From the NCBI RefSeq assembly GCF_029223885.1, contig NZ_CP119409.1, positions 398,001 through 462,000 on the forward strand: DNA of 64,000 nt, given 5' to 3'. The notes under the pieces were generated by a model that worked only from the letters and a program-made list of their open reading frames with translations, did not search any database and was not told the origin of the DNA. A program made the position numbers and the translations under genes. Shown in pieces: positions 1 to 64,000 of this stretch. This DNA comes from Pararhizobium gei. GTDB lineage: Bacteria; Pseudomonadota; Alphaproteobacteria; Rhizobiales; Rhizobiaceae. Within the stretch, counting starts at the first letter, position 1; each line of letters starts with the position of its first letter.

Positions 1-1544
1 CCCGGAGCGGCCACGTCGTCGGGCTCGAATTGGGCAAGGAAAGCCTCCGCGTCAATATCGGCGGATGTGGGTGGAGGCATGTCGGAAAACTTCCTGTTTC
101 CAGGCTCGTTTGTCTCTCCTTCTGGCAAAAGGCCTGCTTCGGAAGCATCTTTCGGGATTTCGTCAAATACCTGGTCTTGGGTATCCGCCGCAGAAGCATT
201 GCCTGCGATCGTGTTCGTCGGCTGGGCCTGACTGTCAGAGGGAACTGCGTGCGGTTCTACCTCCAGGTCCCATTCGCCAAGGTCTTGCGGTCTGAACCCA
301 TCGACTTCTGGCGACGGTTGGTTGGTGTGGCCCGGGATGTCGGGGAGGCCCGCGAGGTCCGGGAGGCGCGGGAGATCAGGGAGGGAGGCAAGCTGACCGG
401 ACGGACCCCCCGTATTTTCAGTCAAAGACGCTCCATGAACGGCTTGTTCACCCGAAGCGGTTTCATGAGACGGGATCGTCTGACCCAGCACTTCCGCCGC
501 GGTCGCCATGTCCTGCTTATTCACAACCGGGCGTTCTAGGAGCCCGTCTATGGAGGCTGACTGTTGCTGCTCCTCCGGCTGCTCGGTCGTGATGATCGCG
601 TCTGTCGCGGGTGGGGAGTCTGTAGCCTGTTCCAGCTCGATTTCGTAAGCGAGCCGGCTATCGATGTCTCCGGACGCAATTTCCGAAACGAGCGACAAAG
701 CTGCGGCGTCCGCCGCAAGAAAAGCCACTGCAGCCCTCAGGACGGGGAGGGGTTCCTCCTCAATACCTGCGGCGGCCGGAATGGCAAGGTTTTCGGTCCC
801 AAGCTGCAGCGTCGTTCTCGTCGCCTCCGCTTCAGGCGACCGGACGATCGGCATAGTCTGCTCCGAAGAGAAGTTTCCTTTTGCTTCGACGTGACGCGGT
901 GTTGTTTCTCCTGCCACGCCGAAGGCTGCTTTTAACGCCACCTGCAAGGGTTGCGGCCCGGCGGGCAGGGGGAACGCCGCCGGCAATGGCTGCTGGGTTG
1001 ACGGTTGACGGATTGGTATTGGCAGTGACAGTGTGCCTGGCACTGGGCGGGATATGGCCGGCCTGTTTTCTGCCGGTTGCGTCAGCGGTCGAGGCAGTAG
1101 AACCGGCGGCAGCAATCTGTCAGCAAGCCGGGCCGCTTCCACGATGCTCGTGCCCTTGATCGCGTCCACGAGAACTCGAATCGCAATCGTCAGGTTGCGC
1201 TGCCCCAGCTGCTTTTCCAGCGCAAGCCGGGCCGCCGGCGGAAGGGTCTCCAGGAAGACGGCGAGCCGTTTTGTGAAGTCGCGCGGCGTCTCGTGCAGCA
1301 GCGGCGGAAACTTGAGGATTTTCGACAGTGTTTCCAGCAGCCGTGCAAGCGCTTCTTTCGGCAGGGGTTGGCTGCCAATCATCTGGCGGTTTAAAATCTC
1401 CAGGATTTTGAGGATAGCGTCCGACGGGTTAGCGGAGGATCGGGGCGGACGAAGCGTAACGGGGGACGACGTGGTCGCTGCCTGCCGCGCGGGTGTCTGG
1501 ACAGCGACGGCCGAACCGGTGACGGGGAGATGGGGCATGCGCAT
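1..1544 (-). CDS. Proline-rich hypothetical protein, N-terminal part (open at window edge)
   Basis: A reading frame opens at ATG 1544, with GGAG six bases upstream, and stays open to the left edge, so at least 514 codons are present and the C-terminus is missing. Residues of roughly 35-130 form a predicted helical, Leu-rich segment (containing LARLLETLSKILKFPP). The rest is rich in Pro, Ala, Glu and Thr with low complexity, including tandem Leu-Pro-Asp units near base 370 (LPDLPRLPDLAGLPDIP). I see no signal peptide or catalytic motif. A long Pro-rich middle recalls flagellar hook-length control proteins, but that is only a resemblance in composition. Function unknown. The frame is convincing because it has no stop over 1.5 kb and a good ribosome binding site. 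Confidence 0.7.
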   Translation of the reverse strand, partial: MRMPHLPVTGSAVAVQTPARQAATTSSPVTLRPPRSSANPSDAILKILEILNRQMIGSQPLPKEALARLLETLSKILKFPPLLHETPRDFTKRLAVFLETLPPAARLALEKQLGQRNLTIAIRVLVDAIKGTSIVEAARLADRLLPPVLLPRPLTQPAENRPAISRPVPGTLSLPIPIRQPSTQQPLPAAFPLPAGPQPLQVALKAAFGVAGETTPRHVEAKGNFSSEQTMPIVRSPEAEATRTTLQLGTENLAIPAAAGIEEEPLPVLRAAVAFLAADAAALSLVSEIASGDIDSRLAYEIELEQATDSPPATDAIITTEQPEEQQQSASIDGLLERPVVNKQDMATAAEVLGQTIPSHETASGEQAVHGASLTENTGGPSGQLASLPDLPRLPDLAGLPDIPGHTNQPSPEVDGFRPQDLGEWDLEVEPHAVPSDSQAQPTNTIAGNASAADTQDQVFDEIPKDASEAGLLPEGETNEPGNRKFSDMPPPTSADIDAEAFLAQFEPDDVAAP

Positions 1545-1864
1545 CGCGGTCTCCGTCAGGTTCGGTTGAAACAATCCTTTTCGATATCGGGCACCTGCAC
1601 GCGTTGAAGAGGATAGGAGCGCGTCATGCACATGTCTGTTGCTGGCTGCAGCCGAAAATGATCGCCGATCCACATTCGACTCGGCCCGTGATCAAAGATG
1701 ATATTGGGCGGAAAACATTGACAGAATATTAACCATAACGGAGGCCTGGATCGTCTGCCTGCAGGGGGCCGCAATATTCGATGCTTGCCGCCGTTTCGGC
1801 GCTCGCGTACAGCTGGCGAAGGCAGAATGCTGCCGCAGGCTGCTGCAGAGAATAGGCGAAGATC

Positions 1865-3238
1865 ATGTCCAATCTCATTCTCAATACGGACAGCTACAAG
1901 TTCAGCCACTTCCTGCAATATCCGCCCGGAACCTCCGCAATCTCGGCCTATATCGAGAGCCGTGGTCAATATGAGCAGCCCGACGTCCAGTTTTTCGGGC
2001 TCCAGATGTTCCTGAAGGATTATCTCGGCAGGCCCGTATCGCGCGCCGATGTCGAAGAGGCAGAGGCAATCGTGCATGCGCATGGCCAGCCGTTCAATCG
2101 CGAAGGCTGGATGCATATCGTCGATCGGCACGGAGGCTATCTTCCTCTGGCGATCGAAGCGCTTGCCGAGGGTAGCCTGGTCCGGCGCGGCGTGCCCATG
2201 GTGCAGGTCGTGAATACCGATCCGGCTGCGTTCTGGCTCGTATCCCATATCGAGACGGCGCTTTTGCGGGCTGTCTGGTATCCCTCTTCCGTGGCCAGCA
2301 ATGTCCGGAAGGTCAAACGCATCCTTCAGCCGATGCTCGAAAAGACCTGCGACGACCCTGCCGCTGTCCTGCCTCTCATGCTGCACGATTTCGGTGCCCG
2401 CGGCGTTGGTGCGCTGGAACAGGCAGGCCTTGGCGGTGCCGCGCACCTGATCCATTTCCGCGCCACGGATACCATGGCCGGCGTGCTGAATGCGCGGCGT
2501 TGCTACGGCGCTTCCATGGCCGGGATCTCCATGCCCGCTTCGGAACACTCGGCCATGACGGCATGGGGCGTCGATCGGGAGGTCGATGCCTATCGGAACA
2601 TGATAGAGCGTTTTGCCGGCAGCGGCGATTTCGCGGTCGTTTCCGATAGTTTCGACATCGACCATGCCGTTTCGGATGTATGGGGCAGGACATTGCGCGA
2701 CGAGGTGAGAGCCTCCGGCGGACGGCTCTTCATCCGGCCCGATAGCGGCGACCCGATCGAAACGCCGGTGCATGTCATCAAGCAGCTCGACTACCGCTTC
2801 GGCTCGACCTTGAACGGCAAGGGGTACAAGGTTCTGGACAAATCCGTGCGCGTTTTGCAGGGAGACGGTGTTTCCAATGCCGATGTCAGCCAGATTCTCG
2901 GCCGGCTGGAAGCGTTCGGCTTTTCTGCCGAAAATATCCGCTTCGGCATGGGAAGCAGCCTTCTGCAGAAGGTAAACCGGGATACCTATTCCTTTGCCAT
3001 GAAGACAAATGCGCGGCAGGACGATCAAGGCCATTGGCATGACGTGTTCAAACGTCCCGCTACGATGAACGTCAAGGCGTCGAAAGCCGGTCGCCAGGCC
3101 GTGGTAGAGGGGCCAAGTGGACTGGAGGCTGTCCGGCTGGATGAGCTGAAGGCCCGTTATAATCATCTCCAGCCGGTCTGGCGCGATGGCGCGCTTCTGA
3201 AGGACTGGAATTTCGAGGAAATTCGCGCCCGGGCGTGA
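1865..3238 (+). CDS. nadV: Nicotinamide/nicotinate phosphoribosyltransferase (NAMPT type)
   Basis: 457 aa, the usual length for bacterial NAMPT-like enzymes. These enzymes join nicotinamide with PRPP to make NMN and so salvage NAD in the cytoplasm. Recognisable family blocks are the N-terminal LNTDSYKFSHF, HDFGARGVG near residue 174, RPDSGDP near 291 (PRPP/phosphate contact) and GMGSSLLQKVNRDT near 361. The start ATG 1865 gives the family N-terminus directly. The gene stands alone after a 320-bp spacer from the divergent gene at its left. NAD metabolism is also represented nearby by nadD (4452-5075), though not in the same operon. Whether it prefers nicotinamide or nicotinate cannot be read from sequence alone. 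Confidence 0.88.
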   Translation: MSNLILNTDSYKFSHFLQYPPGTSAISAYIESRGQYEQPDVQFFGLQMFLKDYLGRPVSRADVEEAEAIVHAHGQPFNREGWMHIVDRHGGYLPLAIEALAEGSLVRRGVPMVQVVNTDPAAFWLVSHIETALLRAVWYPSSVASNVRKVKRILQPMLEKTCDDPAAVLPLMLHDFGARGVGALEQAGLGGAAHLIHFRATDTMAGVLNARRCYGASMAGISMPASEHSAMTAWGVDREVDAYRNMIERFAGSGDFAVVSDSFDIDHAVSDVWGRTLRDEVRASGGRLFIRPDSGDPIETPVHVIKQLDYRFGSTLNGKGYKVLDKSVRVLQGDGVSNADVSQILGRLEAFGFSAENIRFGMGSSLLQKVNRDTYSFAMKTNARQDDQGHWHDVFKRPATMNVKASKAGRQAVVEGPSGLEAVRLDELKARYNHLQPVWRDGALLKDWNFEEIRARA

Positions 3239-3311
3239 AGGCCTTGCGGCTTGCGGTACCGTGCCCCATCTTTTCAGCGCATTGAGTTGAGACTTGAATT
3301 GGAGTGTCGAG

Positions 3312-3644
3312 ATGACGGTTCGCCCGCCGCAATCCCTGTCGCATTCTTTTTCCAGGGAGAGCAGCCTCAACCTTCTGGAATACGAGATGATGTCCGAGCG
3401 CGCCGACGCGCTTGGCCGGCACGGCTTGAAAGTGGAAAAGGCCATAGCGGCGCTGAGTGCGCTTGCCGACAGTGCCACGTCGCCGGACCGGCGGGAGGCA
3501 CTGCTGAATGCCGCCGCCGACGAGGTATGGGCCTTCTTCATTCAGAGGGAAATCTGCGGCCTGCGCTCGAACCGCGATGCCGTCGAGAGATATGGCATTC
3601 CAAAGGAGGTGCTGGCTCGACTAGGCGTAGTTCGTAAGTCTTGA
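3312..3644 (+). CDS. Small DUF6665-like protein
   Basis: 110 aa from ATG 3312, chosen because GGAG lies seven bases upstream; a TTG at 3294 would add six residues. It resembles the rhizobial DUF6665 family: a conserved LEYEM block near residue 22, a helical middle, and QREICGLR plus YGIPKEVLARLG at the C-terminus. Predicted mostly helical and cytoplasmic. No function is known for the family. It lies 73 bp after the NAMPT gene on the same strand and could be cotranscribed. The family name is from memory of its motifs; the gene itself is secure. Confidence 0.7.
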   Translation: MTVRPPQSLSHSFSRESSLNLLEYEMMSERADALGRHGLKVEKAIAALSALADSATSPDRREALLNAAADEVWAFFIQREICGLRSNRDAVERYGIPKEVLARLGVVRKS

Positions 3645-3915
3645 CGCACAAAATCGTAAGCGGCACTTGCCCCAGGATGCAGGCCACCATAGTGCTTGGA
3701 CTAATGTGGGCGGGCCGACGTTACATTCCCGGTTCTCTCCCGGTTTACGGCCAGAAAACTCGGCGAACTCCAGCCGTCAAAAACGAACAGCGTCCGCCGC
3801 TCGCTCGTGACTCACCGTACCCATCCCGGGGACACGGACGTCTTAATTCTTCCCGCCGCGCGGGCACATGCTACAAGCCTACCGCGACGTGTCAGCCGTC
3901 GTGGCTTGCCGGATG
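3645..3915. other. Convergent intergenic spacer, 271 bp
   Basis: Lies between the plus-strand DUF6665-like gene and the minus-strand rsfS. I found no supportable gene here. In many rhizobia rlmH follows rsfS; no rlmH reading frame is present in this spacer. Confidence 0.5.
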
Positions 3916-4365
3916 TCAGTGCCGCGTGCTGTCTTCCATATCCGGCGCAGCCCACATCTTTTCGATGTTGTAGAACTCGCGGATTTCGGGGCGGAAGACG
4001 TGGATGATGATGTCGCCGCTGTCGATCAATACCCAGTCGCCGGTTTCCAGTCCTTCGACGCGGGCGTTGCCATGGCCCTCGTCCTTCAGGTCGGTCACCA
4101 GATGATCGGCGATCGCCATCACATGCCTGCTGGAGCGCCCGGAGACGACGACCATATAGTCTCCCAGCGCCGATTTTCCGGCAATGTCGATGGTGACGAT
4201 ATCTTCTGCCTTGGAGTCCTCGAGACTGCCGAGAACCAGGTTAAGAGCACGGGTAGCGGCTTCGTCGCTACGATCCGGGCTTTGCGGGAAAATGCGTGTC
4301 ACATTTCCCTTCGCGTGTACTGTTGTCAGGGGTTTTCCTTTCCAGGTAAACAGAACAGGCACCAC
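3916..4365 (-). CDS. rsfS: Ribosomal silencing factor RsfS
   Basis: Up to 149 aa. RsfS (Oligomerization domain family) binds ribosomal protein L14 and blocks joining of the ribosomal subunits when nutrients are short. The family core is clear: LGSLEDSKAEDIVTIDIAGKS, DYMVVVSGRSSRHVMAIADH, the Gly-Leu-Glu block GLETGDWVLIDSGD and the terminal HVFRPEIREFYNIEKMW. The start is uncertain: GTG 4365 opens the frame, but initiation further in (CTG preceding TTVHAKG, or GTG at VTRIFPQ) would give a length closer to the usual 115-135 aa. It is the last gene of the obgE-proB-proA-nadD-rsfS block, 86 bp after nadD. Confidence 0.9.
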   Translation of the reverse strand: MVPVLFTWKGKPLTTVHAKGNVTRIFPQSPDRSDEAATRALNLVLGSLEDSKAEDIVTIDIAGKSALGDYMVVVSGRSSRHVMAIADHLVTDLKDEGHGNARVEGLETGDWVLIDSGDIIIHVFRPEIREFYNIEKMWAAPDMEDSTRH

Positions 4366-4451
4366 GACTCGAAACGTAACCGAGCCGCTACACCAAATGT
4401 AGGCATCAATGGGTTAATGTTTCAAGAGGCCGATTGATGAAATCATGCCGG

Positions 4452-5075
4452 TCACAGGTCAGGATCAGCCCGCAGCGCGGTTGAACTCAACGGCGAGCGG
4501 GGGCCGTGAATGAAGGTCCAGGCGGGAGCCTTGCGCCAGGCAAGGCCAGCGGCATGCGCCTCATCGACACGCGCATAATCGAAAGTCTTCGCCATTTTCG
4601 ACGATAGATAGGACAAGGTTGCACCGGGCCGGTCGATGACGGCGATCGGGAAGGTGCGGGCGATCTTCTGCCAGTCCTGCCACAGGTGGAAATTCTCAAG
4701 ATTATCGGCGCCCATAATCCAGACGAACCGAATACCCCGGTTCAGCTCGCGGATTCTGTCGAGTGTTCGTGCCGTGTAGCTCTGGCCGAGCCTCCGTTCG
4801 AACGCGGTTACCTTAATGCGAGGATCGCCTGCGATCGCTTCGCTCAACCGAATCCTTTCCGAAAGCGGCGCCAGCTGCCTGCGGCTTTTCAAGGGATTGC
4901 CCGGCGTCACCATCCACCAGAGTTGTTGCAGTCCGAGACGGCGCAGGGCGATATCGGCCACCAGAACATGGCCGTCATGCGGCGGGTTGAACGACCCGCC
5001 GAACAGACCGACCGTCATGCCGCTCTCGACATGCGGCATTCTGAGATATTCCGGATCGACCCTGTCGCCAAGCAC
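4452..5075 (-). CDS. nadD: Nicotinate-nucleotide adenylyltransferase
   Basis: 207 aa from GTG 5075, which directly follows the proA stop; an internal ATG at MPHVESG would remove 12 residues. NadD transfers AMP from ATP to nicotinate mononucleotide in NAD synthesis. Nucleotidyltransferase motifs are visible: GLFGGSFNPPHDGH near residues 23-36 (the (H/T)xGH-type ATP site), MVTPGNPLK, WIMGADNLENFHLW and SPLSSTALR (ISSTxxR type) at the C-terminus. It sits between proA and rsfS, the arrangement common in rhizobia. Confidence 0.95.
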   Translation of the reverse strand: MLGDRVDPEYLRMPHVESGMTVGLFGGSFNPPHDGHVLVADIALRRLGLQQLWWMVTPGNPLKSRRQLAPLSERIRLSEAIAGDPRIKVTAFERRLGQSYTARTLDRIRELNRGIRFVWIMGADNLENFHLWQDWQKIARTFPIAVIDRPGATLSYLSSKMAKTFDYARVDEAHAAGLAWRKAPAWTFIHGPRSPLSSTALRADPDL

Positions 5076-6356
5076 TTACGGCCGTACCTGACCCGTGCCG
5101 CGCACCCGGTATTTGAACGAGGTCAACTGCTCGACGCCGACGGGACCGCGCGCATGCATCTTTCCCGTGGCAATTCCGATCTCGCCGCCCATGCCGAATT
5201 CTCCTCCGTCTGCAAATTGCGTCGAGGCATTGTGCAGGAGAATTGCGGAATCGACCTCAGCGAAGAAACGCTCGGCGACCGCCGGATCTTCGGCAATGAC
5301 CGCTTCCGTATGAGACGAGGACCATTCGGCGATATGGCTGATCGCGCCGGAGATTCCATCGACCAGCGTCGCCGAAATGATCGCGTCGAGATATTCCGTC
5401 GCCCAGTCTTCCTCGGTCGCGGCGATCAGGCCCGGCACGATGGCCTGGATCTCTGCGCTGGCGCGGACTTCGCAGCGGGCATCGCGCAAGGCAGCGATCA
5501 GCGGCGCGACGAACACGTCCTTGGCATTCCTGTCGATCAGCAGCGTTTCCGCTGAACCGCAAATGCCGGTGCGCCGCATCTTGGCGTTCACAACGATCCG
5601 CTTTGCCATGTCGAGATTGGCCGAGGCATCGACATAGACATGGCAAAGCCCCTCGAGATGGGCAAAGACCGGGACACGCGCTTCGTTCTGGACGCGGGCA
5701 ACCAGGCTTTTTCCACCGCGCGGCACGATGACGTCGATCGCGCCGCCGAGCCCGGTCAGCATCGCACCGACAGCGGAACGATCGGCCACGGGAACCATCT
5801 GGATCGCATGTTCCGGAAGGCCGGCATCCTTGAGACCCATGACGAGGCAGGCATGGATAGCCTGCGACGAATGCAGGCTGTCGGATCCGCCGCGCAGGAT
5901 AACCGCATTTCCCGCCTTGAGGCAAAGCGCTCCGGCATCGGCCGTCACATTGGGGCGACTTTCATAGATGACGCCGATGACGCCGAGCGGCGTGCGAACC
6001 CGCTCGATGTGCAAACCGTTCGGACGGTCCCATTCGGCGATGATATCGCCAACCGGATCCGGCAGGTCGGCGATTGCCCGAATGGCATTGGCCATATCGA
6101 GAATTCGGGATTCCGACAGGCTCAGACGATCGATGAAGGAGGCAGCGACACCGGTTTCGCGGGCATTTTCGAGATCGAGCGCATTCGCCGAAAGGATGGC
6201 TTCCTTGCGCGCCGCGATATGGTTTGCCATGCCGACGAGTGCTGCATGCTTCCGCTCGGCCGACGCCGTCGCCAATGGCCGGCTGGCGGCAAGGGCCTGT
6301 CGGCCGATCCCGGACATCAATTCCTGGATTTCTTTTTTCCTGATGTCGTCAAGCAT
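5076..6356 (-). CDS. proA: Glutamate-5-semialdehyde dehydrogenase (gamma-glutamyl phosphate reductase)
   Basis: 426 aa, the normal length. ProA reduces gamma-glutamyl phosphate to glutamate-5-semialdehyde, the second step of proline synthesis. Aldehyde-dehydrogenase-fold motifs are present: [39 protein letters not shown], and the catalytic cysteine in [13 protein letters not shown] near residue 265. C-terminal [21 protein letters not shown] is the family signature. The start ATG 6356 overlaps the end of proB by 8 bp, so the two are translationally coupled. Confidence 0.97.
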
Positions 6357-7515
6357 GGGCGTCCCTCTTCACCATATCCGTTTCGCGCCTTGCCGCAGTC
6401 ATGACCATGTCATCCCTGTGCACCATCGCAGCCCGGCCGGCATAGCCGAGGATGGTGGCAATCTCGCCCGATTTCCGGCCTGCGATCTGGCGCGCCTCGT
6501 CCGCATCGTAGCCGGCAAGGCCACGAGCGATCTCGCGTCCGTCCGTACCGATGATGGCGATCGTGTCGCCCCGGCTGAAGCCGCCGGTGACCTGCCGGAC
6601 ACCTGCCGGAAGCAGGCTCTTGCCGGATTGCAACGCTGTCTCCGCACCGGCATCCACAGCAAGGCTGCCTGATGGCAGCAACTGCCCGGCGATCCAGGTC
6701 TTGCGTGCCGTAACGGGCGAGGCCGAGGGCGCGAACCAGGAAGAGCGAGCCCCTGCGGCGATGGCCGACAGCGGATGATCGACCTTGCCGGAAGCGATGA
6801 TCATCGCACAACCCGCCCCGGTGGCGATCTTGCCCGCATCGATCTTCGTGCGCATCCCGCCACGCGACAATTCCGAGGCGGCACCTCCCGCCATGGCTTC
6901 GATTTCCGGGGTGATTTCCACGATCGTTTCGAGAAACCGGGCATCCGGATCAAGATGTGGTGGCGCCGTATAGAGCCCGTCTATATCGGACAGCAGCACA
7001 AGAAGGTCGGCACCCGTCATCGTCGCGACGCGGGCGGCCAGCCGGTCGTTGTCGCCATAGCGGATTTCGGTCGTGGCCACCGTGTCGTTCTCGTTGATGA
7101 TCGGCACCGCCCGCATTTTGAGAAGCTGGCTGATCGTCGCACGGGCATTGAGATAGCGGCGGCGCTCTTCGGTGTCGCCCAGCGTCAGCAGAATCTGGCC
7201 GGCGACGATGTCATCGCGGGACAGGCTTTCGGACCAGGCGCGGGCAAGAGCGATCTGCCCGACCGCCGCCGCCGCCTGGCTTTCCTCCAGTTTCAGTGCC
7301 CCCGATGCAAGATCCAGCACCGAGCGCCCCAGCGCAATGGCGCCGGAAGACACCACAAGCACGTCAACGCCTTTGGCCCTCAGGCCTGCAATATCCGCGC
7401 ACATGGCATCCAGCCAGGACTTTCTCAAGCCGGCCTTCCGATCGACGAGCAAGGCCGAGCCGATCTTGATCACAATCCGGCGGTATTTTTCCAGCGGTTT
7501 GCGGGTGGCGGCCAT
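6349..7515 (-). CDS. proB: Glutamate 5-kinase
   Basis: 388 aa from ATG 7515 ([19 protein letters not shown]); the frame is open to 7551 but that extension lacks family similarity. ProB phosphorylates glutamate as the first, feedback-regulated step of proline synthesis. An amino-acid kinase domain ([56 protein letters not shown]) is followed by a C-terminal PUA domain from about residue 280 ([23 protein letters not shown]). One base separates its start from the obgE stop, which indicates one operon. Confidence 0.96.
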
Positions 7516-7516
7516 G

Positions 7517-8599
<1,083 letters not shown>

Positions 8600-8711
8600 T
8601 CAAAGATTATCGTGATCGGAAGCTGCGGCAGCGCTTTGGCATCGGCTACCTTCACGCATGCACTTCCCGGTGGCGAAGATCCGCGGCAATCGCACCGCGG
8701 ATCGTCCATTC

Positions 8712-9293
8712 TCATGGCCTGCGCAGCTTTTCTGCGGTGAGGCGCGTCTCGATATGGCTTACCATGCCGTTGCGCGCCATCGCATAGATTTGCGAGCAGC
8801 CGGTGATCTCGAAACCGAGCTTCTCCTGCAGCCTCAGCGAGCCCGCATTGTCGGCAAAAACCCCGGAATGCAGCACGGTGCCGGGCATGCGCCGGAAAAA
8901 CGGCTCGACGGCTGCATGGACCGCCTCGCTTGCATAACCGCGTCCCCAATGCTGGCGATTGAGCCAATAGCCCAGGTGCCATTGCCCATGCCGCAGTTCG
9001 ATGCCGACGCAGCCGATATGGCCATCGTCGTTTGCGGTGATCGCCATGATCCAGCCGGCAACGAGCCCCGATCTCTGGCGGACAAGCCAGTCGAGCGCGT
9101 CCTGCCGGTGATAGGGCGCCGACACCCGCGCCAGCATGCGTGACACTTGATAGTCACCGAGCGACTGCGCAATCGCATCCGCATCGGACAACCGGTGCGG
9201 GCGCAAAATCAGCCGTTCGGTATTGATGACCGGGCAGGGACCTGGACCGGGGCGAAGCGCAAGGCTTGGACGTTCCTGCAAAAGCGCGGTCAT
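8712..9293 (-). CDS. GNAT family N-acetyltransferase (RimJ/RimL-like)
   Basis: 193 aa. It carries the GNAT fold of the RimJ/RimL type: TERLILRPHRLSDADAIAQS at the N-terminus, a central HIGCVGIELRHGQWHLGYWL and the acetyl-CoA loop region QHWGRGYASEAVHA, then VLHSGVFADNAGSLRLQEKLGFE. Such enzymes acetylate the N-terminus or side chain of proteins or small molecules; the substrate is unknown. Its start overlaps the end of the next acetyltransferase gene by 4 bp, so the pair is cotranscribed and probably arose by duplication. Confidence 0.9.
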   Translation of the reverse strand: MTALLQERPSLALRPGPGPCPVINTERLILRPHRLSDADAIAQSLGDYQVSRMLARVSAPYHRQDALDWLVRQRSGLVAGWIMAITANDDGHIGCVGIELRHGQWHLGYWLNRQHWGRGYASEAVHAAVEPFFRRMPGTVLHSGVFADNAGSLRLQEKLGFEITGCSQIYAMARNGMVSHIETRLTAEKLRRP

Positions 9294-9835
9294 CTGAGGC
9301 CTCCCCAGCTGCGCAACGACATCCAGGTCTTGCGGTCGAGCCTATACCATTCGACCGACATCATGCCGCCGAGGGCGAGGCTCCCCACCATGCCGGAGCC
9401 CTGGAACTGGAAGCCACATTTCTGGATGACCCGCCGCGACGCGATGTTCATGACCCGGCAACGGGCATCGATCTGGTCGATATCGCGCGTGCGGAAGGCC
9501 ATGTCCGTCAGGGCTTGCGCCGCTTCGGTGGCATAACCCTTGTTCCAGTGCGGCTCGCCCAGCCAATAGCCGAGTTCCGCCGTCTTGCCATCGGGATGCG
9601 GTTCGATACCACAGCAGCCGAGGAATGCGCCATTATCCGCTTTGGTTATCGCATAGACGCACTTGCCAATCGCGCCCGTCTTCGTACGGCGTACGAAATC
9701 CGCAGCATCGGCCACCGTGTACGGGTGCGGCATGCGCGAAACCATGGTGGCGATATTGGCATTGTTGGCAAGATGGGCAAGGGCGTCGATATCGTCTTCG
9801 TGGGGAGCCCGCAAAACGAGCCTGGGCGATAACAA
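9290..9835 (-). CDS. GNAT family N-acetyltransferase (RimJ/RimL-like), second copy
   Basis: 181 aa. RimJ/RimL-type GNAT: SPRLVLRAPHEDDIDAL, then FLGCCGIEPHPDGKTAELGYWL and the acetyl-CoA loop PHWNKGYATEAAQAL, ending with CRVMNIASRRVIQKCGFQ. The only in-frame start before the domain is TTG 9835; no ATG or GTG lies between it and the upstream stop. A strong hairpin terminator upstream (9959-9995) separates the gene from rpmA. Substrate unknown. Confidence 0.85.
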   Translation of the reverse strand: MLSPRLVLRAPHEDDIDALAHLANNANIATMVSRMPHPYTVADAADFVRRTKTGAIGKCVYAITKADNGAFLGCCGIEPHPDGKTAELGYWLGEPHWNKGYATEAAQALTDMAFRTRDIDQIDARCRVMNIASRRVIQKCGFQFQGSGMVGSLALGGMMSVEWYRLDRKTWMSLRSWGGLR

Positions 9836-9958
9836 TATCGGGCAATCGGTCCTTGACCGTTCCGGCCTCAGCCGTTCCTCCGGCGAGGTCGATATGGAAG
9901 ACCGGGATTAGTCTTCCCTCAACAATTCGGTTTGCATGGTCCGTCCTCCAAGACGTGA

Positions 9959-9995
9959 AAAAGGGGAGATTGGGTATCGCCCCATCTCCCCTTTT
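9959..9995 (-). terminator. Rho-independent terminator of rplU-rpmA
   Basis: AAAAGGGGAGAT at 9959-9970 pairs with ATCTCCCCTTTT at 9984-9995. The stem is flanked by A- and T-tracts, so it can stop transcription in both directions. It lies about 70 bp beyond the rpmA stop. Confidence 0.8.
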
Positions 9996-10063
9996 GATCT
10001 TGGCCTGAACGGTCAGCGTCAGCCGGGTCGATGAGACGCCGGCTGTTTTAGAGCGCTACCGGC

Positions 10064-10333
10064 TTATTCCGCTGCTTCGGCTTTCGGCATCACAGACACG
10101 TACACGCGGCCATTGGCCTTCGTACGGTAGTTCACGTTACCGGCCGTAAGCGCAAAAATGGTGTGGTCCTTGCCGAGGCCGACATTGGCGCCCGGATGCC
10201 ACTGGGTTCCGCGCTGACGCAGGATAATGTTGCCCGGAATGACGACTTCGCCACCGAACTTCTTCACGCCGAGGCGCTTGGACTGCGAATCGCGACCGTT
10301 GCGCGAGGAACCGCCAGCTTTTTTATGTGCCAT
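10064..10333 (-). CDS. rpmA: 50S ribosomal protein L27
   Basis: 89 aa, normal length. The N-terminus [16 protein letters not shown] and the block [17 protein letters not shown] are diagnostic for L27, whose N-terminal tail reaches the peptidyl-transferase centre. It follows rplU by 33 bp and shares its promoter. Confidence 0.98.
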
Positions 10334-10366
10334 GGATGTTCTCCTTTAAACCTTGGATCCGTTTTC

Positions 10367-10744
10367 TCAGTTTGCGGCTTCAGCGGCAGCGTCGTCGGAC
10401 TTCTTGGAAGCCTTCTTCGCCTTCGCGCCGGCAACAGCAGCGATGTCCAAGATGCGGACAGTCGTGTTGTGCTGGCGGTGGCCGCGGGTGCGCTTCGAGT
10501 TCTGGCGGCGACGCTTCTTGAAGGCGATGACCTTCTTGGCGCGACCATGTTCCACAACTTCGGCGCTGACAACGGCACCTTCGACAAACGGAGCGCCGAT
10601 GGTTGCATCGGCGCCAACGCCGACCATCAGGATCTCGGTGAATTCAATCTTGTCGCCTGCGGCGCCTTCCAATTTTTCAATCGTCAGAACGTCGTTGGCT
10701 GCCACGCGGTACTGTTTACCGCCGGTCTTGATGACTGCGAACAT
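10367..10744 (-). CDS. rplU: 50S ribosomal protein L21
   Basis: 125 aa from ATG 10744 ([14 protein letters not shown]). The frame is open further upstream to 10897 but that stretch overlaps the leader. L21 binds 23S rRNA. The C-terminus has a Lys/Ala-rich tail after [15 protein letters not shown], as is usual in alphaproteobacteria. It is the first gene of rplU-rpmA. Confidence 0.98.
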
Positions 10745-10913
10745 TTTATATCCTTTCATGTTCGTTCCGGCTCTCCGCCAAAGCGGGGCCGTCTTTTTCT
10801 TCAGTCGGACTTGAGCAGACCGGTGCGAGCGCTGTCGCTTTCCGTATCCACCGGTGAACGGGCACAAAATATACCCGGCGCGGTGAGGACAAGCCACACC
10901 ACTTCAGTGGCGC

Positions 10914-10942
10914 GAATTACGGCAAGTCCACACAACTGTCAA
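10914..10942 (-). promoter_or_regulatory. Sigma-70-type promoter of rplU-rpmA
   Basis: On the minus strand TTGACA (10937-10942) and TAATTC (10914-10919) are 17 bp apart. Transcription would begin near 10907, leaving a leader of about 160 nt before rplU. Confidence 0.65.
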
Positions 10943-11048
10943 GATCGAAGATCATGGTTGCCACCAAATTCCCATTGCCAGCCCCTTGTCACACGGCAAA
11001 ACTGCCGCTATGAACCCGACGCGCTCAACAGCGCAGACCAGTTCATCC

Positions 11049-11138
11049 GGAGAGGTGGCAGAGTGGTCGAACGCACCGCACTCGAAATGCGGCATACCTG
11101 CAAGGGTATCGTGGGTTCAAATCCCACCCTCTCCGCCA
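11049..11138 (+). tRNA. tRNA-Ser (anticodon CGA)
   Basis: A 90-nt class II tRNA. The acceptor stem GGAGAGG pairs with CCTCTCC, the discriminator is G, and CCA is encoded. The anticodon loop reads CTCGAAA with anticodon CGA, a long variable arm follows, and the T arm contains GTGGGTTCAAATCCCAC. Its 3' end (11122-11139) is repeated exactly at 44418-44435, marking it as the integration target of the genomic island. Confidence 0.96.
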
Positions 11139-11139
11139 T
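11122..11139 (+). repeat. attL: island-tRNA junction
   Basis: The 18 bp TCCCACCCTCTCCGCCAT covers the 3' end of tRNA-Ser, including its CCA and one further base. The same 18 bp occurs in the same orientation at 44418-44435. The tRNA gene is complete at this end. Confidence 0.9.
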
Positions 11140-11150
11140 CACATGGGTCA

Positions 11151-11165
11151 CTCTTCCCCAATTAG
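11151..11165 (+). repeat. Left copy of 15-bp terminal inverted repeat
   Basis: CTCTTCCCCAATTAG, 12 bp inside attL. It is the exact reverse complement of CTAATTGGGGAAGAG at 44403-44417, which touches attR. Confidence 0.7.
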
Positions 11166-11229
11166 CTGCAAGCCTCTGGGTTCATTCGTGAATTTCTGAC
11201 CGTCAGCCCTCAACAAGGGACTTTCAGTC

Positions 11230-13149
11230 ATGAATGTATCGCGCATTGTATCGCTCCATGTACAGTCCGATGTAGCGCCCGACGCGGAAATGATTTCCGC
11301 GAAGAAACGGAATCGCAAGCTTAAAAAGCGATCGTCCGGGCTCTATCTGGTGAGGAGCGGCGGCACCTATCTCTTCCAGATCAGATTGCCGAAGCGCATC
11401 GGTGGCGGCGCGGGCTCTCGACCCGTCCGCATCAGCCTCGGTGCGGTTCCGCATCAGAAAGCGAGGGAAATGGCCGACGCGCTTGCCGCGTTGGCGCGTA
11501 GCGTATTCAGGGAGATCGAGAAAAGGATGGCTGGTCAGAAAGGATTTGACCTTGCGGACATGTGGAACAGCCTTGTCGACGAGGATACACTTGCCGACGA
11601 CTGGCCCTTCGAATTCGCTACCCTGATCCTCAAGGGTGGCCTGTTCGATTTCGACAAGCCCGCACGCGCTCCGACGCCGGAGGAAGCGCGAGGCCTGGAG
11701 CTGATGCGCGGCCTTGTCCGGATCGGCCAGCAGGTCTCTGCCAAGCAGGCCGGACAGCCCCACGACGAGATGATCGCCGACAATGCCGAGATGCTCGTTG
11801 CCAGCCATATCGCGAAGTATGATAAGGCAGTAACGTCGACGCCTGTTCCCGAACAGCTTTATACCTCAACACAGCTGACGCCGGTTTCCGTTCCGCCGCA
11901 GCCTGACCTCGCGGTCGAACAGCCAGTCATCGTTGCTGAGCAAGGTGATAAAAAGAAGCGCCTCATCAGCAAGGATGTGGTGCCCATGTTCATGCTGGAT
12001 CGGCGAACCGCCGAGAGGCCGAAATCGACAAAGGTCCTTTTTAGCCAGGTCGCGTCCGAATACCTTGCGGCACGGAATTCCTCGAAGTCCGGCAAGAACA
12101 ACGACATCCAGACTGCCGAAAGCCGCCTCAATCTGTTCGTCGAACTGATCGGTGATCATCCGATCGATACCTATACCGCGACAGACCTGCAGGCCTTCAT
12201 CGAGCTCCTGAAATTCTGGCCAAGCAATGCGAAAGACAGACCGGCCGACCTCACGGCACGCGAGATCATCGATTCCAACCGTGACCTGAAATACAAACCT
12301 CTCGCCAGAAAAACGCTTGAGGAAGGCTACCTTGCGGTCGTTAAATCGGCCCTCAATTCGGGTCAAAAGAAGTACGACTATAAGCCGATTACCGGGGCAA
12401 GGCTGGACTATCCCGATACCGCCCGTGCTCCCATCCACTCGGAGCCGCTTGGCAGTACCAAGATTCAGAAGCTGTTCGAAACCGGCGTTCACTCCGGCTT
12501 GCTCGACAATGTCATGCTGCCGCTGCTTGCCCTGCTGACGGGACGCCGACTGGGCCTGCTCGTATACCTGAAGGGCAGTGACATCCGCGAGAAGTACAAA
12601 GGGGTGTGGGTCGCGCAGACGTCGGGTATCGTTCTTCATGGTAGCGTATGGAAGCGTGTGCCGATCAAGAACGAAGCCAGCATGAGCTTCTTTGTCCTTC
12701 ACGATTTTCTGGTGGAAATCGGCTTCGTCGAGTGGGCCAGGAATCAGGGAGACAAGTTTCTGTTCCCAGAGCTTATGAGGCTTGCCGATCCGAGCAGAAG
12801 TGCTTCGTCTTATATGGGACGCCTCTACATGGCTGCGGGGATCAAGGAGGCACGAGGCGAGGTATTCCACTCTTTAAGAGGGGCTTACATCGCGGAGACC
12901 GGCGATCAGAAGATCGAGAAACGCGACCGAAAGATGCAGGTCGGCCATGCGATCGGCGACGATGAGCACGACATGTACGGTTTTCGGACGCTAACCGAAA
13001 CGAAGGCGCGGCAGCTTGCGACGCTGCCTTTCAAGCCAGACATCGATTTTTCGATGTTCATGGAGCTGGATTTCGACAAGCTGGCGGCTGCCAAGCGGAC
13101 AAAGGGGCGGAAACCGCAGCCGAAAAAAGGCACTGCCCCCAAAACTTAG
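11230..13149 (+). CDS. Tyrosine recombinase (island integrase)
   Basis: 639 aa from ATG 11230 (AAGGGA nine bases upstream); an internal ATG at 11290 would give 619 aa but lacks a good ribosome site. A DUF6538-like N-terminal segment (GLYLVRSGGTYLFQIRLPKR, residues about 37-56) precedes a core-binding region and a C-terminal catalytic domain. Catalytic residues are visible: Arg in LLTGRRLG near 438, His/Arg in HSLRG near 547, His in VGHAIGD near 572 and the nucleophile Tyr in HDMYGF near 583. Its place 91 bp from the tRNA-Ser end is typical of an integrase that cuts inside that tRNA gene. A 24-bp repeat and a 19-bp palindrome overlap its first 25 codons, so its expression may respond to proteins bound there. 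Confidence 0.92.
   Translation: MNVSRIVSLHVQSDVAPDAEMISAKKRNRKLKKRSSGLYLVRSGGTYLFQIRLPKRIGGGAGSRPVRISLGAVPHQKAREMADALAALARSVFREIEKRMAGQKGFDLADMWNSLVDEDTLADDWPFEFATLILKGGLFDFDKPARAPTPEEARGLELMRGLVRIGQQVSAKQAGQPHDEMIADNAEMLVASHIAKYDKAVTSTPVPEQLYTSTQLTPVSVPPQPDLAVEQPVIVAEQGDKKKRLISKDVVPMFMLDRRTAERPKSTKVLFSQVASEYLAARNSSKSGKNNDIQTAESRLNLFVELIGDHPIDTYTATDLQAFIELLKFWPSNAKDRPADLTAREIIDSNRDLKYKPLARKTLEEGYLAVVKSALNSGQKKYDYKPITGARLDYPDTARAPIHSEPLGSTKIQKLFETGVHSGLLDNVMLPLLALLTGRRLGLLVYLKGSDIREKYKGVWVAQTSGIVLHGSVWKRVPIKNEASMSFFVLHDFLVEIGFVEWARNQGDKFLFPELMRLADPSRSASSYMGRLYMAAGIKEARGEVFHSLRGAYIAETGDQKIEKRDRKMQVGHAIGDDEHDMYGFRTLTETKARQLATLPFKPDIDFSMFMELDFDKLAAAKRTKGRKPQPKKGTAPKT
11233..11256 (+). repeat. Left copy of 24-bp subterminal direct repeat
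   Basis: 22 of 24 bases match 44321-44344 in the same orientation. Each copy contains TGTATCGC twice, 13-14 bp apart. The left copy lies within the first codons of the integrase gene. The position and internal duplication fit arm-type integrase sites. Confidence 0.6.
11283..11301. repeat. Island palindrome copy 1
   Basis: CGCGGAAATGATTTCCGCG, a perfect 19-bp palindrome around a single central base, inside codons 18-24 of the integrase gene and covering its internal ATG 11290. Carries the shared core GGAAATNATTTCC. Confidence 0.75.
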
Positions 13150-13254
13150 ATGTCGCGAAGAATACGACCTGTCCGTTTGATTTGACCGCACGAATTTTTG
13201 GTTGGCAAAATTATATAAGTTCGATTTGTTCTGGATCAAATGGGTGGGGAAGCC

Positions 13255-14034
13255 ATGGAACCAGATGAAACAATACTTCGTGTTGAGTTCAAGAATACCA
13301 AGCCAATTGAGCTGGTCGATCTTACATTAAGTTTTACAGCGTTGGCGGAGTCGTTCAAAGATTTCGCCAACAAGTCAGGGGACCCGCATCCCGACAATCT
13401 TCGGCTCTATGTGAAAGAGATCAAGGCCGGCAGCGTCATTGCTGATTTGATCGCTGTCGCTGAACAAGCTCAATGGATCATCAAGCACGCCGACGTATTT
13501 GCTGGTTTTGTGGCAAACATGAACGATCTCGTCGCTCATCTTCTCGGGCAATCGAAGACAGCTCTCGAGCCGACGCAGAAGCAGGCCAAGCAAATGGCGC
13601 AGTTCGTTGAGCCTGTCGCAAAGGATTTCGGCTCCCAGCTAAATATGAATGTCATGGACGGAGGCGTCGTGAACGTTCATCAGCATTTCCATGTCTCTGG
13701 CATGGAGGCGAACGCCATACAGAACGGAGTTGCCCGTTTACTCGGACCGCAATTGCCGGTGTCAATCATTTTACCCGATCAACTCATGGTTCTTGAGCAG
13801 GTAAAAAACGATACAGCGGCGAAGTCTGGCGACCGGGGGATTATCGAAGCGATATCGCCAAAACCGGTAAAGCTGCAGTTTTCCAACGAAGCGGGTAAGA
13901 AGTCGGTTCTCGACATGCATGAAAACCCGTTCGAATGCGTGTTCCAAGTTACCGTGGAGGTAAGGTCCACAGGCGGTCGACCTGCGCTCTATCGAATCGT
14001 TGAAGTCACGGATGTTATCAAGCCGGAAAGCTAA
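13255..14034 (+). CDS. Unrecognised 259-aa protein
   Basis: 259 aa from ATG 13255, with GGTGGGGAA just upstream. I do not recognise the family. Residues 1-110 contain conserved-looking blocks (IELVDLTLSFTALAESFKDF, LRLYVKEIKAGSVIADLIAV). A central stretch around 135-155 has GGVVNVHQHFHVSGMEANAI. The C-terminal 60 residues look like beta strands. No signal peptide or clear membrane helix, so likely cytoplasmic. G+C is lower than in the integrase gene. It is a single gene between the integrase and a broken phosphoesterase gene; the location suggests a defence or maintenance role, but nothing in the protein shows one. Confidence 0.75.
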   Translation: MEPDETILRVEFKNTKPIELVDLTLSFTALAESFKDFANKSGDPHPDNLRLYVKEIKAGSVIADLIAVAEQAQWIIKHADVFAGFVANMNDLVAHLLGQSKTALEPTQKQAKQMAQFVEPVAKDFGSQLNMNVMDGGVVNVHQHFHVSGMEANAIQNGVARLLGPQLPVSIILPDQLMVLEQVKNDTAAKSGDRGIIEAISPKPVKLQFSNEAGKKSVLDMHENPFECVFQVTVEVRSTGGRPALYRIVEVTDVIKPES

Positions 14035-14080
14035 CCAAGTCTCCTCTCCAGAAATTACATAGCATGCATTTAAGATCGGA

Positions 14081-15034
14081 TTGCTTTTGTCATTTTCCCA
14101 TTCCGAAATCGACGTCATCCCCGATATTCACGGCGATATCGATCGGCTCACCCGTACCCTCATACATCTTGGTTATCGAAGAGGTGAGACAGGGTGGCTT
14201 CATCCAAAGGGACGCATAGCCGCATTTCTCGGAGATTTCATCGATGGCGGCGATCAGAACGGGTTGGTCATTGAGACCGTCGGCAATGGAGGCGTCAGGA
14301 AATGCCATTGCCATTCTGGGAAATCACGAGCTGAACGCCCTTCTTTTTCACGGCAAGGGTGATAATGCGGAACGCGATCAAAGCGGCTTCATGCGGGCGC
14401 ACAGTGTGAATAATGTTCGCCAGCATGAAAGCTTCCTGCGGGAGTTTCCGGTCGGTAATAAGCACACCTTAGAAGCTCTTGAGTGGTTTCAGTCGCTGCC
14501 GGTATTTCTCGATCTTGGGCCGATACGGCTGGTGCATGCGTATTGGGATACTACTCAAATCGAAATTATCCGCGAGCGCAATGCTGATGGGCGATTGAGA
14601 TCGCATGATCTGCAAGAGCTTGCTTTTGAGAATGACGCCACACCCTTTGCGGAGCGGTGTTGGCAAGTCTCAAAGGACCTGAATTGGAGCTTCCCGCCGG
14701 TTGTTCATTTACGGATCGTAATGGGCGTTTAAGAACGTCTGCTCGATTGAAGTGGTGGCAAGCCGGCCCTCATGCTTGGCCGACCGCAGTTTTGTCCGTC
14801 CCGAACGCCGAAGCTCTGCCTGGCCTAGAGGTCACTGACACCAGCCAGATTCGCTTTTACCCGCAGCATGAAAAACCCGTCTTTTTCGGCCATTACAAAA
14901 TGTCCGGACAACCCATGATAAACGCAACGAATGCGTTATGCCTCGACTACCCATACCAAGCCTGCGCCTATTGTTGGAATGGCGAGCATGTTCTCCGACC
15001 TGACAATCTCAAAGTCATTCCTGAACGCTCTTAG
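14081..15034 (+). pseudogene. Metallophosphoesterase gene broken by two frameshifts
   Basis: Three adjoining pieces in three frames together make one calcineurin-like phosphoesterase of about 310 residues. Piece 1 (from 14081) has DVIPDIHGDIDRL and GDFIDGG. Piece 2 (in frame from about 14280) has AIAILGNHELNALLFH and later VHAYWD. Piece 3 (from about 14660) has LKGPELELPAGCSFTD, FFGHYKM and ends at 15034. DIHGD, GDFIDGG, GNHE and GHY are the metal-binding blocks, so the ancestral protein was complete. Frames change near 14280 and 14660. Either the gene is dead or these are two base errors in the read. Confidence 0.8.
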
Positions 15035-15061
15035 CTTCTCGGGCTTCATCCTCGGTGCGAT

Positions 15062-15078
15062 ACGGAAATAATTTCCGC
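15062..15078. repeat. Island palindrome copy 2
   Basis: ACGGAAATAATTTCCGC, with the common core at 15064-15076. It lies between the broken phosphoesterase gene and the 3' end of the convergent ASCH gene. Confidence 0.7.
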
Positions 15079-15112
15079 ATTTGTGATGGGCGATCTGCAT
15101 GATGCGTTGAAG

Positions 15113-15910
15113 TTAAAGCGCTTTCTCAAAGCAAATTCGATATTCATATGGATGACCTTCCTCGACAACGATCTTGTCCCCGGGGTCAGCAGCATGATGT
15201 GCAAAGAAGTCGCGTATCCAAGAGCGTGCGCGGAAAAATTTTTTCGATCCATCCAGATCAGTCGTGATGATCGGACCACCATTCCATGACACTTGGATAT
15301 CACGTGTAGACCGAAGCGCTTTGTTCGAACCGCCGACAGCATCGACTGGAAAGCGATCAAAAAAGTCCCGCAAGTAAATATGGCTATTGTCTAAATTTCC
15401 CTGCGTCAGGAAAGTTTCGCCAATTTTTTTCCACGTCACCCGAGGAATTTCAGAACTCGCCTCGATGCTATTTGGCCGATCCTCCAACTCCTGCGGGCCA
15501 GCGCGCAGCGCCAGGAGCTGATCTTCTATTGACGAGGTGACCTTATCATCGAGATTGACCCAGGTGACCGCGCCACTCGGGTGCCTGTAGCGAACCGGCT
15601 TGGGCAGACGTATGACTTCAGCAAGTTTCCATGGTGTGTTCCATTTGGCGACACCCCCTGATCGAATCAGCTCTTCAGGGATTTGATGGTGCTCAAACGC
15701 CGCTACCATTGCATCAGGCTCGAGCTTTGAACCGACATCCACCAAACGGGCGACGCCATAAATACTGCCCATGCCCTTCCAAATGAGGCCAAACCAGCCG
15801 CGATGGGAAGTGGAAGATGACCGCATCTCCCAATCTTTCTGGCCCGCAAGGATCATGCTTATCCAAGGCTGGTCAATGACCAAACCCTTACGCACTAACA
15901 ATTCCGTCAT
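15113..15910 (-). CDS. ASCH-domain protein downstream of Zorya
   Basis: 265 aa. Residues of about 10-120 match the ASCH domain, a PUA-like RNA/nucleotide-binding fold (IDQPWISMILAGQKDWEMRS, then GSIYGVARLVDV). The C-terminal 100 residues form a second domain (NSHIYLRDFFDRFP, DAVGGSNKA, GGPIITTDLDGSKKFFRAR) that looks like a small beta-barrel, perhaps DNA-binding; this is inference. The gene starts 12 bp after zorD and has no visible promoter of its own, so it is probably the fifth gene of that operon. PUA-like domains such as ASCH, EVE and YTH often read modified bases or nucleotides, which would fit an accessory sensor. Confidence 0.75.
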   Translation of the reverse strand: MTELLVRKGLVIDQPWISMILAGQKDWEMRSSSTSHRGWFGLIWKGMGSIYGVARLVDVGSKLEPDAMVAAFEHHQIPEELIRSGGVAKWNTPWKLAEVIRLPKPVRYRHPSGAVTWVNLDDKVTSSIEDQLLALRAGPQELEDRPNSIEASSEIPRVTWKKIGETFLTQGNLDNSHIYLRDFFDRFPVDAVGGSNKALRSTRDIQVSWNGGPIITTDLDGSKKFFRARSWIRDFFAHHAADPGDKIVVEEGHPYEYRICFEKAL

Positions 15911-15922
15911 GAATATCTCTGT

Positions 15923-18900
15923 TTACTGAAGAACATAGGAGCCGTCGCTCTGCCGTTCCGGCAGCGCGAGATCATCGCGGGCGAACATCGCCTCCATGGC
16001 ATTGCCGAGCGGATCGGAAAGTTTCGCCATCGGATCGCCTGCCATTCCCTTTTGAAGGGAGGCGATATCGTCTTCAACGTCGCCCATCGGCCATAGGGCA
16101 GAACTTGCAAGACGGCGCTTTTTCATCATCAGGCTTTGCAACAGGCAATCAAAGGAGTGCTCGCGGTACCCTTCATGCACAGCCATGGGGACGTGAACGG
16201 TCACCGGCCGCGTCTGCCCAATACGGTGGACGCGGTCGTTGCATTGCTCCTCTACAGCCGGGTTCCACCAACGCGATAGATGTATGACATGTGTCGCCGC
16301 CGTCAGCGTCAGTCCGGTTCCTGCAGCCTTCGGTCCAAGAACCAGAAGGTCGAAACCCTGGTCGTCGGCCAGGTGTTTCTGAAAACGATTGACGATCGCT
16401 TGCCTTTGAGGAATCGGGGTATCGCCGTTGATGAGGTCGACGCGCGCGAGGCCGAGTTCGCTTCGAACGAGCTCGATGAAGCGATACTGCATCTGCCGAT
16501 GTTCGATGAACACAAGGGCGCGTTCGCCGTTTGCCTTCACGCGACGTAGTATTTCCATTGCCGCATCAAGCCGGCCCGAAGACCGCGTGAAGTCATCGTC
16601 GCTCATCTTGACACCAAGTGACGGGTGAACGGACACGCTGCGAATATGGTGTAACATTTTCAGCTGCGCGCCCATGCCGCCGCGAGCCAGCTTTAGGCGT
16701 GCATCGTCATAGGCAAGCGCCTGGATATCGGGCATCAGGCGGGGATGGATGCGACGAGCCTTCACGGGCAGATCGGTTGCAACCGTTTCTTTCAGACGGC
16801 GGATGGCAAGCGGTGAAATCGCGCCGTGTCGCTCGAAGACACGGTCATAGAGTTCCGCCATGTTACCTTCCTCAGGCTTCAGATAGCGCTGCCGGAAGTC
16901 CTTGAGGCTTTCGAGCGATCCCGGGGCCAGTTGGTCCATGATTGCCCAGAGATCGACCGTGCTGTTCTCGATCGGGGTTCCGGTCAGCCCGATCCTGAAA
17001 TCGGCGTTGACCGATCGAGCCGCGACCGCGCGAAGGCTGATCGGGTTCTTGAGCGCCTGGATTTCGTCGAAGACGACGGCCGAGAAAGGAACACGGGCGA
17101 ACGAGTGCTGGTAATTAGTCAAAGTCGTGTAAGTTGTCAGCAGCCAGAAACGATGTGCCCTGCCTTCGGCGACGGCCTCATGCAGAGAGCCGAAGTCGAG
17201 CTTGGCTTCGCCCGTTTCCGTGTCCATTCCGCGTGCGCCTGTCAGCTTGCGGCCGCCGAGACTTGAACCGTACAGCCGGACGAGGTGCCCGAGTCCTTCC
17301 TCATGCATGTGGCGCTGTACTTCCTGCTCCCAGTTCTCCAAGAGCGAAGTCGGCGCGACGACAAGGACCGGCCCACGGTTCACAGCGTCGGGGCGAGCGA
17401 TAGCGGTCTTGAGCCAGGCAAGAAAGGAAATGGTCTGCAGCGTTTTGCCAAGGCCCTGTTCGTCGGCATTCAGAATACCCGGCAGGCCCGAGCGCCAAGC
17501 CTCGACCTGCCAAGCAAAGCTGTCGTTTTGATGAGATTTCAGTGGTGTACGGACAGCGTGTGGCAGTGTGTCCGCAACGGCAGACGCTCTCGGCTTCAGC
17601 GTAGCGTGCCATTTCAAATCGTCGAAATTGACCTCAGTCTCCAGCACAAAGGGACCTGTTTTCTCGTCCGTAGCTTCGCCCTCGCTCTCCTCGCTATCGG
17701 CCGCGCCATGGCTTCCAAGGCGCTCATCAATGAGCTTTAGCATCTCCGGGCGAGCCGGAAGCTCCAAGTCGTTGAATTCGATGGTCGGTGTCTTCGCCTC
17801 GATCGCTTCAGCTACGCGTTCACGCAAGACTTCGAGCTGAGCGAAATCCTGTTTGTCGAGTTCCTCCGCCAAGCGGCCTGCAAACTCTTCCGGAAGCCAT
17901 GTTGTACCGCTTTCTGCAAATGCACCGAGGTCCGGCCGTTCATATTTCACGACGCCGGTGACCCGCTGCGAAAACTCAGCGGTTTCGACCAGGACAGGGC
18001 TAATGGCGGCTTCGATTGCCTCCTGTTCGGCCTCGGGCGAAAGACCGTCCAGTTTTCCGCTTCTTCTAAGATCGTTCTCGATCGCGTCCGACACCTTTGG
18101 CAAGGGATTGCGGATAAACGCTCGCCGCTCCTCTTCGGGTGCTTTTTGCATTTCCGCCATAACGGCAAGAGTCGAGGAAGCAGACCGTTCCACGACGACA
18201 TAGCGTCCCGGTGAAAGCCGGTAGGCGGGAAGAGCGCCACGCCCTCGGACCAAGGATTGAAACTTCCGGAGATCGATGCCTTCGACTTCGCTCATCGATT
18301 CCGAGGCCTCAGCGAAGCCGGAGGTGACGCCGTTAGCGTCCAATGTCTCACCGGAAAAAGGAACGACGTCGAAATCGGCTTCACTTTTGGGGGAGATAGA
18401 AAAACGATCGACGAGGCGCACTTCAAGGCCACTCAGGAAGTCGGTCATGGAAATACGTGAGGCCTCGTCGCCAGCTGCCGCCGAGGTACCAGGGTCGAGC
18501 GCCTTGCGAAAACGACCGAGTGCCTCCCAATCGGCACCATCGCTCCTACCAGCCTGATAGCCATCTGCCACTTCGATCGCATCGAGCATCCATAGGGGCA
18601 AGCGCCGCGTGCCTTGGGCCGTCTCCAAAATCGCACCTGTTCTATGCGGCAGTTGGCGCTGGCCATTGCGCGACCATTCGTAGCGCAGGCGAAAGCCTGA
18701 GGAGCCGACGATGCCTTCAGCATCAGTCTTGAGCAGCATATCGACGAAAGGCGGCAAGCCCAGTGTCTGACCGGTCTCGCCTGAGACTGATGCCGCGAGG
18801 CGGTGGGACATCATAATGCGATCGGAGTCGATTGACAGCGGTTCTCGATATTCGTCGGCGGCTGCGCGGAGGTCTGCGATGGCGTAGGCGAGAGGCCTTT

Positions 18901-19027
18901 CGTCGGGGCTGAGGTTTTGCAAATCAGCCCTATTTGTCTTTCGCATAAGACGGTGAAGGAGGCTTGTCCTTTGATCCTTGGAAGACAGTGTAATGATGTC
19001 TTGGGTCGTTGAGAGGACAAATTCCAT
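15923..19027 (-). CDS. zorD: Zorya type I helicase/nuclease subunit ZorD
   Basis: 1034 aa, SNF2-like superfamily 2 helicase. The N-terminal half (1-500) has no obvious motif. The motor shows DEQGLGKTLQTISFLAWL (Walker A) near 520, VVFDEIQALKN (motif II) near 650, GLTGTPIENS (motif III), then a C-terminal helicase domain with LINGDTPIPQRQ, AAGTGLTLTAA and RWWNPAVEEQCNDRVHRIGQ. In Zorya type I, ZorD is the effector that degrades invading phage DNA. It starts 4 bp after zorC. Length and position match type I (zorABCD) rather than type II, where an HNH protein ZorE replaces C and D. Confidence 0.9.
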   Translation of the reverse strand: MEFVLSTTQDIITLSSKDQRTSLLHRLMRKTNRADLQNLSPDERPLAYAIADLRAAADEYREPLSIDSDRIMMSHRLAASVSGETGQTLGLPPFVDMLLKTDAEGIVGSSGFRLRYEWSRNGQRQLPHRTGAILETAQGTRRLPLWMLDAIEVADGYQAGRSDGADWEALGRFRKALDPGTSAAAGDEASRISMTDFLSGLEVRLVDRFSISPKSEADFDVVPFSGETLDANGVTSGFAEASESMSEVEGIDLRKFQSLVRGRGALPAYRLSPGRYVVVERSASSTLAVMAEMQKAPEEERRAFIRNPLPKVSDAIENDLRRSGKLDGLSPEAEQEAIEAAISPVLVETAEFSQRVTGVVKYERPDLGAFAESGTTWLPEEFAGRLAEELDKQDFAQLEVLRERVAEAIEAKTPTIEFNDLELPARPEMLKLIDERLGSHGAADSEESEGEATDEKTGPFVLETEVNFDDLKWHATLKPRASAVADTLPHAVRTPLKSHQNDSFAWQVEAWRSGLPGILNADEQGLGKTLQTISFLAWLKTAIARPDAVNRGPVLVVAPTSLLENWEQEVQRHMHEEGLGHLVRLYGSSLGGRKLTGARGMDTETGEAKLDFGSLHEAVAEGRAHRFWLLTTYTTLTNYQHSFARVPFSAVVFDEIQALKNPISLRAVAARSVNADFRIGLTGTPIENSTVDLWAIMDQLAPGSLESLKDFRQRYLKPEEGNMAELYDRVFERHGAISPLAIRRLKETVATDLPVKARRIHPRLMPDIQALAYDDARLKLARGGMGAQLKMLHHIRSVSVHPSLGVKMSDDDFTRSSGRLDAAMEILRRVKANGERALVFIEHRQMQYRFIELVRSELGLARVDLINGDTPIPQRQAIVNRFQKHLADDQGFDLLVLGPKAAGTGLTLTAATHVIHLSRWWNPAVEEQCNDRVHRIGQTRPVTVHVPMAVHEGYREHSFDCLLQSLMMKKRRLASSALWPMGDVEDDIASLQKGMAGDPMAKLSDPLGNAMEAMFARDDLALPERQSDGSYVLQ

Positions 19028-19031
19028 GTGT

Positions 19032-20336
19032 CTATACCTGCTCCAGAACCCAGCTCTGCCAGTCGCCGAGATGGGATTTCGACTTCGAGCCGGCGATCAG
19101 CCTTATCTCTTCACAGTCATAGCGCGACTGGTAGAGAATAGGTGCACGTTTGGATGACTCGTCGAAAATATGAACCTTGTAGCTATGCGAGCCTTCGACA
19201 ACGATCTTTCGTCCTATCTTCAATATCAGGAGCGATGTATTTGATCGTCCTCCGCCGGCAGTTTGCAGTCCGAATTTGAGCGTTCCCTTGCCTCCGCCCC
19301 GCCTCCGCGCTTCTCTCTCGGCAGAAACACTAAAAGCGACCCAGGCAGCGTCGATGCGGCCCCGATGGTGCAGCCCCAGCCAAAATTTTCGCCGTGGTTC
19401 CCACATGTGATTGTCTTCGACGGCTGAGACGATATCCAGGAAGAACCGTATATTCTCTCCGGTCAGCCATCTTAAAATGACCGCCATTCGGTTCTCTGGA
19501 ACCGCTGACCAGACACCGCCTCGCTGTACGCGCGGGTCGCCATATATGCCAATGATGTTTTCTGTCAGATATCGAAGTTCATCGGCCGGGGGTGTTCTGC
19601 TAACCCAATGTCCCAGTAATGCAGAAATTGCTTCGCCAGCGCCCGCGGTTTTCGCGTCTCGCCCTTCCGGCTTCAACCATTCAATCATTCGCTCCATCTC
19701 AGCGCGCTTGTCGAGATGAATTTCGATCTGCTTGACATAGGCGAGGTGAACCGCATTCATCAGACCCGGGGCATGGGGGCTTCGGATGCCCATTGCCTGG
19801 AGTCCAGCCCAGAGATCGTCCATCATGATCATCTGTCGCGCGACAGCGTCAGCCACTGTGTCAGGGGAGAGCATTTCAGGGACGGCTGCAAGCATCATGC
19901 GCCAGCGTGATCCGAGGCGTGGTCTCGAATCTGACAGAGCTCCAGCCAATTTCCACGTATGTTCTGCGCCGGGATCGAAGCTGTCCATGTAGATGGAAAA
20001 CATGCCTGCCAGAAATCCGGAGCGCGTGGAAGCTCGCGTTTCCTCGTAATAGAAATTCCTCAGGTCTCCAAGCTCAGGGCGGCCGCGGCGATCCTCATCG
20101 AACAGTGCCCTGCCTGCGCTCGTAATCAATGATAGCTTCGTGTCGTGCCAGTCATTGCGCTCCAGCTTTTCACGAACGAGCTGAACAAGTTTCTCGCGAT
20201 CTTTTTCCGGCGGATTTGAGACGACGTCAGGCCATCGCGTCATGACGCGTTCCGCTCTCGATCTCAAAGAGTTCAGAGAGGGCAGCGCCGGAGCATTAAA
20301 CTGATGGGTCTTGGCGAGAGCCTTCGAAAGGGTCAA
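19032..20336 (-). CDS. zorC: Zorya type I subunit ZorC (EH_Signature protein)
   Basis: 434 aa starting at TTG 20336, which overlaps the zorB stop by 4 bp (TTGA). It matches the EH_Signature family of Zorya type I by size, predicted all-helical content and position between zorB and zorD. The EH-like region lies near the middle (IEWLKPEGRDAKTAGAGEAI and LLGHWVSRT). The last 120 residues (RKFWLGLHHRGRIDAAWVAF, SHSYKVHIFDESSKRAPILY) form a mixed domain found in the family. ZorC is known to bind DNA with ZorD in the system; here the assignment rests mainly on context. Confidence 0.85.
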   Translation of the reverse strand: MTLSKALAKTHQFNAPALPSLNSLRSRAERVMTRWPDVVSNPPEKDREKLVQLVREKLERNDWHDTKLSLITSAGRALFDEDRRGRPELGDLRNFYYEETRASTRSGFLAGMFSIYMDSFDPGAEHTWKLAGALSDSRPRLGSRWRMMLAAVPEMLSPDTVADAVARQMIMMDDLWAGLQAMGIRSPHAPGLMNAVHLAYVKQIEIHLDKRAEMERMIEWLKPEGRDAKTAGAGEAISALLGHWVSRTPPADELRYLTENIIGIYGDPRVQRGGVWSAVPENRMAVILRWLTGENIRFFLDIVSAVEDNHMWEPRRKFWLGLHHRGRIDAAWVAFSVSAEREARRRGGGKGTLKFGLQTAGGGRSNTSLLILKIGRKIVVEGSHSYKVHIFDESSKRAPILYQSRYDCEEIRLIAGSKSKSHLGDWQSWVLEQV

Positions 20337-21313
20337 TTTTTTGCATCTCCCGGCACTGTACCCGAGCTGAGCGCCTTGCGTATGCGTTCTATTTCCTCCG
20401 ACTTGCTCGGTGTGTACATGATGATGCGGAGATCGACGCGACGGTTGGTGTCACGCCCTTCCTTGGTGCCGTTATCACGAACCGGTCGCATTTCCCCGTA
20501 TCCGGCGACAGACAGAACCGGCTGTTCACGAAAATTAAGGAACTCTACGAGTTCGGGTGATCGTCCGATGATCGTGGCAAAGGTGTTGTTCGCCCGCTCG
20601 GTCGAAAGCGTCAGATTGGGCGTGAACTCACCGGTCGAGTCCGTATGTCCCTCGATCTGGAGAGCTTCAATGACGGCATTTGCCGGATTACAGGCTGCCT
20701 TCCAGTTGGACCGTTTTCCGACAGTGTAACACGGCAGAATTTGCGAGAGGCGGGTCGCCAGCGTTTCGACAATCGTCCGTCTGTCAGAACGTAGGGAGGA
20801 TGACCCGGATGCGAAAAGACCGTCGCCTTGAAACCTGAGTGCGTCATTCTCTTCGCTGATGAAAACCTGCAAATCGGGAAAGTCGATCCGCAATTGGTCC
20901 CGCAGTGTTTCGAGAATGCGGCGTCGTTCTACCGCCGAAAGCGCCAGATAAGTCTCCAGCGGATCGACTTTTCGAAGCTTTTCCAGTTCCTGTTTCAGTT
21001 GCGCCAGCTCGCGCTTCAGCTTCGCTATTTCTTCATCTTTGGAGACCATGGCGCTCTCCAAATCCGAAATCTGCGTTTGTTGCTGTTCGATGCGCATCTG
21101 AAGTCGCATGATTTCGCGGTGAGCGTCGTCTCGCTGCTGAACGACGACTTCATAGTCGGCACGCGGTACCATGTTCTGGTCGTTATATTTACTTGCAAAA
21201 TAAGCTAGCAGCAGGATCACGATGAAGAGAAAGCTGACTGTCATGTCCGTCATCGACACGAAAGCGCTTTCCTCTTCCTCTTCCCTCTGTCGTGGCCGCA
21301 ATCCTCCGCGCAT
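20333..21313 (-). CDS. zorB: Zorya subunit ZorB (MotB/OmpA-like)
   Basis: 326 aa. A single membrane helix (residues 22-42) is preceded by SMTDM, with an Asp at 23 in the position of the proton-carrying Asp of MotB-type stators. A coiled coil fills about 50-115. The C-terminal OmpA-like peptidoglycan-binding domain has LQIEGHTDSTGEF near 219-230 and GYGEMRPVRDNG, GRDTNRRVDLRI at the end. With ZorA it forms an ion-driven membrane motor anchored in the cell wall. Its ATG 21313 shares one base with the zorA stop (TAATG). Confidence 0.93.
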   Translation of the reverse strand: MRGGLRPRQREEEEESAFVSMTDMTVSFLFIVILLLAYFASKYNDQNMVPRADYEVVVQQRDDAHREIMRLQMRIEQQQTQISDLESAMVSKDEEIAKLKRELAQLKQELEKLRKVDPLETYLALSAVERRRILETLRDQLRIDFPDLQVFISEENDALRFQGDGLFASGSSSLRSDRRTIVETLATRLSQILPCYTVGKRSNWKAACNPANAVIEALQIEGHTDSTGEFTPNLTLSTERANNTFATIIGRSPELVEFLNFREQPVLSVAGYGEMRPVRDNGTKEGRDTNRRVDLRIIMYTPSKSEEIERIRKALSSGTVPGDAKN

Positions 21314-23355
21314 TACGCTCTCCGGGATTGAGGCGCGAATTGTTCAGCCTGCTCAACGATTTCTCTCATTGTATCGAGAGCTGGATTTAGTTTGTCTTGC
21401 AGGTCTCGGACATGGCCAAACATTCCTTGAACCGCCTTCTCGACATTGTCGGTGTAGAGATCGAAGGCCTGTCCCAGCTTCCCGTCCATTTCATCAAGGC
21501 GGTCGCCTTGTCCGCGTAGGCGCTCAAGCATCACAGTCACGCCGCCGAGGGCATTTTCGATAGCCTTTGCCTCGCTACCAAGAATTTCCTGCGCCGCGGC
21601 GAGAGCGGCGGCGGCCGATTCCGCAGTTGCTTCTGCCGAGCGAGAGACGGTGCTTGCGGCATGCTGAGTGCTGTCGGTCAGTTGCCTGATGGAGCCGTCC
21701 ATACGATCGACGATTGTTTTCACAGGCGCGGCGGCCGCGACAAGCTCGGAGGCTGCCCCCTTGAATGTGCCGGCAGCTCTCTCGGAAGCTTCTGCACCGG
21801 CCCTCACCCCGTCCGACATGCGGCGCATATCCGTGGTGCCTTGATCCAGTTGCTGAACGAGTCCCTCGAGCCGGCTGCCGATTTCGGCCAGTGGCGACAG
21901 CAATTCCGTGCCTGCCTTGCGGGAGACGTCTTCGGCGACTCGCGCAATCTCTGCACTTGTCCGGCTGAAGACATCGGCAACGCCTTTGCCGGCGTTCCCG
22001 ATCTCGTCGGTGACCTGCTGGCTCGCAGCCTTCATGCGCTCCTGTGCCGTTTCGGTTCCTGCACGGGTGGCCGCCTCGATCTCCTGTTTGAAGGATTGAG
22101 CAGCCTGTCGCATATCCTCGGCCGCGGCCGACATGGCGCGTGCGCCTTCCCCAGTGTTGTCCCGAATGCCCTCCAAGGTCTGGTTCATGACCGCGAGAAG
22201 CTTTTCCGCCCCTTCGTTGAAGGTGCCGCCTGTGACCTCCGCGGTGCTCGTCAGGGCAGATCGCAAATCTTCGACCGCCTGGGCTACCCGCTCCGTCACC
22301 CCTTCCATTTCAGAACCGATCCGACCGGAACTCTGATCGAGGCGATCGGCAAGCGTACCCAGCCGGTCGCTTGCGTCCGAGATTTTCTGGCTCGCTTCTG
22401 ACAGCGCGAGACCGATAGAGTCCGTCAGTTTGTTCGATAAGCCGGAGACCATGTCGCCGACGCCTTCGGCCCCCATTTTGCCGACCTTCTCGACGATCGG
22501 TGCCATAGCGCCTGCAATCGAATTCTGGATGGCGGCTGGCAGCTCTTCCCGGAGCGGTCGTCCGATCTCGGCGACCAGCTCCATCCCGATCAACCGAAAA
22601 TGTTCGCGTTGTTCACGCGTAGCCGTCAGCTGTTCTGCGGCCAATGCTTCTAGGCTGATGTAGGAGAGATGCTTCTCTATCTCGTTGCAGAGGCTATGGA
22701 TCGCTCCTTCCAGCCGGGCATATAGCAAACGCAGAACGATTGTGAAAACGATTGAGCAAAGAAGCCCTGTCAGGGACATAATGAACTTTGCTGAAGCCAC
22801 CGACAGTAGCTCCTGCATAGCAATACTGTCGATATTGGCTCGTGCGCCCAAGGTCTGTAATGCGGCAATCAGGCCAAGGAACGTTAGGAATAGTCCGAGA
22901 GAAACGAACAAGCCCGGCACGATACGCCAAGAGCCAACGCCAAATCCCAAGTCTTCGAGATTAAGGAATGCCGAAGGTCGAACAGCATTCCTTAAAATGA
23001 CTTTATCGCCTTCTTCGTGTGGGACCAGTGTTTCTCGGTACTCACGCCAAGTTTCAGCCAGTTGGCGGCGATACTTGTTTGTTCCCCCTTGATCGATGGC
23101 AGAAGTCAGTCGATCGATGTCTTGACTGAAGTTCGTCCCAGCAGCACTGTCCGCGACCTGCTTCCTCAGCCATTCAATGGCCAGTCTTTGTTTTCGCACT
23201 TTTTGAGCGAAAAGTGACCAACATATTCCGAGGCCCAAGACGAAAAGAAGCGCGACAACCCCTGGAGCGCCTTCATCCTTCACAAGAATGTTTGCGAGTG
23301 AAAGGATAAATGTAACGACCGGATGGCCGACGACTGCAACAAATTCGGAAAACAC
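21313..23355 (-). CDS. zorA: Zorya subunit ZorA (MotA/ExbB-like with long tail)
   Basis: 680 aa from GTG 23355. Membrane helices are visible near 12-25, 33-50, 145-168 and 191-212, the MotA/TolQ/ExbB pattern. Beyond residue 220 a long Ala/Glu/Gln-rich helical region runs to the C-terminus (about 460 residues), the cytoplasmic tail typical of ZorA, which is thought to pass a signal from the membrane motor to ZorC/ZorD. It is the first gene of zorABCD; the 550-bp space to the next divergent gene should hold the promoter. Confidence 0.93.
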   Translation of the reverse strand: MFSEFVAVVGHPVVTFILSLANILVKDEGAPGVVALLFVLGLGICWSLFAQKVRKQRLAIEWLRKQVADSAAGTNFSQDIDRLTSAIDQGGTNKYRRQLAETWREYRETLVPHEEGDKVILRNAVRPSAFLNLEDLGFGVGSWRIVPGLFVSLGLFLTFLGLIAALQTLGARANIDSIAMQELLSVASAKFIMSLTGLLCSIVFTIVLRLLYARLEGAIHSLCNEIEKHLSYISLEALAAEQLTATREQREHFRLIGMELVAEIGRPLREELPAAIQNSIAGAMAPIVEKVGKMGAEGVGDMVSGLSNKLTDSIGLALSEASQKISDASDRLGTLADRLDQSSGRIGSEMEGVTERVAQAVEDLRSALTSTAEVTGGTFNEGAEKLLAVMNQTLEGIRDNTGEGARAMSAAAEDMRQAAQSFKQEIEAATRAGTETAQERMKAASQQVTDEIGNAGKGVADVFSRTSAEIARVAEDVSRKAGTELLSPLAEIGSRLEGLVQQLDQGTTDMRRMSDGVRAGAEASERAAGTFKGAASELVAAAAPVKTIVDRMDGSIRQLTDSTQHAASTVSRSAEATAESAAAALAAAQEILGSEAKAIENALGGVTVMLERLRGQGDRLDEMDGKLGQAFDLYTDNVEKAVQGMFGHVRDLQDKLNPALDTMREIVEQAEQFAPQSRRA

Positions 23356-23903
23356 TGGAATATAAACCCCTTACAACTCCCGCCCTGGAGTCGATCCGCA
23401 AAATAAAGCAAAGCCGTACGACGCAATCAAGAGACTTGGTTCGTCGCTCAGTGCTCTCCACAATTGAACTTGTAGCGCTATGGCTTTGAAGTCACTGTGC
23501 AACAAAGAATTGAGGGAGCTATGGCCTGGGCCGTCGCAGTGCCGATATTGTGCGTGTCATCCATCTGTCGCCGATCGGGAATCTTGTCTTAAACCGGTAA
23601 GCGACACCTAATCTGAAAACGTTAGGTTCTGACTTTTGCGGTCTGGCGACTTATTCCGGCTGCCAGAGTGCTTCCTCGGCGTCGATATTGGTCATGCTTT
23701 CGCGCCTCTATCAGAAAGTCGTGGCGACTGCGCAGATTGGGCGGAATACTTTAATCCGCCCTACCCGGACCGTCTTCTAATGAAGCCGTAAGCGGAAATT
23801 ATTTCCGTTTACAAGTCGATCGGCTGCGAAATGCGTAGGCATCTTGAGTTGCATTTTCTGTTTGCTATCGATTGAATCGCCAAGCCGATTCTAGGAATGT
23901 TGC
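23356..23903. other. Divergent intergenic region, 548 bp
   Basis: Separates zorA (leftward) from the restriction cassette (rightward), so it should contain promoters for both defence operons. It contains palindrome copy 3 at 23792-23808. I saw no gene in it and no convincing -10/-35 pair. G+C is lower than in the core chromosome. Confidence 0.5.
23792..23808. repeat. Island palindrome copy 3
   Basis: GCGGAAATTATTTCCGT with the common core at 23794-23806. It lies 96 bp upstream of the restriction cassette start and 437 bp upstream of zorA, a position suited to control of the rightward operon. Confidence 0.75.
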
Positions 23904-26900
23904 ATGACCAAGCCGTTTTATGCCGAACCGATATTGAACTCGCCATACGATGTGCCGACACGGCACCATGCTTTGTCCGAAAGTGGGGAGCCGCTCAATC
24001 ATCCACCAATAGACGGTCGTCGGCGATCCAAATATGTCGCGCCGGTTCCGAAGAGCCGCAAGGTCAAGGTTGATCCGAGAAAGCAAGCTTCGCTGGACCT
24101 CGATCAAACGAAGGACGGGAGTAGCCGCTACAATCCGACTCCGATCATCAATGAAGTTCGCGGTCACATAGCGAGCTGGCGATCGTTGCCTAACCCCAGC
24201 GACTGGGGTGTCACGCCTTCTACTCAGCGACTTCTGCAGCATTGGCGTGGCGATAACTTCTCTGGTCCACGCCCATTCTACTGCCAGGTGGAAGCTGTAG
24301 AAACTGCGATCTGGCTTGCGGAAGTCGCGCGCAAGAGCAAACAGTATTCACGCATCTTTTCTCACCTTGAAGGCGCGAACCAGGATGCAAACCCGGAAAT
24401 CTTTCGTCTCGCGTTGAAGCTTGCCACCGGTGCTGGCAAGACGACCGTTATGGCCATGCTGATAGCCTGGCAATCCATTAACGCCGCCCGTCAGCCCAAC
24501 TCCAGTCTCTTTTCCCGCGGCTTTCTCATCGTCGCTCCCGGGATTACCATCAAGGATCGATTGCGCGTTCTAAAGCCCTCCGATGGCAACAGCTATTATC
24601 GATCGCGCGAACTCGTGCCACAGGACATGATGGCCGATCTCAACAAGGCGAAGATCGAGATCGTCAACTACCATGTGTTCCAGAGGCGCAAGGCGCATGA
24701 GCTGAACGCTGTCGGTCTGCGGCTGATGAAGGGATGGAAGGGTGAACAGATCGAGGAGCTTGAAACCGAAGGGGCAATGCTGCAGCGCGCCTGTGGCGAT
24801 CTGCTGACGATGAAGAACATCGTCGTGATCAACGACGAGGCACATCACTGCTACCGCGAAAGGCCTGGGACCCATGAGGAAGACGACCTCAAGGGTGAAG
24901 AGAAGGAAGAGGCGAAGGAAAATAACGAAGCGGCTCGACTCTGGATTTCCGGGATCGAAGCGCTTAAACGGAAGGTCGGCGTTCGGGCGGTTTATGACCT
25001 GTCCGCGACACCATTCTTTCTTCGAGGCTCAGGCTATGAAGAAGGCACGCTCTTTCCCTGGGTTGTATCGGACTTTTCACTTGTTGACGCCATCGAGTGT
25101 GGCATCGTGAAGCTGCCTCGCGTGCCGGTCTCCGATAATTCGGTTAATTCCGACATGCCGGTCTTCCGCAACCTTTGGGATCACATTGGCAAGAAAATGC
25201 CAAAGAAGGGCGCAGGTAAATCTGGCGACCTCGATCCGTTGAGCCTGCCCAATGAGCTCCAGACAGCCCTGTATTCTCTCTACTCGCATTACGAAAAGGA
25301 ATTCGAAGCTTGGAAGCAGGCCGGCATCGGTGTGCCGCCTGTCTTCATCGTCGTCTGCAACAATACGGCAAGTTCAAAACTCGTCTATGAGTGGGTGTCC
25401 GGCTGGGAGCGCGAGGTTGAAGGCGAGCGACAGAACAAGCACCAAGGTCATCTCGAACTTTTCAGAAATTATGACCGGCATGGAAATCGGCTGCCGCGTA
25501 TGAATACGTTGCTGATCGACAGCCAGCAGCTGGAGTCCGGCGAGGCACTCGACAGCAATTTCCGTGACATTGCCAAGGCCGAGATAGAGCAATTCAAGCG
25601 CGAGAAGGCTGAGCGCGACGGGGCTGCGGAGGCCAACAGCGTCACCGAGTCGGAGCTGTTGCGCGAAGTGATGAACACCGTTGGACAGAAAGGGCGGCTC
25701 GGCGAACAGGTCCGGTGCGTCGTTTCCGTTTCGATGCTGACGGAAGGCTGGGACGCAAACACTGTCACGCACATTCTCGGTGTTCGTGCCTTCGGAACCC
25801 AGCTTCTTTGCGAACAGGTCATCGGCCGGGGCCTGCGTCGGCAGTCCTATGAATTGAACGACCGAAAGCTGTTCAACACCGAGTATGCGGACATTCTCGG
25901 CATCCCGTTCGATTTCGCCACCGAGCCTCAGACGGTCGTCCATACGACACCGAAACCGACGACGCGCGTACACGCACTGAAGGAACGGGCAAACCTCTCC
26001 ATCCGCTTTCCGCGTGTCGCAGGGTATCGCGCCGAGCTTCCGTCTGATCGTTTCTCAGCATCTTTTGGTCCCGACTCCGTTTTGACATTGACACCAGAAC
26101 TGGTCGGCCCTTGCACTGTCCGGCTTGAAGGGCTGGTGGGCGAGGGGCACGATCTTTCGCCGGATTCGCTCGACGACATGCGGGCTTCTACGGTTGCGAT
26201 TCATCTAACGAAATTCCTGATCCAGCGCTATTTCCGCGATGGCGATCAGGACCCGTCTTATATGCTCTACAACCAAATTCAGCCGATCACCCGCCGATGG
26301 GTGAACGAGTGCCTGAAGCTGACCGGCGGGACCAAGGCGGGCATGCTGACCTACGCCGAGATCGCAGAAACGGCATCCGAACTCATATACCAGGCTATCG
26401 TGCGAAGCGCGGAGGAGGAGGGCGAAAGCGTCGTCAAGGCAATGCTCGACCCTTACAATCCACATGGATATACCGACCACGTCTCGTTCATCACGTCCAA
26501 ACAGACACTGTGGGAAACGCGCCTTAGTCACGTGAACTATGTTGTCTGCGACAGCGACTGGGAGGCCGAATTTGCCCGTGTTGTTGAAAACCACAAGGCA
26601 ACAATCTCCTACGTCAAGAATCAGGCGCTGGGCTTCGAAGTTCCTTATCGCTCAGGGAGTATCACACGCCGCTATCTGCCCGATTTCATCATCCAGGTTG
26701 ACGATGGCCGAGGCCAGGGCGATCCGCTCAACTTCATCGTCGAGGTAAAAGGCTATCGAGGCCTTGATGAGCAGATCAAGGCCGAGACGATGGCGAACCT
26801 CTGGGTTCCGGGCGTCAATAACCTGAAAAGTTATGGTCGCTGGGCGTTCAAGGAATTCCGCGACGCCTTTGCCATGGAAGACGAGTACGAGAGACTAATT

Positions 26901-26933
26901 GCAGGGTTCGCCGCGGGAGGCAGGGATGTTTGA
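23904..26933 (+). CDS. Type III restriction-like helicase-nuclease (BPTD_3080-like)
   Basis: 1009 aa. A superfamily 2 helicase with Walker A LATGAGKTTVMAM near residue 174, DEAH box VVINDEAHHCY near 311, YDLSATPFF (motif III) and the C-terminal helicase block MLTEGWDANTVTHILGVRAF and EQVIGRGLRRQ. The C-terminal end has RYLPDFII and FIVEVKGYRG (residues about 925-952), a PD-(D/E)XK nuclease pattern. This is the architecture of type III Res subunits and of the BPTD_3080 restriction family. It would translocate on and cut unmodified DNA together with the methyltransferase gene two places downstream. Start ATG 23904 has AGGA eight bases upstream. First gene of a six-gene cassette. Confidence 0.88.
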   Translation: MTKPFYAEPILNSPYDVPTRHHALSESGEPLNHPPIDGRRRSKYVAPVPKSRKVKVDPRKQASLDLDQTKDGSSRYNPTPIINEVRGHIASWRSLPNPSDWGVTPSTQRLLQHWRGDNFSGPRPFYCQVEAVETAIWLAEVARKSKQYSRIFSHLEGANQDANPEIFRLALKLATGAGKTTVMAMLIAWQSINAARQPNSSLFSRGFLIVAPGITIKDRLRVLKPSDGNSYYRSRELVPQDMMADLNKAKIEIVNYHVFQRRKAHELNAVGLRLMKGWKGEQIEELETEGAMLQRACGDLLTMKNIVVINDEAHHCYRERPGTHEEDDLKGEEKEEAKENNEAARLWISGIEALKRKVGVRAVYDLSATPFFLRGSGYEEGTLFPWVVSDFSLVDAIECGIVKLPRVPVSDNSVNSDMPVFRNLWDHIGKKMPKKGAGKSGDLDPLSLPNELQTALYSLYSHYEKEFEAWKQAGIGVPPVFIVVCNNTASSKLVYEWVSGWEREVEGERQNKHQGHLELFRNYDRHGNRLPRMNTLLIDSQQLESGEALDSNFRDIAKAEIEQFKREKAERDGAAEANSVTESELLREVMNTVGQKGRLGEQVRCVVSVSMLTEGWDANTVTHILGVRAFGTQLLCEQVIGRGLRRQSYELNDRKLFNTEYADILGIPFDFATEPQTVVHTTPKPTTRVHALKERANLSIRFPRVAGYRAELPSDRFSASFGPDSVLTLTPELVGPCTVRLEGLVGEGHDLSPDSLDDMRASTVAIHLTKFLIQRYFRDGDQDPSYMLYNQIQPITRRWVNECLKLTGGTKAGMLTYAEIAETASELIYQAIVRSAEEEGESVVKAMLDPYNPHGYTDHVSFITSKQTLWETRLSHVNYVVCDSDWEAEFARVVENHKATISYVKNQALGFEVPYRSGSITRRYLPDFIIQVDDGRGQGDPLNFIVEVKGYRGLDEQIKAETMANLWVPGVNNLKSYGRWAFKEFRDAFAMEDEYERLIAGFAAGGRDV

Positions 26934-28794
26934 CAGTACGAAGCAGAGTTTGAAAACACTGCTTGAGCAGGTTCGTGACGGGCGAATCCAGTTACCTGAG
27001 TTTCAGCGCGACTATGTCTGGTCCGAAGAGGCTGTCATCAGTCTGCTGGCCAGCATTTCCAAAGGCTATCCCGTAGGTGCTTTGCTAACGCTGGAGCGTG
27101 GCGGCGAGGTTGATTTCAAACCGCGAGGTGTCGAGGGCGCAACATTCGGGAGCGTTGTTCCGGAGTCGCTGCTCCTTGATGGCCAACAGAGGATGACGTC
27201 GCTGTTTCAGTCGCTGATCGCAAGTGAACCAGCCAAACTGAAAGATGAGAAGGGCAAGCCAGTCCAAAGGTATTTCTACCTAGATATGAACGCTGTCTTG
27301 AGCCCTGAGTCTGATTTCGAAGAATCGATCATCACGATTGGACCAGAGAAAATAAAGTATACGGCCTTTGGCAAAGATGTCGAAATTGATCTCAGAACGC
27401 GTGAGGACGAAATCAGACTTTGCCTCTTTCCATTGAATCAGACCTTCGATGATCGCCGATGGTCATTCGATTACCAAAACTATTGGAAGGGACTGGAGAA
27501 ACCGGAGCCAGCCGATTACCAGCAGTTTTATAATTCGGTGATCGAAAAGATCGTGCGCTATGAGATGCCGATCATACGATTGACCAAGGACAATGGCAGA
27601 CATGCGGTCTGCACCATCTTCGAGAAAGTCAACGTTGGTGGCGTCAAGCTCGATGCTTTCGAGTTGCTAACCGCGATTTTCGCTGGAACTGATGATGGAT
27701 ACGATTTGCGGGCAGACTGGCGCGGTGCGCCCGGAAAACCCGGTAGACTGACCCGGATGTGTGAACACACGCCTGCATCAGGTGTGTTTACCAAGATCGC
27801 TAGTACCGATTTTCTCCAAGCTTGTACGATCCTTCATACCATGGATCGTAAAGCGCAACGGGAAAGTGAGGGGCAGACCTCTCAGGTCAGCTGCAAGCGT
27901 GATGAGCTGCTTGCCTTGCCACTCTCCGCTTACCTGAAATACGCGGATACGCTAGAGTACGGTTACCGCCAGGCAGCGCAGTTCCTTGCCGGTCAGGGAA
28001 TTCTCTACGGTAATGACCTCCCCTATCCGCCGCAGGTCACGGTACTGGCCTGCGTGTATGGCCTTTTGCGCGAAAAGGCGCAAAACGCCGCCGTGGTCGA
28101 GAAACTGGAGAAGTGGTTTTGGCGCGTTATTCTGGGCGAGTTTTATAGCAGTTCCGTCGAAAGCAAGATCGCGAGAGACGTTCCGGAAATCGTCGGGTGG
28201 ACGGTGAACGGCTCGCCGCCCCCTCGATCATTCGAGGAGGCTGGCTTCGACAGTTCACGACTGTATTATTTCCGCCGACGTCAGGCTGCACCGTATCGCG
28301 GCTATCATGCACTGCTCATGAAGAGTGGTTGCCGCGATTTCGTCAACGGCAAGCCCTTTGAACTCATGACACTGTGGCAAAGCCCGATCGATGTGCACCA
28401 CATCTTCCCGCAGTCTTGGTGCAAGAAAAATCAGATCGATGCAGGGCGTATGGATTCAATTATAAACAAGACGCCTTTGTCAGATTTGACCAATCGCGTC
28501 ATCGTCAGAGGCGACGCCCCCTCGGTTTATCTCAAGAGGATCGAGTCTGAGTACAATATATCCAGCGACCAGCTCGATGAAATTCTCCGTACACATTTGA
28601 TCGAACCGCAGCATTTGCGAAACGATGATTTCGAGGCATTTTATCTTAACAGAAGGGACGCACTCGCCAAACTTGCTGGCAAGGCGACGGGGCGAGATAT
28701 TACAGTCGCGCCGACTGAAGAGGTTTCCTTCGCGGAAGACGATGAGATCGAGCTTCCCGAGGATATTGAACGCATCCCAGCAGTAGCAGAGTAA
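26926..28794 (+). CDS. DUF262 / HNH (GmrSD-like) protein
   Basis: 622 aa from ATG 26926, overlapping the previous gene by 8 bp. The N-terminal DUF262 (ParB/GmrS-like) domain has RIQLPEFQRDYVW near residue 20-32 and LLLDGQQRMTSLF near 83. The C-terminal region near 490 has VDVHHIFPQSW-type residues (DVHHIFPQSWC) followed by TPLSDLTNRVI, the DUF1524-like His-Asn-His nuclease pattern. GmrSD-type enzymes cut glucosylated or other modified phage DNA using NTP. Lying between the Res-like and methyltransferase genes, it may add a second activity against modified DNA. Most of the gene is less G+C-rich than its flanks. Confidence 0.82.
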   Translation: MFDSTKQSLKTLLEQVRDGRIQLPEFQRDYVWSEEAVISLLASISKGYPVGALLTLERGGEVDFKPRGVEGATFGSVVPESLLLDGQQRMTSLFQSLIASEPAKLKDEKGKPVQRYFYLDMNAVLSPESDFEESIITIGPEKIKYTAFGKDVEIDLRTREDEIRLCLFPLNQTFDDRRWSFDYQNYWKGLEKPEPADYQQFYNSVIEKIVRYEMPIIRLTKDNGRHAVCTIFEKVNVGGVKLDAFELLTAIFAGTDDGYDLRADWRGAPGKPGRLTRMCEHTPASGVFTKIASTDFLQACTILHTMDRKAQRESEGQTSQVSCKRDELLALPLSAYLKYADTLEYGYRQAAQFLAGQGILYGNDLPYPPQVTVLACVYGLLREKAQNAAVVEKLEKWFWRVILGEFYSSSVESKIARDVPEIVGWTVNGSPPPRSFEEAGFDSSRLYYFRRRQAAPYRGYHALLMKSGCRDFVNGKPFELMTLWQSPIDVHHIFPQSWCKKNQIDAGRMDSIINKTPLSDLTNRVIVRGDAPSVYLKRIESEYNISSDQLDEILRTHLIEPQHLRNDDFEAFYLNRRDALAKLAGKATGRDITVAPTEEVSFAEDDEIELPEDIERIPAVAE

Positions 28795-28796
28795 AC

Positions 28797-31772
28797 ATGG
28801 CCAAGACCCCGCGCGAAAAAGATGTCTCCACGCTCACCCATGACAAGGCGGTTCGGCTAAACAATCCGACGGCCGAGATGGCGTCGCTTTATGAGCAGCA
28901 GGAGGAGATGCTCGGCGGTGGGGCGCGCGAGATGCGGATTCCGAGGGATCGGCCGTTGGCGGAAGGCGAGGAACGCGACAGGGATATGGATCGCGACCCG
29001 CAGATCGTCTGGAATGGCGCGAAGATCAGGATTACTCCGTCGCAGATGCGGCAACTGGCCGAAACCGGAGAGATCGAGATCGGCGACGCCCAGCTTGTCT
29101 GGCGAGGCAAGGACCGGCAGGACTGGTCCGACCTCGTGGTCAATGCGCCGCCGCTCTATATTCAGGAAAAGGTGCATCCCAAGGCGATCATCGACGACCT
29201 GAAGCGCAAGACCAACAAGGCGCGCGAGGCGGCCAGCGACGCGCCTGATCTTTTTGCCGATTTCAATGGCATCGCCGATCCCGAGGCACGAGCGGAATTC
29301 TATCAGCATACGAAACACTGGCAGAACCGCTTCATTCTGGGCGATAGCCTGCAGGTGATGGCGAGCCTTGCCGAGCGCGAGGAGATGCGCGGCAAGGTGC
29401 AGTGCATCTATTTCGACCCACCCTATGGCATTAAGTTCAATTCGAACTGGCAGGTTTCGACCATGAGCCGGGACGTGAAGGACAAGAAAGAGGATACTTC
29501 TCGCGAACCAGAGCAGGTGAAGGCTTTCCGCGATACTTGGAAGGACGGTATCCACTCGTACCTCACCTATCTGCGCGACCGGTTGATGGTGGCGCGGGAA
29601 CTGCTGACGGAAAGCGGCTCGATTTTCTTGCAGATAGGCGATGAAAATGTTCATCGTGTCAGGGCGTTAATGGATGAGGTGTTTGGGGAGGAAAACCACG
29701 TCAGTCTAATCAGTGTTCAAAAGACCTACGGCTTCTCTGCTGATGCAATCTCCAATGTTGTTGACTACATCATTTGGTATGCGAAGCGAAAACCACTGGC
29801 CAAGATAAGGCACCTTTATCGGGAAAAGCCCTACATCTTGGGTGAAGGGAATGCGACTTGGCTTCAATTGGATGAAAACTCTTATCGAGGAGTTTCTTCT
29901 AAAGAAAAGGATGGCGCTTCTCTGCCGCCCGGCGCGCGTCCATATAACCCGGACAATCTGATATCGCAGGGACGTGCGTCAGAAAGACAGCCTTTTGAAT
30001 ATAAAGGTGTCAAGGATGATCCATGGCCTCGAAATTCACATTGGAAGCCAAACTATCCGATTGGTTTAAACCGCCTCGTGAGAGCGAACCGCGTGCATGT
30101 CGCGGCCAACAGCTTTAGATATAAGCGCTTTCATACCGATTTTGCGGTGCTGCCATACTCCAATATTTGGACTGATACGGGTACCGGCAATTTCACAGAT
30201 GAAAAAGTGTACGTTGTTCAGACAGGCTCCAAAACTGTCGAACGATGCATGCTCATGACTACTGATCCCGGCGACCTAGTTCTTGACCCAACATGCGGTT
30301 CCGGTACGACCGCTTTCGTTGCGGAACAATGGGGACGCCGCTGGATCACCATTGATACGTCGAGGGTAGCGCTCGCCCTTGCACGTACACGCCTGATGAG
30401 CGCTCGTTATCCCTACTATCTGCTTGCAGACTCTCGCGAGGGACGAGGCAAGGAGCAAGAGCTTTCCGGGAAGATTGGCTCAGCCTCAGCTCCCTCTGGG
30501 GACATCCGTCAAGGATTCGTCTACGATCGCGCCGCGAGAATTATGCTCGGTGCCATTGCCAACAATTCGCAGATTGATGACATTTGGGACAAATGGCAGG
30601 ATGTACTGGAGCCCTTACGCCGCCGACTTAACGAGAGCTTCTCCACCGCCCTTGAGGAATGGGCAATCCCCCGCGATCTCGACGCCTGGCTCGACAGCAA
30701 GGATGGACAGGCCAAGGTGCATCTGGTGACCGATGCGGTGCGCAAGCTCCACGCCGACTGGTGGGAAGCCCGCATTGCCCGCCAGAAGGAGATTGACGCC
30801 TCGATCGCCCGTGCTGCCGACGTCGAATTGCTCTATGACCGTCCCTACGAGGACAAGAGCAAGGTGCGCGTCGCCGGCCCCTTCACCGTCGAGAGCCTGT
30901 CGCCGCATCGCGTTGTCGCCGCGCGCGAGGATACGCTGGGCGGCGAGCTTGCCGCATCCGGCGCGATCACCGCCAATGCCTCCACACCAGCCAATATGCC
31001 GGAAGCCGATTTCGGCGAGATGGTGATTGCGCATCTGAAGAGCGCTGGCGTTCACCAGCAGGCCAAGGCAGATACCATCCATTTCAACTCCATCGAACCC
31101 TGGCCTGGCGTCTTCATCGCCGCCGAGGGGCGCTACACGGATGGCGGGCAGACGGAAAAGCGCGCGGCAATCCTGATCGGTCCGGAATTTGGCACGCTGA
31201 CCCGCAGCCAGATCACCGCCGCGGCGGGTGAGGCCTCCGACGCCCGCTTCGACGTGCTGATCGCCTGCGCCTTCAACTTCGACGCCCAGGCAACCGACCT
31301 CAACCGCCTCGGCCCGCTCGCTATCCTGAAGGCACGCATGAACCCCGACCTGCATATGGCCGAGGACCTGAAGAATACCGGCAAGGGCAATCTCTTCGTT
31401 GTATTCGGTGAGCCGGACGTCGAAATCCTCGATGCCGAGGGCGGCGAGATCAGGGTGAAGGTCCACGGCGTCGATGTCTTTGACCCCTCCACGGGCGACA
31501 TCCGTTCCGACGACGTCAAGGGTATCGCCGCCTGGTTCATTGACACCGACTACGACGATGAAAGCTTCTTCGTCCGCCACGCCTATTTCCTCGGGGCCAA
31601 CGATCCGTACAAATCGCTGAAGACGGCGCTGAAGGCCGAGATCGACGCGGATGCTTGGGAGACACTCTATTCCGACACCTCACGGCCATTCCCTCGTCCG
31701 AGCACGGGGCGGATCGCGGTGAAGGTAATCAACCACTTCGGCGACGAGGTGCTGAAGGTGTTTGGGGTTTAA
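28797..31772 (+). CDS. Site-specific DNA adenine methyltransferase (type III Mod-like)
   Basis: 991 aa, starting 2 bp after the DUF262 gene. A beta-class N6-adenine or N4-cytosine methyltransferase: motif IV CIYFDPPYGIKF near residue 205, followed by the target recognition region, then motif I LDPTCGSGTTAFVAE near 496. DPPY before the SAM-binding motif gives the beta order, as in type III Mod subunits. An N-terminal 180-residue extension and a C-terminal domain of about 430 residues are longer than in typical Mod. Expected role: protect host DNA from the Res-like enzyme. Bases about 29640-30600 (the target recognition part) are visibly lower in G+C than both ends, suggesting exchange of specificity. 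Confidence 0.9.
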   Translation: MAKTPREKDVSTLTHDKAVRLNNPTAEMASLYEQQEEMLGGGAREMRIPRDRPLAEGEERDRDMDRDPQIVWNGAKIRITPSQMRQLAETGEIEIGDAQLVWRGKDRQDWSDLVVNAPPLYIQEKVHPKAIIDDLKRKTNKAREAASDAPDLFADFNGIADPEARAEFYQHTKHWQNRFILGDSLQVMASLAEREEMRGKVQCIYFDPPYGIKFNSNWQVSTMSRDVKDKKEDTSREPEQVKAFRDTWKDGIHSYLTYLRDRLMVARELLTESGSIFLQIGDENVHRVRALMDEVFGEENHVSLISVQKTYGFSADAISNVVDYIIWYAKRKPLAKIRHLYREKPYILGEGNATWLQLDENSYRGVSSKEKDGASLPPGARPYNPDNLISQGRASERQPFEYKGVKDDPWPRNSHWKPNYPIGLNRLVRANRVHVAANSFRYKRFHTDFAVLPYSNIWTDTGTGNFTDEKVYVVQTGSKTVERCMLMTTDPGDLVLDPTCGSGTTAFVAEQWGRRWITIDTSRVALALARTRLMSARYPYYLLADSREGRGKEQELSGKIGSASAPSGDIRQGFVYDRAARIMLGAIANNSQIDDIWDKWQDVLEPLRRRLNESFSTALEEWAIPRDLDAWLDSKDGQAKVHLVTDAVRKLHADWWEARIARQKEIDASIARAADVELLYDRPYEDKSKVRVAGPFTVESLSPHRVVAAREDTLGGELAASGAITANASTPANMPEADFGEMVIAHLKSAGVHQQAKADTIHFNSIEPWPGVFIAAEGRYTDGGQTEKRAAILIGPEFGTLTRSQITAAAGEASDARFDVLIACAFNFDAQATDLNRLGPLAILKARMNPDLHMAEDLKNTGKGNLFVVFGEPDVEILDAEGGEIRVKVHGVDVFDPSTGDIRSDDVKGIAAWFIDTDYDDESFFVRHAYFLGANDPYKSLKTALKAEIDADAWETLYSDTSRPFPRPSTGRIAVKVINHFGDEVLKVFGV

Positions 31773-31775
31773 TTC

Positions 31776-32594
31776 ATGCCGATGGACCCGGAGAAAAAGC
31801 GCCCCGTCGAAAAGAACGAGTTCGTCCGTATCGACATCACCGTCGAACCTCGTGTGGGCGGCAAAACTGGGGCCTTTTCCGCTGCGAAACATCGTTACTA
31901 CACCCCGATGGGGCTTGCAGGGAACGCAAGGCAAGAGCGTATCGCGCCCTTGCTGGAGACGGTTGCCAGATTTTCTGAGCAAACCGGTGAGAACTTTCCC
32001 TATGCGTTCACCGATCGGCAAGGAAAAAACTGGTCGATCGACGCAGGCTGCCTGAATGCTATCGGTCCCCACCATCTGGGGCTGGTGGATTTCGTGGAGG
32101 AGGATGGGTACATCATCGCGGTCACGCCGACGTCAGCGTTGGTAAGCCGAGAAAGCACCAGCAGTCCGAAAGCTGCTGATATCGAGCAGTTACAAGAAGA
32201 CTCGAGTCTCGGGATCACGGAGCGCAAGCGGCTGATAGACGCCCGTCTCGGACAAGGTCGTTTTCGAAGGGACGTCCTCGCGTGCTGGAACGGGCGATGT
32301 GCAGTCACATCATGCGCGTTGCCAGCCGTTCTTCGGGCCTCCCACATCGTTCCATGGCGCGATGCAGACAATGCCGAGAGATTAGCCCCGGAAAACGGGT
32401 TGCCGCTTGTTGCAACTCTCGATGCGCTGTTTGACGCGGGTTTGATCTCGTTTGACAACAGCGGGCGGATGCTTCGCAGTCCCGGCTTGAGTGAGCATCC
32501 TGATCTCGTGCAGCCAGGCTTGAAACTTTCCAGGCCGCCCACTTCGAAGATGCAAGCCTATCTTGATCGGCATCGCCGGCACCACGGATTCTGA
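31776..32594 (+). CDS. HNH endonuclease-like protein
   Basis: 272 aa, starting 3 bp after the methyltransferase stop. The C-terminal third has an HNH_2-type nuclease pattern: CAVTSCALPAVLRASHIVPW near residues 174-193, then DNAERLAPENGLPLVATLDALFDAG. The N-terminal 110 residues (FVRIDITVEPRVGGKTGAFS, RYYTPMGLAGNARQE) are not recognised but may bind DNA. HNH proteins of this sort accompany restriction modules. It is the fourth gene of the cassette. Confidence 0.8.
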   Translation: MPMDPEKKRPVEKNEFVRIDITVEPRVGGKTGAFSAAKHRYYTPMGLAGNARQERIAPLLETVARFSEQTGENFPYAFTDRQGKNWSIDAGCLNAIGPHHLGLVDFVEEDGYIIAVTPTSALVSRESTSSPKAADIEQLQEDSSLGITERKRLIDARLGQGRFRRDVLACWNGRCAVTSCALPAVLRASHIVPWRDADNAERLAPENGLPLVATLDALFDAGLISFDNSGRMLRSPGLSEHPDLVQPGLKLSRPPTSKMQAYLDRHRRHHGF

Positions 32595-32641
32595 CGCAGC
32601 TACGCACTGGAATACCGCAACATGTCATGGTTCGAACAGCA

Positions 32642-33472
32642 ATGAGCAATGCGCCCTATAACGGTTACTCCTGGCAGCAGCGTGCACGCATCATACCCGC
32701 TTATCGCAAGCTCACGGGCAGGCAATCGCCGTTCATGGCAGGCGAGCCATGCGCGATGTGCGGCGATCCTGACCGCCCGCCGGGCGAATGGCATTCCGAG
32801 GATTATTCCGAGCCATTCAGCTTCGCGCCGCCGCAATCTTTTCCGCTCTGCAAGCCCTGTCACGCAAGGCTACACAAGCGCTTCAACGCTCCGCAAGGTG
32901 AGTGGCAACTCTTCTGCCACCACCTGGATGCGGGTGGCTACGGGGCGGAGTTCGTCAAGCTTCGCAGTCTCGACGAACGACGGGCGCTTTGCGAGAAGAT
33001 CACTTCCGGTGTACCAGTTGTGTTTCCGATGCTTCGGCCGAAAGGCCCCGGGCCTCATTGGTGGCAGACCCTGACGCTCGATCCGGAGTCGCTCGTCGCG
33101 CCCTGGGCACGGCCTCGGCCGTTGCGTCCCCGCCCAGATCGGGAAGCGTTTCTTCGGGCGTTTCAGGCGGTTGACCTGTCCGAGCGAGAGCTGGCCCTGC
33201 TTCGCGCCCATGCCGCCGCCCCACGTCGCACGGCCACGATGCGAAGCCTTGCACACAACGCCCTTGCAAGCGACAGCTACCAGGCTGCCAACAGCACCTA
33301 TGGGGGACTAGCGCGACGGCTGACGTCCCTGCTCGACTGGAAGCCCGATATCCGGGAGGACAAATCACCCTTCTGGATGAGCCTTCTGGCGGAGGGTTGG
33401 ACGCCTCCCGGACGAGAATTCGAACTGACGATGGTGCCATCAGCGGCGGAGGCAGTAGGAGAGCTACGATGA
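32642..33472 (+). CDS. Zinc-binding HNH-like protein
   Basis: 276 aa from ATG 32642; ATG 32627 in frame would add five residues, and neither has a clear ribosome site. Cysteine pairs in GEPCAMCGDPDRP and SFPLCKPCHARLHKRF frame a short segment with a His-rich, HNH-like zinc fold in the first 100 residues. The remainder is Pro/Arg-rich with a helical C-terminus (RSLAHNALASDSYQAAN). Probably DNA-binding or nucleolytic, but the catalytic pattern is incomplete, so this is inference. Its stop overlaps the next start (ATGA). Confidence 0.7.
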   Translation: MSNAPYNGYSWQQRARIIPAYRKLTGRQSPFMAGEPCAMCGDPDRPPGEWHSEDYSEPFSFAPPQSFPLCKPCHARLHKRFNAPQGEWQLFCHHLDAGGYGAEFVKLRSLDERRALCEKITSGVPVVFPMLRPKGPGPHWWQTLTLDPESLVAPWARPRPLRPRPDREAFLRAFQAVDLSERELALLRAHAAAPRRTATMRSLAHNALASDSYQAANSTYGGLARRLTSLLDWKPDIREDKSPFWMSLLAEGWTPPGREFELTMVPSAAEAVGELR

Positions 33473-35565
33473 CCACTATTCTCGCCGACAGCTTCACTGC
33501 CGCCCTTGCAAAGCTCACCAATGACGAGCAGAAGCAGGTCAAACTGACAGCGTTCGATCTGCAGACCGACCCCGATCGCCCGGGCCTCCAGTTTCATCGG
33601 ATCGACGCGTCAAAGGACCCGAATTTCTGGTCGGTTCGCGTCAATCGGGATATCCGGATCATCATTCACAAGTCGGGCAACAGCGTCATGCTCGCTTATG
33701 TGGATCACCACGACGATGCCTATAAATGGGCAGAGCGGCGACGCATCGAGGCCCATCCTCGTACCGGCGCGCTGCAGATTGTCGAAGTCCGCGAGCGGGT
33801 CGAAGAAATCGCGCTGAGAACCGAACCACCTCGTCAGGCCGATCTTCCGTTCGTCGTTGCCACAGCACCCGCTGTTTCCGATCTACCCTTGTTCGCACGT
33901 TTGACGTCAGACGAGGCGCTGTCGATCGGCGTCCCTGTCGACTGGATCGGCGACGTGCTCGCCGCGAACGAAGAACGCTTCTTCACCCTGACAAACCATC
34001 TTCCGCAGGAGGCGGCGGAAGCGCTGCTCGAATACGCGGCAACCGGCGTCCTGTCGAAGCCCGCACCGATCGATGCCACGCCGGTCAGCCATCCGGATGC
34101 CCAGCGCCGCTTCCGCATTCTGGATGGCCACGAGGAGTTGGCAGCAGCATTGGACCAGCCGTTCGAGAAATGGGCGGTCTTTCTGCATCCCTCTCAGCGG
34201 GCGCTCGTCGAAAAGGATTTCAACGGTCCTGTACGCGTGATTGGTTCAGCCGGTACAGGTAAGACTATTGTGGCACTTCATCGTGTCACCCGTATCCTGC
34301 GGGGCGATCCGGAAGCGCGGGTCCTGCTGACAACTTTCTCGGAGCCTCTTGCCTCGGCACTCAAGCGCAAACTCGGTGTTCTCTTCGCCGACGAGCCTAC
34401 GCTTGGCGAACGTGTCGTGGTCGCATCGTTCGAACAGGCCGCGTCGGAGCTTTATGCGCTGATGACGGGCCGGAAGGCCTACCTCATCGGCCGTGACAAC
34501 CTGAGGGCAATGCTGCGCGACGTGGCCGAGGATGCGAACCTGAAGCGTTATACGCCGCAGTTCCTCCTCTCCGAGTGGGAGCACGTCATCGACGCCTGGC
34601 AGATCGACAGCGCCGATGCCTACGCGGTAGTGCCGCGAATGGGGCGAAAAAATCGCTTGGGCGCAAATCAGCGTGAAGAGCTTTGGTCCATCTTCGACAA
34701 TGTGAGAAAACAAGTGCGGGCCAAGGCGATGATGACCGAGGCCGATCTGTTTACCGTCGTCACAGGACATTTTTCAGCGAAAGACCAGAAGCCATACACG
34801 CACGTTGTCGTCGATGAAGCGCAGGACCTGGGTGTCGCAGAGTTGCGCTTTCTTCAGGCAATCGCTCCTCCGCACGCGGATGCGCTTTTCTTCGCCGGGG
34901 ACATCGGCCAGCGAATCTTCCAACAGCCGTTTTCGTGGAAAGGTCTCGGTATCGATGTCCGCGGCCGCTCCTTCACCCTGAAGGTCAATTATCGGACGTC
35001 GCACCAGATACGCCGCATGGCCGACTTGCTCTTGCCAGCAAGCGTGCGGGATGTTGATGGAGAGGAAGATGATCGCAAAGGAACGGTTTCGGTTTTTGAG
35101 GGACTAGACCCCGTAGTTGTCATTGCCCCGACTGAGGAAGAGGAAATAATTTCCGCTTCTGCATTCCTTCAGACGCTGCTCGACGATGGCTTGCGGCCCT
35201 CCGAAATTGGAATCTTCTGCCGCTCCAACGCAGAGATTGCGCGAGTGGCCGAAGTTGCAAAGTTGGCCGGCATACCTACCGCATCTTCCTCTCAAGGCAC
35301 GAGCGCCTCCGATGGTGTTTTGATCGGAACGATGCACCTTGCCAAAGGGCTTGAGTTCCGAGCGGTCATTATCGTTGCATGCGATGAAGGGGTATTGCCA
35401 TTAAGCAGTCGCGTTGCAGACGTCGCCGACGAATTCGAATTGGATGAAGTGGTCGCAACCGAACGTCAGCTACTGTACGTAGCCGCAACACGTGCCCGAG
35501 ATCATCTTTTCATCTCGGCCGTTTCTCCAGGTTCGGAGTTTCTGGAAGACCTGATACGCAAATAG
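33469..35565 (+). CDS. UvrD/Rep-like helicase with RelE-like N-terminus
   Basis: 698 aa from ATG 33469. Residues 1-100 resemble a RelE/ParE-fold domain (KLTNDEQKQVKLTAFDL, LQFHRIDASKDPNFWSVRVN, DIRIIIHK). A superfamily 1 helicase follows: Walker A VIGSAGTGKTIVALHR near 257, VVVDEAQD near 447, NYRTSHQIRRM, GTMHLAKGLEFRAV and the terminal VATERQLLYVAATRARDHLF. Helicases of this layout recur in defence gene clusters. It is the last gene of the cassette; palindrome copy 4 lies inside its coding sequence. The toxin-like domain probably serves as a nucleic-acid-binding module, since no antitoxin gene is adjacent. Confidence 0.85.
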   Translation: MTTILADSFTAALAKLTNDEQKQVKLTAFDLQTDPDRPGLQFHRIDASKDPNFWSVRVNRDIRIIIHKSGNSVMLAYVDHHDDAYKWAERRRIEAHPRTGALQIVEVRERVEEIALRTEPPRQADLPFVVATAPAVSDLPLFARLTSDEALSIGVPVDWIGDVLAANEERFFTLTNHLPQEAAEALLEYAATGVLSKPAPIDATPVSHPDAQRRFRILDGHEELAAALDQPFEKWAVFLHPSQRALVEKDFNGPVRVIGSAGTGKTIVALHRVTRILRGDPEARVLLTTFSEPLASALKRKLGVLFADEPTLGERVVVASFEQAASELYALMTGRKAYLIGRDNLRAMLRDVAEDANLKRYTPQFLLSEWEHVIDAWQIDSADAYAVVPRMGRKNRLGANQREELWSIFDNVRKQVRAKAMMTEADLFTVVTGHFSAKDQKPYTHVVVDEAQDLGVAELRFLQAIAPPHADALFFAGDIGQRIFQQPFSWKGLGIDVRGRSFTLKVNYRTSHQIRRMADLLLPASVRDVDGEEDDRKGTVSVFEGLDPVVVIAPTEEEEIISASAFLQTLLDDGLRPSEIGIFCRSNAEIARVAEVAKLAGIPTASSSQGTSASDGVLIGTMHLAKGLEFRAVIIVACDEGVLPLSSRVADVADEFELDEVVATERQLLYVAATRARDHLFISAVSPGSEFLEDLIRK
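35140..35156. repeat. Island palindrome copy 4 (inside the UvrD-like gene)
   Basis: GAGGAAATAATTTCCGC with the common core at 35142-35154. It encodes EEIIS within the helicase, so both the protein and the palindrome constrain these bases. Confidence 0.7.
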
Positions 35566-35751
35566 CGGCAAAGACGGGCTTTGTTTTCTCGGCAGACGAG
35601 GTCGCGAGAAAATCGATTCTGCTGCAAACCTCGTTATCAGGAGTAATGGGGGGAATATGAGGGCCAAATCTCGACAGCGTTTGCATCAGAGGCCTTTAAA
35701 AGCAGCCGAGACCGCTCTGAATGAGACGACCCAATTTCCCCCATCAGAGAT

Positions 35752-36078
35752 TCAGTCTTCAGTTCCGAGTGTCAGATGGCGCTTCGGGCGAAACGGAAAG
35801 AGGCCATCCGAATACCGGTCAGCGAGTTCGTGAAAGACTTGCTCGCTCTGACGAACGTCGAACTTTTGGCGCTCAAGCTGTTCGACCAAGGCGTCGCGAA
35901 CCTTACCGAGCGCACGGTAGGGGTCCTTATGGCTTTGGGCAGCCGTAATCATCTGCCAGAGCAACATCCTCGCCAGATCGTCCCGGCTCGGACGTCTGAG
36001 AACTTTGGCCTCGTCGCGAACCTTCTGCTGGCGCTCCGCCTGCTCTGCATTCCGTTGCTTCTTCGACTTCCTCGCCAT
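35752..36078 (-). CDS. Small basic hypothetical protein
   Basis: 108 aa from ATG 36078, with AAAGGAG eight bases upstream. The N-terminus is Lys/Arg/Gln-rich (MARKSKKQRNAEQAERQQK) and predicted helical; the rest includes LARMLLWQMITAAQSHKDPY and VFHELADRYSDGLFPFRP. No membrane helix. Family unknown. Convergent to the restriction cassette and 450 bp beyond the M41-type gene on the same strand; it may be expressed alone. Confidence 0.65.
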   Translation of the reverse strand: MARKSKKQRNAEQAERQQKVRDEAKVLRRPSRDDLARMLLWQMITAAQSHKDPYRALGKVRDALVEQLERQKFDVRQSEQVFHELADRYSDGLFPFRPKRHLTLGTED

Positions 36079-36529
36079 TACTTTGCTCCTTTGTTAGCGT
36101 GGAGCCTCATCGTGTCGGCCGGCTATGCAAGCGACAAACAGCGTTCCACCCTGACAGGGTCAGCAACCATGTCGTCTGGGCCATTCAGCGCAAACGTCGT
36201 TTTCCAAGAATCGTGAAATCGGATTCGGGTAACGGTTTCCGAGCATTTTGAATCGCGCCAGCGTAAATTGAGATGATGTGCCGGGAAGGTAAGATGACGT
36301 CTGATGATGCAATCCAAATCGACACGCATTGACGGCGCAGTGCATCACCTTACCTCAGCTTTCGCCGCTGCCCTGCTCGCTCACTAGGAACCTAAAGACT
36401 TGTGGGCAGGCAAGCGATTTCGGTGTTCGGCAACGCAGATCATGACACCGGAAACGAATTTCTTGATCTCTGAATCGATAATTGAGAAATCGGAATCGTT
36501 CAGGCGTTTGTTAGAATCTTGGATTACGA
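36079..36529. other. Intergenic region, 451 bp
   Basis: I find no supportable gene here. Short frames on both strands have no ribosome site or family similarity. The stretch about 36130-36330 has the feel of old insertion-sequence debris, but I cannot assign it. Confidence 0.4.
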
Positions 36530-37285
36530 TCAGGGCGGCGCGTTGGAAGGTTGGATAACATCCATCGGTCGCCCGACGAGCTGCCGCACCTCATCACCGG
36601 ACATAACGCCGACATCGTCCAACTGGGCAGCGACGTCCTCCACTGCGCGGCGGTTCTCGTCGATGATCCGGCGAGCGATTGCCTCAGCGTTCTCGAGACG
36701 TCGGTTGACGCGCTCGGCCAGTTGCCGATCGAGTGCCAGCTCGTTGGTCCCCATGGTCGCCGACCTATACAGCAAGGGCTGATGACCGGAGAAACCAAGA
36801 CTGGTCTCTGCGGCCAAGGCCATCGCCGTCGCACGCGCCAGATCACTTTCGTCAGCGCCGCCGCCGCCAGCCAGTGCTTCCCCGATGACCGTCAGTTCAG
36901 CGGCGCGGCCGGCGAGAAGACAAGCCACGCTATTCATCAACCAGGTTTCGTTCTGCGGTAGTGATGCATTCGGCGTCGTCGTTACCATTCCGATCCCATG
37001 CAGGCCAATGCTGGCGGATTGCACTGCGGCGACACCGGTCACTGTATAGACCACTGCATGTCCCGCTTCGTGGACGGCAGCGCGTCGCCGAAGATCGGCC
37101 GACATATCCGCCTGCCCTGCTAGCAAGGCGTTTTCCAAATCGGCCCAACTTACAGCCCGACCCGACCGTCGCGCTGTCCTGCGGACCTTACGCACCATAC
37201 GCTCGACGTCGGCTCCTGTCTTTCCGAGCGCCAGCAATGCCAAGGGGAGAAGCGTGTTCTCTGCATTCATCTCGGATGTGTTCAC
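36530..37285 (-). CDS. M41 (FtsH-type) zinc metalloprotease as a separate protein
   Basis: 251 aa from GTG 37285, which overlaps the ATPase stop by 4 bp (GTGA). It matches the C-terminal protease domain of FtsH without the ATPase: zinc motif AAVHEAGHAVVY with HEAGH at 72-76, a third ligand Asp near 148 in GADESDLARATAMA, and helical ends. No membrane helix. FtsH normally carries AAA+ and M41 in one chain; here they are two coupled genes, so the ATPase next door probably feeds this protease. Chromosomal ftsH is not in the window, so this is not a broken housekeeping copy that can be seen here. Confidence 0.85.
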   Translation of the reverse strand: MNTSEMNAENTLLPLALLALGKTGADVERMVRKVRRTARRSGRAVSWADLENALLAGQADMSADLRRRAAVHEAGHAVVYTVTGVAAVQSASIGLHGIGMVTTTPNASLPQNETWLMNSVACLLAGRAAELTVIGEALAGGGGADESDLARATAMALAAETSLGFSGHQPLLYRSATMGTNELALDRQLAERVNRRLENAEAIARRIIDENRRAVEDVAAQLDDVGVMSGDEVRQLVGRPMDVIQPSNAPP

Positions 37286-39237
37286 GGCTTAACTCCTTTC
37301 GCCTTGTCAGCTTTGCGTTTCTCTGAGGTCCGTCGCAGCTGCCCTGGAACATGGTCCCTTGCCTTCGGAGGCTTTAGGCGATGCCGCGACGACGCACTTG
37401 GGGCGGACGACATGACGTCGGCCAGGTCGGTGCCGAGATGATGGCCCAGAATCCCGACCAACGTCCCGAGGTCGGGCAGCGGAATGCGGACATGGGTTTC
37501 CAGCCGTCCCGACCGCAAAAGGGCCGGATCGATCTTCTCAGGCAGGTTCGTCGCGGCGACCACGACAACGCCTTCGGTCTTCGTCGCACCGTCGAGAAGC
37601 TGGAGGAGCCTGTTGATCAGCGACGTCCAGTAGTCGTCGTACGGTCGGCCACCGCCGGTCTGGCGCGATCCGATATTGTCGAGCTCATCGATAAAAAGGA
37701 TTGCGGGCGCTTTCGATGACGCCAGCTCGAACGCCGCGGACATGCGCTTGAGAACGTCGCCGAGATACCCGGGCTCGAGCCAGTGCGCAACAGAGGTCAC
37801 CAAAAGCGGCACTTGAAGCGTGTTGCAGAGCGCCTTGGCATATGTCGTCTTGCCCGTGCCTGGCGGACCTGACAGCAGCAGTTTTGTGCTCATCTCATTC
37901 CAAGATAATTTGGCGTCCCGCCACAGATCGAGGTCGGTCTTGAGGTCAGTGGCCCACTCGCGGGCTTCACCGTAGCCTGACAGCGTCTCGACCGAAGGCA
38001 CAGACGTCTGCTTTTGCGGCTCGGATGTCCTTGCCAGTTTGCGATCACCAGTGAGCACCGGTTCAATGATTTCGATGCCGACGTCTTGCGAACCTGTTTT
38101 GTCGTCCCGCTTCTGCGATGGAGCCGCCCCGGCTCGACTGCCACCAGAGCCGCGCCGGCCGCCGCCCTCACCACCTACCGTCTTCTCGGAGCCATCGTCC
38201 GCGGCGAAGCGATCGGCCAGCATTACCAGAACATTGAGGACTTCTTCGGCCGAACGGCGCGGCCGGACGGCAAGAACCAGGTCGTCGAGCGACAGAGAAC
38301 TCGGATCGAATCCCATCGCATTCATCAACGCCAAACTTTCCTCAAGCGGCGTGCCGATGCAAACGTGAAGAACGTCGGCGAGCATGTCTCGATCAAGCCT
38401 TCCACATTCAACCACGAGATCGACCGTCTCGGTGACGACTGGTGTCAGAGCGAGTGGAGTTTCATCAGCCACGACAATCGGCGCAGGATCGCTGAGCATG
38501 GCCTGGCGAAGTTGCCGACGGACCGTCTTGTCGTCAGCCTTGGCGACCGCGGAGCCGGCCAAGGTTTTAATTGCCCGCTGCGGACGTGGCCTTCGGTTGT
38601 CCGGATAACGACCAGACAGTGGGCCATCCCGCATGACGTCTTCCAGCACCGCTCTGGAAGGCGTCAGTAGTCCGTCTTCGAGCATCATACCGAGGCCTGC
38701 CTCGAAACGCTGGACCGGAGCCTTGATCAACACGAACGGCGTTGTCGTCTGCAGCACCCCAGTCAGTACGCAAAGGTCTGGCAGGCTGGTTCCGATTGCT
38801 CGGGCGACGAGAAGGGCGACGGCGACGTGCAATGGATTGGGCGCAGGTAGACTCTCCCTGAGCAAAACGGAGACGTAGGAGAAGTCGACGCTTGAACTGT
38901 TGGTTCCGCCACTCGTCAACGTGGAAGTTTTACGTCCCTTTGTCGGTTTGGCGATAGCTGGATCGCTCCAATCGAACGTGCTTTCCACCTCGCGACGTGC
39001 TTCGCCAAACCCCATCAACCGGCGGACAATTTCCTGGTCACGAAGACGGGCGCCGGCCAGGAATCGGCTTGCCGCAGGAGAGACATTCCAGACTGTCCCG
39101 GAGATGTCATCATCACCCATAAAGCGGCCGTCAAGTAGTCCGGCAACCGCGGCACGCTCGTAAAGATCGACGACAGCGCGACGGCGCAGCCGCGCAAGCA
39201 GATACCGACGGATGCGGTGTTCCAGAGTTTCCATCAT
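37282..39237 (-). CDS. AAA+ ATPase (FtsH/Cdc48-like) paired with M41 protease
   Basis: 651 aa from ATG 39237, overlapping the preceding stop (ATGA). Residues 1-400 form an unrecognised domain with no membrane helix (RRYLLARLRRRAVVDLYE, GTPLEESLALMNAMGFDPSS). A Gly/Arg/Ser-rich linker lies near 375-395. The AAA+ domain has Walker A GPPGTGKTTYAKAL near 450, Walker B ILFIDELDNIG near 511, and the second region of homology with VVAATNLPEKIDPALLRSGR (Arg fingers). The C-terminal 45 residues are basic. FtsH-like in the motor but lacking both transmembrane segment and protease, which is supplied by the next gene. Expected to unfold a substrate for that protease. Confidence 0.87.
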   Translation of the reverse strand: MMETLEHRIRRYLLARLRRRAVVDLYERAAVAGLLDGRFMGDDDISGTVWNVSPAASRFLAGARLRDQEIVRRLMGFGEARREVESTFDWSDPAIAKPTKGRKTSTLTSGGTNSSSVDFSYVSVLLRESLPAPNPLHVAVALLVARAIGTSLPDLCVLTGVLQTTTPFVLIKAPVQRFEAGLGMMLEDGLLTPSRAVLEDVMRDGPLSGRYPDNRRPRPQRAIKTLAGSAVAKADDKTVRRQLRQAMLSDPAPIVVADETPLALTPVVTETVDLVVECGRLDRDMLADVLHVCIGTPLEESLALMNAMGFDPSSLSLDDLVLAVRPRRSAEEVLNVLVMLADRFAADDGSEKTVGGEGGGRRGSGGSRAGAAPSQKRDDKTGSQDVGIEIIEPVLTGDRKLARTSEPQKQTSVPSVETLSGYGEAREWATDLKTDLDLWRDAKLSWNEMSTKLLLSGPPGTGKTTYAKALCNTLQVPLLVTSVAHWLEPGYLGDVLKRMSAAFELASSKAPAILFIDELDNIGSRQTGGGRPYDDYWTSLINRLLQLLDGATKTEGVVVVAATNLPEKIDPALLRSGRLETHVRIPLPDLGTLVGILGHHLGTDLADVMSSAPSASSRHRLKPPKARDHVPGQLRRTSEKRKADKAKGVKP

Positions 39238-39554
39238 GCGTCCTCCCGTGCCTCCGTGAAGGCAGGATTGCCATCGAGCCAGTCGCGGACGACAAGACAT
39301 GTCGGGTCACCAAGTGTGCAGAGTTCAAGCAGCCAGGCCCGTAGCTGCGGCGGCAGGCTTTCGAGTCGCCGCCCCTTTCGACGCGCGAAGCCGATTGCCG
39401 GCCGGAGGATGGACGCGACGTAGTCGGCGCGCTCCTCGGCTGTCAGTTTATCCAGTGCCGCGCGGCAGATCGTACCGCCTTCGGCCCTATCGATGAGCCG
39501 CACTGGCTCGGGCTGTGAAGGGAATTTCAGAATGTTGGAAAGTGTTGACGTCAT
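39234..39554 (-). CDS. 106-aa protein of the AAA+/M41 cassette
   Basis: 106 aa from ATG 39554. Not recognised. Sequence is mainly helical: AALDKLTAEERADYVASILR, FARRKGRRLESLPPQLRAWL, and CTLGDPTCLVVRDWLDG at the end. The two cysteines sit seven residues apart. The stop overlaps the ATPase start and 78 bp separate it from the gene before, so it belongs to the same operon. Could be an adaptor or regulator of the ATPase; that is inference from position. Confidence 0.75.
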   Translation of the reverse strand: MTSTLSNILKFPSQPEPVRLIDRAEGGTICRAALDKLTAEERADYVASILRPAIGFARRKGRRLESLPPQLRAWLLELCTLGDPTCLVVRDWLDGNPAFTEAREDA

Positions 39555-39632
39555 GGCAGTCGTCTCCCGATGCCCTGCTGCTGACAGCGGGCGTTGGTGT
39601 TCAGGGATGGAGATGAGGAGATCGTAGGACGA

Positions 39633-40514
39633 TCAGGCACCGACCGTGCGCGGCGACCGTGCAAACCCGATCGACACCGGGACACGGACGGCAGGTGCAG
39701 CCGCCAAGCTGAGGGGAGATGCCGACGTCTCATGATCGGCCGGCGCATTGCCGGGAGAAATCGGCGCATTCCCGATGCCCGAACGGTGACCATCCAAAGC
39801 GGCCGCCCAATTCGCCTCGACTTGAACCCGGAAAACCTCTCGAAGATGCTCCATAAGTCGACCGGCGCCCGTAATTTCCAGAAGGTGGTCGAGGTGACTT
39901 AACGGCCAGACACCGGCCTCGATATCCGTGCGCTGGTTCTCGGCGTTGAGGATGACCACGCGCACTTCCTCGACATGAAGACGCCGGTATTCCTTGAACA
40001 GAAGGTCGGGAACGACCAGTGCCGCTGCCAGCATCCTTTGCTTCAGCTCAGCGATCCGCGAAACTTCATAGGAGCCGAGGCTGCGCTTGACGTCGACGAG
40101 ATGCGCGACCTTCGTCAGGCGATTGAGAATGAGCAGGTCGGGCGTGTAGCTCTTGCGCCCACCATTGTCTGCGTCGAGGCTGAGCGACTTGACCAGCGAC
40201 GGATCGTTCATCGCGACCAGCTCCGACGCCGCTTTGGTGACCGGCAGGCGAAGGTTGTCCGTGAGGACAACAAGGTCGGGATTGCGTTTGGCAACAAGGC
40301 CGATGCCGCGCTCGAGTAGACGTCCTTCCGCGATAGGGACGACGCGCAGGACGGATGTGATTTCGTTCATGCCGGCCGTGAGCGCTTTTCGAAGCAGGTC
40401 GGTTGAAAGCGCCGACGATACGATCTCGGCTACGAGCGTGTCGATCTGCGACCGCATTACATCGAGGTCAACGATATGGGCGTAACTGGTGGTGTCTTCA
40501 TTCCTGGTAGTCAT
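39633..40514 (-). CDS. PD-(D/E)XK-nuclease-like protein of the AAA+/M41 cassette
   Basis: 293 aa from ATG 40514, with AGGAG eight bases upstream; the open frame to 40895 is leader. The central part carries a pattern like a PD-(D/E)XK nuclease core: SYTPDLLILNRL with PD at 125-126, then HLVDVKRS with Asp 141 and Lys 143, spaced about as in the fold, followed by a helix (YEVSRIAELKQRMLAAAL). The C-terminal 60 residues are Pro/Ala-rich. I do not recognise a family. As first gene of the cassette it may be the effector or the recognition subunit. A perfect 21-bp palindrome lies 67 bp upstream. Confidence 0.7.
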   Translation of the reverse strand: MTTRNEDTTSYAHIVDLDVMRSQIDTLVAEIVSSALSTDLLRKALTAGMNEITSVLRVVPIAEGRLLERGIGLVAKRNPDLVVLTDNLRLPVTKAASELVAMNDPSLVKSLSLDADNGGRKSYTPDLLILNRLTKVAHLVDVKRSLGSYEVSRIAELKQRMLAAALVVPDLLFKEYRRLHVEEVRVVILNAENQRTDIEAGVWPLSHLDHLLEITGAGRLMEHLREVFRVQVEANWAAALDGHRSGIGNAPISPGNAPADHETSASPLSLAAAPAVRVPVSIGFARSPRTVGA

Positions 40515-40580
40515 CAGTATTCTCCTGTTGTCGAGGACAGGATCGCGGGCCGTGGCATGCAGACGGACGCGGGTCCGCAT

Positions 40581-40601
40581 ATGCGGAAATGATTTCCGCA
40601 T
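40581..40601. repeat. Island palindrome copy 5 (21 bp, perfect)
   Basis: The 17-bp centre GCGGAAATGATTTCCGC at 40583-40599 extends by two more paired bases on each side. It is 67 bp upstream of the nuclease-like gene start, the position expected of an operator over its promoter. Confidence 0.8.
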
Positions 40602-40947
40602 CGATGCTGGTGGCGACGATCCTGACGGGCGGTTAGCGCGCGATCCGAATGGATGGCGTTGCGGCCCGCGGACGAGTTTCAACAGGAGAGCGAAGAGAAG
40701 GTGCTTCCGGGAACGGAGCGAAGCGGTTAAGGGTCGACATAGCCGGTGGCCTTTCATACGAAGGTTGCTGGTCAGGCTCTCGTCCGGTGTTCCACCACCG
40801 ACGGGAGCCGCTAAGTCACTGCAGAACCAGGTGTTTCTGCTGACCCTGTTGAGATAGCCCGGAGTTCCGTGTCCGGCAAGCCGGTGAGAACGCATCCGGA
40901 ACGTAGAGCTCCGGTATGGTTAACGCAGAACGCGGAGGCCCGACGTA

Positions 40948-40977
40948 AAAAGCCCCGCACGGTGGCGGGGCTCTTTG
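40948..40977 (-). terminator. Rho-independent terminator of the DUF3102-like gene
   Basis: On the minus strand AGCCCCGC pairs with GCGGGGCT across a short loop and is followed by TTTTT. It lies 10 bp beyond the stop at 40988, ending this transcript before the nuclease-like gene. Confidence 0.75.
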
Positions 40978-40987
40978 GGTGCAGTCG

Positions 40988-42097
40988 TCAGGCGGCCAGC
41001 TTCTTGTACTGGCGCTTCGACGGTCGGGGGGCGAACAGAACCTGCGCCCTGATCTCGTCGCGGTTATCGGGGGAGACGATCTGGAGAGCACCCTCAATCG
41101 TGTCCTGCACCGCCGGCGGCATGTGACCGTAGGTCAGCAACCCGTCATCAGCCTCGTCCTCGCTCTGCACGGCGACGTCAGCCTGGCTCTGGTCTTCTGC
41201 GTCGGCCGGGAGAGCCTCGCCGTGGACGACGAAGCGCAGAAGGGGAACGACCTCGTTCTGGAGCCAAGGTACGAAGTCTTCGCGCGCCGGCCATGTCTCC
41301 TTGCTGCCCATCTTGTAAAGCAGGGCCTGGACCTTCCGCCATGCCGAGTCTTTCGGCAGTTTGGACGGCCGCCAGTTGACCCCGGCAATCATCGATGGCT
41401 CGAGGGGAGCAGCGATGCTGTTGATGAGATCATGTGCATGCCTGCAATCGTTAACGATCAGGTCTTGCAGTGATTTCTTTATAACCGCGCGATTTTTGGC
41501 CAGCGGCTGCATGGCCGTGTTGACCCGCTGCAGGATAGCGGTCGTCAGCTGGAAGAACTTGACCGAGTCCTGCTCGATCTTGATTTCGGCCATCCTGCGC
41601 AGGCCTGCCGCACCGCCGATCTCGGGTGGGTTCTCTTCCGCTTCCTTATTGGGCGGCGTCGCACCGACCATGGTTTTCACTTGGGCGACCGTCAGGTTCT
41701 CGCCAGCCTCGAATGCCGCCAGGACATCTTCGACCTTTTCGGAGTCCGCATAGGCGAGGACGAAGAGCGTCGTCGATGCGATACCGGCCGCGACCAGACG
41801 CTCCTTGTACTCGGCGAGGTTCTCATGGATGGCGATGTGGTTGCGGGCCGTCTTCGTGCTGAACTTGCAGATCGCCTTGACCCAAGCGCCAAGAGCGCGC
41901 TCGGGCAGAATAGCTTTTGCGCGTGCGAGGTAGCCGCCGAGCTCGAACCCCTGCTCGGTCGTCCGCCGACCGAGCGAACGGATGCCCTCGCCGATGGTCT
42001 TCAGCTCGCCGACGTCCTCCGGCGAGACCTCGTCGGCCGCCTTCACCGCCTTGGCGGCCAGCAGGCCCGAAATCTTCTTTTGCGTGTATGCTGTCAT
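40988..42097 (-). CDS. DUF3102-like protein
   Basis: 369 aa from ATG 42097 (MTAYTQKKISG), downstream of AAGGAG; ATG 42121 and 42193 are in-frame alternatives. Residues 35-130 match the DUF3102 pattern: RRTTEQGFELGGYLARAKAI, LGAWVKAICKFSTKTARNH and FVLAYADSEKV, predicted all-helical. DUF3102 proteins occur on plasmids and integrated elements and may bind DNA. The C-terminal half (KFFQLTTAILQRVNTAMQPL, KKSLQDLIVNDCRHAHDLIN) is helical and unrecognised. It has its own terminator. Upstream lies a strikingly A+T-rich 150-bp stretch. Confidence 0.75.
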   Translation of the reverse strand: MTAYTQKKISGLLAAKAVKAADEVSPEDVGELKTIGEGIRSLGRRTTEQGFELGGYLARAKAILPERALGAWVKAICKFSTKTARNHIAIHENLAEYKERLVAAGIASTTLFVLAYADSEKVEDVLAAFEAGENLTVAQVKTMVGATPPNKEAEENPPEIGGAAGLRRMAEIKIEQDSVKFFQLTTAILQRVNTAMQPLAKNRAVIKKSLQDLIVNDCRHAHDLINSIAAPLEPSMIAGVNWRPSKLPKDSAWRKVQALLYKMGSKETWPAREDFVPWLQNEVVPLLRFVVHGEALPADAEDQSQADVAVQSEDEADDGLLTYGHMPPAVQDTIEGALQIVSPDNRDEIRAQVLFAPRPSKRQYKKLAA

Positions 42098-42345
42098 GTC
42101 TTCAGTGTCTCCTTGTTTCATCCGGTCTTCATCAGCGACCGTGAGATAATGATGACACGAATTTCCAAAAGGCGTTACAACCGAACTCATCAAGTATATG
42201 AAAATAAACCGAAAAATGAGGTTTTCGCGAATTTTCGTCGAGATTTATCCAATGATTCCAACAGGCGAAATTTCTCGAAAATTTTTTTGCATCCCAATTC
42301 TGAATGCATCAATAAATTGTATTGTGTTTTCGCGGCTCGGCGATT

Positions 42346-43590
42346 TCAGCCCGAAATCTGCCGCTCGATCCGCCGGCACCGCTTCTTCACAAGAAAGACG
42401 AGGCTGGAGCCGAATTCCCGGTTCGAAACCGGGTAGGACAGGACCTGCTCGAGTGCCTTGTCGGCCTTGGCAGCAACCTGAGCGGCAAGCTCCTCGACGC
42501 GCCTGGTGACGGCTGCCGGGCTTAGGCCGACGTCGGTGGCGAACTGACGCCAGTCCTTTCCATGCAGCTCGTCGGCATTGCGTTTGCCGGCCAGTGTCTG
42601 CGGCAGGGATTGGTCGACCCGTCGGTACGGTGCTGCGCACATGAGATCGTAGAGCGGGGCGAGCCTCGCCGTGCCGGACGCGCCGACGAGGACCGAGTAG
42701 TTCTTGGCATGCGAATCCGAATTGCAGATCAGGATGTTGAAGACCACAGCATCGAGCAGCCGAAGGCGCTCTGCCGGGGAGACGAGACGCGCCAAGGCCT
42801 CGAACATATGCGGCAGGGACGCGCCGCCGCGCCGACCGAGGCCGGTCTGCTCGTATTTCTCGGCAGGGAACAGGCCCAGCAGCTGGCAGAAATCCTCCTG
42901 ATGAATTCGGCGGATGATACCTTGCCCATCGGCGACCCGGTCATAGCGACGGACAAGGAGATAGTCCCGCTTCCCCGCACGGCCGATCGCCATCTCGGCG
43001 GCGTCGAGGCCACAGAGCCTGGCGAGGATCATGCAGAAGGCTTCATTGGTGACGCTGCCCGCAAGGCGCTTGATGTCGGGTTTCAGGATATGTGTCGAAG
43101 GGGTGCCGTCCAGCGGAATGCCGATCCGGCCTTCCGGGCCGATATAGACAGGCAGTTTGTCCTGGACGCCCGCAAGCGACATTGAGACGCCCCGCTCGCC
43201 GATCAGGAAGGGGCGCTCAGGCAGCTCGTCGATGATGCGCTCGAGCGCGGCCTCGTCATCGACGATGCGGAAATTATTTCCCTCCCGTCGCGGCTCGCCG
43301 ATCGAGAATGCGCCTGCCGTGTCGCGGCCGACACGCATCAGCAGGCCGACGATATCCTGGGGCGACACCTTCAGCTGCTGGCCGATCTCCGAGAGATGGG
43401 TTTCCGGCAAGAGGTTGGCGAGCCATGGCATGACCTGCTCGGGGCCGTGGCTTCCGGCACGCAAGGGCATGGTGAGCGAAAGCGGGAAGGCGGAGGCGCG
43501 TTGCTCCCATGCGGCGTCATAGGTGAGAGACAGGCCATCCTGATCTGCCAGGCGGGCGACAGGCCAGTTCTCGTAGTAGATCGTCGTCAA
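42346..43590 (-). CDS. hipA: HipA-type serine/threonine kinase toxin
   Basis: 414 aa from TTG 43590, 12 bp after the hipB stop. It has the HipA N-terminal subdomain (couple_hipA, residues 5-100, with PLSLTMPLR and MPWLANLLPE) and the kinase domain with RRIHQEDFCQLLG near 230-240 and the catalytic NSDSHAKNYS at 290-299, plus PLYDLMCA. HipA kinases phosphorylate translation targets (Glu-tRNA synthetase in E. coli) and induce dormancy unless held by HipB. Palindrome copy 6 lies within its coding sequence. The protein is complete, including the YxGP and VQDKLPV blocks. Confidence 0.93.
   Translation of the reverse strand: MTTIYYENWPVARLADQDGLSLTYDAAWEQRASAFPLSLTMPLRAGSHGPEQVMPWLANLLPETHLSEIGQQLKVSPQDIVGLLMRVGRDTAGAFSIGEPRREGNNFRIVDDEAALERIIDELPERPFLIGERGVSMSLAGVQDKLPVYIGPEGRIGIPLDGTPSTHILKPDIKRLAGSVTNEAFCMILARLCGLDAAEMAIGRAGKRDYLLVRRYDRVADGQGIIRRIHQEDFCQLLGLFPAEKYEQTGLGRRGGASLPHMFEALARLVSPAERLRLLDAVVFNILICNSDSHAKNYSVLVGASGTARLAPLYDLMCAAPYRRVDQSLPQTLAGKRNADELHGKDWRQFATDVGLSPAAVTRRVEELAAQVAAKADKALEQVLSYPVSNREFGSSLVFLVKKRCRRIERQISG
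43267..43283. repeat. Island palindrome copy 6 (inside hipA)
   Basis: GCGGAAATTATTTCCCT, with the common core at 43269-43281. It encodes part of GNNFRI in HipA. Confidence 0.7.
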
Positions 43591-43602
43591 CGCGGCACCC
43601 GA

Positions 43603-43869
43603 TCAGGAAAAGCGTGGCAGGTAGCCGAGATCGTCGTTGGCCGCAGGGGCGGGCGAGGGCGTCGCGGATTTCAGGTCGCCGAGATCGATGCCGACAGTAC
43701 GGGCGGCGATCAGCGATTTTTCCAGATGGCAGCTCGGCTTGCCGTTCTCCAGATCGACGATGAAGCGCTCGCCGGTGCCGCAACGCTCGGCCAGCTGAAT
43801 CTGGGTCCAGCCCAGTGTTTTGCGGCGCTCTCGGATCAGAGCTCCGAATTCCGCGGCAGATCGGATCAT
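43603..43869 (-). CDS. hipB: HipB-type antitoxin, Xre-family regulator
   Basis: 88 aa from ATG 43869, chosen because GGAGG lies five bases upstream; in-frame starts at 43881 and 43914 are alternatives. A helix-turn-helix of the Xre/Cro type fills residues 5-60 (EFGALIRERRKTLGWTQIQL, RCGTGERFIVDLENGK). The C-terminal 25 residues are Pro/Ala-rich. HipB binds HipA and its own operators. Three 16-bp inverted repeats lie immediately upstream, the expected autoregulatory region. Confidence 0.9.
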   Translation of the reverse strand: MIRSAAEFGALIRERRKTLGWTQIQLAERCGTGERFIVDLENGKPSCHLEKSLIAARTVGIDLGDLKSATPSPAPAANDDLGYLPRFS

Positions 43870-43890
43870 GGAATCCTCCATACTGTTCAG

Positions 43891-43906
43891 CTTACCGTAC
43901 AGGAAG
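43891..43906. promoter_or_regulatory. Putative HipB operator 1
   Basis: CTTACCGTACAGGAAG: half-sites CTTMC and GGAAG separated by six bases. 22 bp upstream of the hipB start. Confidence 0.65.
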
Positions 43907-43928
43907 AAATCCACATAATCCAGAAAAT

Positions 43929-43944
43929 CTTACCGATAGGGAAG
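43929..43944. promoter_or_regulatory. Putative HipB operator 2
   Basis: CTTACCGATAGGGAAG, same pattern as operator 1, 38 bp further upstream. Confidence 0.65.
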
Positions 43945-43967
43945 GCATGCTGCTTTGGGCTTAAAAA

Positions 43968-43983
43968 CTTCCTGATCGGGAAG
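43968..43983. promoter_or_regulatory. Putative HipB operator 3
   Basis: CTTCCTGATCGGGAAG, the most symmetrical copy (CTTCC-N6-GGAAG). 39 bp from operator 2 and 64 bp upstream of the divergent gene at 44047, which it may also control. Confidence 0.65.
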
Positions 43984-44046
43984 TCATGTATTTGATGTGG
44001 TCCGCGGATAGGGTCAGGTCTTCCCAGGCCCTGTCAGGAGAACAAT

Positions 44047-44268
44047 ATGGAAAAACCGGAACAGCTGAAGCGCACCATGACGACCGAAGAGCGGTTGGAA
44101 CGAGCCATAGATCAGATTCAGCGGACCGTCGATGCGACGCTCATATGGGAGGGGATGCCAGCAGAGGAACAGCGAGAGCTGACGGCGCTGATCCTCGACT
44201 CCATGCTTGAAGTTGTCAGGAAGCATGTCCCGAAATGCGAGCCTCCAACGTCGGGTTTCAAGGTTTGA
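44047..44268 (+). CDS. Small hypothetical protein divergent from hipBA
   Basis: 73 aa from ATG 44047, with AGGAGA eight bases upstream. Entirely helical in appearance (TTEERLERAIDQIQRTVDAT, EQRELTALILDSMLEVVRKH), acidic, no membrane helix. Family unknown. It is the last gene before the right end of the island, and it shares the operator region with hipBA. An excisionase or directionality factor would be expected near an island end, but this protein has no basic helix-turn-helix look, so I do not claim it. Confidence 0.65.
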   Translation: MEKPEQLKRTMTTEERLERAIDQIQRTVDATLIWEGMPAEEQRELTALILDSMLEVVRKHVPKCEPPTSGFKV

Positions 44269-44320
44269 TACCCGGCTACGGAAGCATCGCTGGAGGGGCC
44301 GAGAATTGTCGACTTGCCAA

Positions 44321-44344
44321 AATGTATCGCGCCATGTATCGCTC
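44321..44344 (+). repeat. Right copy of 24-bp subterminal direct repeat
   Basis: 22 of 24 bases match 11233-11256 in direct orientation; two TGTATCGC units. It lies 74 bp inside attR. Confidence 0.6.
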
Positions 44345-44402
44345 GAAGTATCGAAATCGGGATTATCTGTCAGTATATTGGCGGAAACCCTATGGTTTTG
44401 CT

Positions 44403-44417
44403 CTAATTGGGGAAGAG
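44403..44417 (-). repeat. Right copy of 15-bp terminal inverted repeat
   Basis: CTAATTGGGGAAGAG, exact reverse complement of 11151-11165, directly adjoining attR. Confidence 0.7.
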
Positions 44418-44435
44418 TCCCACCCTCTCCGCCAT
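44418..44435 (+). repeat. attR: right island junction
   Basis: TCCCACCCTCTCCGCCAT, identical to the tRNA-Ser 3' end at 11122-11139. No other tRNA sequence accompanies it, so this is the island-side copy of the attachment core. Confidence 0.9.
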
Positions 44436-44578
44436 TTTTTGCCCTGTCCGACCCGAATCTGCCTGAGTAACGTCCCGAACGCAATCGAGTAACCTGCGAT
44501 CTTGCCGCATTTGAGTTTGTCGCATCCGTGGTGGGCCATGCAGGCGGCTTTTGACATCTTCTTCCAACTGCAGAGCAC
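44436..44578. other. Chromosomal spacer between attR and the insertion sequence
   Basis: 143 bp of presumed original sequence downstream of tRNA-Ser. No gene recognised. Confidence 0.4.
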
Positions 44579-44597
44579 TAATACCAACCGTCACTGA

Positions 44598-45152
44598 TTA
44601 GAACCCTTGCGCCCATTTGCGTCGGCCGATTGACATGATCTTCCATGGTCGTTGCTGGAGGGTTCTCCAAGCGTAGCAGCAGTGGTCGACGATATCCTCG
44701 TAGGATTTGAAGACTCGGTTTGAGAGCCAGTTGTCCCTCATGAACTGCCAGATGTTTTCGACCGGGTTCAACTCGGGCGATTTGGGCGGCAGTGGCAGGA
44801 TGGTGATGTTTTCTGGAACGACGAGATTGTTGGACATGTGCCATCCGGCCTGATCCATGATGAGGACGGCGTGTGCATGAACGGCGACGTTGCGGGATAT
44901 CTCGATCAGGTGCTGGTTCATGGCATGGGTGTCGCACCACGGCATGACGAGAGCGGCGGCCTTGCCGTGCTTGGGACAGATGGCACCGAAGATATAGGCC
45001 GATCGGGTTCGCTGGTCGTGCGGCGCGGACGGCCTTGAGCCCCGCTTGGCCCAACGACGCGTGATCTTGTTCTTCTGGCCTATCCGGGCTTCGTCCTGGA
45101 ACCAGATTTCGATTACTTTGCCCTTGGCGGGACCTGCGGCGATTTCTGCCAC
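44598..45152 (-). CDS. IS630 transposase, catalytic frame (orfB)
   Basis: 184 aa from the first ATG, though translation is expected to enter by a -1 frameshift at the A7 run, giving a fusion of about 350 aa. It has the DDE domain: IWFQDEARIG (first Asp), VLIMDQAGWH (second Asp) and LPPKSPELNPVENIWQFMRD (Glu). Mobilises the element by cutting at the terminal repeats. The frame is intact, so the element may be active. Confidence 0.9.
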   Translation of the reverse strand: MAEIAAGPAKGKVIEIWFQDEARIGQKNKITRRWAKRGSRPSAPHDQRTRSAYIFGAICPKHGKAAALVMPWCDTHAMNQHLIEISRNVAVHAHAVLIMDQAGWHMSNNLVVPENITILPLPPKSPELNPVENIWQFMRDNWLSNRVFKSYEDIVDHCCYAWRTLQQRPWKIMSIGRRKWAQGF

Positions 45153-45661
45153 AGCGGCGGGGAAGTTTTTTTAAATGCCTCGGCCGCCTCGGCATCCTGC
45201 GCATGATGTCTTGGGCGAGCCGAGAGCTTGCGATAGCCCATGGCACGCACTTCGCGGCCCAGGGTCTCCTCGCTCACCGAGATGCGGAACTCTTCCCAAA
45301 TCCATTGCGCCAGATCACACAGACGCCAGCGAACGACTCCATCCAGATACGGGGTCGGTCCGCGCTCTATGGCTTGCGCCAAAGCCGTTCGCTGTTCATC
45401 GTTCAGGAGAGAAGGTTTGCCCGGGGCCTTGCCGTTGATAAGGCCGGCGGGACCGCGTTCATTGAAGCGCACCACCCAGTCGCGCACGATCTGAACCGTC
45501 ACACTGCCAAGCCGGGCGGCATCGGCGCGTGAGCCGCCATCATAGATCGATGCAAGTGCCAGAAGCCGCCGTGCCTGATCGGCATCGCGTGTCTGCCGAG
45601 CCAGAAGCCGCAACCTGGCTCCGTCGAAGTCCGATCGCAAAGAAATCGCTGAACCCATCAC
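45113..45661 (-). CDS. IS630 transposase, upstream frame (orfA)
   Basis: 182 aa; the N-terminal helix-turn-helix part of an IS630-type transposase (RLLALASIYDGGSRADAARL, VTVQIVRDWVVRFNERGPAG, winged-helix segment ending EETLGREVRAMGYRKLSARP). True homology ends at EAFKK, where seven A residues follow TTT on the coding strand (around 45165-45175); beyond this the frame reads out-of-family residues. A -1 slip there joins it to the catalytic frame. Confidence 0.88.
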   Translation of the reverse strand: MMGSAISLRSDFDGARLRLLARQTRDADQARRLLALASIYDGGSRADAARLGSVTVQIVRDWVVRFNERGPAGLINGKAPGKPSLLNDEQRTALAQAIERGPTPYLDGVVRWRLCDLAQWIWEEFRISVSEETLGREVRAMGYRKLSARPRHHAQDAEAAEAFKKTSPPLWQKSPQVPPRAK

Positions 45662-45745
45662 AAACCTCCAGTTTGCATCACAGATTCAGATTCGTTGGCT
45701 GCTGGGAATCCCCTTCAGAGTCATGCTCACTGACGGTTGGTATTA

Positions 45746-46009
45746 GACCCGGCCTTGTTTTTGTGCTTAGCTGCCAACGAGGCGATCTGCATGATTGCTG
45801 ATGCCGTCACAGCTATCGGCGTCAGCAGCGGCCACCGGTGATTGCCCGCGATCTTGGGACTGCCCCGGATGCTGTCGAACATCTCGCCAGCAGTAAAAGT
45901 CGTGCAGCGGTGTCGGCCGCTCAATTTATGCGCATGCCGTATCCTTGACTTCAAATTAGGCGGCCACTAACAATTTTCACCAGTTGGTAAACATTGGGGA
46001 ACAGATCAA
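45746..46009. other. Upstream region of the BMP/ABC operon
   Basis: 264 bp between the IS and the binding-protein gene. It holds a likely promoter (separate entry). A short minus-strand frame running into the IS is not supported by any family similarity. Confidence 0.4.
45945..45973 (+). promoter_or_regulatory. Sigma-70-like promoter of the BMP/ABC operon
   Basis: TTGACT (45945-45950) and TAACAA (45968-45973) with 17-bp spacing, 37 bp upstream of the first start codon. Confidence 0.5.
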
Positions 46010-46996
46010 ATGACCAGCAGAATCCTTATGTCACGGCGGGGCGTTCTTGCCTCAGGCCTCGCACTCAGCGCATCAGCGTTCATTCCCTCCGTTCGTGCTG
46101 CCGGACCGATCAAGGTTGCCGGCATTCACGGCTCGCCAGTCGAGAACGCCTGGAACTCGGTGCTGCACAAGGCAATGCAGGATGCAGCCAGCGAAGGCGT
46201 GATCGAGTATGTCTTCTCGGAAGGTGTCTCGGGCACCGACTATCCGCGCGCCATGCGCGAATATGCCGAACAGGGCGCCAAGCTGATCATCGGCGAAACG
46301 TTTCCCGTCGAGAAACAGGCCCGTGAGGTCGCCATCGATTATCCCGAAACCACGTTCGTCATGGGATCGAGCGGCAAGGAAGCCGGCGACAATTTCGGCG
46401 TTTTCGGCACCTGGAACTTCGATGGTGCCTATCTTGCCGGCATGCTTGCCGGCAAGATGACCAAGACCAACGTGGTCGGCTCCGTTGGCGCGATGCCGAT
46501 CCCGGAGGTCAATATGTTGATCAACGCTTTCGGTGAAGGCGTGAAAGCCGTCAACCCGGATGCAAAGCTGCTCGTCACCTTCATCGGCACCTTTTTCGAT
46601 CCGCCGAAGGCCCGCGAGGCTGGCCTTGCCCAGATCGATGCCGGCGCGGACATCCTGTTCGGTGAGCGCATCGGAACGGCGGACGCCGCCAAGGAACGCG
46701 GCATCAAGTCCATCGGCTCACTGATCGACTACACCCCGCGTTATCCGGAAACCGTATTTGCCAACGCGCTCTGGAACTTCCGTCCGATCCTCAACGCCGC
46801 ACTCGCCGACATTGCAGCCGGCAAGCCGACCGGTCGCGACTACACAGCTTACGGCCTGATGAAGGAAGGTGGCAGCGACATTGTCTTCGTCAAGGGCGTG
46901 GCGCCGGCTGATGCCGAGGCGGCCATGGAGGCCAAGCGCGCCGAGATCAAGGCCGGTACGTTCGAAGTGCCCAAGGTCATGGACGAACCGAAGTAA
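46010..46996 (+). CDS. BMP-family ABC transporter substrate-binding protein
   Basis: 328 aa. N-terminal signal of the Tat type (SRRGVLASGLALSASAF, cleavage near AAG), so exported to the periplasm. The mature protein matches BMP/PnrA-like binding proteins: IKVAGIHGSPVENAWNSVLH, YAEQGAKLIIGETFPVEKQA, GTWNFDGAYLAGMLAGKM and GERIGTADAAKERGIKSIG. BMP proteins deliver nucleosides, purines or related compounds to a paired ABC transporter. First gene of the operon 46010-53269; the neighbouring amidase and deaminase-like hydrolase suggest a nucleobase- or amide-like substrate. Confidence 0.92.
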   Translation: MTSRILMSRRGVLASGLALSASAFIPSVRAAGPIKVAGIHGSPVENAWNSVLHKAMQDAASEGVIEYVFSEGVSGTDYPRAMREYAEQGAKLIIGETFPVEKQAREVAIDYPETTFVMGSSGKEAGDNFGVFGTWNFDGAYLAGMLAGKMTKTNVVGSVGAMPIPEVNMLINAFGEGVKAVNPDAKLLVTFIGTFFDPPKAREAGLAQIDAGADILFGERIGTADAAKERGIKSIGSLIDYTPRYPETVFANALWNFRPILNAALADIAAGKPTGRDYTAYGLMKEGGSDIVFVKGVAPADAEAAMEAKRAEIKAGTFEVPKVMDEPK

Positions 46997-47007
46997 CCGG
47001 CTTCACC

Positions 47008-48414
47008 ATGCAGAATGACGCGACGTCATTGGCCGAGGCGATCCGAAAGGGTCGCCTCAGTGCCGTGGAGGCCATGGAGGCCGCGCTGGAGGAGGCCGAG
47101 GCTCGTTCTGATCTTGGTTCCATCGTTCACATCGACCGGGATCTTGGCCTGCAGGCGGCCCGTGCTGCCGATGAGAAACTGCGCGATAACAAGTCCGACG
47201 GCGTGCCCTTTGCCGGCGTGCCGAGCCTAGCCAAGGATCTCGGCGGACCATTTCAAGGCCTTCCTGTTGCGGCCGGCTCTCGCATGATTGAAAGGCACTC
47301 GAACGAACCGGACTCCGATCTCGCCGCGCGTCTTCGTGCCACCGGTCTCTGTTTCTTCGGCCTTTCGACAGTTCCCGAAATGGGCCTGTCTCTGTCCACG
47401 GAGCCCGCAACCGGACCCCTCTGTCGCAATCCGCTCGACCCGTCCTTGACCCCCGGCGGCTCGTCCGGCGGGGCGGCGGCGGCCGTTTCGGCTGGCATCG
47501 TCGCAATCGCCCATGCCACAGATGCGGGAGGATCGATCCGGGTTCCTGCCGCTTGCTGCGGTCTGGTGGGACTGAAACCGAGCCGCGGCATGATGCCGGC
47601 CGGCCCCGGTTTCGGAAACCATCTCGGCGGCATCGCCAGCGAGCTTACCATCTGCCGCTCGGTGCGCGACCTGACCACAGTCTTTCAACACGCCCGTGGC
47701 ACCGCACATGGTCCCTTCGCCGATCCGGCTCTGGAACAGGCAAGATCCGGCCCGTTGCGGATTGGAATTGTCCTCGACTGTGGCCCTGATTTTCCCATTG
47801 ATCCCGACCGCGCAGCTGCAGTCGAGGCTGCGGCAATTTCTCTGGAAGCCGACGGCCATACCCTCGTGCCGATTGCTTGGAACAGGCTGGAAAAGGCCGT
47901 GGCAGCGAGCGGCCGGGTGCTCTGCGACATCATCTCGGTCAATCTGGCCAATTATGCCGATGCCGCAGCGCTTGACGCGGAGAAGGCCGAGCGCCTCACG
48001 CAGGCCTTCGTTCGCAAAGGCCAGGCGCTGACCGCCCAGTCCCTCTGGGCATCGCTCGATGCCGGCATTCATGCCAGCCGGGCGCTTTGGGACATATTCG
48101 ATGACGTCGATTGCCTGGTAACACCGATGTTGTCGAGCGCGCCGCTGGCGCTCGGCTCCTTTCCATTCGACCATGATGATCCGGATTTGCAGATCCGGCG
48201 AATGAGTGCCTTCGCTCCGCTTGCCGCGCTGCTCAATGTCTCCGGTTTTCCGGCTATCACCCTGCCGTTCGGCATTGACGCGGCCGGCCTGCCGCTGCCG
48301 GTGCAGATTGTGGCGCCAATGGGCCAAGAGTTGCTGCTGCTTGAGTTGGCAAAGCGGCTGGAGCAGGATGGTCGCTGGCAGCACCGCTACCCGGTCGCAG
48401 GATTGCACGCATGA
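47008..48414 (+). CDS. Amidase-signature hydrolase
   Basis: 468 aa, 11 bp after the binding-protein gene. Amidase signature family: catalytic Lys in VPSLAKDLGG near residue 76, Gly/Ser-rich block LTPGGSSGGAAAAVSAG near 150 and nucleophile Ser in DAGGSIRVPAACCGLVGLKP near 173. These enzymes hydrolyse C-N amide bonds in the cytoplasm. Its stop overlaps the next ABC ATPase gene by 4 bp. Substrate not evident; position suggests it processes the imported compound or a product of the downstream hydrolase. Confidence 0.9.
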   Translation: MQNDATSLAEAIRKGRLSAVEAMEAALEEAEARSDLGSIVHIDRDLGLQAARAADEKLRDNKSDGVPFAGVPSLAKDLGGPFQGLPVAAGSRMIERHSNEPDSDLAARLRATGLCFFGLSTVPEMGLSLSTEPATGPLCRNPLDPSLTPGGSSGGAAAAVSAGIVAIAHATDAGGSIRVPAACCGLVGLKPSRGMMPAGPGFGNHLGGIASELTICRSVRDLTTVFQHARGTAHGPFADPALEQARSGPLRIGIVLDCGPDFPIDPDRAAAVEAAAISLEADGHTLVPIAWNRLEKAVAASGRVLCDIISVNLANYADAAALDAEKAERLTQAFVRKGQALTAQSLWASLDAGIHASRALWDIFDDVDCLVTPMLSSAPLALGSFPFDHDDPDLQIRRMSAFAPLAALLNVSGFPAITLPFGIDAAGLPLPVQIVAPMGQELLLLELAKRLEQDGRWQHRYPVAGLHA

Positions 48415-49931
48415 GCAAACCGATTCTCGACATTATCAGTGTCAGCAAGCGGTTCGGGCCGACGCTTGCCAACGACGATATTTCGCTGTCGCTCGACAAG
48501 GGCGAGATCGTCGCGCTGCTCGGGGAAAATGGGGCCGGCAAGACGACGCTGATGAACATTCTCTTCGGCCATTATGTGCCGGACGCCGGACGCGTCATGA
48601 TCGATGGACAGGAACTGCCGCAGGGCAAACCGCGCGCGGCGATCCGCGCCGGTATCGGCATGGTCCACCAGCATTTCGCGCTGGCGCCCAATCTCACCGT
48701 GCTTGAAAACATCACAACCGGCACGGAAAGCCTCTGGTCGCTGCGGTCGCGCCGGGCAGAGGCGCGGGCCAAACTGCTGGCGATCTCCGAGCGCTTCGGT
48801 CTGAAGGTGGAGCCCGATGCGAGGCTCGGCGATCTCTCCGTCGGCGAGCAGCAGCGCGTGGAAATCCTGAAAGCACTCTACAATGAAGCCCGGATTCTGG
48901 TTCTCGACGAGCCGACGGCCGTGCTCACGCAGATCGAGTCGGAACGGCTTTTCGCGACGCTGAAGGACATGGCAGCACAAGGGCTGTCGCTGATTTTCAT
49001 TTCCCATAAGCTGGACGAGGTCATGTCGGCCGCCGACCGTGTGGTGGTGCTGCGCGGTGGTCGCAATGTCGCAGAACGCAAGGCATCCGAGACCAGCAAA
49101 GCCGAGCTTGCCGAACTGATGGTGGGGCGCACCGTGACCCGGCCGGTGCGCGAGCCGTCTACTCCGGGTGAACTTGTGCTGGAGGCGGCCGCCATAACCG
49201 TCCGGTCCGGCGGGGTAGACCGGCTGAAAGCCATCGATTTTCGTCTGCGCGCCGGGGAGGTGCTGGGCATCATCGGCGTCTCGGGCAATGGCCAGGCCAT
49301 ACTGGCGCAACTCCTGTCCGGGACACGGTCCAAAACAGCGGGCGACCTGCTGCTGTTCGGCGAGGCGGTCGATGGTCTGTCGGTCGAAGACGTGGTCTCG
49401 GCCGGCATTGGCCGCATTCCGGAAGACCGCAACAGGGAAGGTGCGATCGGCGAAATGGCGATCTGGGAAAATGTCATCCTGGAAAGACTTCGCGCTTTTT
49501 CGAGGCGCGGGCTGGTGGATCGCAAGGCCGCCATCGCCTTCACACAGAAAATCATCGACCAGTTCGATGTCCGCGGGGGAACGCCGGTTAGCCGCGTTCG
49601 CCTGCTGTCCGGGGGCAACATGCAGAAGCTGATCCTCGGGCGCAACCTGATCGATCGACCCCGCATCCTGCTGGCAGCCCAACCGGCACGCGGGCTGGAC
49701 GAGGGTGCCGTGGCTGCGGTGCATGAGCGTATCCTTGAGGCGCGGCGGCAGGGAACGGCCGTGCTCTTGATTTCGGAAGATCTGGACGAGGTCATGGCGC
49801 TCGCCGATCGGATACAGGCGATCGTCGGTGGCAGGCTTTCGCCCCCGATTGCCGCCGAGGAGGCTTCGGCGCGCAAGCTTGGACTGATGATGGCAGGCGA
49901 GTGGATGAACGAGGTGGCGCATGCGGTTTGA
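48411..49931 (+). CDS. ABC transporter ATP-binding protein (two domains, nucleoside/BMP type)
   Basis: 506 aa with two ATP-binding domains, as in NupA/YufO-like transporters. Domain 1: Walker A LLGENGAGKTTLMN, Q-loop MVHQHFALAPNLTV, signature LSVGEQQRVEILKAL, Walker B ILVLDEPTAVLT. Domain 2: the Walker A is altered (IIGVSGNGQAILAQ) and signature LLSGGNMQKLILGRN, so it is likely structural, the usual state in this family. Overlaps genes on both sides (4 and 11 bp). Confidence 0.94.
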   Translation: MSKPILDIISVSKRFGPTLANDDISLSLDKGEIVALLGENGAGKTTLMNILFGHYVPDAGRVMIDGQELPQGKPRAAIRAGIGMVHQHFALAPNLTVLENITTGTESLWSLRSRRAEARAKLLAISERFGLKVEPDARLGDLSVGEQQRVEILKALYNEARILVLDEPTAVLTQIESERLFATLKDMAAQGLSLIFISHKLDEVMSAADRVVVLRGGRNVAERKASETSKAELAELMVGRTVTRPVREPSTPGELVLEAAAITVRSGGVDRLKAIDFRLRAGEVLGIIGVSGNGQAILAQLLSGTRSKTAGDLLLFGEAVDGLSVEDVVSAGIGRIPEDRNREGAIGEMAIWENVILERLRAFSRRGLVDRKAAIAFTQKIIDQFDVRGGTPVSRVRLLSGGNMQKLILGRNLIDRPRILLAAQPARGLDEGAVAAVHERILEARRQGTAVLLISEDLDEVMALADRIQAIVGGRLSPPIAAEEASARKLGLMMAGEWMNEVAHAV

Positions 49932-50970
49932 ACGGCGTGAACACCGCCCGGTGGCCCTCGTCATCGCAACCCCGCTGATCGCGATTGCATCGGCGCTTGC
50001 GATTGCAGGCGTGCTGATCGCCATTGCCGGCGCGCCGGTGCTCGAGGCCTACTGGCGCATCCTGCAGGGCGCCTTCGGCTCGCGGCTGTCGGCAACCGAA
50101 ACGCTCACCCGCGCCACGCCGCTGATCCTCACAGGCCTTGCCGCAGCCGTCGCCTTCCGCGCCAGGCTCTGGAACATCGGCGGGGAGGGGCAGTTCTACC
50201 TCGGCGCCATTACCGTCGCATGGGCGAGTTCGCAGCTCTTTGGCGACCTGCCATCCTTCGTGCAGATCCCTCTGCTGCTCTTATTTGGCGCGATTGCCGG
50301 GATGATCCTGCTTTTGCTGCCGCTCTGGATGCGGTTGCGCTTCTCGGTCGACGAGGTGGTGACGACATTGCTGCTGAACTTCGTCGCCGTCCTTATAGTC
50401 TCGATGCTGATCGATACAGTTCTGAAGGACCCGTTGGCGTTCGGCTGGCCGCAGTCGCAACCGGTGGCCGATGCCGCCATGCTGCCAAAACTTCTGGCCC
50501 GTTCGCGGCTTCACCTCGGCCTGGTGATCGCCGTCGTCCTGGCACTCGTGCTTGCCTTCGTCCAGTCGCGCACGGTGTTCGGCATGCAGTCGCGTGCGGC
50601 CGGTCTCAACCCGCAGGGCGCTGCCTTTGCCGGCGTACCTTTGGGCCGCACTCTCGTCATCGTCGCCTGCATCTCCGGCGGCCTTGCCGGGCTTGCCGGT
50701 GCGGTCGAGGTCATGGGCGTCCAGGGCTACGTGACGACCGAACTGTCTCCCGGTTATGGCTATTCGGGCATCGTGGTGGCGATGCTGGCCAATCTCAATC
50801 CGTTCGGCGTGGTGCTGGCCGGCCTGTTCACCGCCACGATGTTCGTCGGCGCCGATGGCATGAGCCGCAGCCTCGGCATCCCGAGCTACATCGCTGACGT
50901 GATCGTCGCCCTGTCGCTTTTGACCATGCTGATCGCCGTGTTCTTCACCCAATACAGGATCCGCCGATGA
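49921..50970 (+). CDS. ABC transporter permease 1
   Basis: 349 aa membrane protein of the BPD_transp_2 (branched-chain/nucleoside) type, about 8-9 helices. Family blocks: WNIGGEGQFYLGAI near residue 82, VVTTLLLNFVAVLIVS, MQSRAAGLNPQGAAFAGVPL and SGGLAGLAGAVEVMG. Forms half of the membrane channel with the next gene's product. Start ATG 49921 lies within the end of the ATPase gene. Confidence 0.93.
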   Translation: MRFERREHRPVALVIATPLIAIASALAIAGVLIAIAGAPVLEAYWRILQGAFGSRLSATETLTRATPLILTGLAAAVAFRARLWNIGGEGQFYLGAITVAWASSQLFGDLPSFVQIPLLLLFGAIAGMILLLLPLWMRLRFSVDEVVTTLLLNFVAVLIVSMLIDTVLKDPLAFGWPQSQPVADAAMLPKLLARSRLHLGLVIAVVLALVLAFVQSRTVFGMQSRAAGLNPQGAAFAGVPLGRTLVIVACISGGLAGLAGAVEVMGVQGYVTTELSPGYGYSGIVVAMLANLNPFGVVLAGLFTATMFVGADGMSRSLGIPSYIADVIVALSLLTMLIAVFFTQYRIRR

Positions 50971-51911
50971 GCGCCGTGTTCGATATCATCGCGTCCGCCG
51001 GACTGTGGGCGGCGGTTCTGCGGATCGCCACCCCGCTGATCCTCGGAACGCTCGGCGCCCTGTTGTGCGAGCGGGCAGGGGTGCTGAACCTCGGCATCGA
51101 AGGTATCATGACCTTTGGCGCGATGATCGGCTGGTTGTCGGTGTATAACGGGGCGGATCTCTGGACCGGTTTCCTCATGGCAGCCCTGGCAGGCGGCCTG
51201 TTCGGTCTGCTGCATGCGGGCCTCACGGTGACGCTCGGCCTTTCGCAGCATGTCTCGGGACTCGGTGTCACTCTGTTTGCTGCGAGCTTCAGTTATTTCG
51301 TGTTCCGGCTGGCGGTGCCGGTTGCGGGCACGCCGCCCACCATCACGCCGTTCCAGCCGATCGCTATCCCGGGCCTCAGCGATCTTCCCTTTGTCGGTCC
51401 GGCTTTCTTTGTCCAGACACCGCCGACCTATCTGGCCATCCTGCTCGCCTTGGTGCTCGCCTATGTGGTCTTTCGCACACCGCTTGGGCTTGCGATCCGC
51501 ATGACCGGCGAGAACCCGCATGCGGCCGAAGCGCAGGGCATCAACCCGATGGTGGTGCGTTATGGCGCCGTAATCGTCGGCAGTGCACTGATGGGCATGG
51601 CTGGCGCCTTCCTGACGCTATCTGCCTTCAACAGCTTCTTTCCGACCATGGTGCAGGGGCGCGGCTGGATCTGCATCGCGCTCGTCGTGTTTGCCTCCTG
51701 GCGCCCGGAACGGGCGCTGCTCGGCGCCTTGCTGTTCGCCTTCTTCGACGGCTTCCAGCTTCGATTGCAGACGGCGCTCGGCGGCGCTGTGCCCTATCAG
51801 CTCTTCCTGATGATCCCTTACGTCCTGTCGATCGCGGCGCTGGCCGTGATGGCAAGACGCGCCCGCGTTCCCCAAGCTCTGATGCAACCCTATCGGCGCG
51901 GCGAGCGCTAG
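50967..51911 (+). CDS. ABC transporter permease 2
   Basis: 314 aa membrane protein, same family (ATPLILGTLGALLCERAGVL, NLGIEGIMTFGAMIGW, IRMTGENPHAAEAQGINPMV, GAFLTLSAFNSFFPTMVQGR). Starts with ATGA overlap with permease 1. It completes the transporter: binding protein, ATPase and two permeases. Confidence 0.93.
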   Translation: MSAVFDIIASAGLWAAVLRIATPLILGTLGALLCERAGVLNLGIEGIMTFGAMIGWLSVYNGADLWTGFLMAALAGGLFGLLHAGLTVTLGLSQHVSGLGVTLFAASFSYFVFRLAVPVAGTPPTITPFQPIAIPGLSDLPFVGPAFFVQTPPTYLAILLALVLAYVVFRTPLGLAIRMTGENPHAAEAQGINPMVVRYGAVIVGSALMGMAGAFLTLSAFNSFFPTMVQGRGWICIALVVFASWRPERALLGALLFAFFDGFQLRLQTALGGAVPYQLFLMIPYVLSIAALAVMARRARVPQALMQPYRRGER

Positions 51912-51919
51912 ATTTTTCG

Positions 51920-51958
51920 TTTGTCAGGGACAATCGGTGCTCCCTTATCCCTGACAAA
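51920..51958 (+). promoter_or_regulatory. Perfect 11-bp hairpin between permease 2 and the deaminase-like gene
   Basis: TTTGTCAGGGA (51920-51930) pairs with TCCCTGACAAA (51948-51958), 17-base loop. No T-tract follows, and the next gene's ribosome site comes 4 bp later. Could be an attenuating mRNA hairpin, a processing site or a dimeric regulator's site. Confidence 0.55.
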
Positions 51959-51976
51959 CTCTATGGAGGCCACAGC

Positions 51977-53269
51977 ATGTTCGACCTGATCATCCGCAAT
52001 GCCAACCTGCCCGATGGCCGGCAAGGCTTCGACATCGGTCTTTCCGGCGGCAAGATAACCGCCATCGAGAAGCGTCTGGCAGCGTCAGCCGGCGAACAGA
52101 TCGACGCCAGCGGCCGGCTGGTCAGCCCGCCCTTCTGCGATCCGCACTTTCATATGGATGCGACGCTCTCGCTCGGATTGCCACGCATGAACGTGTCCGG
52201 CACGCTTCTGGAAGGCATCGCGCTCTGGGGCGAGTTGCGGCCCTTGCTCACGAAGGAAGCCCTCGTGGAACGGGCACTGCGCTACTGCGACCTCGCCGTC
52301 AGCCAGGGCCTGCTCTTCATTCGCAGTCATGTCGACACGTCCGATCCGCGGCTGGTGACGGCAGAGGCGCTGATCGAAGTGCGCGAGCGCGTCGCCCCCT
52401 ATATCACGCTGCAACTCGTCGCCTTTCCGCAGGATGGCTACTACCGGGCGCCGGACGGCGAAAAGTCCCTTGAGCGCGCGCTCGACATGGGCATCGATAT
52501 CGTCGGCGGCATTCCGCATTTCGAACGCACCATGGACGACGGCCGCCGCTCGCTCGAAACGCTCTGCCGGATTGCCGCGGAGCGTGGCCTGCCTGTCGAT
52601 ATCCATTGCGACGAAAGCGACGATCCGATGTCGCGCCATATCGAGGCGCTCGCAGCCGAGACCGTGCGCCATGGGTTGCAGGGACGGGTGGCGGGATCGC
52701 ACCTGACATCCATGCACTCCATGGACAACTACTATGTCTCCAAGCTCATTCCGCTGATGGCGGAAGCTGAGATCAACGTCATTCCCAATCCGCTGATCAA
52801 CATCATGCTGCAGGGGCGCCACGATACCTATCCGAAGCGTCGCGGCATGACCCGGGTTCGCGAATTGATGGATGCGGGTCTCAATGTCTCCTTGGGTCAG
52901 GACTGCACGATGGACCCCTGGTATTCGATGGGCTCTGCCGACATGCTGGAGGTCGGCCATATGGCCATACATGTGGCGCAGATGGGCGGTATCGAGGATA
53001 AGAAAAAGATCTTCGACGCGCTGACCGTCAATTCGGCAAAGACCATGGGGCTGGAAGGCTATGGTCTGGAGGTCGGCTGCAACGCCGATCTCGTCGTGCT
53101 GCAGGCCGCCGATGTCGTCGAGGCCCTCAGGCTCAAGCCGACACGCCTTCTGGTCGTCAAGGGCGGCAAGGTCATTTCTCGAAGTGCACCTCGTATCGGC
53201 GAACTTTTCCTGGAGGGTAGACCCGGAAGCATCGATCCCGGTCTGGACTACGTGCCGGGAGCGCACTGA
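51977..53269 (+). CDS. Cytosine-deaminase-like amidohydrolase
   Basis: 430 aa. Metal-dependent amidohydrolase closest to cytosine deaminase CodA: SPPFCDPHFHMDATLS (metal-binding HxH near residues 58-60), FIRSHVDTSDPRL, LVAFPQDGYY, VGGIPHFERT, DIHCDESDDPMSRH (metal His and catalytic Glu), GSHLTSMHSM, NIMLQGRHDTYPKRRGMTRV and GQDCTMDPWYSMGSADML (metal Asp). Likely deaminates or opens a pyrimidine-, purine- or creatinine-like ring brought in by the transporter. Start ATG 51977 has GGAGG upstream. Last gene of the operon. Confidence 0.9.
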   Translation: MFDLIIRNANLPDGRQGFDIGLSGGKITAIEKRLAASAGEQIDASGRLVSPPFCDPHFHMDATLSLGLPRMNVSGTLLEGIALWGELRPLLTKEALVERALRYCDLAVSQGLLFIRSHVDTSDPRLVTAEALIEVRERVAPYITLQLVAFPQDGYYRAPDGEKSLERALDMGIDIVGGIPHFERTMDDGRRSLETLCRIAAERGLPVDIHCDESDDPMSRHIEALAAETVRHGLQGRVAGSHLTSMHSMDNYYVSKLIPLMAEAEINVIPNPLINIMLQGRHDTYPKRRGMTRVRELMDAGLNVSLGQDCTMDPWYSMGSADMLEVGHMAIHVAQMGGIEDKKKIFDALTVNSAKTMGLEGYGLEVGCNADLVVLQAADVVEALRLKPTRLLVVKGGKVISRSAPRIGELFLEGRPGSIDPGLDYVPGAH

Positions 53270-53310
53270 ACATGGTGGCATCCGATTTGTCGGATAGGCA
53301 GTATCTCTCT

Positions 53311-53331
53311 CACGGTGTAAGCGACACCGTG
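53311..53331. terminator. Hairpin at the convergent end of the operon
   Basis: CACGGTGT pairs with ACACCGTG across five bases. A smaller hairpin (ATCCGA/TCGGAT at 53280-53295) precedes it. Neither has a T-tract, so this is a possible rather than classical terminator. Confidence 0.4.
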
Positions 53332-53342
53332 CCTGGCGCAGC

Positions 53343-54677
53343 CTATGCCGCTTCCTTTTTTGCCAGCAGGTCATAAATACCGTTTTCGTCAATACTGACG
53401 GCCAGGATATCGTCCTTCGCCGCCGCTTCGCGGGCTTCCTCGGCAGCCCCGCCGGCGCGGGCCAGCATGACGGCCTGATCCTCGTCGCTCGGGGCCTCCC
53501 GAACCTCGGCGGCCTTTTCTTCAAGTGCCGCGGCGGTCGTATCGGAGGAACTGCTCTCCGCGACGGCTTGCGTCTCGGCGATCTCCAGGCCCGCGGCAAG
53601 CACCTGGATCGTCTGGATAGCCGCGACGTCGATGCCTTGAGCCGTGCCATCGGCGTCGGGTCCAGGCGTGTCTTCATCCTTGATGGCTGCGTCGTTGCCC
53701 TTGGCGATCGCATCGTTAAGCTCTTCGATATCTTCAAGCTTCTCGCCGGCTTCCAGCGACCGGATGGCCTCTTCCCGTTCCTTACGGGTTTCGGCATCAT
53801 GCACCTTGGTCGGGTCTTTCTCGAGCCGGTCCGCCTTGAGTTCCTCGATCGTCTTCGGATCAGCGACCTCTTCCAGCCGCTGCAGCACCTTGGCGACATC
53901 CGCCGTCAGAAATTTTTCCTCGGAGACCCTGTCGTCGAGCGCAGTTGCGATCTTCTGCGCGGCCTCGCCGTAGGGATGCTTGATCGCCTCGACCATCTCC
54001 GCTGCGGTGACCCCAAGATCGCGCAGGCCGGATTTCTTCTCCAGCGCAGTGATGTCCTGCACCATGGAAGCCCGCACACCCGCCAGCGCCTTTCCGAATC
54101 GCTCGCTGAAAGCAGGCTCCGCTTCTCCTTCTTCCCGCTCGATCCCGAGGCGCCCGGCATAGCGCGCAAGCACCTGCATCATCTGGGACGGCTCCTTGTT
54201 CTCCCCGGAGATCGTCGCTTCCAGTTCCTCGACCGAAACACGGAAGCGGGCCAGCGAGACCTTCGGCATGGTCAGCGATTCCAGCACCGTCACCGTCTTC
54301 TTGGTGAGGGTTTGAGCCTCGGCTTTCCCGATCATGGTGACGAGCACCAGCGCATCTTCCACGCGCGTGCCGAAGTCTACATCACTTTCACCCTTTTCCT
54401 GGGCGATGCCGAGCGCACCGAGGAACCGGGCGCGCAATTGCGCCAGCGGTGATTCGTCCTGTTTCAGAGCGCCGAAGAAATGTTCGTTGATCCTGGCATT
54501 TGCGGTCTGCGCCACGGCATCCGGCTTTATGCGCGCCTTGAGAACCTTGTCGTCCTGTTTCCTGCCGCTCGCTTTCTCCTCGTCCTCGAGCCGGCGCTTC
54601 TCGATGTCATCGACAATCGAGCGCACCATGGAGGTGACGAGGGTGACGGAGGCTTGCTGGGTCGGGGGCAGTATCAT
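53343..54677 (-). CDS. Hypothetical helical, acidic protein
   Basis: 444 aa. Not recognised. Residues 1-290 are helical with repeated family-like blocks (QASVTLVTSMVRSIVDDIEK, NARINEHFFGALKQDESPLA, RARFLGALGIAQEKGESDVD); the last 150 are acidic, Ala/Glu-rich and probably disordered. No signal peptide or membrane helix. The ATG 54677 lies 61 bp after the DUF817 stop; the two may be cotranscribed. Base composition matches the core chromosome, so it looks like a resident lineage-specific gene. Confidence 0.75.
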   Translation of the reverse strand: MILPPTQQASVTLVTSMVRSIVDDIEKRRLEDEEKASGRKQDDKVLKARIKPDAVAQTANARINEHFFGALKQDESPLAQLRARFLGALGIAQEKGESDVDFGTRVEDALVLVTMIGKAEAQTLTKKTVTVLESLTMPKVSLARFRVSVEELEATISGENKEPSQMMQVLARYAGRLGIEREEGEAEPAFSERFGKALAGVRASMVQDITALEKKSGLRDLGVTAAEMVEAIKHPYGEAAQKIATALDDRVSEEKFLTADVAKVLQRLEEVADPKTIEELKADRLEKDPTKVHDAETRKEREEAIRSLEAGEKLEDIEELNDAIAKGNDAAIKDEDTPGPDADGTAQGIDVAAIQTIQVLAAGLEIAETQAVAESSSSDTTAAALEEKAAEVREAPSDEDQAVMLARAGGAAEEAREAAAKDDILAVSIDENGIYDLLAKKEAA

Positions 54678-54738
54678 CGGAGCAGTCCATTATCGTCGAG
54701 GCTGTGTTTGAAAATAGAACACAACCGTTAATCGCCAA

Positions 54739-55665
54739 TTAACCGCGTCCGCGGAAGGCTGGCCGGTTTTCGGGCGGCCTCGGCCGCAGGACAAGTGTGA
54801 CGAGAACGAAACTCACATAGAGCAACATGTACCAGGAGCCGAGTTTGGATACGGAAACAGCGTGCCACACCGTCTGGCTCGGATAGATCCAGGTGCCCGT
54901 CGCCGTCCCGATATTCTCCGCGATCCAGAGAAACAGGGAGGAGAGAAAGGCCGCCAGCGTCAGCGGCATCCAGAGTGTGGTACGATCCGTGGTGAAGTGG
55001 ATATTCACCCGCCAAAAGACCGCGATCGTCGCTGCAAACAGAACGAAGCGGATATCCGGCAAATAGTGATGGCTGTAGAAATTGACATAAATGGCCAGCG
55101 CAAGAACAACCGTCAGCCACCGTGGCGGAAAATGTGTGAAGCGCATGTCGAAAATACGGATGGTCCGCGCCATGAAAGAACCGACGGACGCATACATGAA
55201 ACCGGAAAACAGGGGCACGCCGGCGATCTGGATCAGGGCCGGCTGCGGATAGCTCCATGAACCCATCTGGACCTTGAAGATCTCCATCAGCGTACCGACG
55301 ACATGATAGACGAGGATGACCTTGGCCTCCTCCCAGCTTTCCAGTCTAAACGCCAGGAAAAGCATCTGGACGGATAGCGCGGCGACGAAAAGGAAGTCGT
55401 AACGATAAAGCGGCCATTCGGCCTGCCAGACAAGCTTGCTGGCGATCAGCATGGCAAGCATGATCGCTCCGAAGAGGCACGCCCATGCCTGCTTCAGGCC
55501 GAAAAGCAGGAACTCCGAAAGCCACCAGGGGAGACGAGCAAGACCGGCGCGCAAGAGGCGACGCAGCGGCTCCAGATAGGGACCGGTTTCGTGATCGCCC
55601 CGCTCGTTTGTGTCGATCACGGCGATTGTTTCCGCACCCTTGTCTTCGGCAGGCCTTTTCATCAT
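54739..55665 (-). CDS. DUF817 integral membrane protein
   Basis: 308 aa, DUF817 family. About eight hydrophobic helices beginning near residue 58 (AWACLFGAIMLAMLIASKLV) and ending near 295 (SWYMLLYVSFVLVTLVL). Charged loop motifs include SYPQPALIQIAGVPLFSGFM, FSYHHYLPD-like HHYLPDIRFVLF and GTWIYPSQTVWHAVSVSKLG. Inner-membrane location. Function unknown. Lies 10 bp beyond the RNase D-like gene's stop on the same strand. Confidence 0.85.
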   Translation of the reverse strand: MMKRPAEDKGAETIAVIDTNERGDHETGPYLEPLRRLLRAGLARLPWWLSEFLLFGLKQAWACLFGAIMLAMLIASKLVWQAEWPLYRYDFLFVAALSVQMLFLAFRLESWEEAKVILVYHVVGTLMEIFKVQMGSWSYPQPALIQIAGVPLFSGFMYASVGSFMARTIRIFDMRFTHFPPRWLTVVLALAIYVNFYSHHYLPDIRFVLFAATIAVFWRVNIHFTTDRTTLWMPLTLAAFLSSLFLWIAENIGTATGTWIYPSQTVWHAVSVSKLGSWYMLLYVSFVLVTLVLRPRPPENRPAFRGRG

Positions 55666-55675
55666 CTATGGGCCA

Positions 55676-56302
55676 TCAGCTGTGGGCAAAGATGTCGGTT
55701 TCTTCCCAGCCCAAGAGATCGAGCTTGGAACGGGTCGGTAGGAAGGCAAAGCAGGCATCGGCATGATCGAGGCGGCCGTCGCGGATCAGCCGTGCCGTCA
55801 GCTTGTCACGCAACGCATGCAAATGCAGCACATCGGAAGCGGCATAGTCCAGTTGCGCCTGCGACAGGGTCTCTGCGGCCCAGTCCGACGACTGCTGCTG
55901 TTTGGAGATATCGACGTCGAGCAGTTCCTTCAGATTGTCCTTCAGCCCATGACGGTCCGTATAGGTCCGTGTCAACCGCGAGGCGATCTTGGTGCAGAAC
56001 ACTGGTGTCGTGGTGACCCCGAACGTATGGAACAGCACTGCGATGTCGAAACGGCCGAAATGGAAAATCTTCTGCCGGGCGGGATCTTCCAGCATGCCGG
56101 CCAGGTTTGGCGCCTGCCTTTGATCCCTGGCGATCCGGATCACGTCGGCGGTGCCGTCTCCCGGCGAAAGCTGAACGACGCAGAGCCGGTCCCGGCGCGG
56201 AACAAGGCCCAGCGTCTCGGTGTCGACGGCAATTGCGCCGCGGTATCGCGCCGCGTCTTCGTTGCCGATATCGCCTTCGTGAAACCGTATTGTTTTCGCC
56301 AT
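55676..56302 (-). CDS. RNase D-like 3'-5' exoribonuclease
   Basis: 208 aa from ATG 56302; a GTG at 56314 would add four residues. Short RNase D of the alphaproteobacterial type, exonuclease domain only (no HRDC). DEDD-family residues: AVDTETLGLVP (Asp and Glu, near residues 24-26), FHFGRFDIAVLFHTFG (Asp) and DYAASDVLHLHAL with Asp (DEDDy Tyr in DYAASD). Trims 3' ends of structured RNAs such as tRNA precursors. Leads a minus-strand group with the DUF817 gene. Confidence 0.9.
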   Translation of the reverse strand: MAKTIRFHEGDIGNEDAARYRGAIAVDTETLGLVPRRDRLCVVQLSPGDGTADVIRIARDQRQAPNLAGMLEDPARQKIFHFGRFDIAVLFHTFGVTTTPVFCTKIASRLTRTYTDRHGLKDNLKELLDVDISKQQQSSDWAAETLSQAQLDYAASDVLHLHALRDKLTARLIRDGRLDHADACFAFLPTRSKLDLLGWEETDIFAHS

Positions 56303-56443
56303 GGAAATCCCCACATCAAGTGCACAGGGTGTCGCGCTTTTTTTGAAGTCGTCGGGCTATAGCGCAAGTTTGCGGGAAGCGATACCTTAACCGGCAGAGC
56401 GATGGCCGGTATGCTTTAGGCCGGACCAGATGTTGGAAATGTG

Positions 56444-56749
56444 ATGACAGCGCTTCGCACCTTTGCCCTTTCGGTTTTTCTTTCGGCGGCGTGCCTTGCC
56501 ACGCCCGCCGTCGCGGAACCTTTCTTCCAGCCCTCCGATGCCTATGCCGATCTTCCGGGTGTCAAAGCCCAGGAGGACGTCGATCGCGAAAATGCCGTTA
56601 CCTGCAGGGAAGTGCTGGTGCGCCGCGATACCGGGATCAATTCTGGCTATCGGATGGCAAATTTCTGCCGCCGCGGCTCCGGCCCGATCTTTCAGTCCGG
56701 TCGCTTGCCGCCTTCGATTATCCGGCAACTGCGTGGCTTCAATTACTGA
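56444..56749 (+). CDS. Small secreted hypothetical protein
   Basis: 101 aa from ATG 56444. A clear signal peptide (RTFALSVFLSAACLATPAVA, cleavage near AEP) followed by about 75 residues with two cysteines (VTCREVLV and ANFCRRGSG). Periplasmic. Family unknown. It precedes a dehydrogenase gene by 85 bp. Confidence 0.7.
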   Translation: MTALRTFALSVFLSAACLATPAVAEPFFQPSDAYADLPGVKAQEDVDRENAVTCREVLVRRDTGINSGYRMANFCRRGSGPIFQSGRLPPSIIRQLRGFNY

Positions 56750-56834
56750 CCGGCTGCACGCTTGCAAATCATCGTCTCTTCCATCAGTACGGGGCATAAG
56801 GAGCGCCAGGCTGATCCTGGCTGGGAGAGTGATC

Positions 56835-57866
56835 ATGATCGAAATGCCGCCGCCTCTGGTTCTATCGGCGCCTGAACCGCGAACTCTTGATCTGATCTTT
56901 ACACCGCAGGCCCTGACGGTCCTGCAAACGAGATACCGTATCGTGGAAGCTGGCCCCGAAAGCGTTGCAGGGCTGGCCGACAACACTCTTGGCGAGGTCC
57001 GTTACATTATCGGGCAACCGCCGCTCAGCGCTGAAACGCTGGCCCGAATGCCGCAGTTGCGGTGCATCTTGAATGTCGAAAGCAATCTGATCAACAACAT
57101 GCCCTATGACATCTTGTTCAGCCGCGGCATTCATGTCGTCACGACAGGGCAGGTCTTCGCCGAGCCGGTCGCAGAGCTTGGTCTTGCCATGGCGCTGAAT
57201 ATTGCGCGCGGCATCGTCGATGCGGATATCGACTTCCGAGAGGGGCGAGAACTTTGGGGCGGCGAGGGCAATGCGCAGGCGCGGCTTTTGTCCGGCGCCG
57301 ATGTCGGCATTATCGGCTTTGGCGATCTCGGCAAGGCGTTGAATCGTGTCCTGTCGGGATTTCGCACCAACACGCGTGTCTTCGATCCCTGGATGCCGCC
57401 ATCGATTCTGCTTGATCACGGCGTAACGCCATCGAGCTTGGATGATGTGCTGACCCGCAGCGACTTCATTTTCGTCGTGGCCTCGGTAACCAGCGAAAAC
57501 CAGCATTTTCTCGATGCGGACGCTTTCTCGAAAATGCGGCCTGGTGCTGCTTTCATCCTGCTCAGCCGTGCAAATGTCGTCGATTTCGGTGCTTTGATGG
57601 CGGCCGTCGAACGCGGCCATATCGTTGCGGCAAGCGACGTCTTTCCGGATGAGCCGCTGCCGCTCGATCATCCCGTGCGGCGGCTGAAGGGCTTCCTGCG
57701 GTCCGCTCACCGCGCGGGGGCACTTGACAGCGCTTTCAAGAAAATGGGCGATATGGTGCTTGAGGATATGGATCTGATGGACCGCGATCTTCCGCCAATG
57801 CGATGCAAACGTGCCGAGCGGGAAACGGTGTCACGGATGCGCTCCCGGCCTGTCACCGTCAATTGA
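56835..57866 (+). CDS. D-isomer-specific 2-hydroxyacid dehydrogenase family protein
   Basis: 343 aa from ATG 56835, with GGGAGAG six bases upstream. NAD(P)-dependent: C-terminal binding domain with GADVGIIGFGDLGKALNRVL near residues 158-175 (GxGxxG), DFIFVVASVTSENQHF, FILLSRANVVDFGALMAAVE (active Arg region) and ASDVFPDEPLPLDHPVR. The second catalytic position reads RSAHRAGA, where HxxG/HRAG supplies the His. Substrate cannot be told from sequence. Standing alone on the plus strand, it converges with the following small genes. Confidence 0.88.
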   Translation: MIEMPPPLVLSAPEPRTLDLIFTPQALTVLQTRYRIVEAGPESVAGLADNTLGEVRYIIGQPPLSAETLARMPQLRCILNVESNLINNMPYDILFSRGIHVVTTGQVFAEPVAELGLAMALNIARGIVDADIDFREGRELWGGEGNAQARLLSGADVGIIGFGDLGKALNRVLSGFRTNTRVFDPWMPPSILLDHGVTPSSLDDVLTRSDFIFVVASVTSENQHFLDADAFSKMRPGAAFILLSRANVVDFGALMAAVERGHIVAASDVFPDEPLPLDHPVRRLKGFLRSAHRAGALDSAFKKMGDMVLEDMDLMDRDLPPMRCKRAERETVSRMRSRPVTVN

Positions 57867-57902
57867 AGCTTTTGGGCCATGCCTCACAGGCATGAGCTAT
57901 CG

Positions 57903-58109
57903 TCACAATCCGTTGACGCGATCCATTGCTGCGAGAATGGCGCTTTTGGTCCCGTGACCGGTCTTGTAGAGGGCAAGCATGACGGTTGCGGCATCGCGGC
58001 CGTCGGCGCTATCGACAGGCGTGAGGGTTTTCGCGCACCATTCTTCCAGCGCACTGCAGACCATTTCGATTTCGCTCTGATTCAAGGTCATGTCCGATAG
58101 AAACGACAT
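57903..58109 (-). CDS. Small hypothetical protein
   Basis: 68 aa from ATG 58109 (MSFLSDMTLNQSE), with GGGTGGG upstream; ATG 58091 is an alternative. Helical: NQSEIEMVCSALEEWCAKTL and GRDAATVMLALYKTGHGTKS, ending in AILAAMDRVNGL. Family unknown; the composition is that of the chromosome. Confidence 0.6.
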   Translation of the reverse strand: MSFLSDMTLNQSEIEMVCSALEEWCAKTLTPVDSADGRDAATVMLALYKTGHGTKSAILAAMDRVNGL

Positions 58110-58232
58110 TGCCCACCCATCGCCCGAACATTCATTAATCTCCAGTGTAGAGACATAGCGGCTGCCGGCAATCGCCAGATATGGGGATAGCCATAGACCA
58201 GCTACCGGCGCCAAGCCGGTCTCCGGATGTCG

Positions 58233-58427
58233 CTAAGGCCGGTCGGCGGCAACCCAGGATGCTTCCATCAGGGATGCGGCGATCGCCATTGCCAGAAGCT
58301 TGCCCTTGGCTCTGACGCTGCCGGTGTCCGGGTCGCGGGCCGACAAAGCAAGGTCCATCCCTTCGCGCATCAGAATTTGCTGGGCCCGGTGCACCGCCCA
58401 ATTCTCGACATCGTCATTCTCTCGCAT
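58233..58427 (-). CDS. Small hypothetical protein
   Basis: 64 aa from ATG 58427, with a GGGGGCGAG upstream. Helical: ENWAVHRAQQILMREGMDLA and GKLLAMAIAASLMEASWVAA. No family recognised. A 15-bp palindrome (58440-58454) lies 13 bp upstream of its start. Confidence 0.6.
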   Translation of the reverse strand: MRENDDVENWAVHRAQQILMREGMDLALSARDPDTGSVRAKGKLLAMAIAASLMEASWVAADRP

Positions 58428-58454
58428 TGCTCGCCCCCAGCTAAATCATTTAGC

Positions 58455-58866
58455 ATCGCCGTGCAGCTCTCAATCACCCTGAACGCAGACCTCGCAGGCG
58501 AATCATCTGAGCGCGTGAATAGAATGCGACATTTCCAGTAAATCTGAAGTACAACTTCTGAGCGGTAAGAAATTGGACTGCTTGCAGCACTGATCATAGC
58601 AGCGGTCATCGGCATCACCCGGTCGGCTGCGCTCGATTTTGCATCAAGGGCCATCCGCGCCAATGCGATCTGCCCGGCACGCTAGCAGGCTGCATCAGTC
58701 CGCACGCTGGTTTGACACGTCGTCCAACAAGCGAAGAGGACGGTCAGGGCGCGATGCCAAATCTGAACGCTCCGGCAAAATATGCAGGACATCCGATCCA
58801 AACGGACTTTCAAGGTGTCGTGAAAAGCGGATACGCGAACCCGCGTATCCGGCATAATTTCTTGAG
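58455..58866. other. Intergenic stretch without a supported gene
   Basis: About 410 bp. Frames on both strands lack ribosome sites or family similarity. Confidence 0.4.
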
Positions 58867-58868
58867 CA

Positions 58869-58893
58869 AAAAAGGCGGCTTAGCCGCCTTTTC
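58869..58893 (-). terminator. Rho-independent terminator of the DUF2382 genes
   Basis: GGCGGC (58874-58879) pairs with GCCGCC (58883-58888), extended by A4/T4; on the minus strand a T-run follows. It is 20 bp beyond the DUF2382 gene stop. Confidence 0.85.
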
Positions 58894-58911
58894 CTGTGAA
58901 AACTCAGTAAC

Positions 58912-59790
58912 TCAATCCCGACGAATGCCAAGCGTGCCGTCTTTGCGCACTGACCCGTCGTTACGGTCATCCTCAATTTCCACCTCGGTCTTCCGGATTG
59001 TGTCGGAAATCGTTTCGCTGCGCTCCTCCGCCGTCTTGCGCAGGGCAATCTCTTCGACGACGCGCGCATCCTTGGAGATGGTTGCCTCTTCGCGATGCTC
59101 CTCGGCTTCGATCGTGCGATCCACGAAAGCAGTGTCTGCGCCGCTTACGGGACGGTCCACGGCACGCCGGGTGACCTCGACATTTTCGTCGCGAAGGGAG
59201 ACATTTTCACTCACCGGCGTTTCCGTCACATAGGAGCGAACCCTGATGCGACCATTGTTGACGTCGCGTTTGCCGACTCGCAATTCCTCTTCGACCACTG
59301 GGATGACATCTTCTCGATCCGTCGCAAGGCTCGTTGATGCTCCGGTTGTTCCACTGCTCCGATCATATGTCGATTCAGCAAAATCCCCGTTCGAGGTGGA
59401 GCGCGACCAACCTTCCGATTCCCAGGACTGAGACCTTTCGTCGAGATCAATACTGCCCTCGTCATCCAAAATGTCGAGTGCAACGTCGTGCATGCTGGCA
59501 GGATAACCGGAAACAGTGACCAGATAGCCGCCGCGGCGAATGCCTTCGGCATAGACGTTGCGATCCTCCTCCGGCATGAACAGATCTGCGAGGGAAGCCC
59601 AAAACCCCTTGCTTTCGTCTGTGGTGCTGACAGTTTCATCGCTCCCGCTGGCAATAACACGCACGGCATCGCGGGCGATACCGGCCTCTACAAGTCGTTC
59701 GACCGCATGATCCGCATCGGTGCGGCTGTCGAAGAACGCCGTGATTGTGTTTGCTTCTACTGTCGATGTCGTCTGATCTGCATAGGACAT
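58912..59790 (-). CDS. DUF2382 stress protein with N-terminal general-stress-like domain
   Basis: 292 aa. The N-terminal 90 residues form a GsmA-like/YsnF N-terminal region (TITAFFDSRTDADHAVERLV, AGIARDAVRVIAS). The C-terminal half is DUF2382 (DVIPVVEEELRVGKRDVNNG, VRSYVTETPVSENVSLRDEN, VEVTRRAVDRPVSG). Proteins of this form are induced by stress in many bacteria. It starts 17 bp after the second DUF2382 gene, in one operon driven by the EcfG-type promoter at 60209-60233. Confidence 0.85.
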   Translation of the reverse strand: MSYADQTTSTVEANTITAFFDSRTDADHAVERLVEAGIARDAVRVIASGSDETVSTTDESKGFWASLADLFMPEEDRNVYAEGIRRGGYLVTVSGYPASMHDVALDILDDEGSIDLDERSQSWESEGWSRSTSNGDFAESTYDRSSGTTGASTSLATDREDVIPVVEEELRVGKRDVNNGRIRVRSYVTETPVSENVSLRDENVEVTRRAVDRPVSGADTAFVDRTIEAEEHREEATISKDARVVEEIALRKTAEERSETISDTIRKTEVEIEDDRNDGSVRKDGTLGIRRD

Positions 59791-59807
59791 TGTTTTCTCC
59801 TCGTTGA

Positions 59808-60182
59808 CTATTCTTCTGTTCTCTCGACCGTCGCCGTTTGCTTTCGCAGTGTGACCGGGACGATCACTTCCTCGTTGATCGTGACGCGCCGAATGTGGAT
59901 TTTCTCGATGAGAAAGAGGCGCTTTTCCATAACCAGTCTTTCCTCCACGACCGGGATGATGGTCACATCGCCCTCGACTCTCGTCTCAGGGACCTCTTCG
60001 ATTTCGCGGTTTAAATGCTCGCGAACGATCTCCACCCTTTCGCCCGACAATGTAGCGCGCGCCACATCTTCGATGGTGCTGCTGGAAGTCCAAACACGAA
60101 CGCGGCCCGTTATGACCTTCTGTTTATCGATGCATGAGCGCTCTTCAACGAGTAGAATTCTTTCGTCTTCCCGTTCCGACAT
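59808..60182 (-). CDS. DUF2382 protein, short form
   Basis: 124 aa from ATG 60182 (MSEREDERILLVEERSCIDK). Consists essentially of the DUF2382 domain: KVITGRVRVWTSSSTIEDVA, VEIVREHLNREIEEVPETRV, EGDVTIIPVVEERLVMEKRL and INEEVIVPVTLRKQ. First gene of the stress operon; its start is 27 bp after the predicted -10 element. Confidence 0.85.
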   Translation of the reverse strand: MSEREDERILLVEERSCIDKQKVITGRVRVWTSSSTIEDVARATLSGERVEIVREHLNREIEEVPETRVEGDVTIIPVVEERLVMEKRLFLIEKIHIRRVTINEEVIVPVTLRKQTATVERTEE

Positions 60183-60208
60183 TGGTGCCCGCTTTCTTGT
60201 CGCCGGAA

Positions 60209-60233
60209 AACGAAGAAGTCGCAAAAAAGTTCC
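60209..60233 (-). promoter_or_regulatory. EcfG-type general-stress promoter
   Basis: On the minus strand GGAAC (60229-60233), 16 bp, CGTT (60209-60212). This is the consensus GGAAC-N16/17-CGTT of the alphaproteobacterial general stress sigma factor EcfG (RpoE2/RpoE4). It is placed directly upstream of the two DUF2382 genes. Confidence 0.75.
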
Positions 60234-60602
60234 TGGGACGTTTCGACCGTCAGTCGTTCGGTTAGACTACGCGAACGCAATTCCGGAGGTGCCACCCGGG
60301 TCAGCTGAAATCGCCCGACGGCAGGTCAGGCCGAAAGGCTTTTGCCAACTTGGCGTCTCTGGAAGGCATGCATTTTCCGCCGCCAGAGCAGAAACAACTG
60401 ATGGTGAGCGTTACAGCCATCATTTTTGACTGAGCAAGCCTGTGGAAGTAATCGGCAGAAGATTTCGTTGGGCGGCAAAGCGCTTTTGCAGCCTCGGTTC
60501 TCACCAAGCATGAGTCGGGATTGCTGCCGGGCTTTTCAAGGCAGACGGTGTTCGGCCGGCCGTTGCTCCCACCAAGTGACTCTGTACCCTGGCAGATCTG
60601 GC
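60234..60602. other. Intergenic region without a supported gene
   Basis: About 370 bp between the stress promoter and the 90-aa gene. No credible reading frame or RNA was seen. Confidence 0.4.
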
Positions 60603-60875
60603 CTAAACGACTCGAAGCAGAGGCCTGCGGGACCGCTTGGTAAAGGTCACACTCATCACTCCTGTCCCTGCATCCGTCGCTACCATCACATATCGAAAAT
60701 GCTCGGCAATGGTTCGCAACTGCTCCGTCGCGGCCTGTGAGAGCTGCCTCTGGATAAGTGCGTGTCCCTGGGCAATCAGAACGCTGACTGCGCCAACCTC
60801 GACCCCGAGATCGAATTCAGCATCCCGACCGGGAAACCGCAGCCGCAGATCATCGACGATCTCGATTTTTCGCAT
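60603..60875 (-). CDS. Small hypothetical protein
   Basis: 90 aa from ATG 60875, with AAGGAG six bases upstream. MRKIEIVDDLRLRFPGRDAE opens an alpha/beta protein, then VGAVSVLIAQGHALIQRQLS and LRTIAEHFRYVMVATDAGTG, ending in basic residues. Cytoplasmic, unknown function. Confidence 0.65.
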   Translation of the reverse strand: MRKIEIVDDLRLRFPGRDAEFDLGVEVGAVSVLIAQGHALIQRQLSQAATEQLRTIAEHFRYVMVATDAGTGVMSVTFTKRSRRPLLRVV

Positions 60876-61040
60876 CTGATTCTCCTTTGCACCGGAAGCG
60901 ATTTTTGCGCTGCATGGTGAAGGATTCGTTAAGGCTCGTGAGGGGAGATTGTCTCGATGGGTCTCGTCGTGCGGCATGGAACCGACGGAATTGCCGCTCC
61001 TTGCTCCCGCATCAATACCTGGAGCACCGGAAACGAGGAA

Positions 61041-62855
61041 TCAGGCTGCCCGGCGCCCCTCCGCCGTGGCGCCGTCCATGACGACACGGTTTCTCCCGCC
61101 GGTTTTTGCGGCATAGAGGGCGGTGTCGGCCAAGTGGATGACATCCTCCAAATCGCGTGCTGACGACGATCCCAAGGCGCAGCCGACGCTTGTTGTGAAA
61201 CTAATCCGGTGTCCTGCGGCGGTGACGACGGTACGGGCGATCTGCTCGCGCAACCGGTTGGCCATCATCAAGGCGGCGGTTTCATCCGTCTCTCTTAACA
61301 GCACGACGAATTCCTCGCCGCCAAACCGGGCAACTTTGTCGGTCGTCCGGATGCCGGAACTGATAATCTCGCCCATCGTGCGAATGACGTCATCGCCGGC
61401 GGCATGGCCGAACGTATCGTTGATTCGCTTGAAATGATCGATGTCGAACATCAAAATACTGAAAGGCCGGTCGTAGCGCTTGTAGTAACTCCAGGCGTCT
61501 TCCGCGAAGGGAAGGAAGGCCCGGCGGTTCAACAATCCCGTCAAGCCATCGGTATCGGCCAGAAGCTGCAGAGCATGAAGGTCCGCTCCGTAGCGCAATA
61601 TCTTCTGTTCGACTTCCTTTTTCTGATCCTCCACCTCACGCTGAAGAGCGTCGATAGTAACTGCATCGCTCATTTTCACGCTTTCGGCAGATCCGACGCG
61701 TCGCAACAGCGAGCGGACCGCTGCCGACAGTTTGAGAATATCCATGGAACCATGCTGGCGCTCAACGCTCGTGACATTGATCTGGCGCCCGATCAGATCG
61801 AGGCTATCGGCAAGCGCCTTCAACGGGTTGGTTATTGATCCGGCCAGCGCCCACGCAACCGCGGACGCGACAGCCGCAACGATGCCGCCGATCAGCAATA
61901 TCTGCAGAACCAGAGTGTTTGCGGGCGCATAGATGACCGAGACCGGCATGCGGGCGACGACCCGCCAGCCAAGGCCGGGATAATCCCCCTGGCCGCGGGT
62001 GGCGACCATGGCTGCCAGCATCGGTGCCTCCCCCGATTTGTCCGTAAACAGGACACCATCCGTCTCTGCCGACTGCGCCAGAAGCGACGCGTCGAGCTTG
62101 CGATCGGTGGGGCCGATCAGCAGACTGCCATCGCCTGCCGATACCCAAAGATCAGCGGCGCTTTTCTTGTTTTGGCTGATCAGCACGGTCTGGCGGACAT
62201 CGTCCGCCCATGTCCAACTCATATGGGCGCCGAGGACCCCCGCCAGCACCCGGTTGCTGTCGAAAACCGGCATCGCGACATCGACGAAACGGAACGGAGC
62301 CTCATCCGGCGATGTGCGCAGCAACTTGTCCAGCAGCTTTGCGTCGTGGACATCTTCGACTGTAGCCCGTGTCAGTCCGCCGACAAACCAGGGACGCTGG
62401 GCAACCGAGACACCCTCAAGCATTCCTTTTGTGGCGGCGTGAACGATGCCATCGGGCGTTGCGAAGCCAAGCCAAGCATATTCCGGCAAGCTCTCCTGAA
62501 GCTGTTCGAGGATTTTGCGGGTGGCCGTTGCATCGTTCCTCCAGACGGCCTGAAGCGGACCAAGATTGGCGATATTCTGGATTTCCCGATATCGCTCGAA
62601 CATATGCTGGTCGAGCCGGTCTGCCATGTTTCGGGCCAATGCCTGCAATTGCTGGTTTGCGTTTTCTTCCGCGCTACTTTTCGCAACCATGGCTGCCCCG
62701 GCGGCAGCAACGCCGACCGCCGCAATGCAGGTGACAGCGGTAACAAGAGCGACCTGGAGACGGATCGTCATCTTGTTTCGGATGGTGTGAAAGGACCAAT
62801 TGCTGAAAAACACGCGATGTCTCCTGGATGACAAGGAGACATCGGTACCACTCAA
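61041..62855 (-). CDS. Membrane diguanylate cyclase with periplasmic sensor
   Basis: 604 aa. A first membrane helix near residues 35-58 (VALVTAVTCIAAVGVAAAGA), a periplasmic dCache-like sensor of about 250 residues, a second helix near 320-342 (ILLIGGIVAAVASAVAWALA), a HAMP-like linker and a C-terminal GGDEF domain. The active site is GGEEF near 512-516, an intact A-site, and the upstream RTTD five residues before it is a product-inhibition I-site (RxxD). It makes c-di-GMP, a signal controlling attachment and motility. No ligand can be inferred. Not in an operon. Confidence 0.92.
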   Translation of the reverse strand: MSGTDVSLSSRRHRVFFSNWSFHTIRNKMTIRLQVALVTAVTCIAAVGVAAAGAAMVAKSSAEENANQQLQALARNMADRLDQHMFERYREIQNIANLGPLQAVWRNDATATRKILEQLQESLPEYAWLGFATPDGIVHAATKGMLEGVSVAQRPWFVGGLTRATVEDVHDAKLLDKLLRTSPDEAPFRFVDVAMPVFDSNRVLAGVLGAHMSWTWADDVRQTVLISQNKKSAADLWVSAGDGSLLIGPTDRKLDASLLAQSAETDGVLFTDKSGEAPMLAAMVATRGQGDYPGLGWRVVARMPVSVIYAPANTLVLQILLIGGIVAAVASAVAWALAGSITNPLKALADSLDLIGRQINVTSVERQHGSMDILKLSAAVRSLLRRVGSAESVKMSDAVTIDALQREVEDQKKEVEQKILRYGADLHALQLLADTDGLTGLLNRRAFLPFAEDAWSYYKRYDRPFSILMFDIDHFKRINDTFGHAAGDDVIRTMGEIISSGIRTTDKVARFGGEEFVVLLRETDETAALMMANRLREQIARTVVTAAGHRISFTTSVGCALGSSSARDLEDVIHLADTALYAAKTGGRNRVVMDGATAEGRRAA

Positions 62856-62979
62856 GCGTTATTGTCTGGCTAAACAATAGCCGCAAAAATGTGTTAATGC
62901 CCGGCGGACACCACCGCGAGAGCTGGCTTTATATCGGACAGGGGTACGACTATGGACGACGAACGAGGTTATTTCCTTG

Positions 62980-63207
62980 TTCTTCCTGCCGGTCATTCTC
63001 CGCTGGACGAGTGTTTTTTGCAGCATTGCCGACAAGTTCGAACGCCAAGATGCTGCCCCTGATGGTGCAAGCCAGACAGGATGGGGAGGCATCAATGGGT
63101 GGTCGATGGCGGCCATCGCCACAGCCGCGAACATGCCGCTGGTACTGGTCTGCATTTTTCTCAAGCGCTATATCGTCAAGGGGCTGACGGCAGGCGCCGT
63201 CAAATAA
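62980..63207 (+). pseudogene. Remnant of a sugar ABC transporter permease
   Basis: Only the C-terminus remains, in two frames. FFAALPTSSNAKMLPLMVQARQ-type residues (about 63018-63085) lie in one frame and GWSMAAIATAANMPLVLVCI then FLKRYIVKGLTAGAVK, ending at 63207, in another. This is the end of a carbohydrate ABC permease (last helix plus GLTAGAVK tail). The frame changes near 63085 and the rest of the gene is gone. It lies 20 bp before fucU. Confidence 0.75.
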
Positions 63208-63227
63208 CAGGGCTCAAGGAGAACACC

Positions 63228-63686
63228 ATGCTTAAAAACATTCATCCTGCGTTGAACGCCGACGTGCTGCACGCACTGCGCTCCATGGGCCATGGCGACA
63301 CGCTGGTCGTGTCGGACACCAATTTCCCGAGCGACAGCGTCGCCCGCCGGACGGTCGTCGGCCGGCCGCTTGCCATCTCCAATCTTAGCGCGCCGCAAGC
63401 GGTTCGCGCCATTCTTTCGGTGCTGCCGCTTGATACGCCATTGCAGAATTCGGCCGGACGCATGGAAGTTATGGGCGCGCCGGACGACATCCAGCCTGTG
63501 CAGCACGAAGTTCAGGCTGAAATCGACCGCGCCGAAGGTAAGTCTTCACCCATGTACGGCATCGAGCGCTTCGCCTTTTACGATCTTGCGAAGAAGGCCT
63601 ATTGCGTGATTTCCACCGGGGAAACGCGCTTTTACGGGTGCTTCCTCTTCACGAAAGGCGTCATCCCGCCGGCATCGGAGGCGTAA
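63228..63686 (+). CDS. fucU: RbsD/FucU family sugar mutarotase
   Basis: 152 aa from ATG 63228, with AAGGAG seven bases upstream. The family is clear: MLKNIHPALNADVLHALRSM, GHGDTLVVSDTNFPSDSVAR, the central His region and SSPMYGIERFAFYDLAKKA, then CVISTGETRFYGCFLFTKGV. FucU interconverts sugar anomers (fucose) and RbsD ribose; FucU-type fits better by length. Flanked by a broken permease and a broken kinase, so it survives alone from a sugar-uptake operon. Confidence 0.9.
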   Translation: MLKNIHPALNADVLHALRSMGHGDTLVVSDTNFPSDSVARRTVVGRPLAISNLSAPQAVRAILSVLPLDTPLQNSAGRMEVMGAPDDIQPVQHEVQAEIDRAEGKSSPMYGIERFAFYDLAKKAYCVISTGETRFYGCFLFTKGVIPPASEA

Positions 63687-63991
63687 GGTCCAAGATGCGT
63701 CTTTCCCGAAGTTGTGGTGACAGCCGACGGCGAGGGCGTTGTCTACGCAGACCGCGACGGAAATGAAATCGTCATCCCCGCCGTGAAGGTTCATGTCGAA
63801 AGCGCGCATGGCGCTGGAGACGAATTCATTGGTGTTCTCACTGCAGAAATCGCGTCCGGTAAAACGATGAAATGCGCACTTCGAAACACGAATTCAGCGG
63901 CTGCCCACGCGTTGGCACCCCCGAAGCGACCGTCTTGGCTCAGGAGAAGCGGAAGGCGTTCCACTGCCCTCAAGCACGATTCACGCGGTAG
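63687..63991 (+). pseudogene. Remnant of a PfkB-family sugar kinase
   Basis: Starts right after the fucU stop with no start codon. In the fucU frame it reads PEVVVTADGEGVVYADRDGN, then the ATP/anion motif HGAGDEF (usual GAGD) and LTAEIASGKTMKCALRNTNS. Near 63908 the frame shifts, and VGTPEATVLAQEKRKAF continues to a TAG at 63989-63991. This is the C-terminal third of a ribokinase/fructokinase-type enzyme; the N-terminal two thirds are missing. Confidence 0.75.
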
Positions 63992-64000
63992 ATTCCGCAT

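Follow-up and report, generated by a model that had tools for sequence, protein, structure and literature searches.

A six-gene cassette of Rhizobiaceae encodes an AAA+ M41 protease module divided between two genes inside the AAA lid

Analysis of a 64,000-nt stretch of Pararhizobium gei contig NZ_CP119409.1 (hereafter the window) uncovered a cassette of six genes on the minus strand (42193-35752), in the order U-A-B-C-D-E. The original prediction described four of these genes, and all four are present in the sequence: A (39633-40514, 293 aa), B (39234-39554, 106 aa), C (37282-39237, 651 aa), and D (36530-37285, 251 aa). Present as well are the ATGA overlap at the B/C junction (39234-39237) and the GTGA overlap of the C stop and D start (37282-37285), the latter with a Shine-Dalgarno-like AAAGGAG at 37293-37299. 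The four genes stand, but the unit is not limited to them, since U (40988-42193, 401 aa as the longest frame) and E (35752-36078, 108 aa) are conserved with them. Besides these two extra genes, the prediction had missed a split within the AAA lid, fused relatives, and a palindrome.

C comprises an N-terminal part of ~400 aa, an FtsH/Cdc48-type AAA+ core (Pfam AAA at residues 453-587, E = 1.3e-32) with the Walker A, Walker B, and arginine-finger regions of the FtsH family, the first lid helix, and a tail of ~45 aa. D matches Pfam Peptidase_M41 at residues 61-236 (E = 1.2e-14) and covers positions 356-597 of TIGR01241. Its HEAGH motif (residues 72-76) and S147-D148-L149 contain seven residues that are invariant across 17 aligned rows (H72, E73, G75, H76, S147, D148, and L149), and D148 is presumably the third zinc ligand, judging from the alignment to FtsH. 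The first ~60 residues of D are AAA-lid helices, and D aligns to FtsH structures 3kds and 2ce7 from the lid to the C-terminus without a break, so the split falls inside the AAA module. Because D begins within the lid, whose remainder it carries at residues ~12-60, a single AAA module is common to two polypeptides. Hydropathy analysis revealed no membrane helix in either protein (highest 19-residue Kyte-Doolittle mean 1.71 in C and 1.47 in D), as had been foreseen for the ATPase. The prediction of a soluble two-subunit AAA/M41 machine with a nuclease-like subunit therefore holds for the gene-level features, namely separate genes without membrane helices and the zinc-protease residues of D, but not for a simple division into an ATPase and a bare protease, as D is not protease-only and the cut lies in the lid.

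This arrangement recurs widely. C and D are separate genes in 42 of 54 and in 67 of 73 loci having both (two overlapping samples), the rest being fused, and in a broad tree of D the split form accounts for 86 of the 101 distinct rows. The 4-nt start/stop overlap is kept in 48 of the 67 split named loci, while five loci contain an extra gene between C and D, identified as DUF6634 in L106, the one of them run against Pfam; DUF6634 (PF20339) had no match in the open PMC literature. Joining of C and D mainly by programmed frameshifting was considered and rejected, since a Shine-Dalgarno-like site and an overlapping start codon serve D itself and a gene separates the halves in the five loci.

For A, Pfam gives only a sub-threshold match to VRR_NUC (E = 0.044). 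Nevertheless, an alignment of 20 rows recovers a PD-(D/E)XK motif (E63/E68, P125-D126, D141-x-K143) in which D126, D141, and K143 are invariant and P125 nearly so. The predicted structure (pLDDT 75.8, pTM 0.72) was used for the structure-based search that the original prediction had proposed for the 293-aa protein. Its top matches, with weak scores, are mostly PD-(D/E)XK nucleases, including McrBC entries, and A is predicted to share their fold, in agreement with the nuclease-like first subunit anticipated earlier. Distant relatives of A adjoin TIR/short-pAgo and type IIG genes. The predicted structure of U contains a central helix-turn-helix DNA-binding domain of the ParB/Noc type (residues ~57-182), preceded by a part that is helical or disordered; no hit to ParBc, the N-terminal CTPase domain, was obtained at E <= 0.1. 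B, which has no match in Pfam, and E, which has no family match, are small conserved proteins; of the 73 named loci that contain both C and D, all encode B and 67 encode E.

In order to follow the cassette beyond the window, loci were collected by searching with A. B, C, and D are all present in 73 of 80 named loci, and the remaining seven are truncated by the end of a contig, which bears out the expectation that the genes stay together. Independent searches with A and with D place both in 44 of 297 family genomes (odds ratio 55), and the two proteins hit an identical set of 11 plasmid records. The association is not absolute: of the 59 genomes with a strong match to D, 15 lack A, and 12 of the 56 genomes with A have no strong D match, some of these holding fused forms below the cut-off (e.g., L095 in G249 and L103 in G125). 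In a 63-locus set, L108 is without D and L109 without B, C, and D, neither lying at a contig end. The two findings that would have spoken against the original prediction, genes that do not co-occur or an A protein unrelated to nucleases beside a housekeeping protease pair, were not what emerged. Among the genomes searched, the cassette is nearly confined to Rhizobiaceae, where A occurs in 56 of 297 genomes and in 0 of 4 same-genus relatives. Searches with A gave two weak hits in 397 genomes of the order and one hit (E = 4e-4) in 385 genomes of the class, and the absence outside the family is not firm because these searches score few candidates per genome; phage records yielded no match to A. 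The genome of the window contains three copies of the cassette, two of which share an in-frame stop in C, and one of the further copies is truncated.

The original prediction also placed the genes on a defence island, and the window does contain a complete type I Zorya system and a type III-like restriction cluster. Elsewhere, 117 PADLOC families were hit at E <= 1e-20 in a set of 134 neighbour proteins, compared with 2 in a set of 131 control proteins; the control regions, ~200 kb away on the same contigs, are unmatched for accessory DNA, so this enrichment indicates an island rather than a defence function. On plasmids, cassettes adjoin repABC. A search for a repeated tRNA-Ser 3' end found none in the window (<=3 mismatches) or in the genome (<=1 mismatch) and so gave no right edge for the island.

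A perfect 17-bp palindrome, GCGGAAATNATTTCCGC, lies at 40583-40599, about 70 bp upstream of the A start. Another perfect copy (11284-11300) is near the start of an integrase-like gene, and copies with one mismatch are found in a convergent intergenic space (15062-15078), between divergent zorA and the restriction operon (23792-23808), and inside a UvrD-like gene (35140-35156). Nine of the ten sites in the 4.75-Mb genome lie no more than 30 kb from one of the three cassette copies, and the tenth is upstream of a Gabija operon. Across loci, the palindrome occurs upstream of A in 41 of 143 cases; it also lies close to where homologous integrase-like genes start, in the window as in L151, L159, and L263. 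However, of 106 sites, 55 fall within predicted ORFs and 20 within convergent spaces, and in G204 sites extend beyond the cassette among genes that by eye appear metabolic. We hypothesize that the palindrome is a binding site for U, yet within loci the two do not track: all six loci of at least 15 kb without U have a site, while 17 of 52 loci with U have none (Fisher p = 0.17, in the wrong direction). Some sites in convergent spaces are 5-28 bp from stop codons. Inspected by eye, the flanks beyond the 17 bp are not common to sites of one locus, and a mobile-unit boundary at the palindrome is therefore not supported; a role as terminator or insertion site was likewise set aside.

AAA+ M41 proteases are generally described as single-chain machines. 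C and D resemble FtsH and the m-AAA and i-AAA proteases in the AAA core, arginine-finger region, lid, and M41 zinc residues, but they form two ORFs rather than one chain, lack N-terminal membrane helices, have a different N-terminal part, and travel with fixed partner genes. Nearer to the pair than membrane FtsH are single-chain AAA-M41 proteins of Rhizobiales that have no membrane helix (P0121 and P0122). P0121 shares 47% identity with the C core over 204 aa, and single-chain relatives share 33% with D over 180 aa. P0121 has no evident membrane helix and is encoded in the genome of the window, at a distance from the three A-B-C-D copies, so being soluble is not in itself a novelty.

Comparison with defence systems gave partial likenesses. 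IetAS pairs an AAA+ ATPase with a separate protease gene, the protease IetS being subtilisin-like with a catalytic serine. C matches the PADLOC IetA model (NCBIfam IteA) over the AAA core only (72 bits), and its partner is instead an M41 zinc protease that carries part of the ATPase, D having no PADLOC hit at E <= 0.1. McrBC joins an AAA+ ring, of a clade differing from that of C, to a PD-(D/E)XK partner, to which the cassette adds a protease subunit. The 2023 PADLOC library at E <= 0.1 likewise gave no match for A, B, or U and, for C, matches confined to the AAA core, so no curated model covers the cassette proteins; E weakly hits a type I specificity model (E = 0.00019). In the FtsH-ternary systems of Kaur et al. 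(2020; PMC7159879), an FtsH-type AAA+ protein is part of a conflict system proposed for bacteria, with MoxR and vWA proteins as its core. The cassette shares the FtsH-type AAA+ protein, whereas neither MoxR nor vWA gave a hit among the nine window proteins scanned. Among the matches listed from the open PMC literature, we recognised no paper covering the cassette or a lid-split M41 protease.

The gene set and its split point, the A motif, the folds predicted for A and for the DNA-binding domain in U, the conserved catalytic residues, and the defence-rich setting are consistent with a mobile conflict cassette of Rhizobiaceae, for defence or element protection, with a two-subunit protease, a reading in which we place about even confidence. 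As to its assembly, activities, trigger, and target, we infer that C and D would combine into a single soluble protease ring of the FtsH AAA+ type, with the AAA lid made whole in trans, such that neither alone would be expected to work as an ATP-driven protease. A would serve as a nuclease subunit of the PD-(D/E)XK class and B as a small adaptor, while U would be a ParB-type protein probably bound to element DNA, perhaps at the cassette-linked palindrome. The ring could then act as a switch: upon invasion or replicon stress it would unfold or degrade a partner (U, B, or an incoming protein) and so free or feed nuclease A to cut DNA. Counted against the conflict reading are the in-frame stop shared by two of the three C copies and the adjacency to repABC on plasmids, which fits maintenance as well as defence. 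Weighing against it too are the lack of A in phage records, the genomes with only one of A and D, and the incomplete loci L108 and L109.

A regulation or maintenance switch is a less likely but plausible alternative. Here U would be a KorB/Noc-like repressor of genes on the island, acting at the palindrome and removed by C-D on a signal to set their expression, excision, or copy number, with A acting in transfer or exclusion; ImmA/ImmR provides the model for signal-triggered proteolytic removal of a repressor. The ParB-type domain, the clustering of palindromes around cassettes and upstream of A, the Gabija operon, and integrase-like genes, and the repABC neighbours all fit, while the sites within ORFs, in convergent spaces, and among metabolic-looking genes, and their failure to track U, do not.

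That C-D is instead a general soluble quality-control protease, present in variable regions by chance, seems improbable. Its active sites are conserved and single-chain relatives without membrane helices share the genome, but a patchy, multi-copy, plasmid-borne distribution, fixed partner genes, and an island setting argue otherwise. Least credible of all is that the split marks a broken, functionless single-chain protease: such relatives exist, and in the two further copies C is interrupted by a stop, with one copy truncated, against which stand the breadth of the split form, its invariant catalytic residues, and the retained overlapping start.

A stable and widespread cut in the lid would mean that two separately encoded chains can together make up this AAA module, offering a clean test of lid function and possibly on/off control built into the machine. 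Should the cassette prove to act on phages or plasmids, bacterial defence would gain a zinc-protease-based system, in nitrogen-fixing and plant-associated bacteria. The cassette-concentrated palindrome is a practical entry point to the signal that the system senses or the genes that it regulates. More speculatively, and tentatively, a natural split AAA+ protease, whose ring stays incomplete until its two chains join at the lid, may be the switch of a rhizobial island-conflict system in which the ParB-type protein reads a dedicated 17-bp palindrome distributed across the island and the assembled protease gates the PD-(D/E)XK nuclease, the cassette heading a wider family with M41 subunits apart from at least two AAA+ motor types. 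In L240 and L244, M41 genes without most or all of the lid are found beside another AAA+-like gene.

The six-gene cassette U-A-B-C-D-E lies on the minus strand at window positions 42193-35752. The four ORFs A to D (40514-36530) were found where the original prediction had placed them, with 4-nt ATGA and GTGA overlaps. Profile searches returned a sub-threshold VRR_NUC match for A (the PD-(D/E)XK nuclease-like protein, 293 aa), a Peptidase_M41 match for D (251 aa) and no family match for B (106 aa). For C, the FtsH-type AAA+ ATPase (651 aa), the predicted intact AAA core was borne out by an AAA profile match and conserved AAA motifs, and hydropathy agrees that there is no membrane helix; the catalytic residues of D are likewise conserved. 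No PADLOC model spans the cassette set, and IetA and other PADLOC models matched C over the AAA core only.

The predicted separation of ATPase and protease stands insofar as there are two genes with the M41 domain on D, but D is not a protease alone, since it starts in the AAA-lid helices. The NCBIfam FtsH model is matched by C at positions 198-344 and by D at 356-597, and a 17-protein D profile aligns unbroken to FtsH chains 3kds and 2ce7 (positions 211-456), opening in the lid helices ('GADxExLV...') and running to the C-terminus. FtsH-like/Cdc48-like similarity in C ends at about residue 601-611, taken to be the first lid helix; a tail of ~45 aa follows. Because D begins in the lid and the similarity of C ends at its first helix, the core of the ATPase is on one polypeptide and the greater part of the lid on another, and the cut falls inside the AAA module.

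The C/D split is genuine and widespread. In a sample of 63 loci (the window, the two paralogues in its genome and 60 fetched through A), C and D are both present in 54, split in 42 and fused on one chain in 12, and B accompanies them in 53 of the 54. C or D is missing from the other nine: contig ends truncate five of these (L054, L061, L075, L100 and L104) and are near two more (L090 and L102), but not near L108 or L109. Co-occurrence of the four genes elsewhere, a point raised with the original prediction, was seen again in 80 named loci, also found through A and from genomes overlapping those of the first sample: C and D occur in 73 (67 split, six fused), always with B, and the other seven loci run off contig ends. 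Among these 73, U (the ParB/Noc-type protein) is present in 65, the 108-aa E in 67 and both in 62. The C stop and D start overlap by four bases in 48 of the 67 split loci. A gene of one family stands between C and D in L091, L093, L096, L105 and L106, and that of L106 is a DUF6634 (Pfam). A tree of D (103 rows: 86 split, 15 fused, two outgroup) implies at least four changes of split/fused state, and well-supported branches make two of these unavoidable. The outermost rows are four single-chain ones, but long branches meet there and the root is unsure.

Of 297 genomes in the family of the window, 56 carry A and 59 have strong D matches (E<=1e-25); both occur in 44, A only in 12 and D only in 15 (odds ratio 55). 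D loci were fetched from each of the 15 D-only genomes (20 stretches) and additionally from G143, G162 and G248. Among them are loci at contig ends, variants on a single chain, C-D pairs accompanied by DUF6634-type genes, a B-C-F-D set in which no A is recognisable, and M41 genes next to an AAA+-like gene of a different kind; one, L238, holds a weak A match missed in the 297-genome search. At order level A matched 6 of 397 genomes (four of the same family), and at class level 2 of 385, including the genome of the window. The titles of named records point mostly to Rhizobiaceae, along with Aurantimonadaceae and a single Devosia bin. A and D match the same 11 of 72,556 plasmid records; of six plasmids opened, two carry repABC less than ~1.5 kb from A, another two show rep genes no more than ~9 kb from the cassette, and the last two show none in view. 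A had no match in 50,697 phage records. Two other families of the order hold distant relatives of A (L126 and L127), which adjoin AAA+ and DUF6634 genes, the DUF6634 match in L127 being below cut-off; a type IIG gene is near the relative in L127. In L126 (302-9575), a TIR/short-pAgo pair was observed near the distant A-like, metallophosphoesterase, DUF6634 and AAA+ genes.

The predicted defence-island location was supported by the genes around the cassette. A tRNA-Ser (11049-11138) and an integrase-like gene (11230-13149; DUF6538 match only, sub-threshold) precede a complete type I Zorya system on the minus strand (15923-23355; zorD, zorC, zorB and zorA, best PADLOC E-values 0, 4.4e-188, 5.8e-121 and 6.3e-300) and a type III-like restriction cluster on the plus strand (23904-33472), which includes a GmrSD_N protein (26899-28794), a type III-like methyltransferase (28797-31772) and an HNH gene (31776-32594). 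The island also holds a UvrD-like gene, the cassette and hipBA. Known defence genes adjoin cassettes elsewhere too: 117 PADLOC families (E<=1e-20) match ORFs around 20 cassette loci (134 of 151 chosen) vs two for ORFs taken from 20 regions of the same contigs at a distance of ~200 kb (131 of 289 chosen), the controls being unmatched for accessory DNA and the families overlapping on single proteins, so that 117 is not a protein count. Among the 25 families listed are type I, IIG and IV restriction, Lamassu, BrxA, PifA and Druantia-type methylase; the control matches are mad3 in four proteins and one nicking endonuclease. ORF clusters of serine recombinases and, by eye, integrase-like proteins occur in 15 and 12 of the 63 loci, and an L020 recombinase resembling the former is a Recombinase/Resolvase (Pfam).

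The best-supported reading is a structural statement: an AAA-M41 protease naturally made of two polypeptides, encoded in a fixed cassette together with a PD-(D/E)XK-like protein. The view of the cassette as a conflict system rests on association. The AAA-M41 ring might gate nuclease A or, alternatively, remove U; defence is not easily told apart from element control in this case, and both may hold.

A 17-bp palindrome, GCGGAAATNATTTCCGC, lies ~70 bp upstream of A, and a further site for it occupies the space that separates zorA from the divergent restriction operon. A scan of the 4.75-Mb genome allowing up to one mismatch gave ten sites. Five belong to the window island, the other two cassette copies have two each, and the tenth, at C1:3176694, precedes the longest frame of Gabija gajA by ~150 bp and lies ~6.6 kb from another AAA-M41 gene. 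The Gabija operon behind that site (L254, 7694-12179; GajA E 1.7e-276, GajB E 2.3e-253) has a single-chain AAA-M41 gene and a DUF6634-type match nearby. Across eight other cassette genomes, 45 of 50 sites, counted from listings, share a contig with a cassette or strong M41 match and lie no more than 100 kb from it. A paired test (up to two mismatches) gave 27 sites in 367 kb from 20 cassette loci vs none in 380 kb of controls. A de novo repeated-palindrome scan reported 28 of 69 and 35 of 80 loci vs 3 of 20 controls; once runs of N and pairs that were GC-rich or otherwise unrelated had been discarded by eye, palindromes of this kind, including the variant GCGGCAATNATTGCCGC, remained in 23 and 31 loci and no controls.

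A role as a simple promoter element is counted against by the placement of the sites, 55 of 106 lying in predicted ORFs (though random positions do so more often, at 86%), and by their failure to track U within loci. It is further counted against by sites beyond the cassette among apparent metabolic genes in G204, and by the 11 sites, three of them perfect, in four same-genus genomes without A. The palindrome overlaps the predicted start of integrase-like genes in the window (11284) and in L151 (686), L159 (533) and L263 (9829), whose genes are homologues of the window's at 46-47% identity. A palindrome-like site recurs within hipA (window 43267, L021 5313, L152 6988, L262 1168), in genes 74-77% identical to the window's; this recurrence possibly reflects only conservation of the encoded peptide.

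Another arrangement was observed in L240 (8778-10966, minus) and L244 (10104-13223, plus), where the M41 genes are missing most or all of the lid part and adjoin an AAA+-like gene of a different kind (Lon-like by eye, with a weak profile match) and, by eye, a phosphoesterase-like gene; this is a second way to encode AAA and M41 apart. The two further cassette copies in the window's genome, L020 (7188-13746) and L021 (6476-10957), share an in-frame stop in C. L021 is also missing the end of A, B and the beginning of C, and so appears to be a shortened copy made later from L020.
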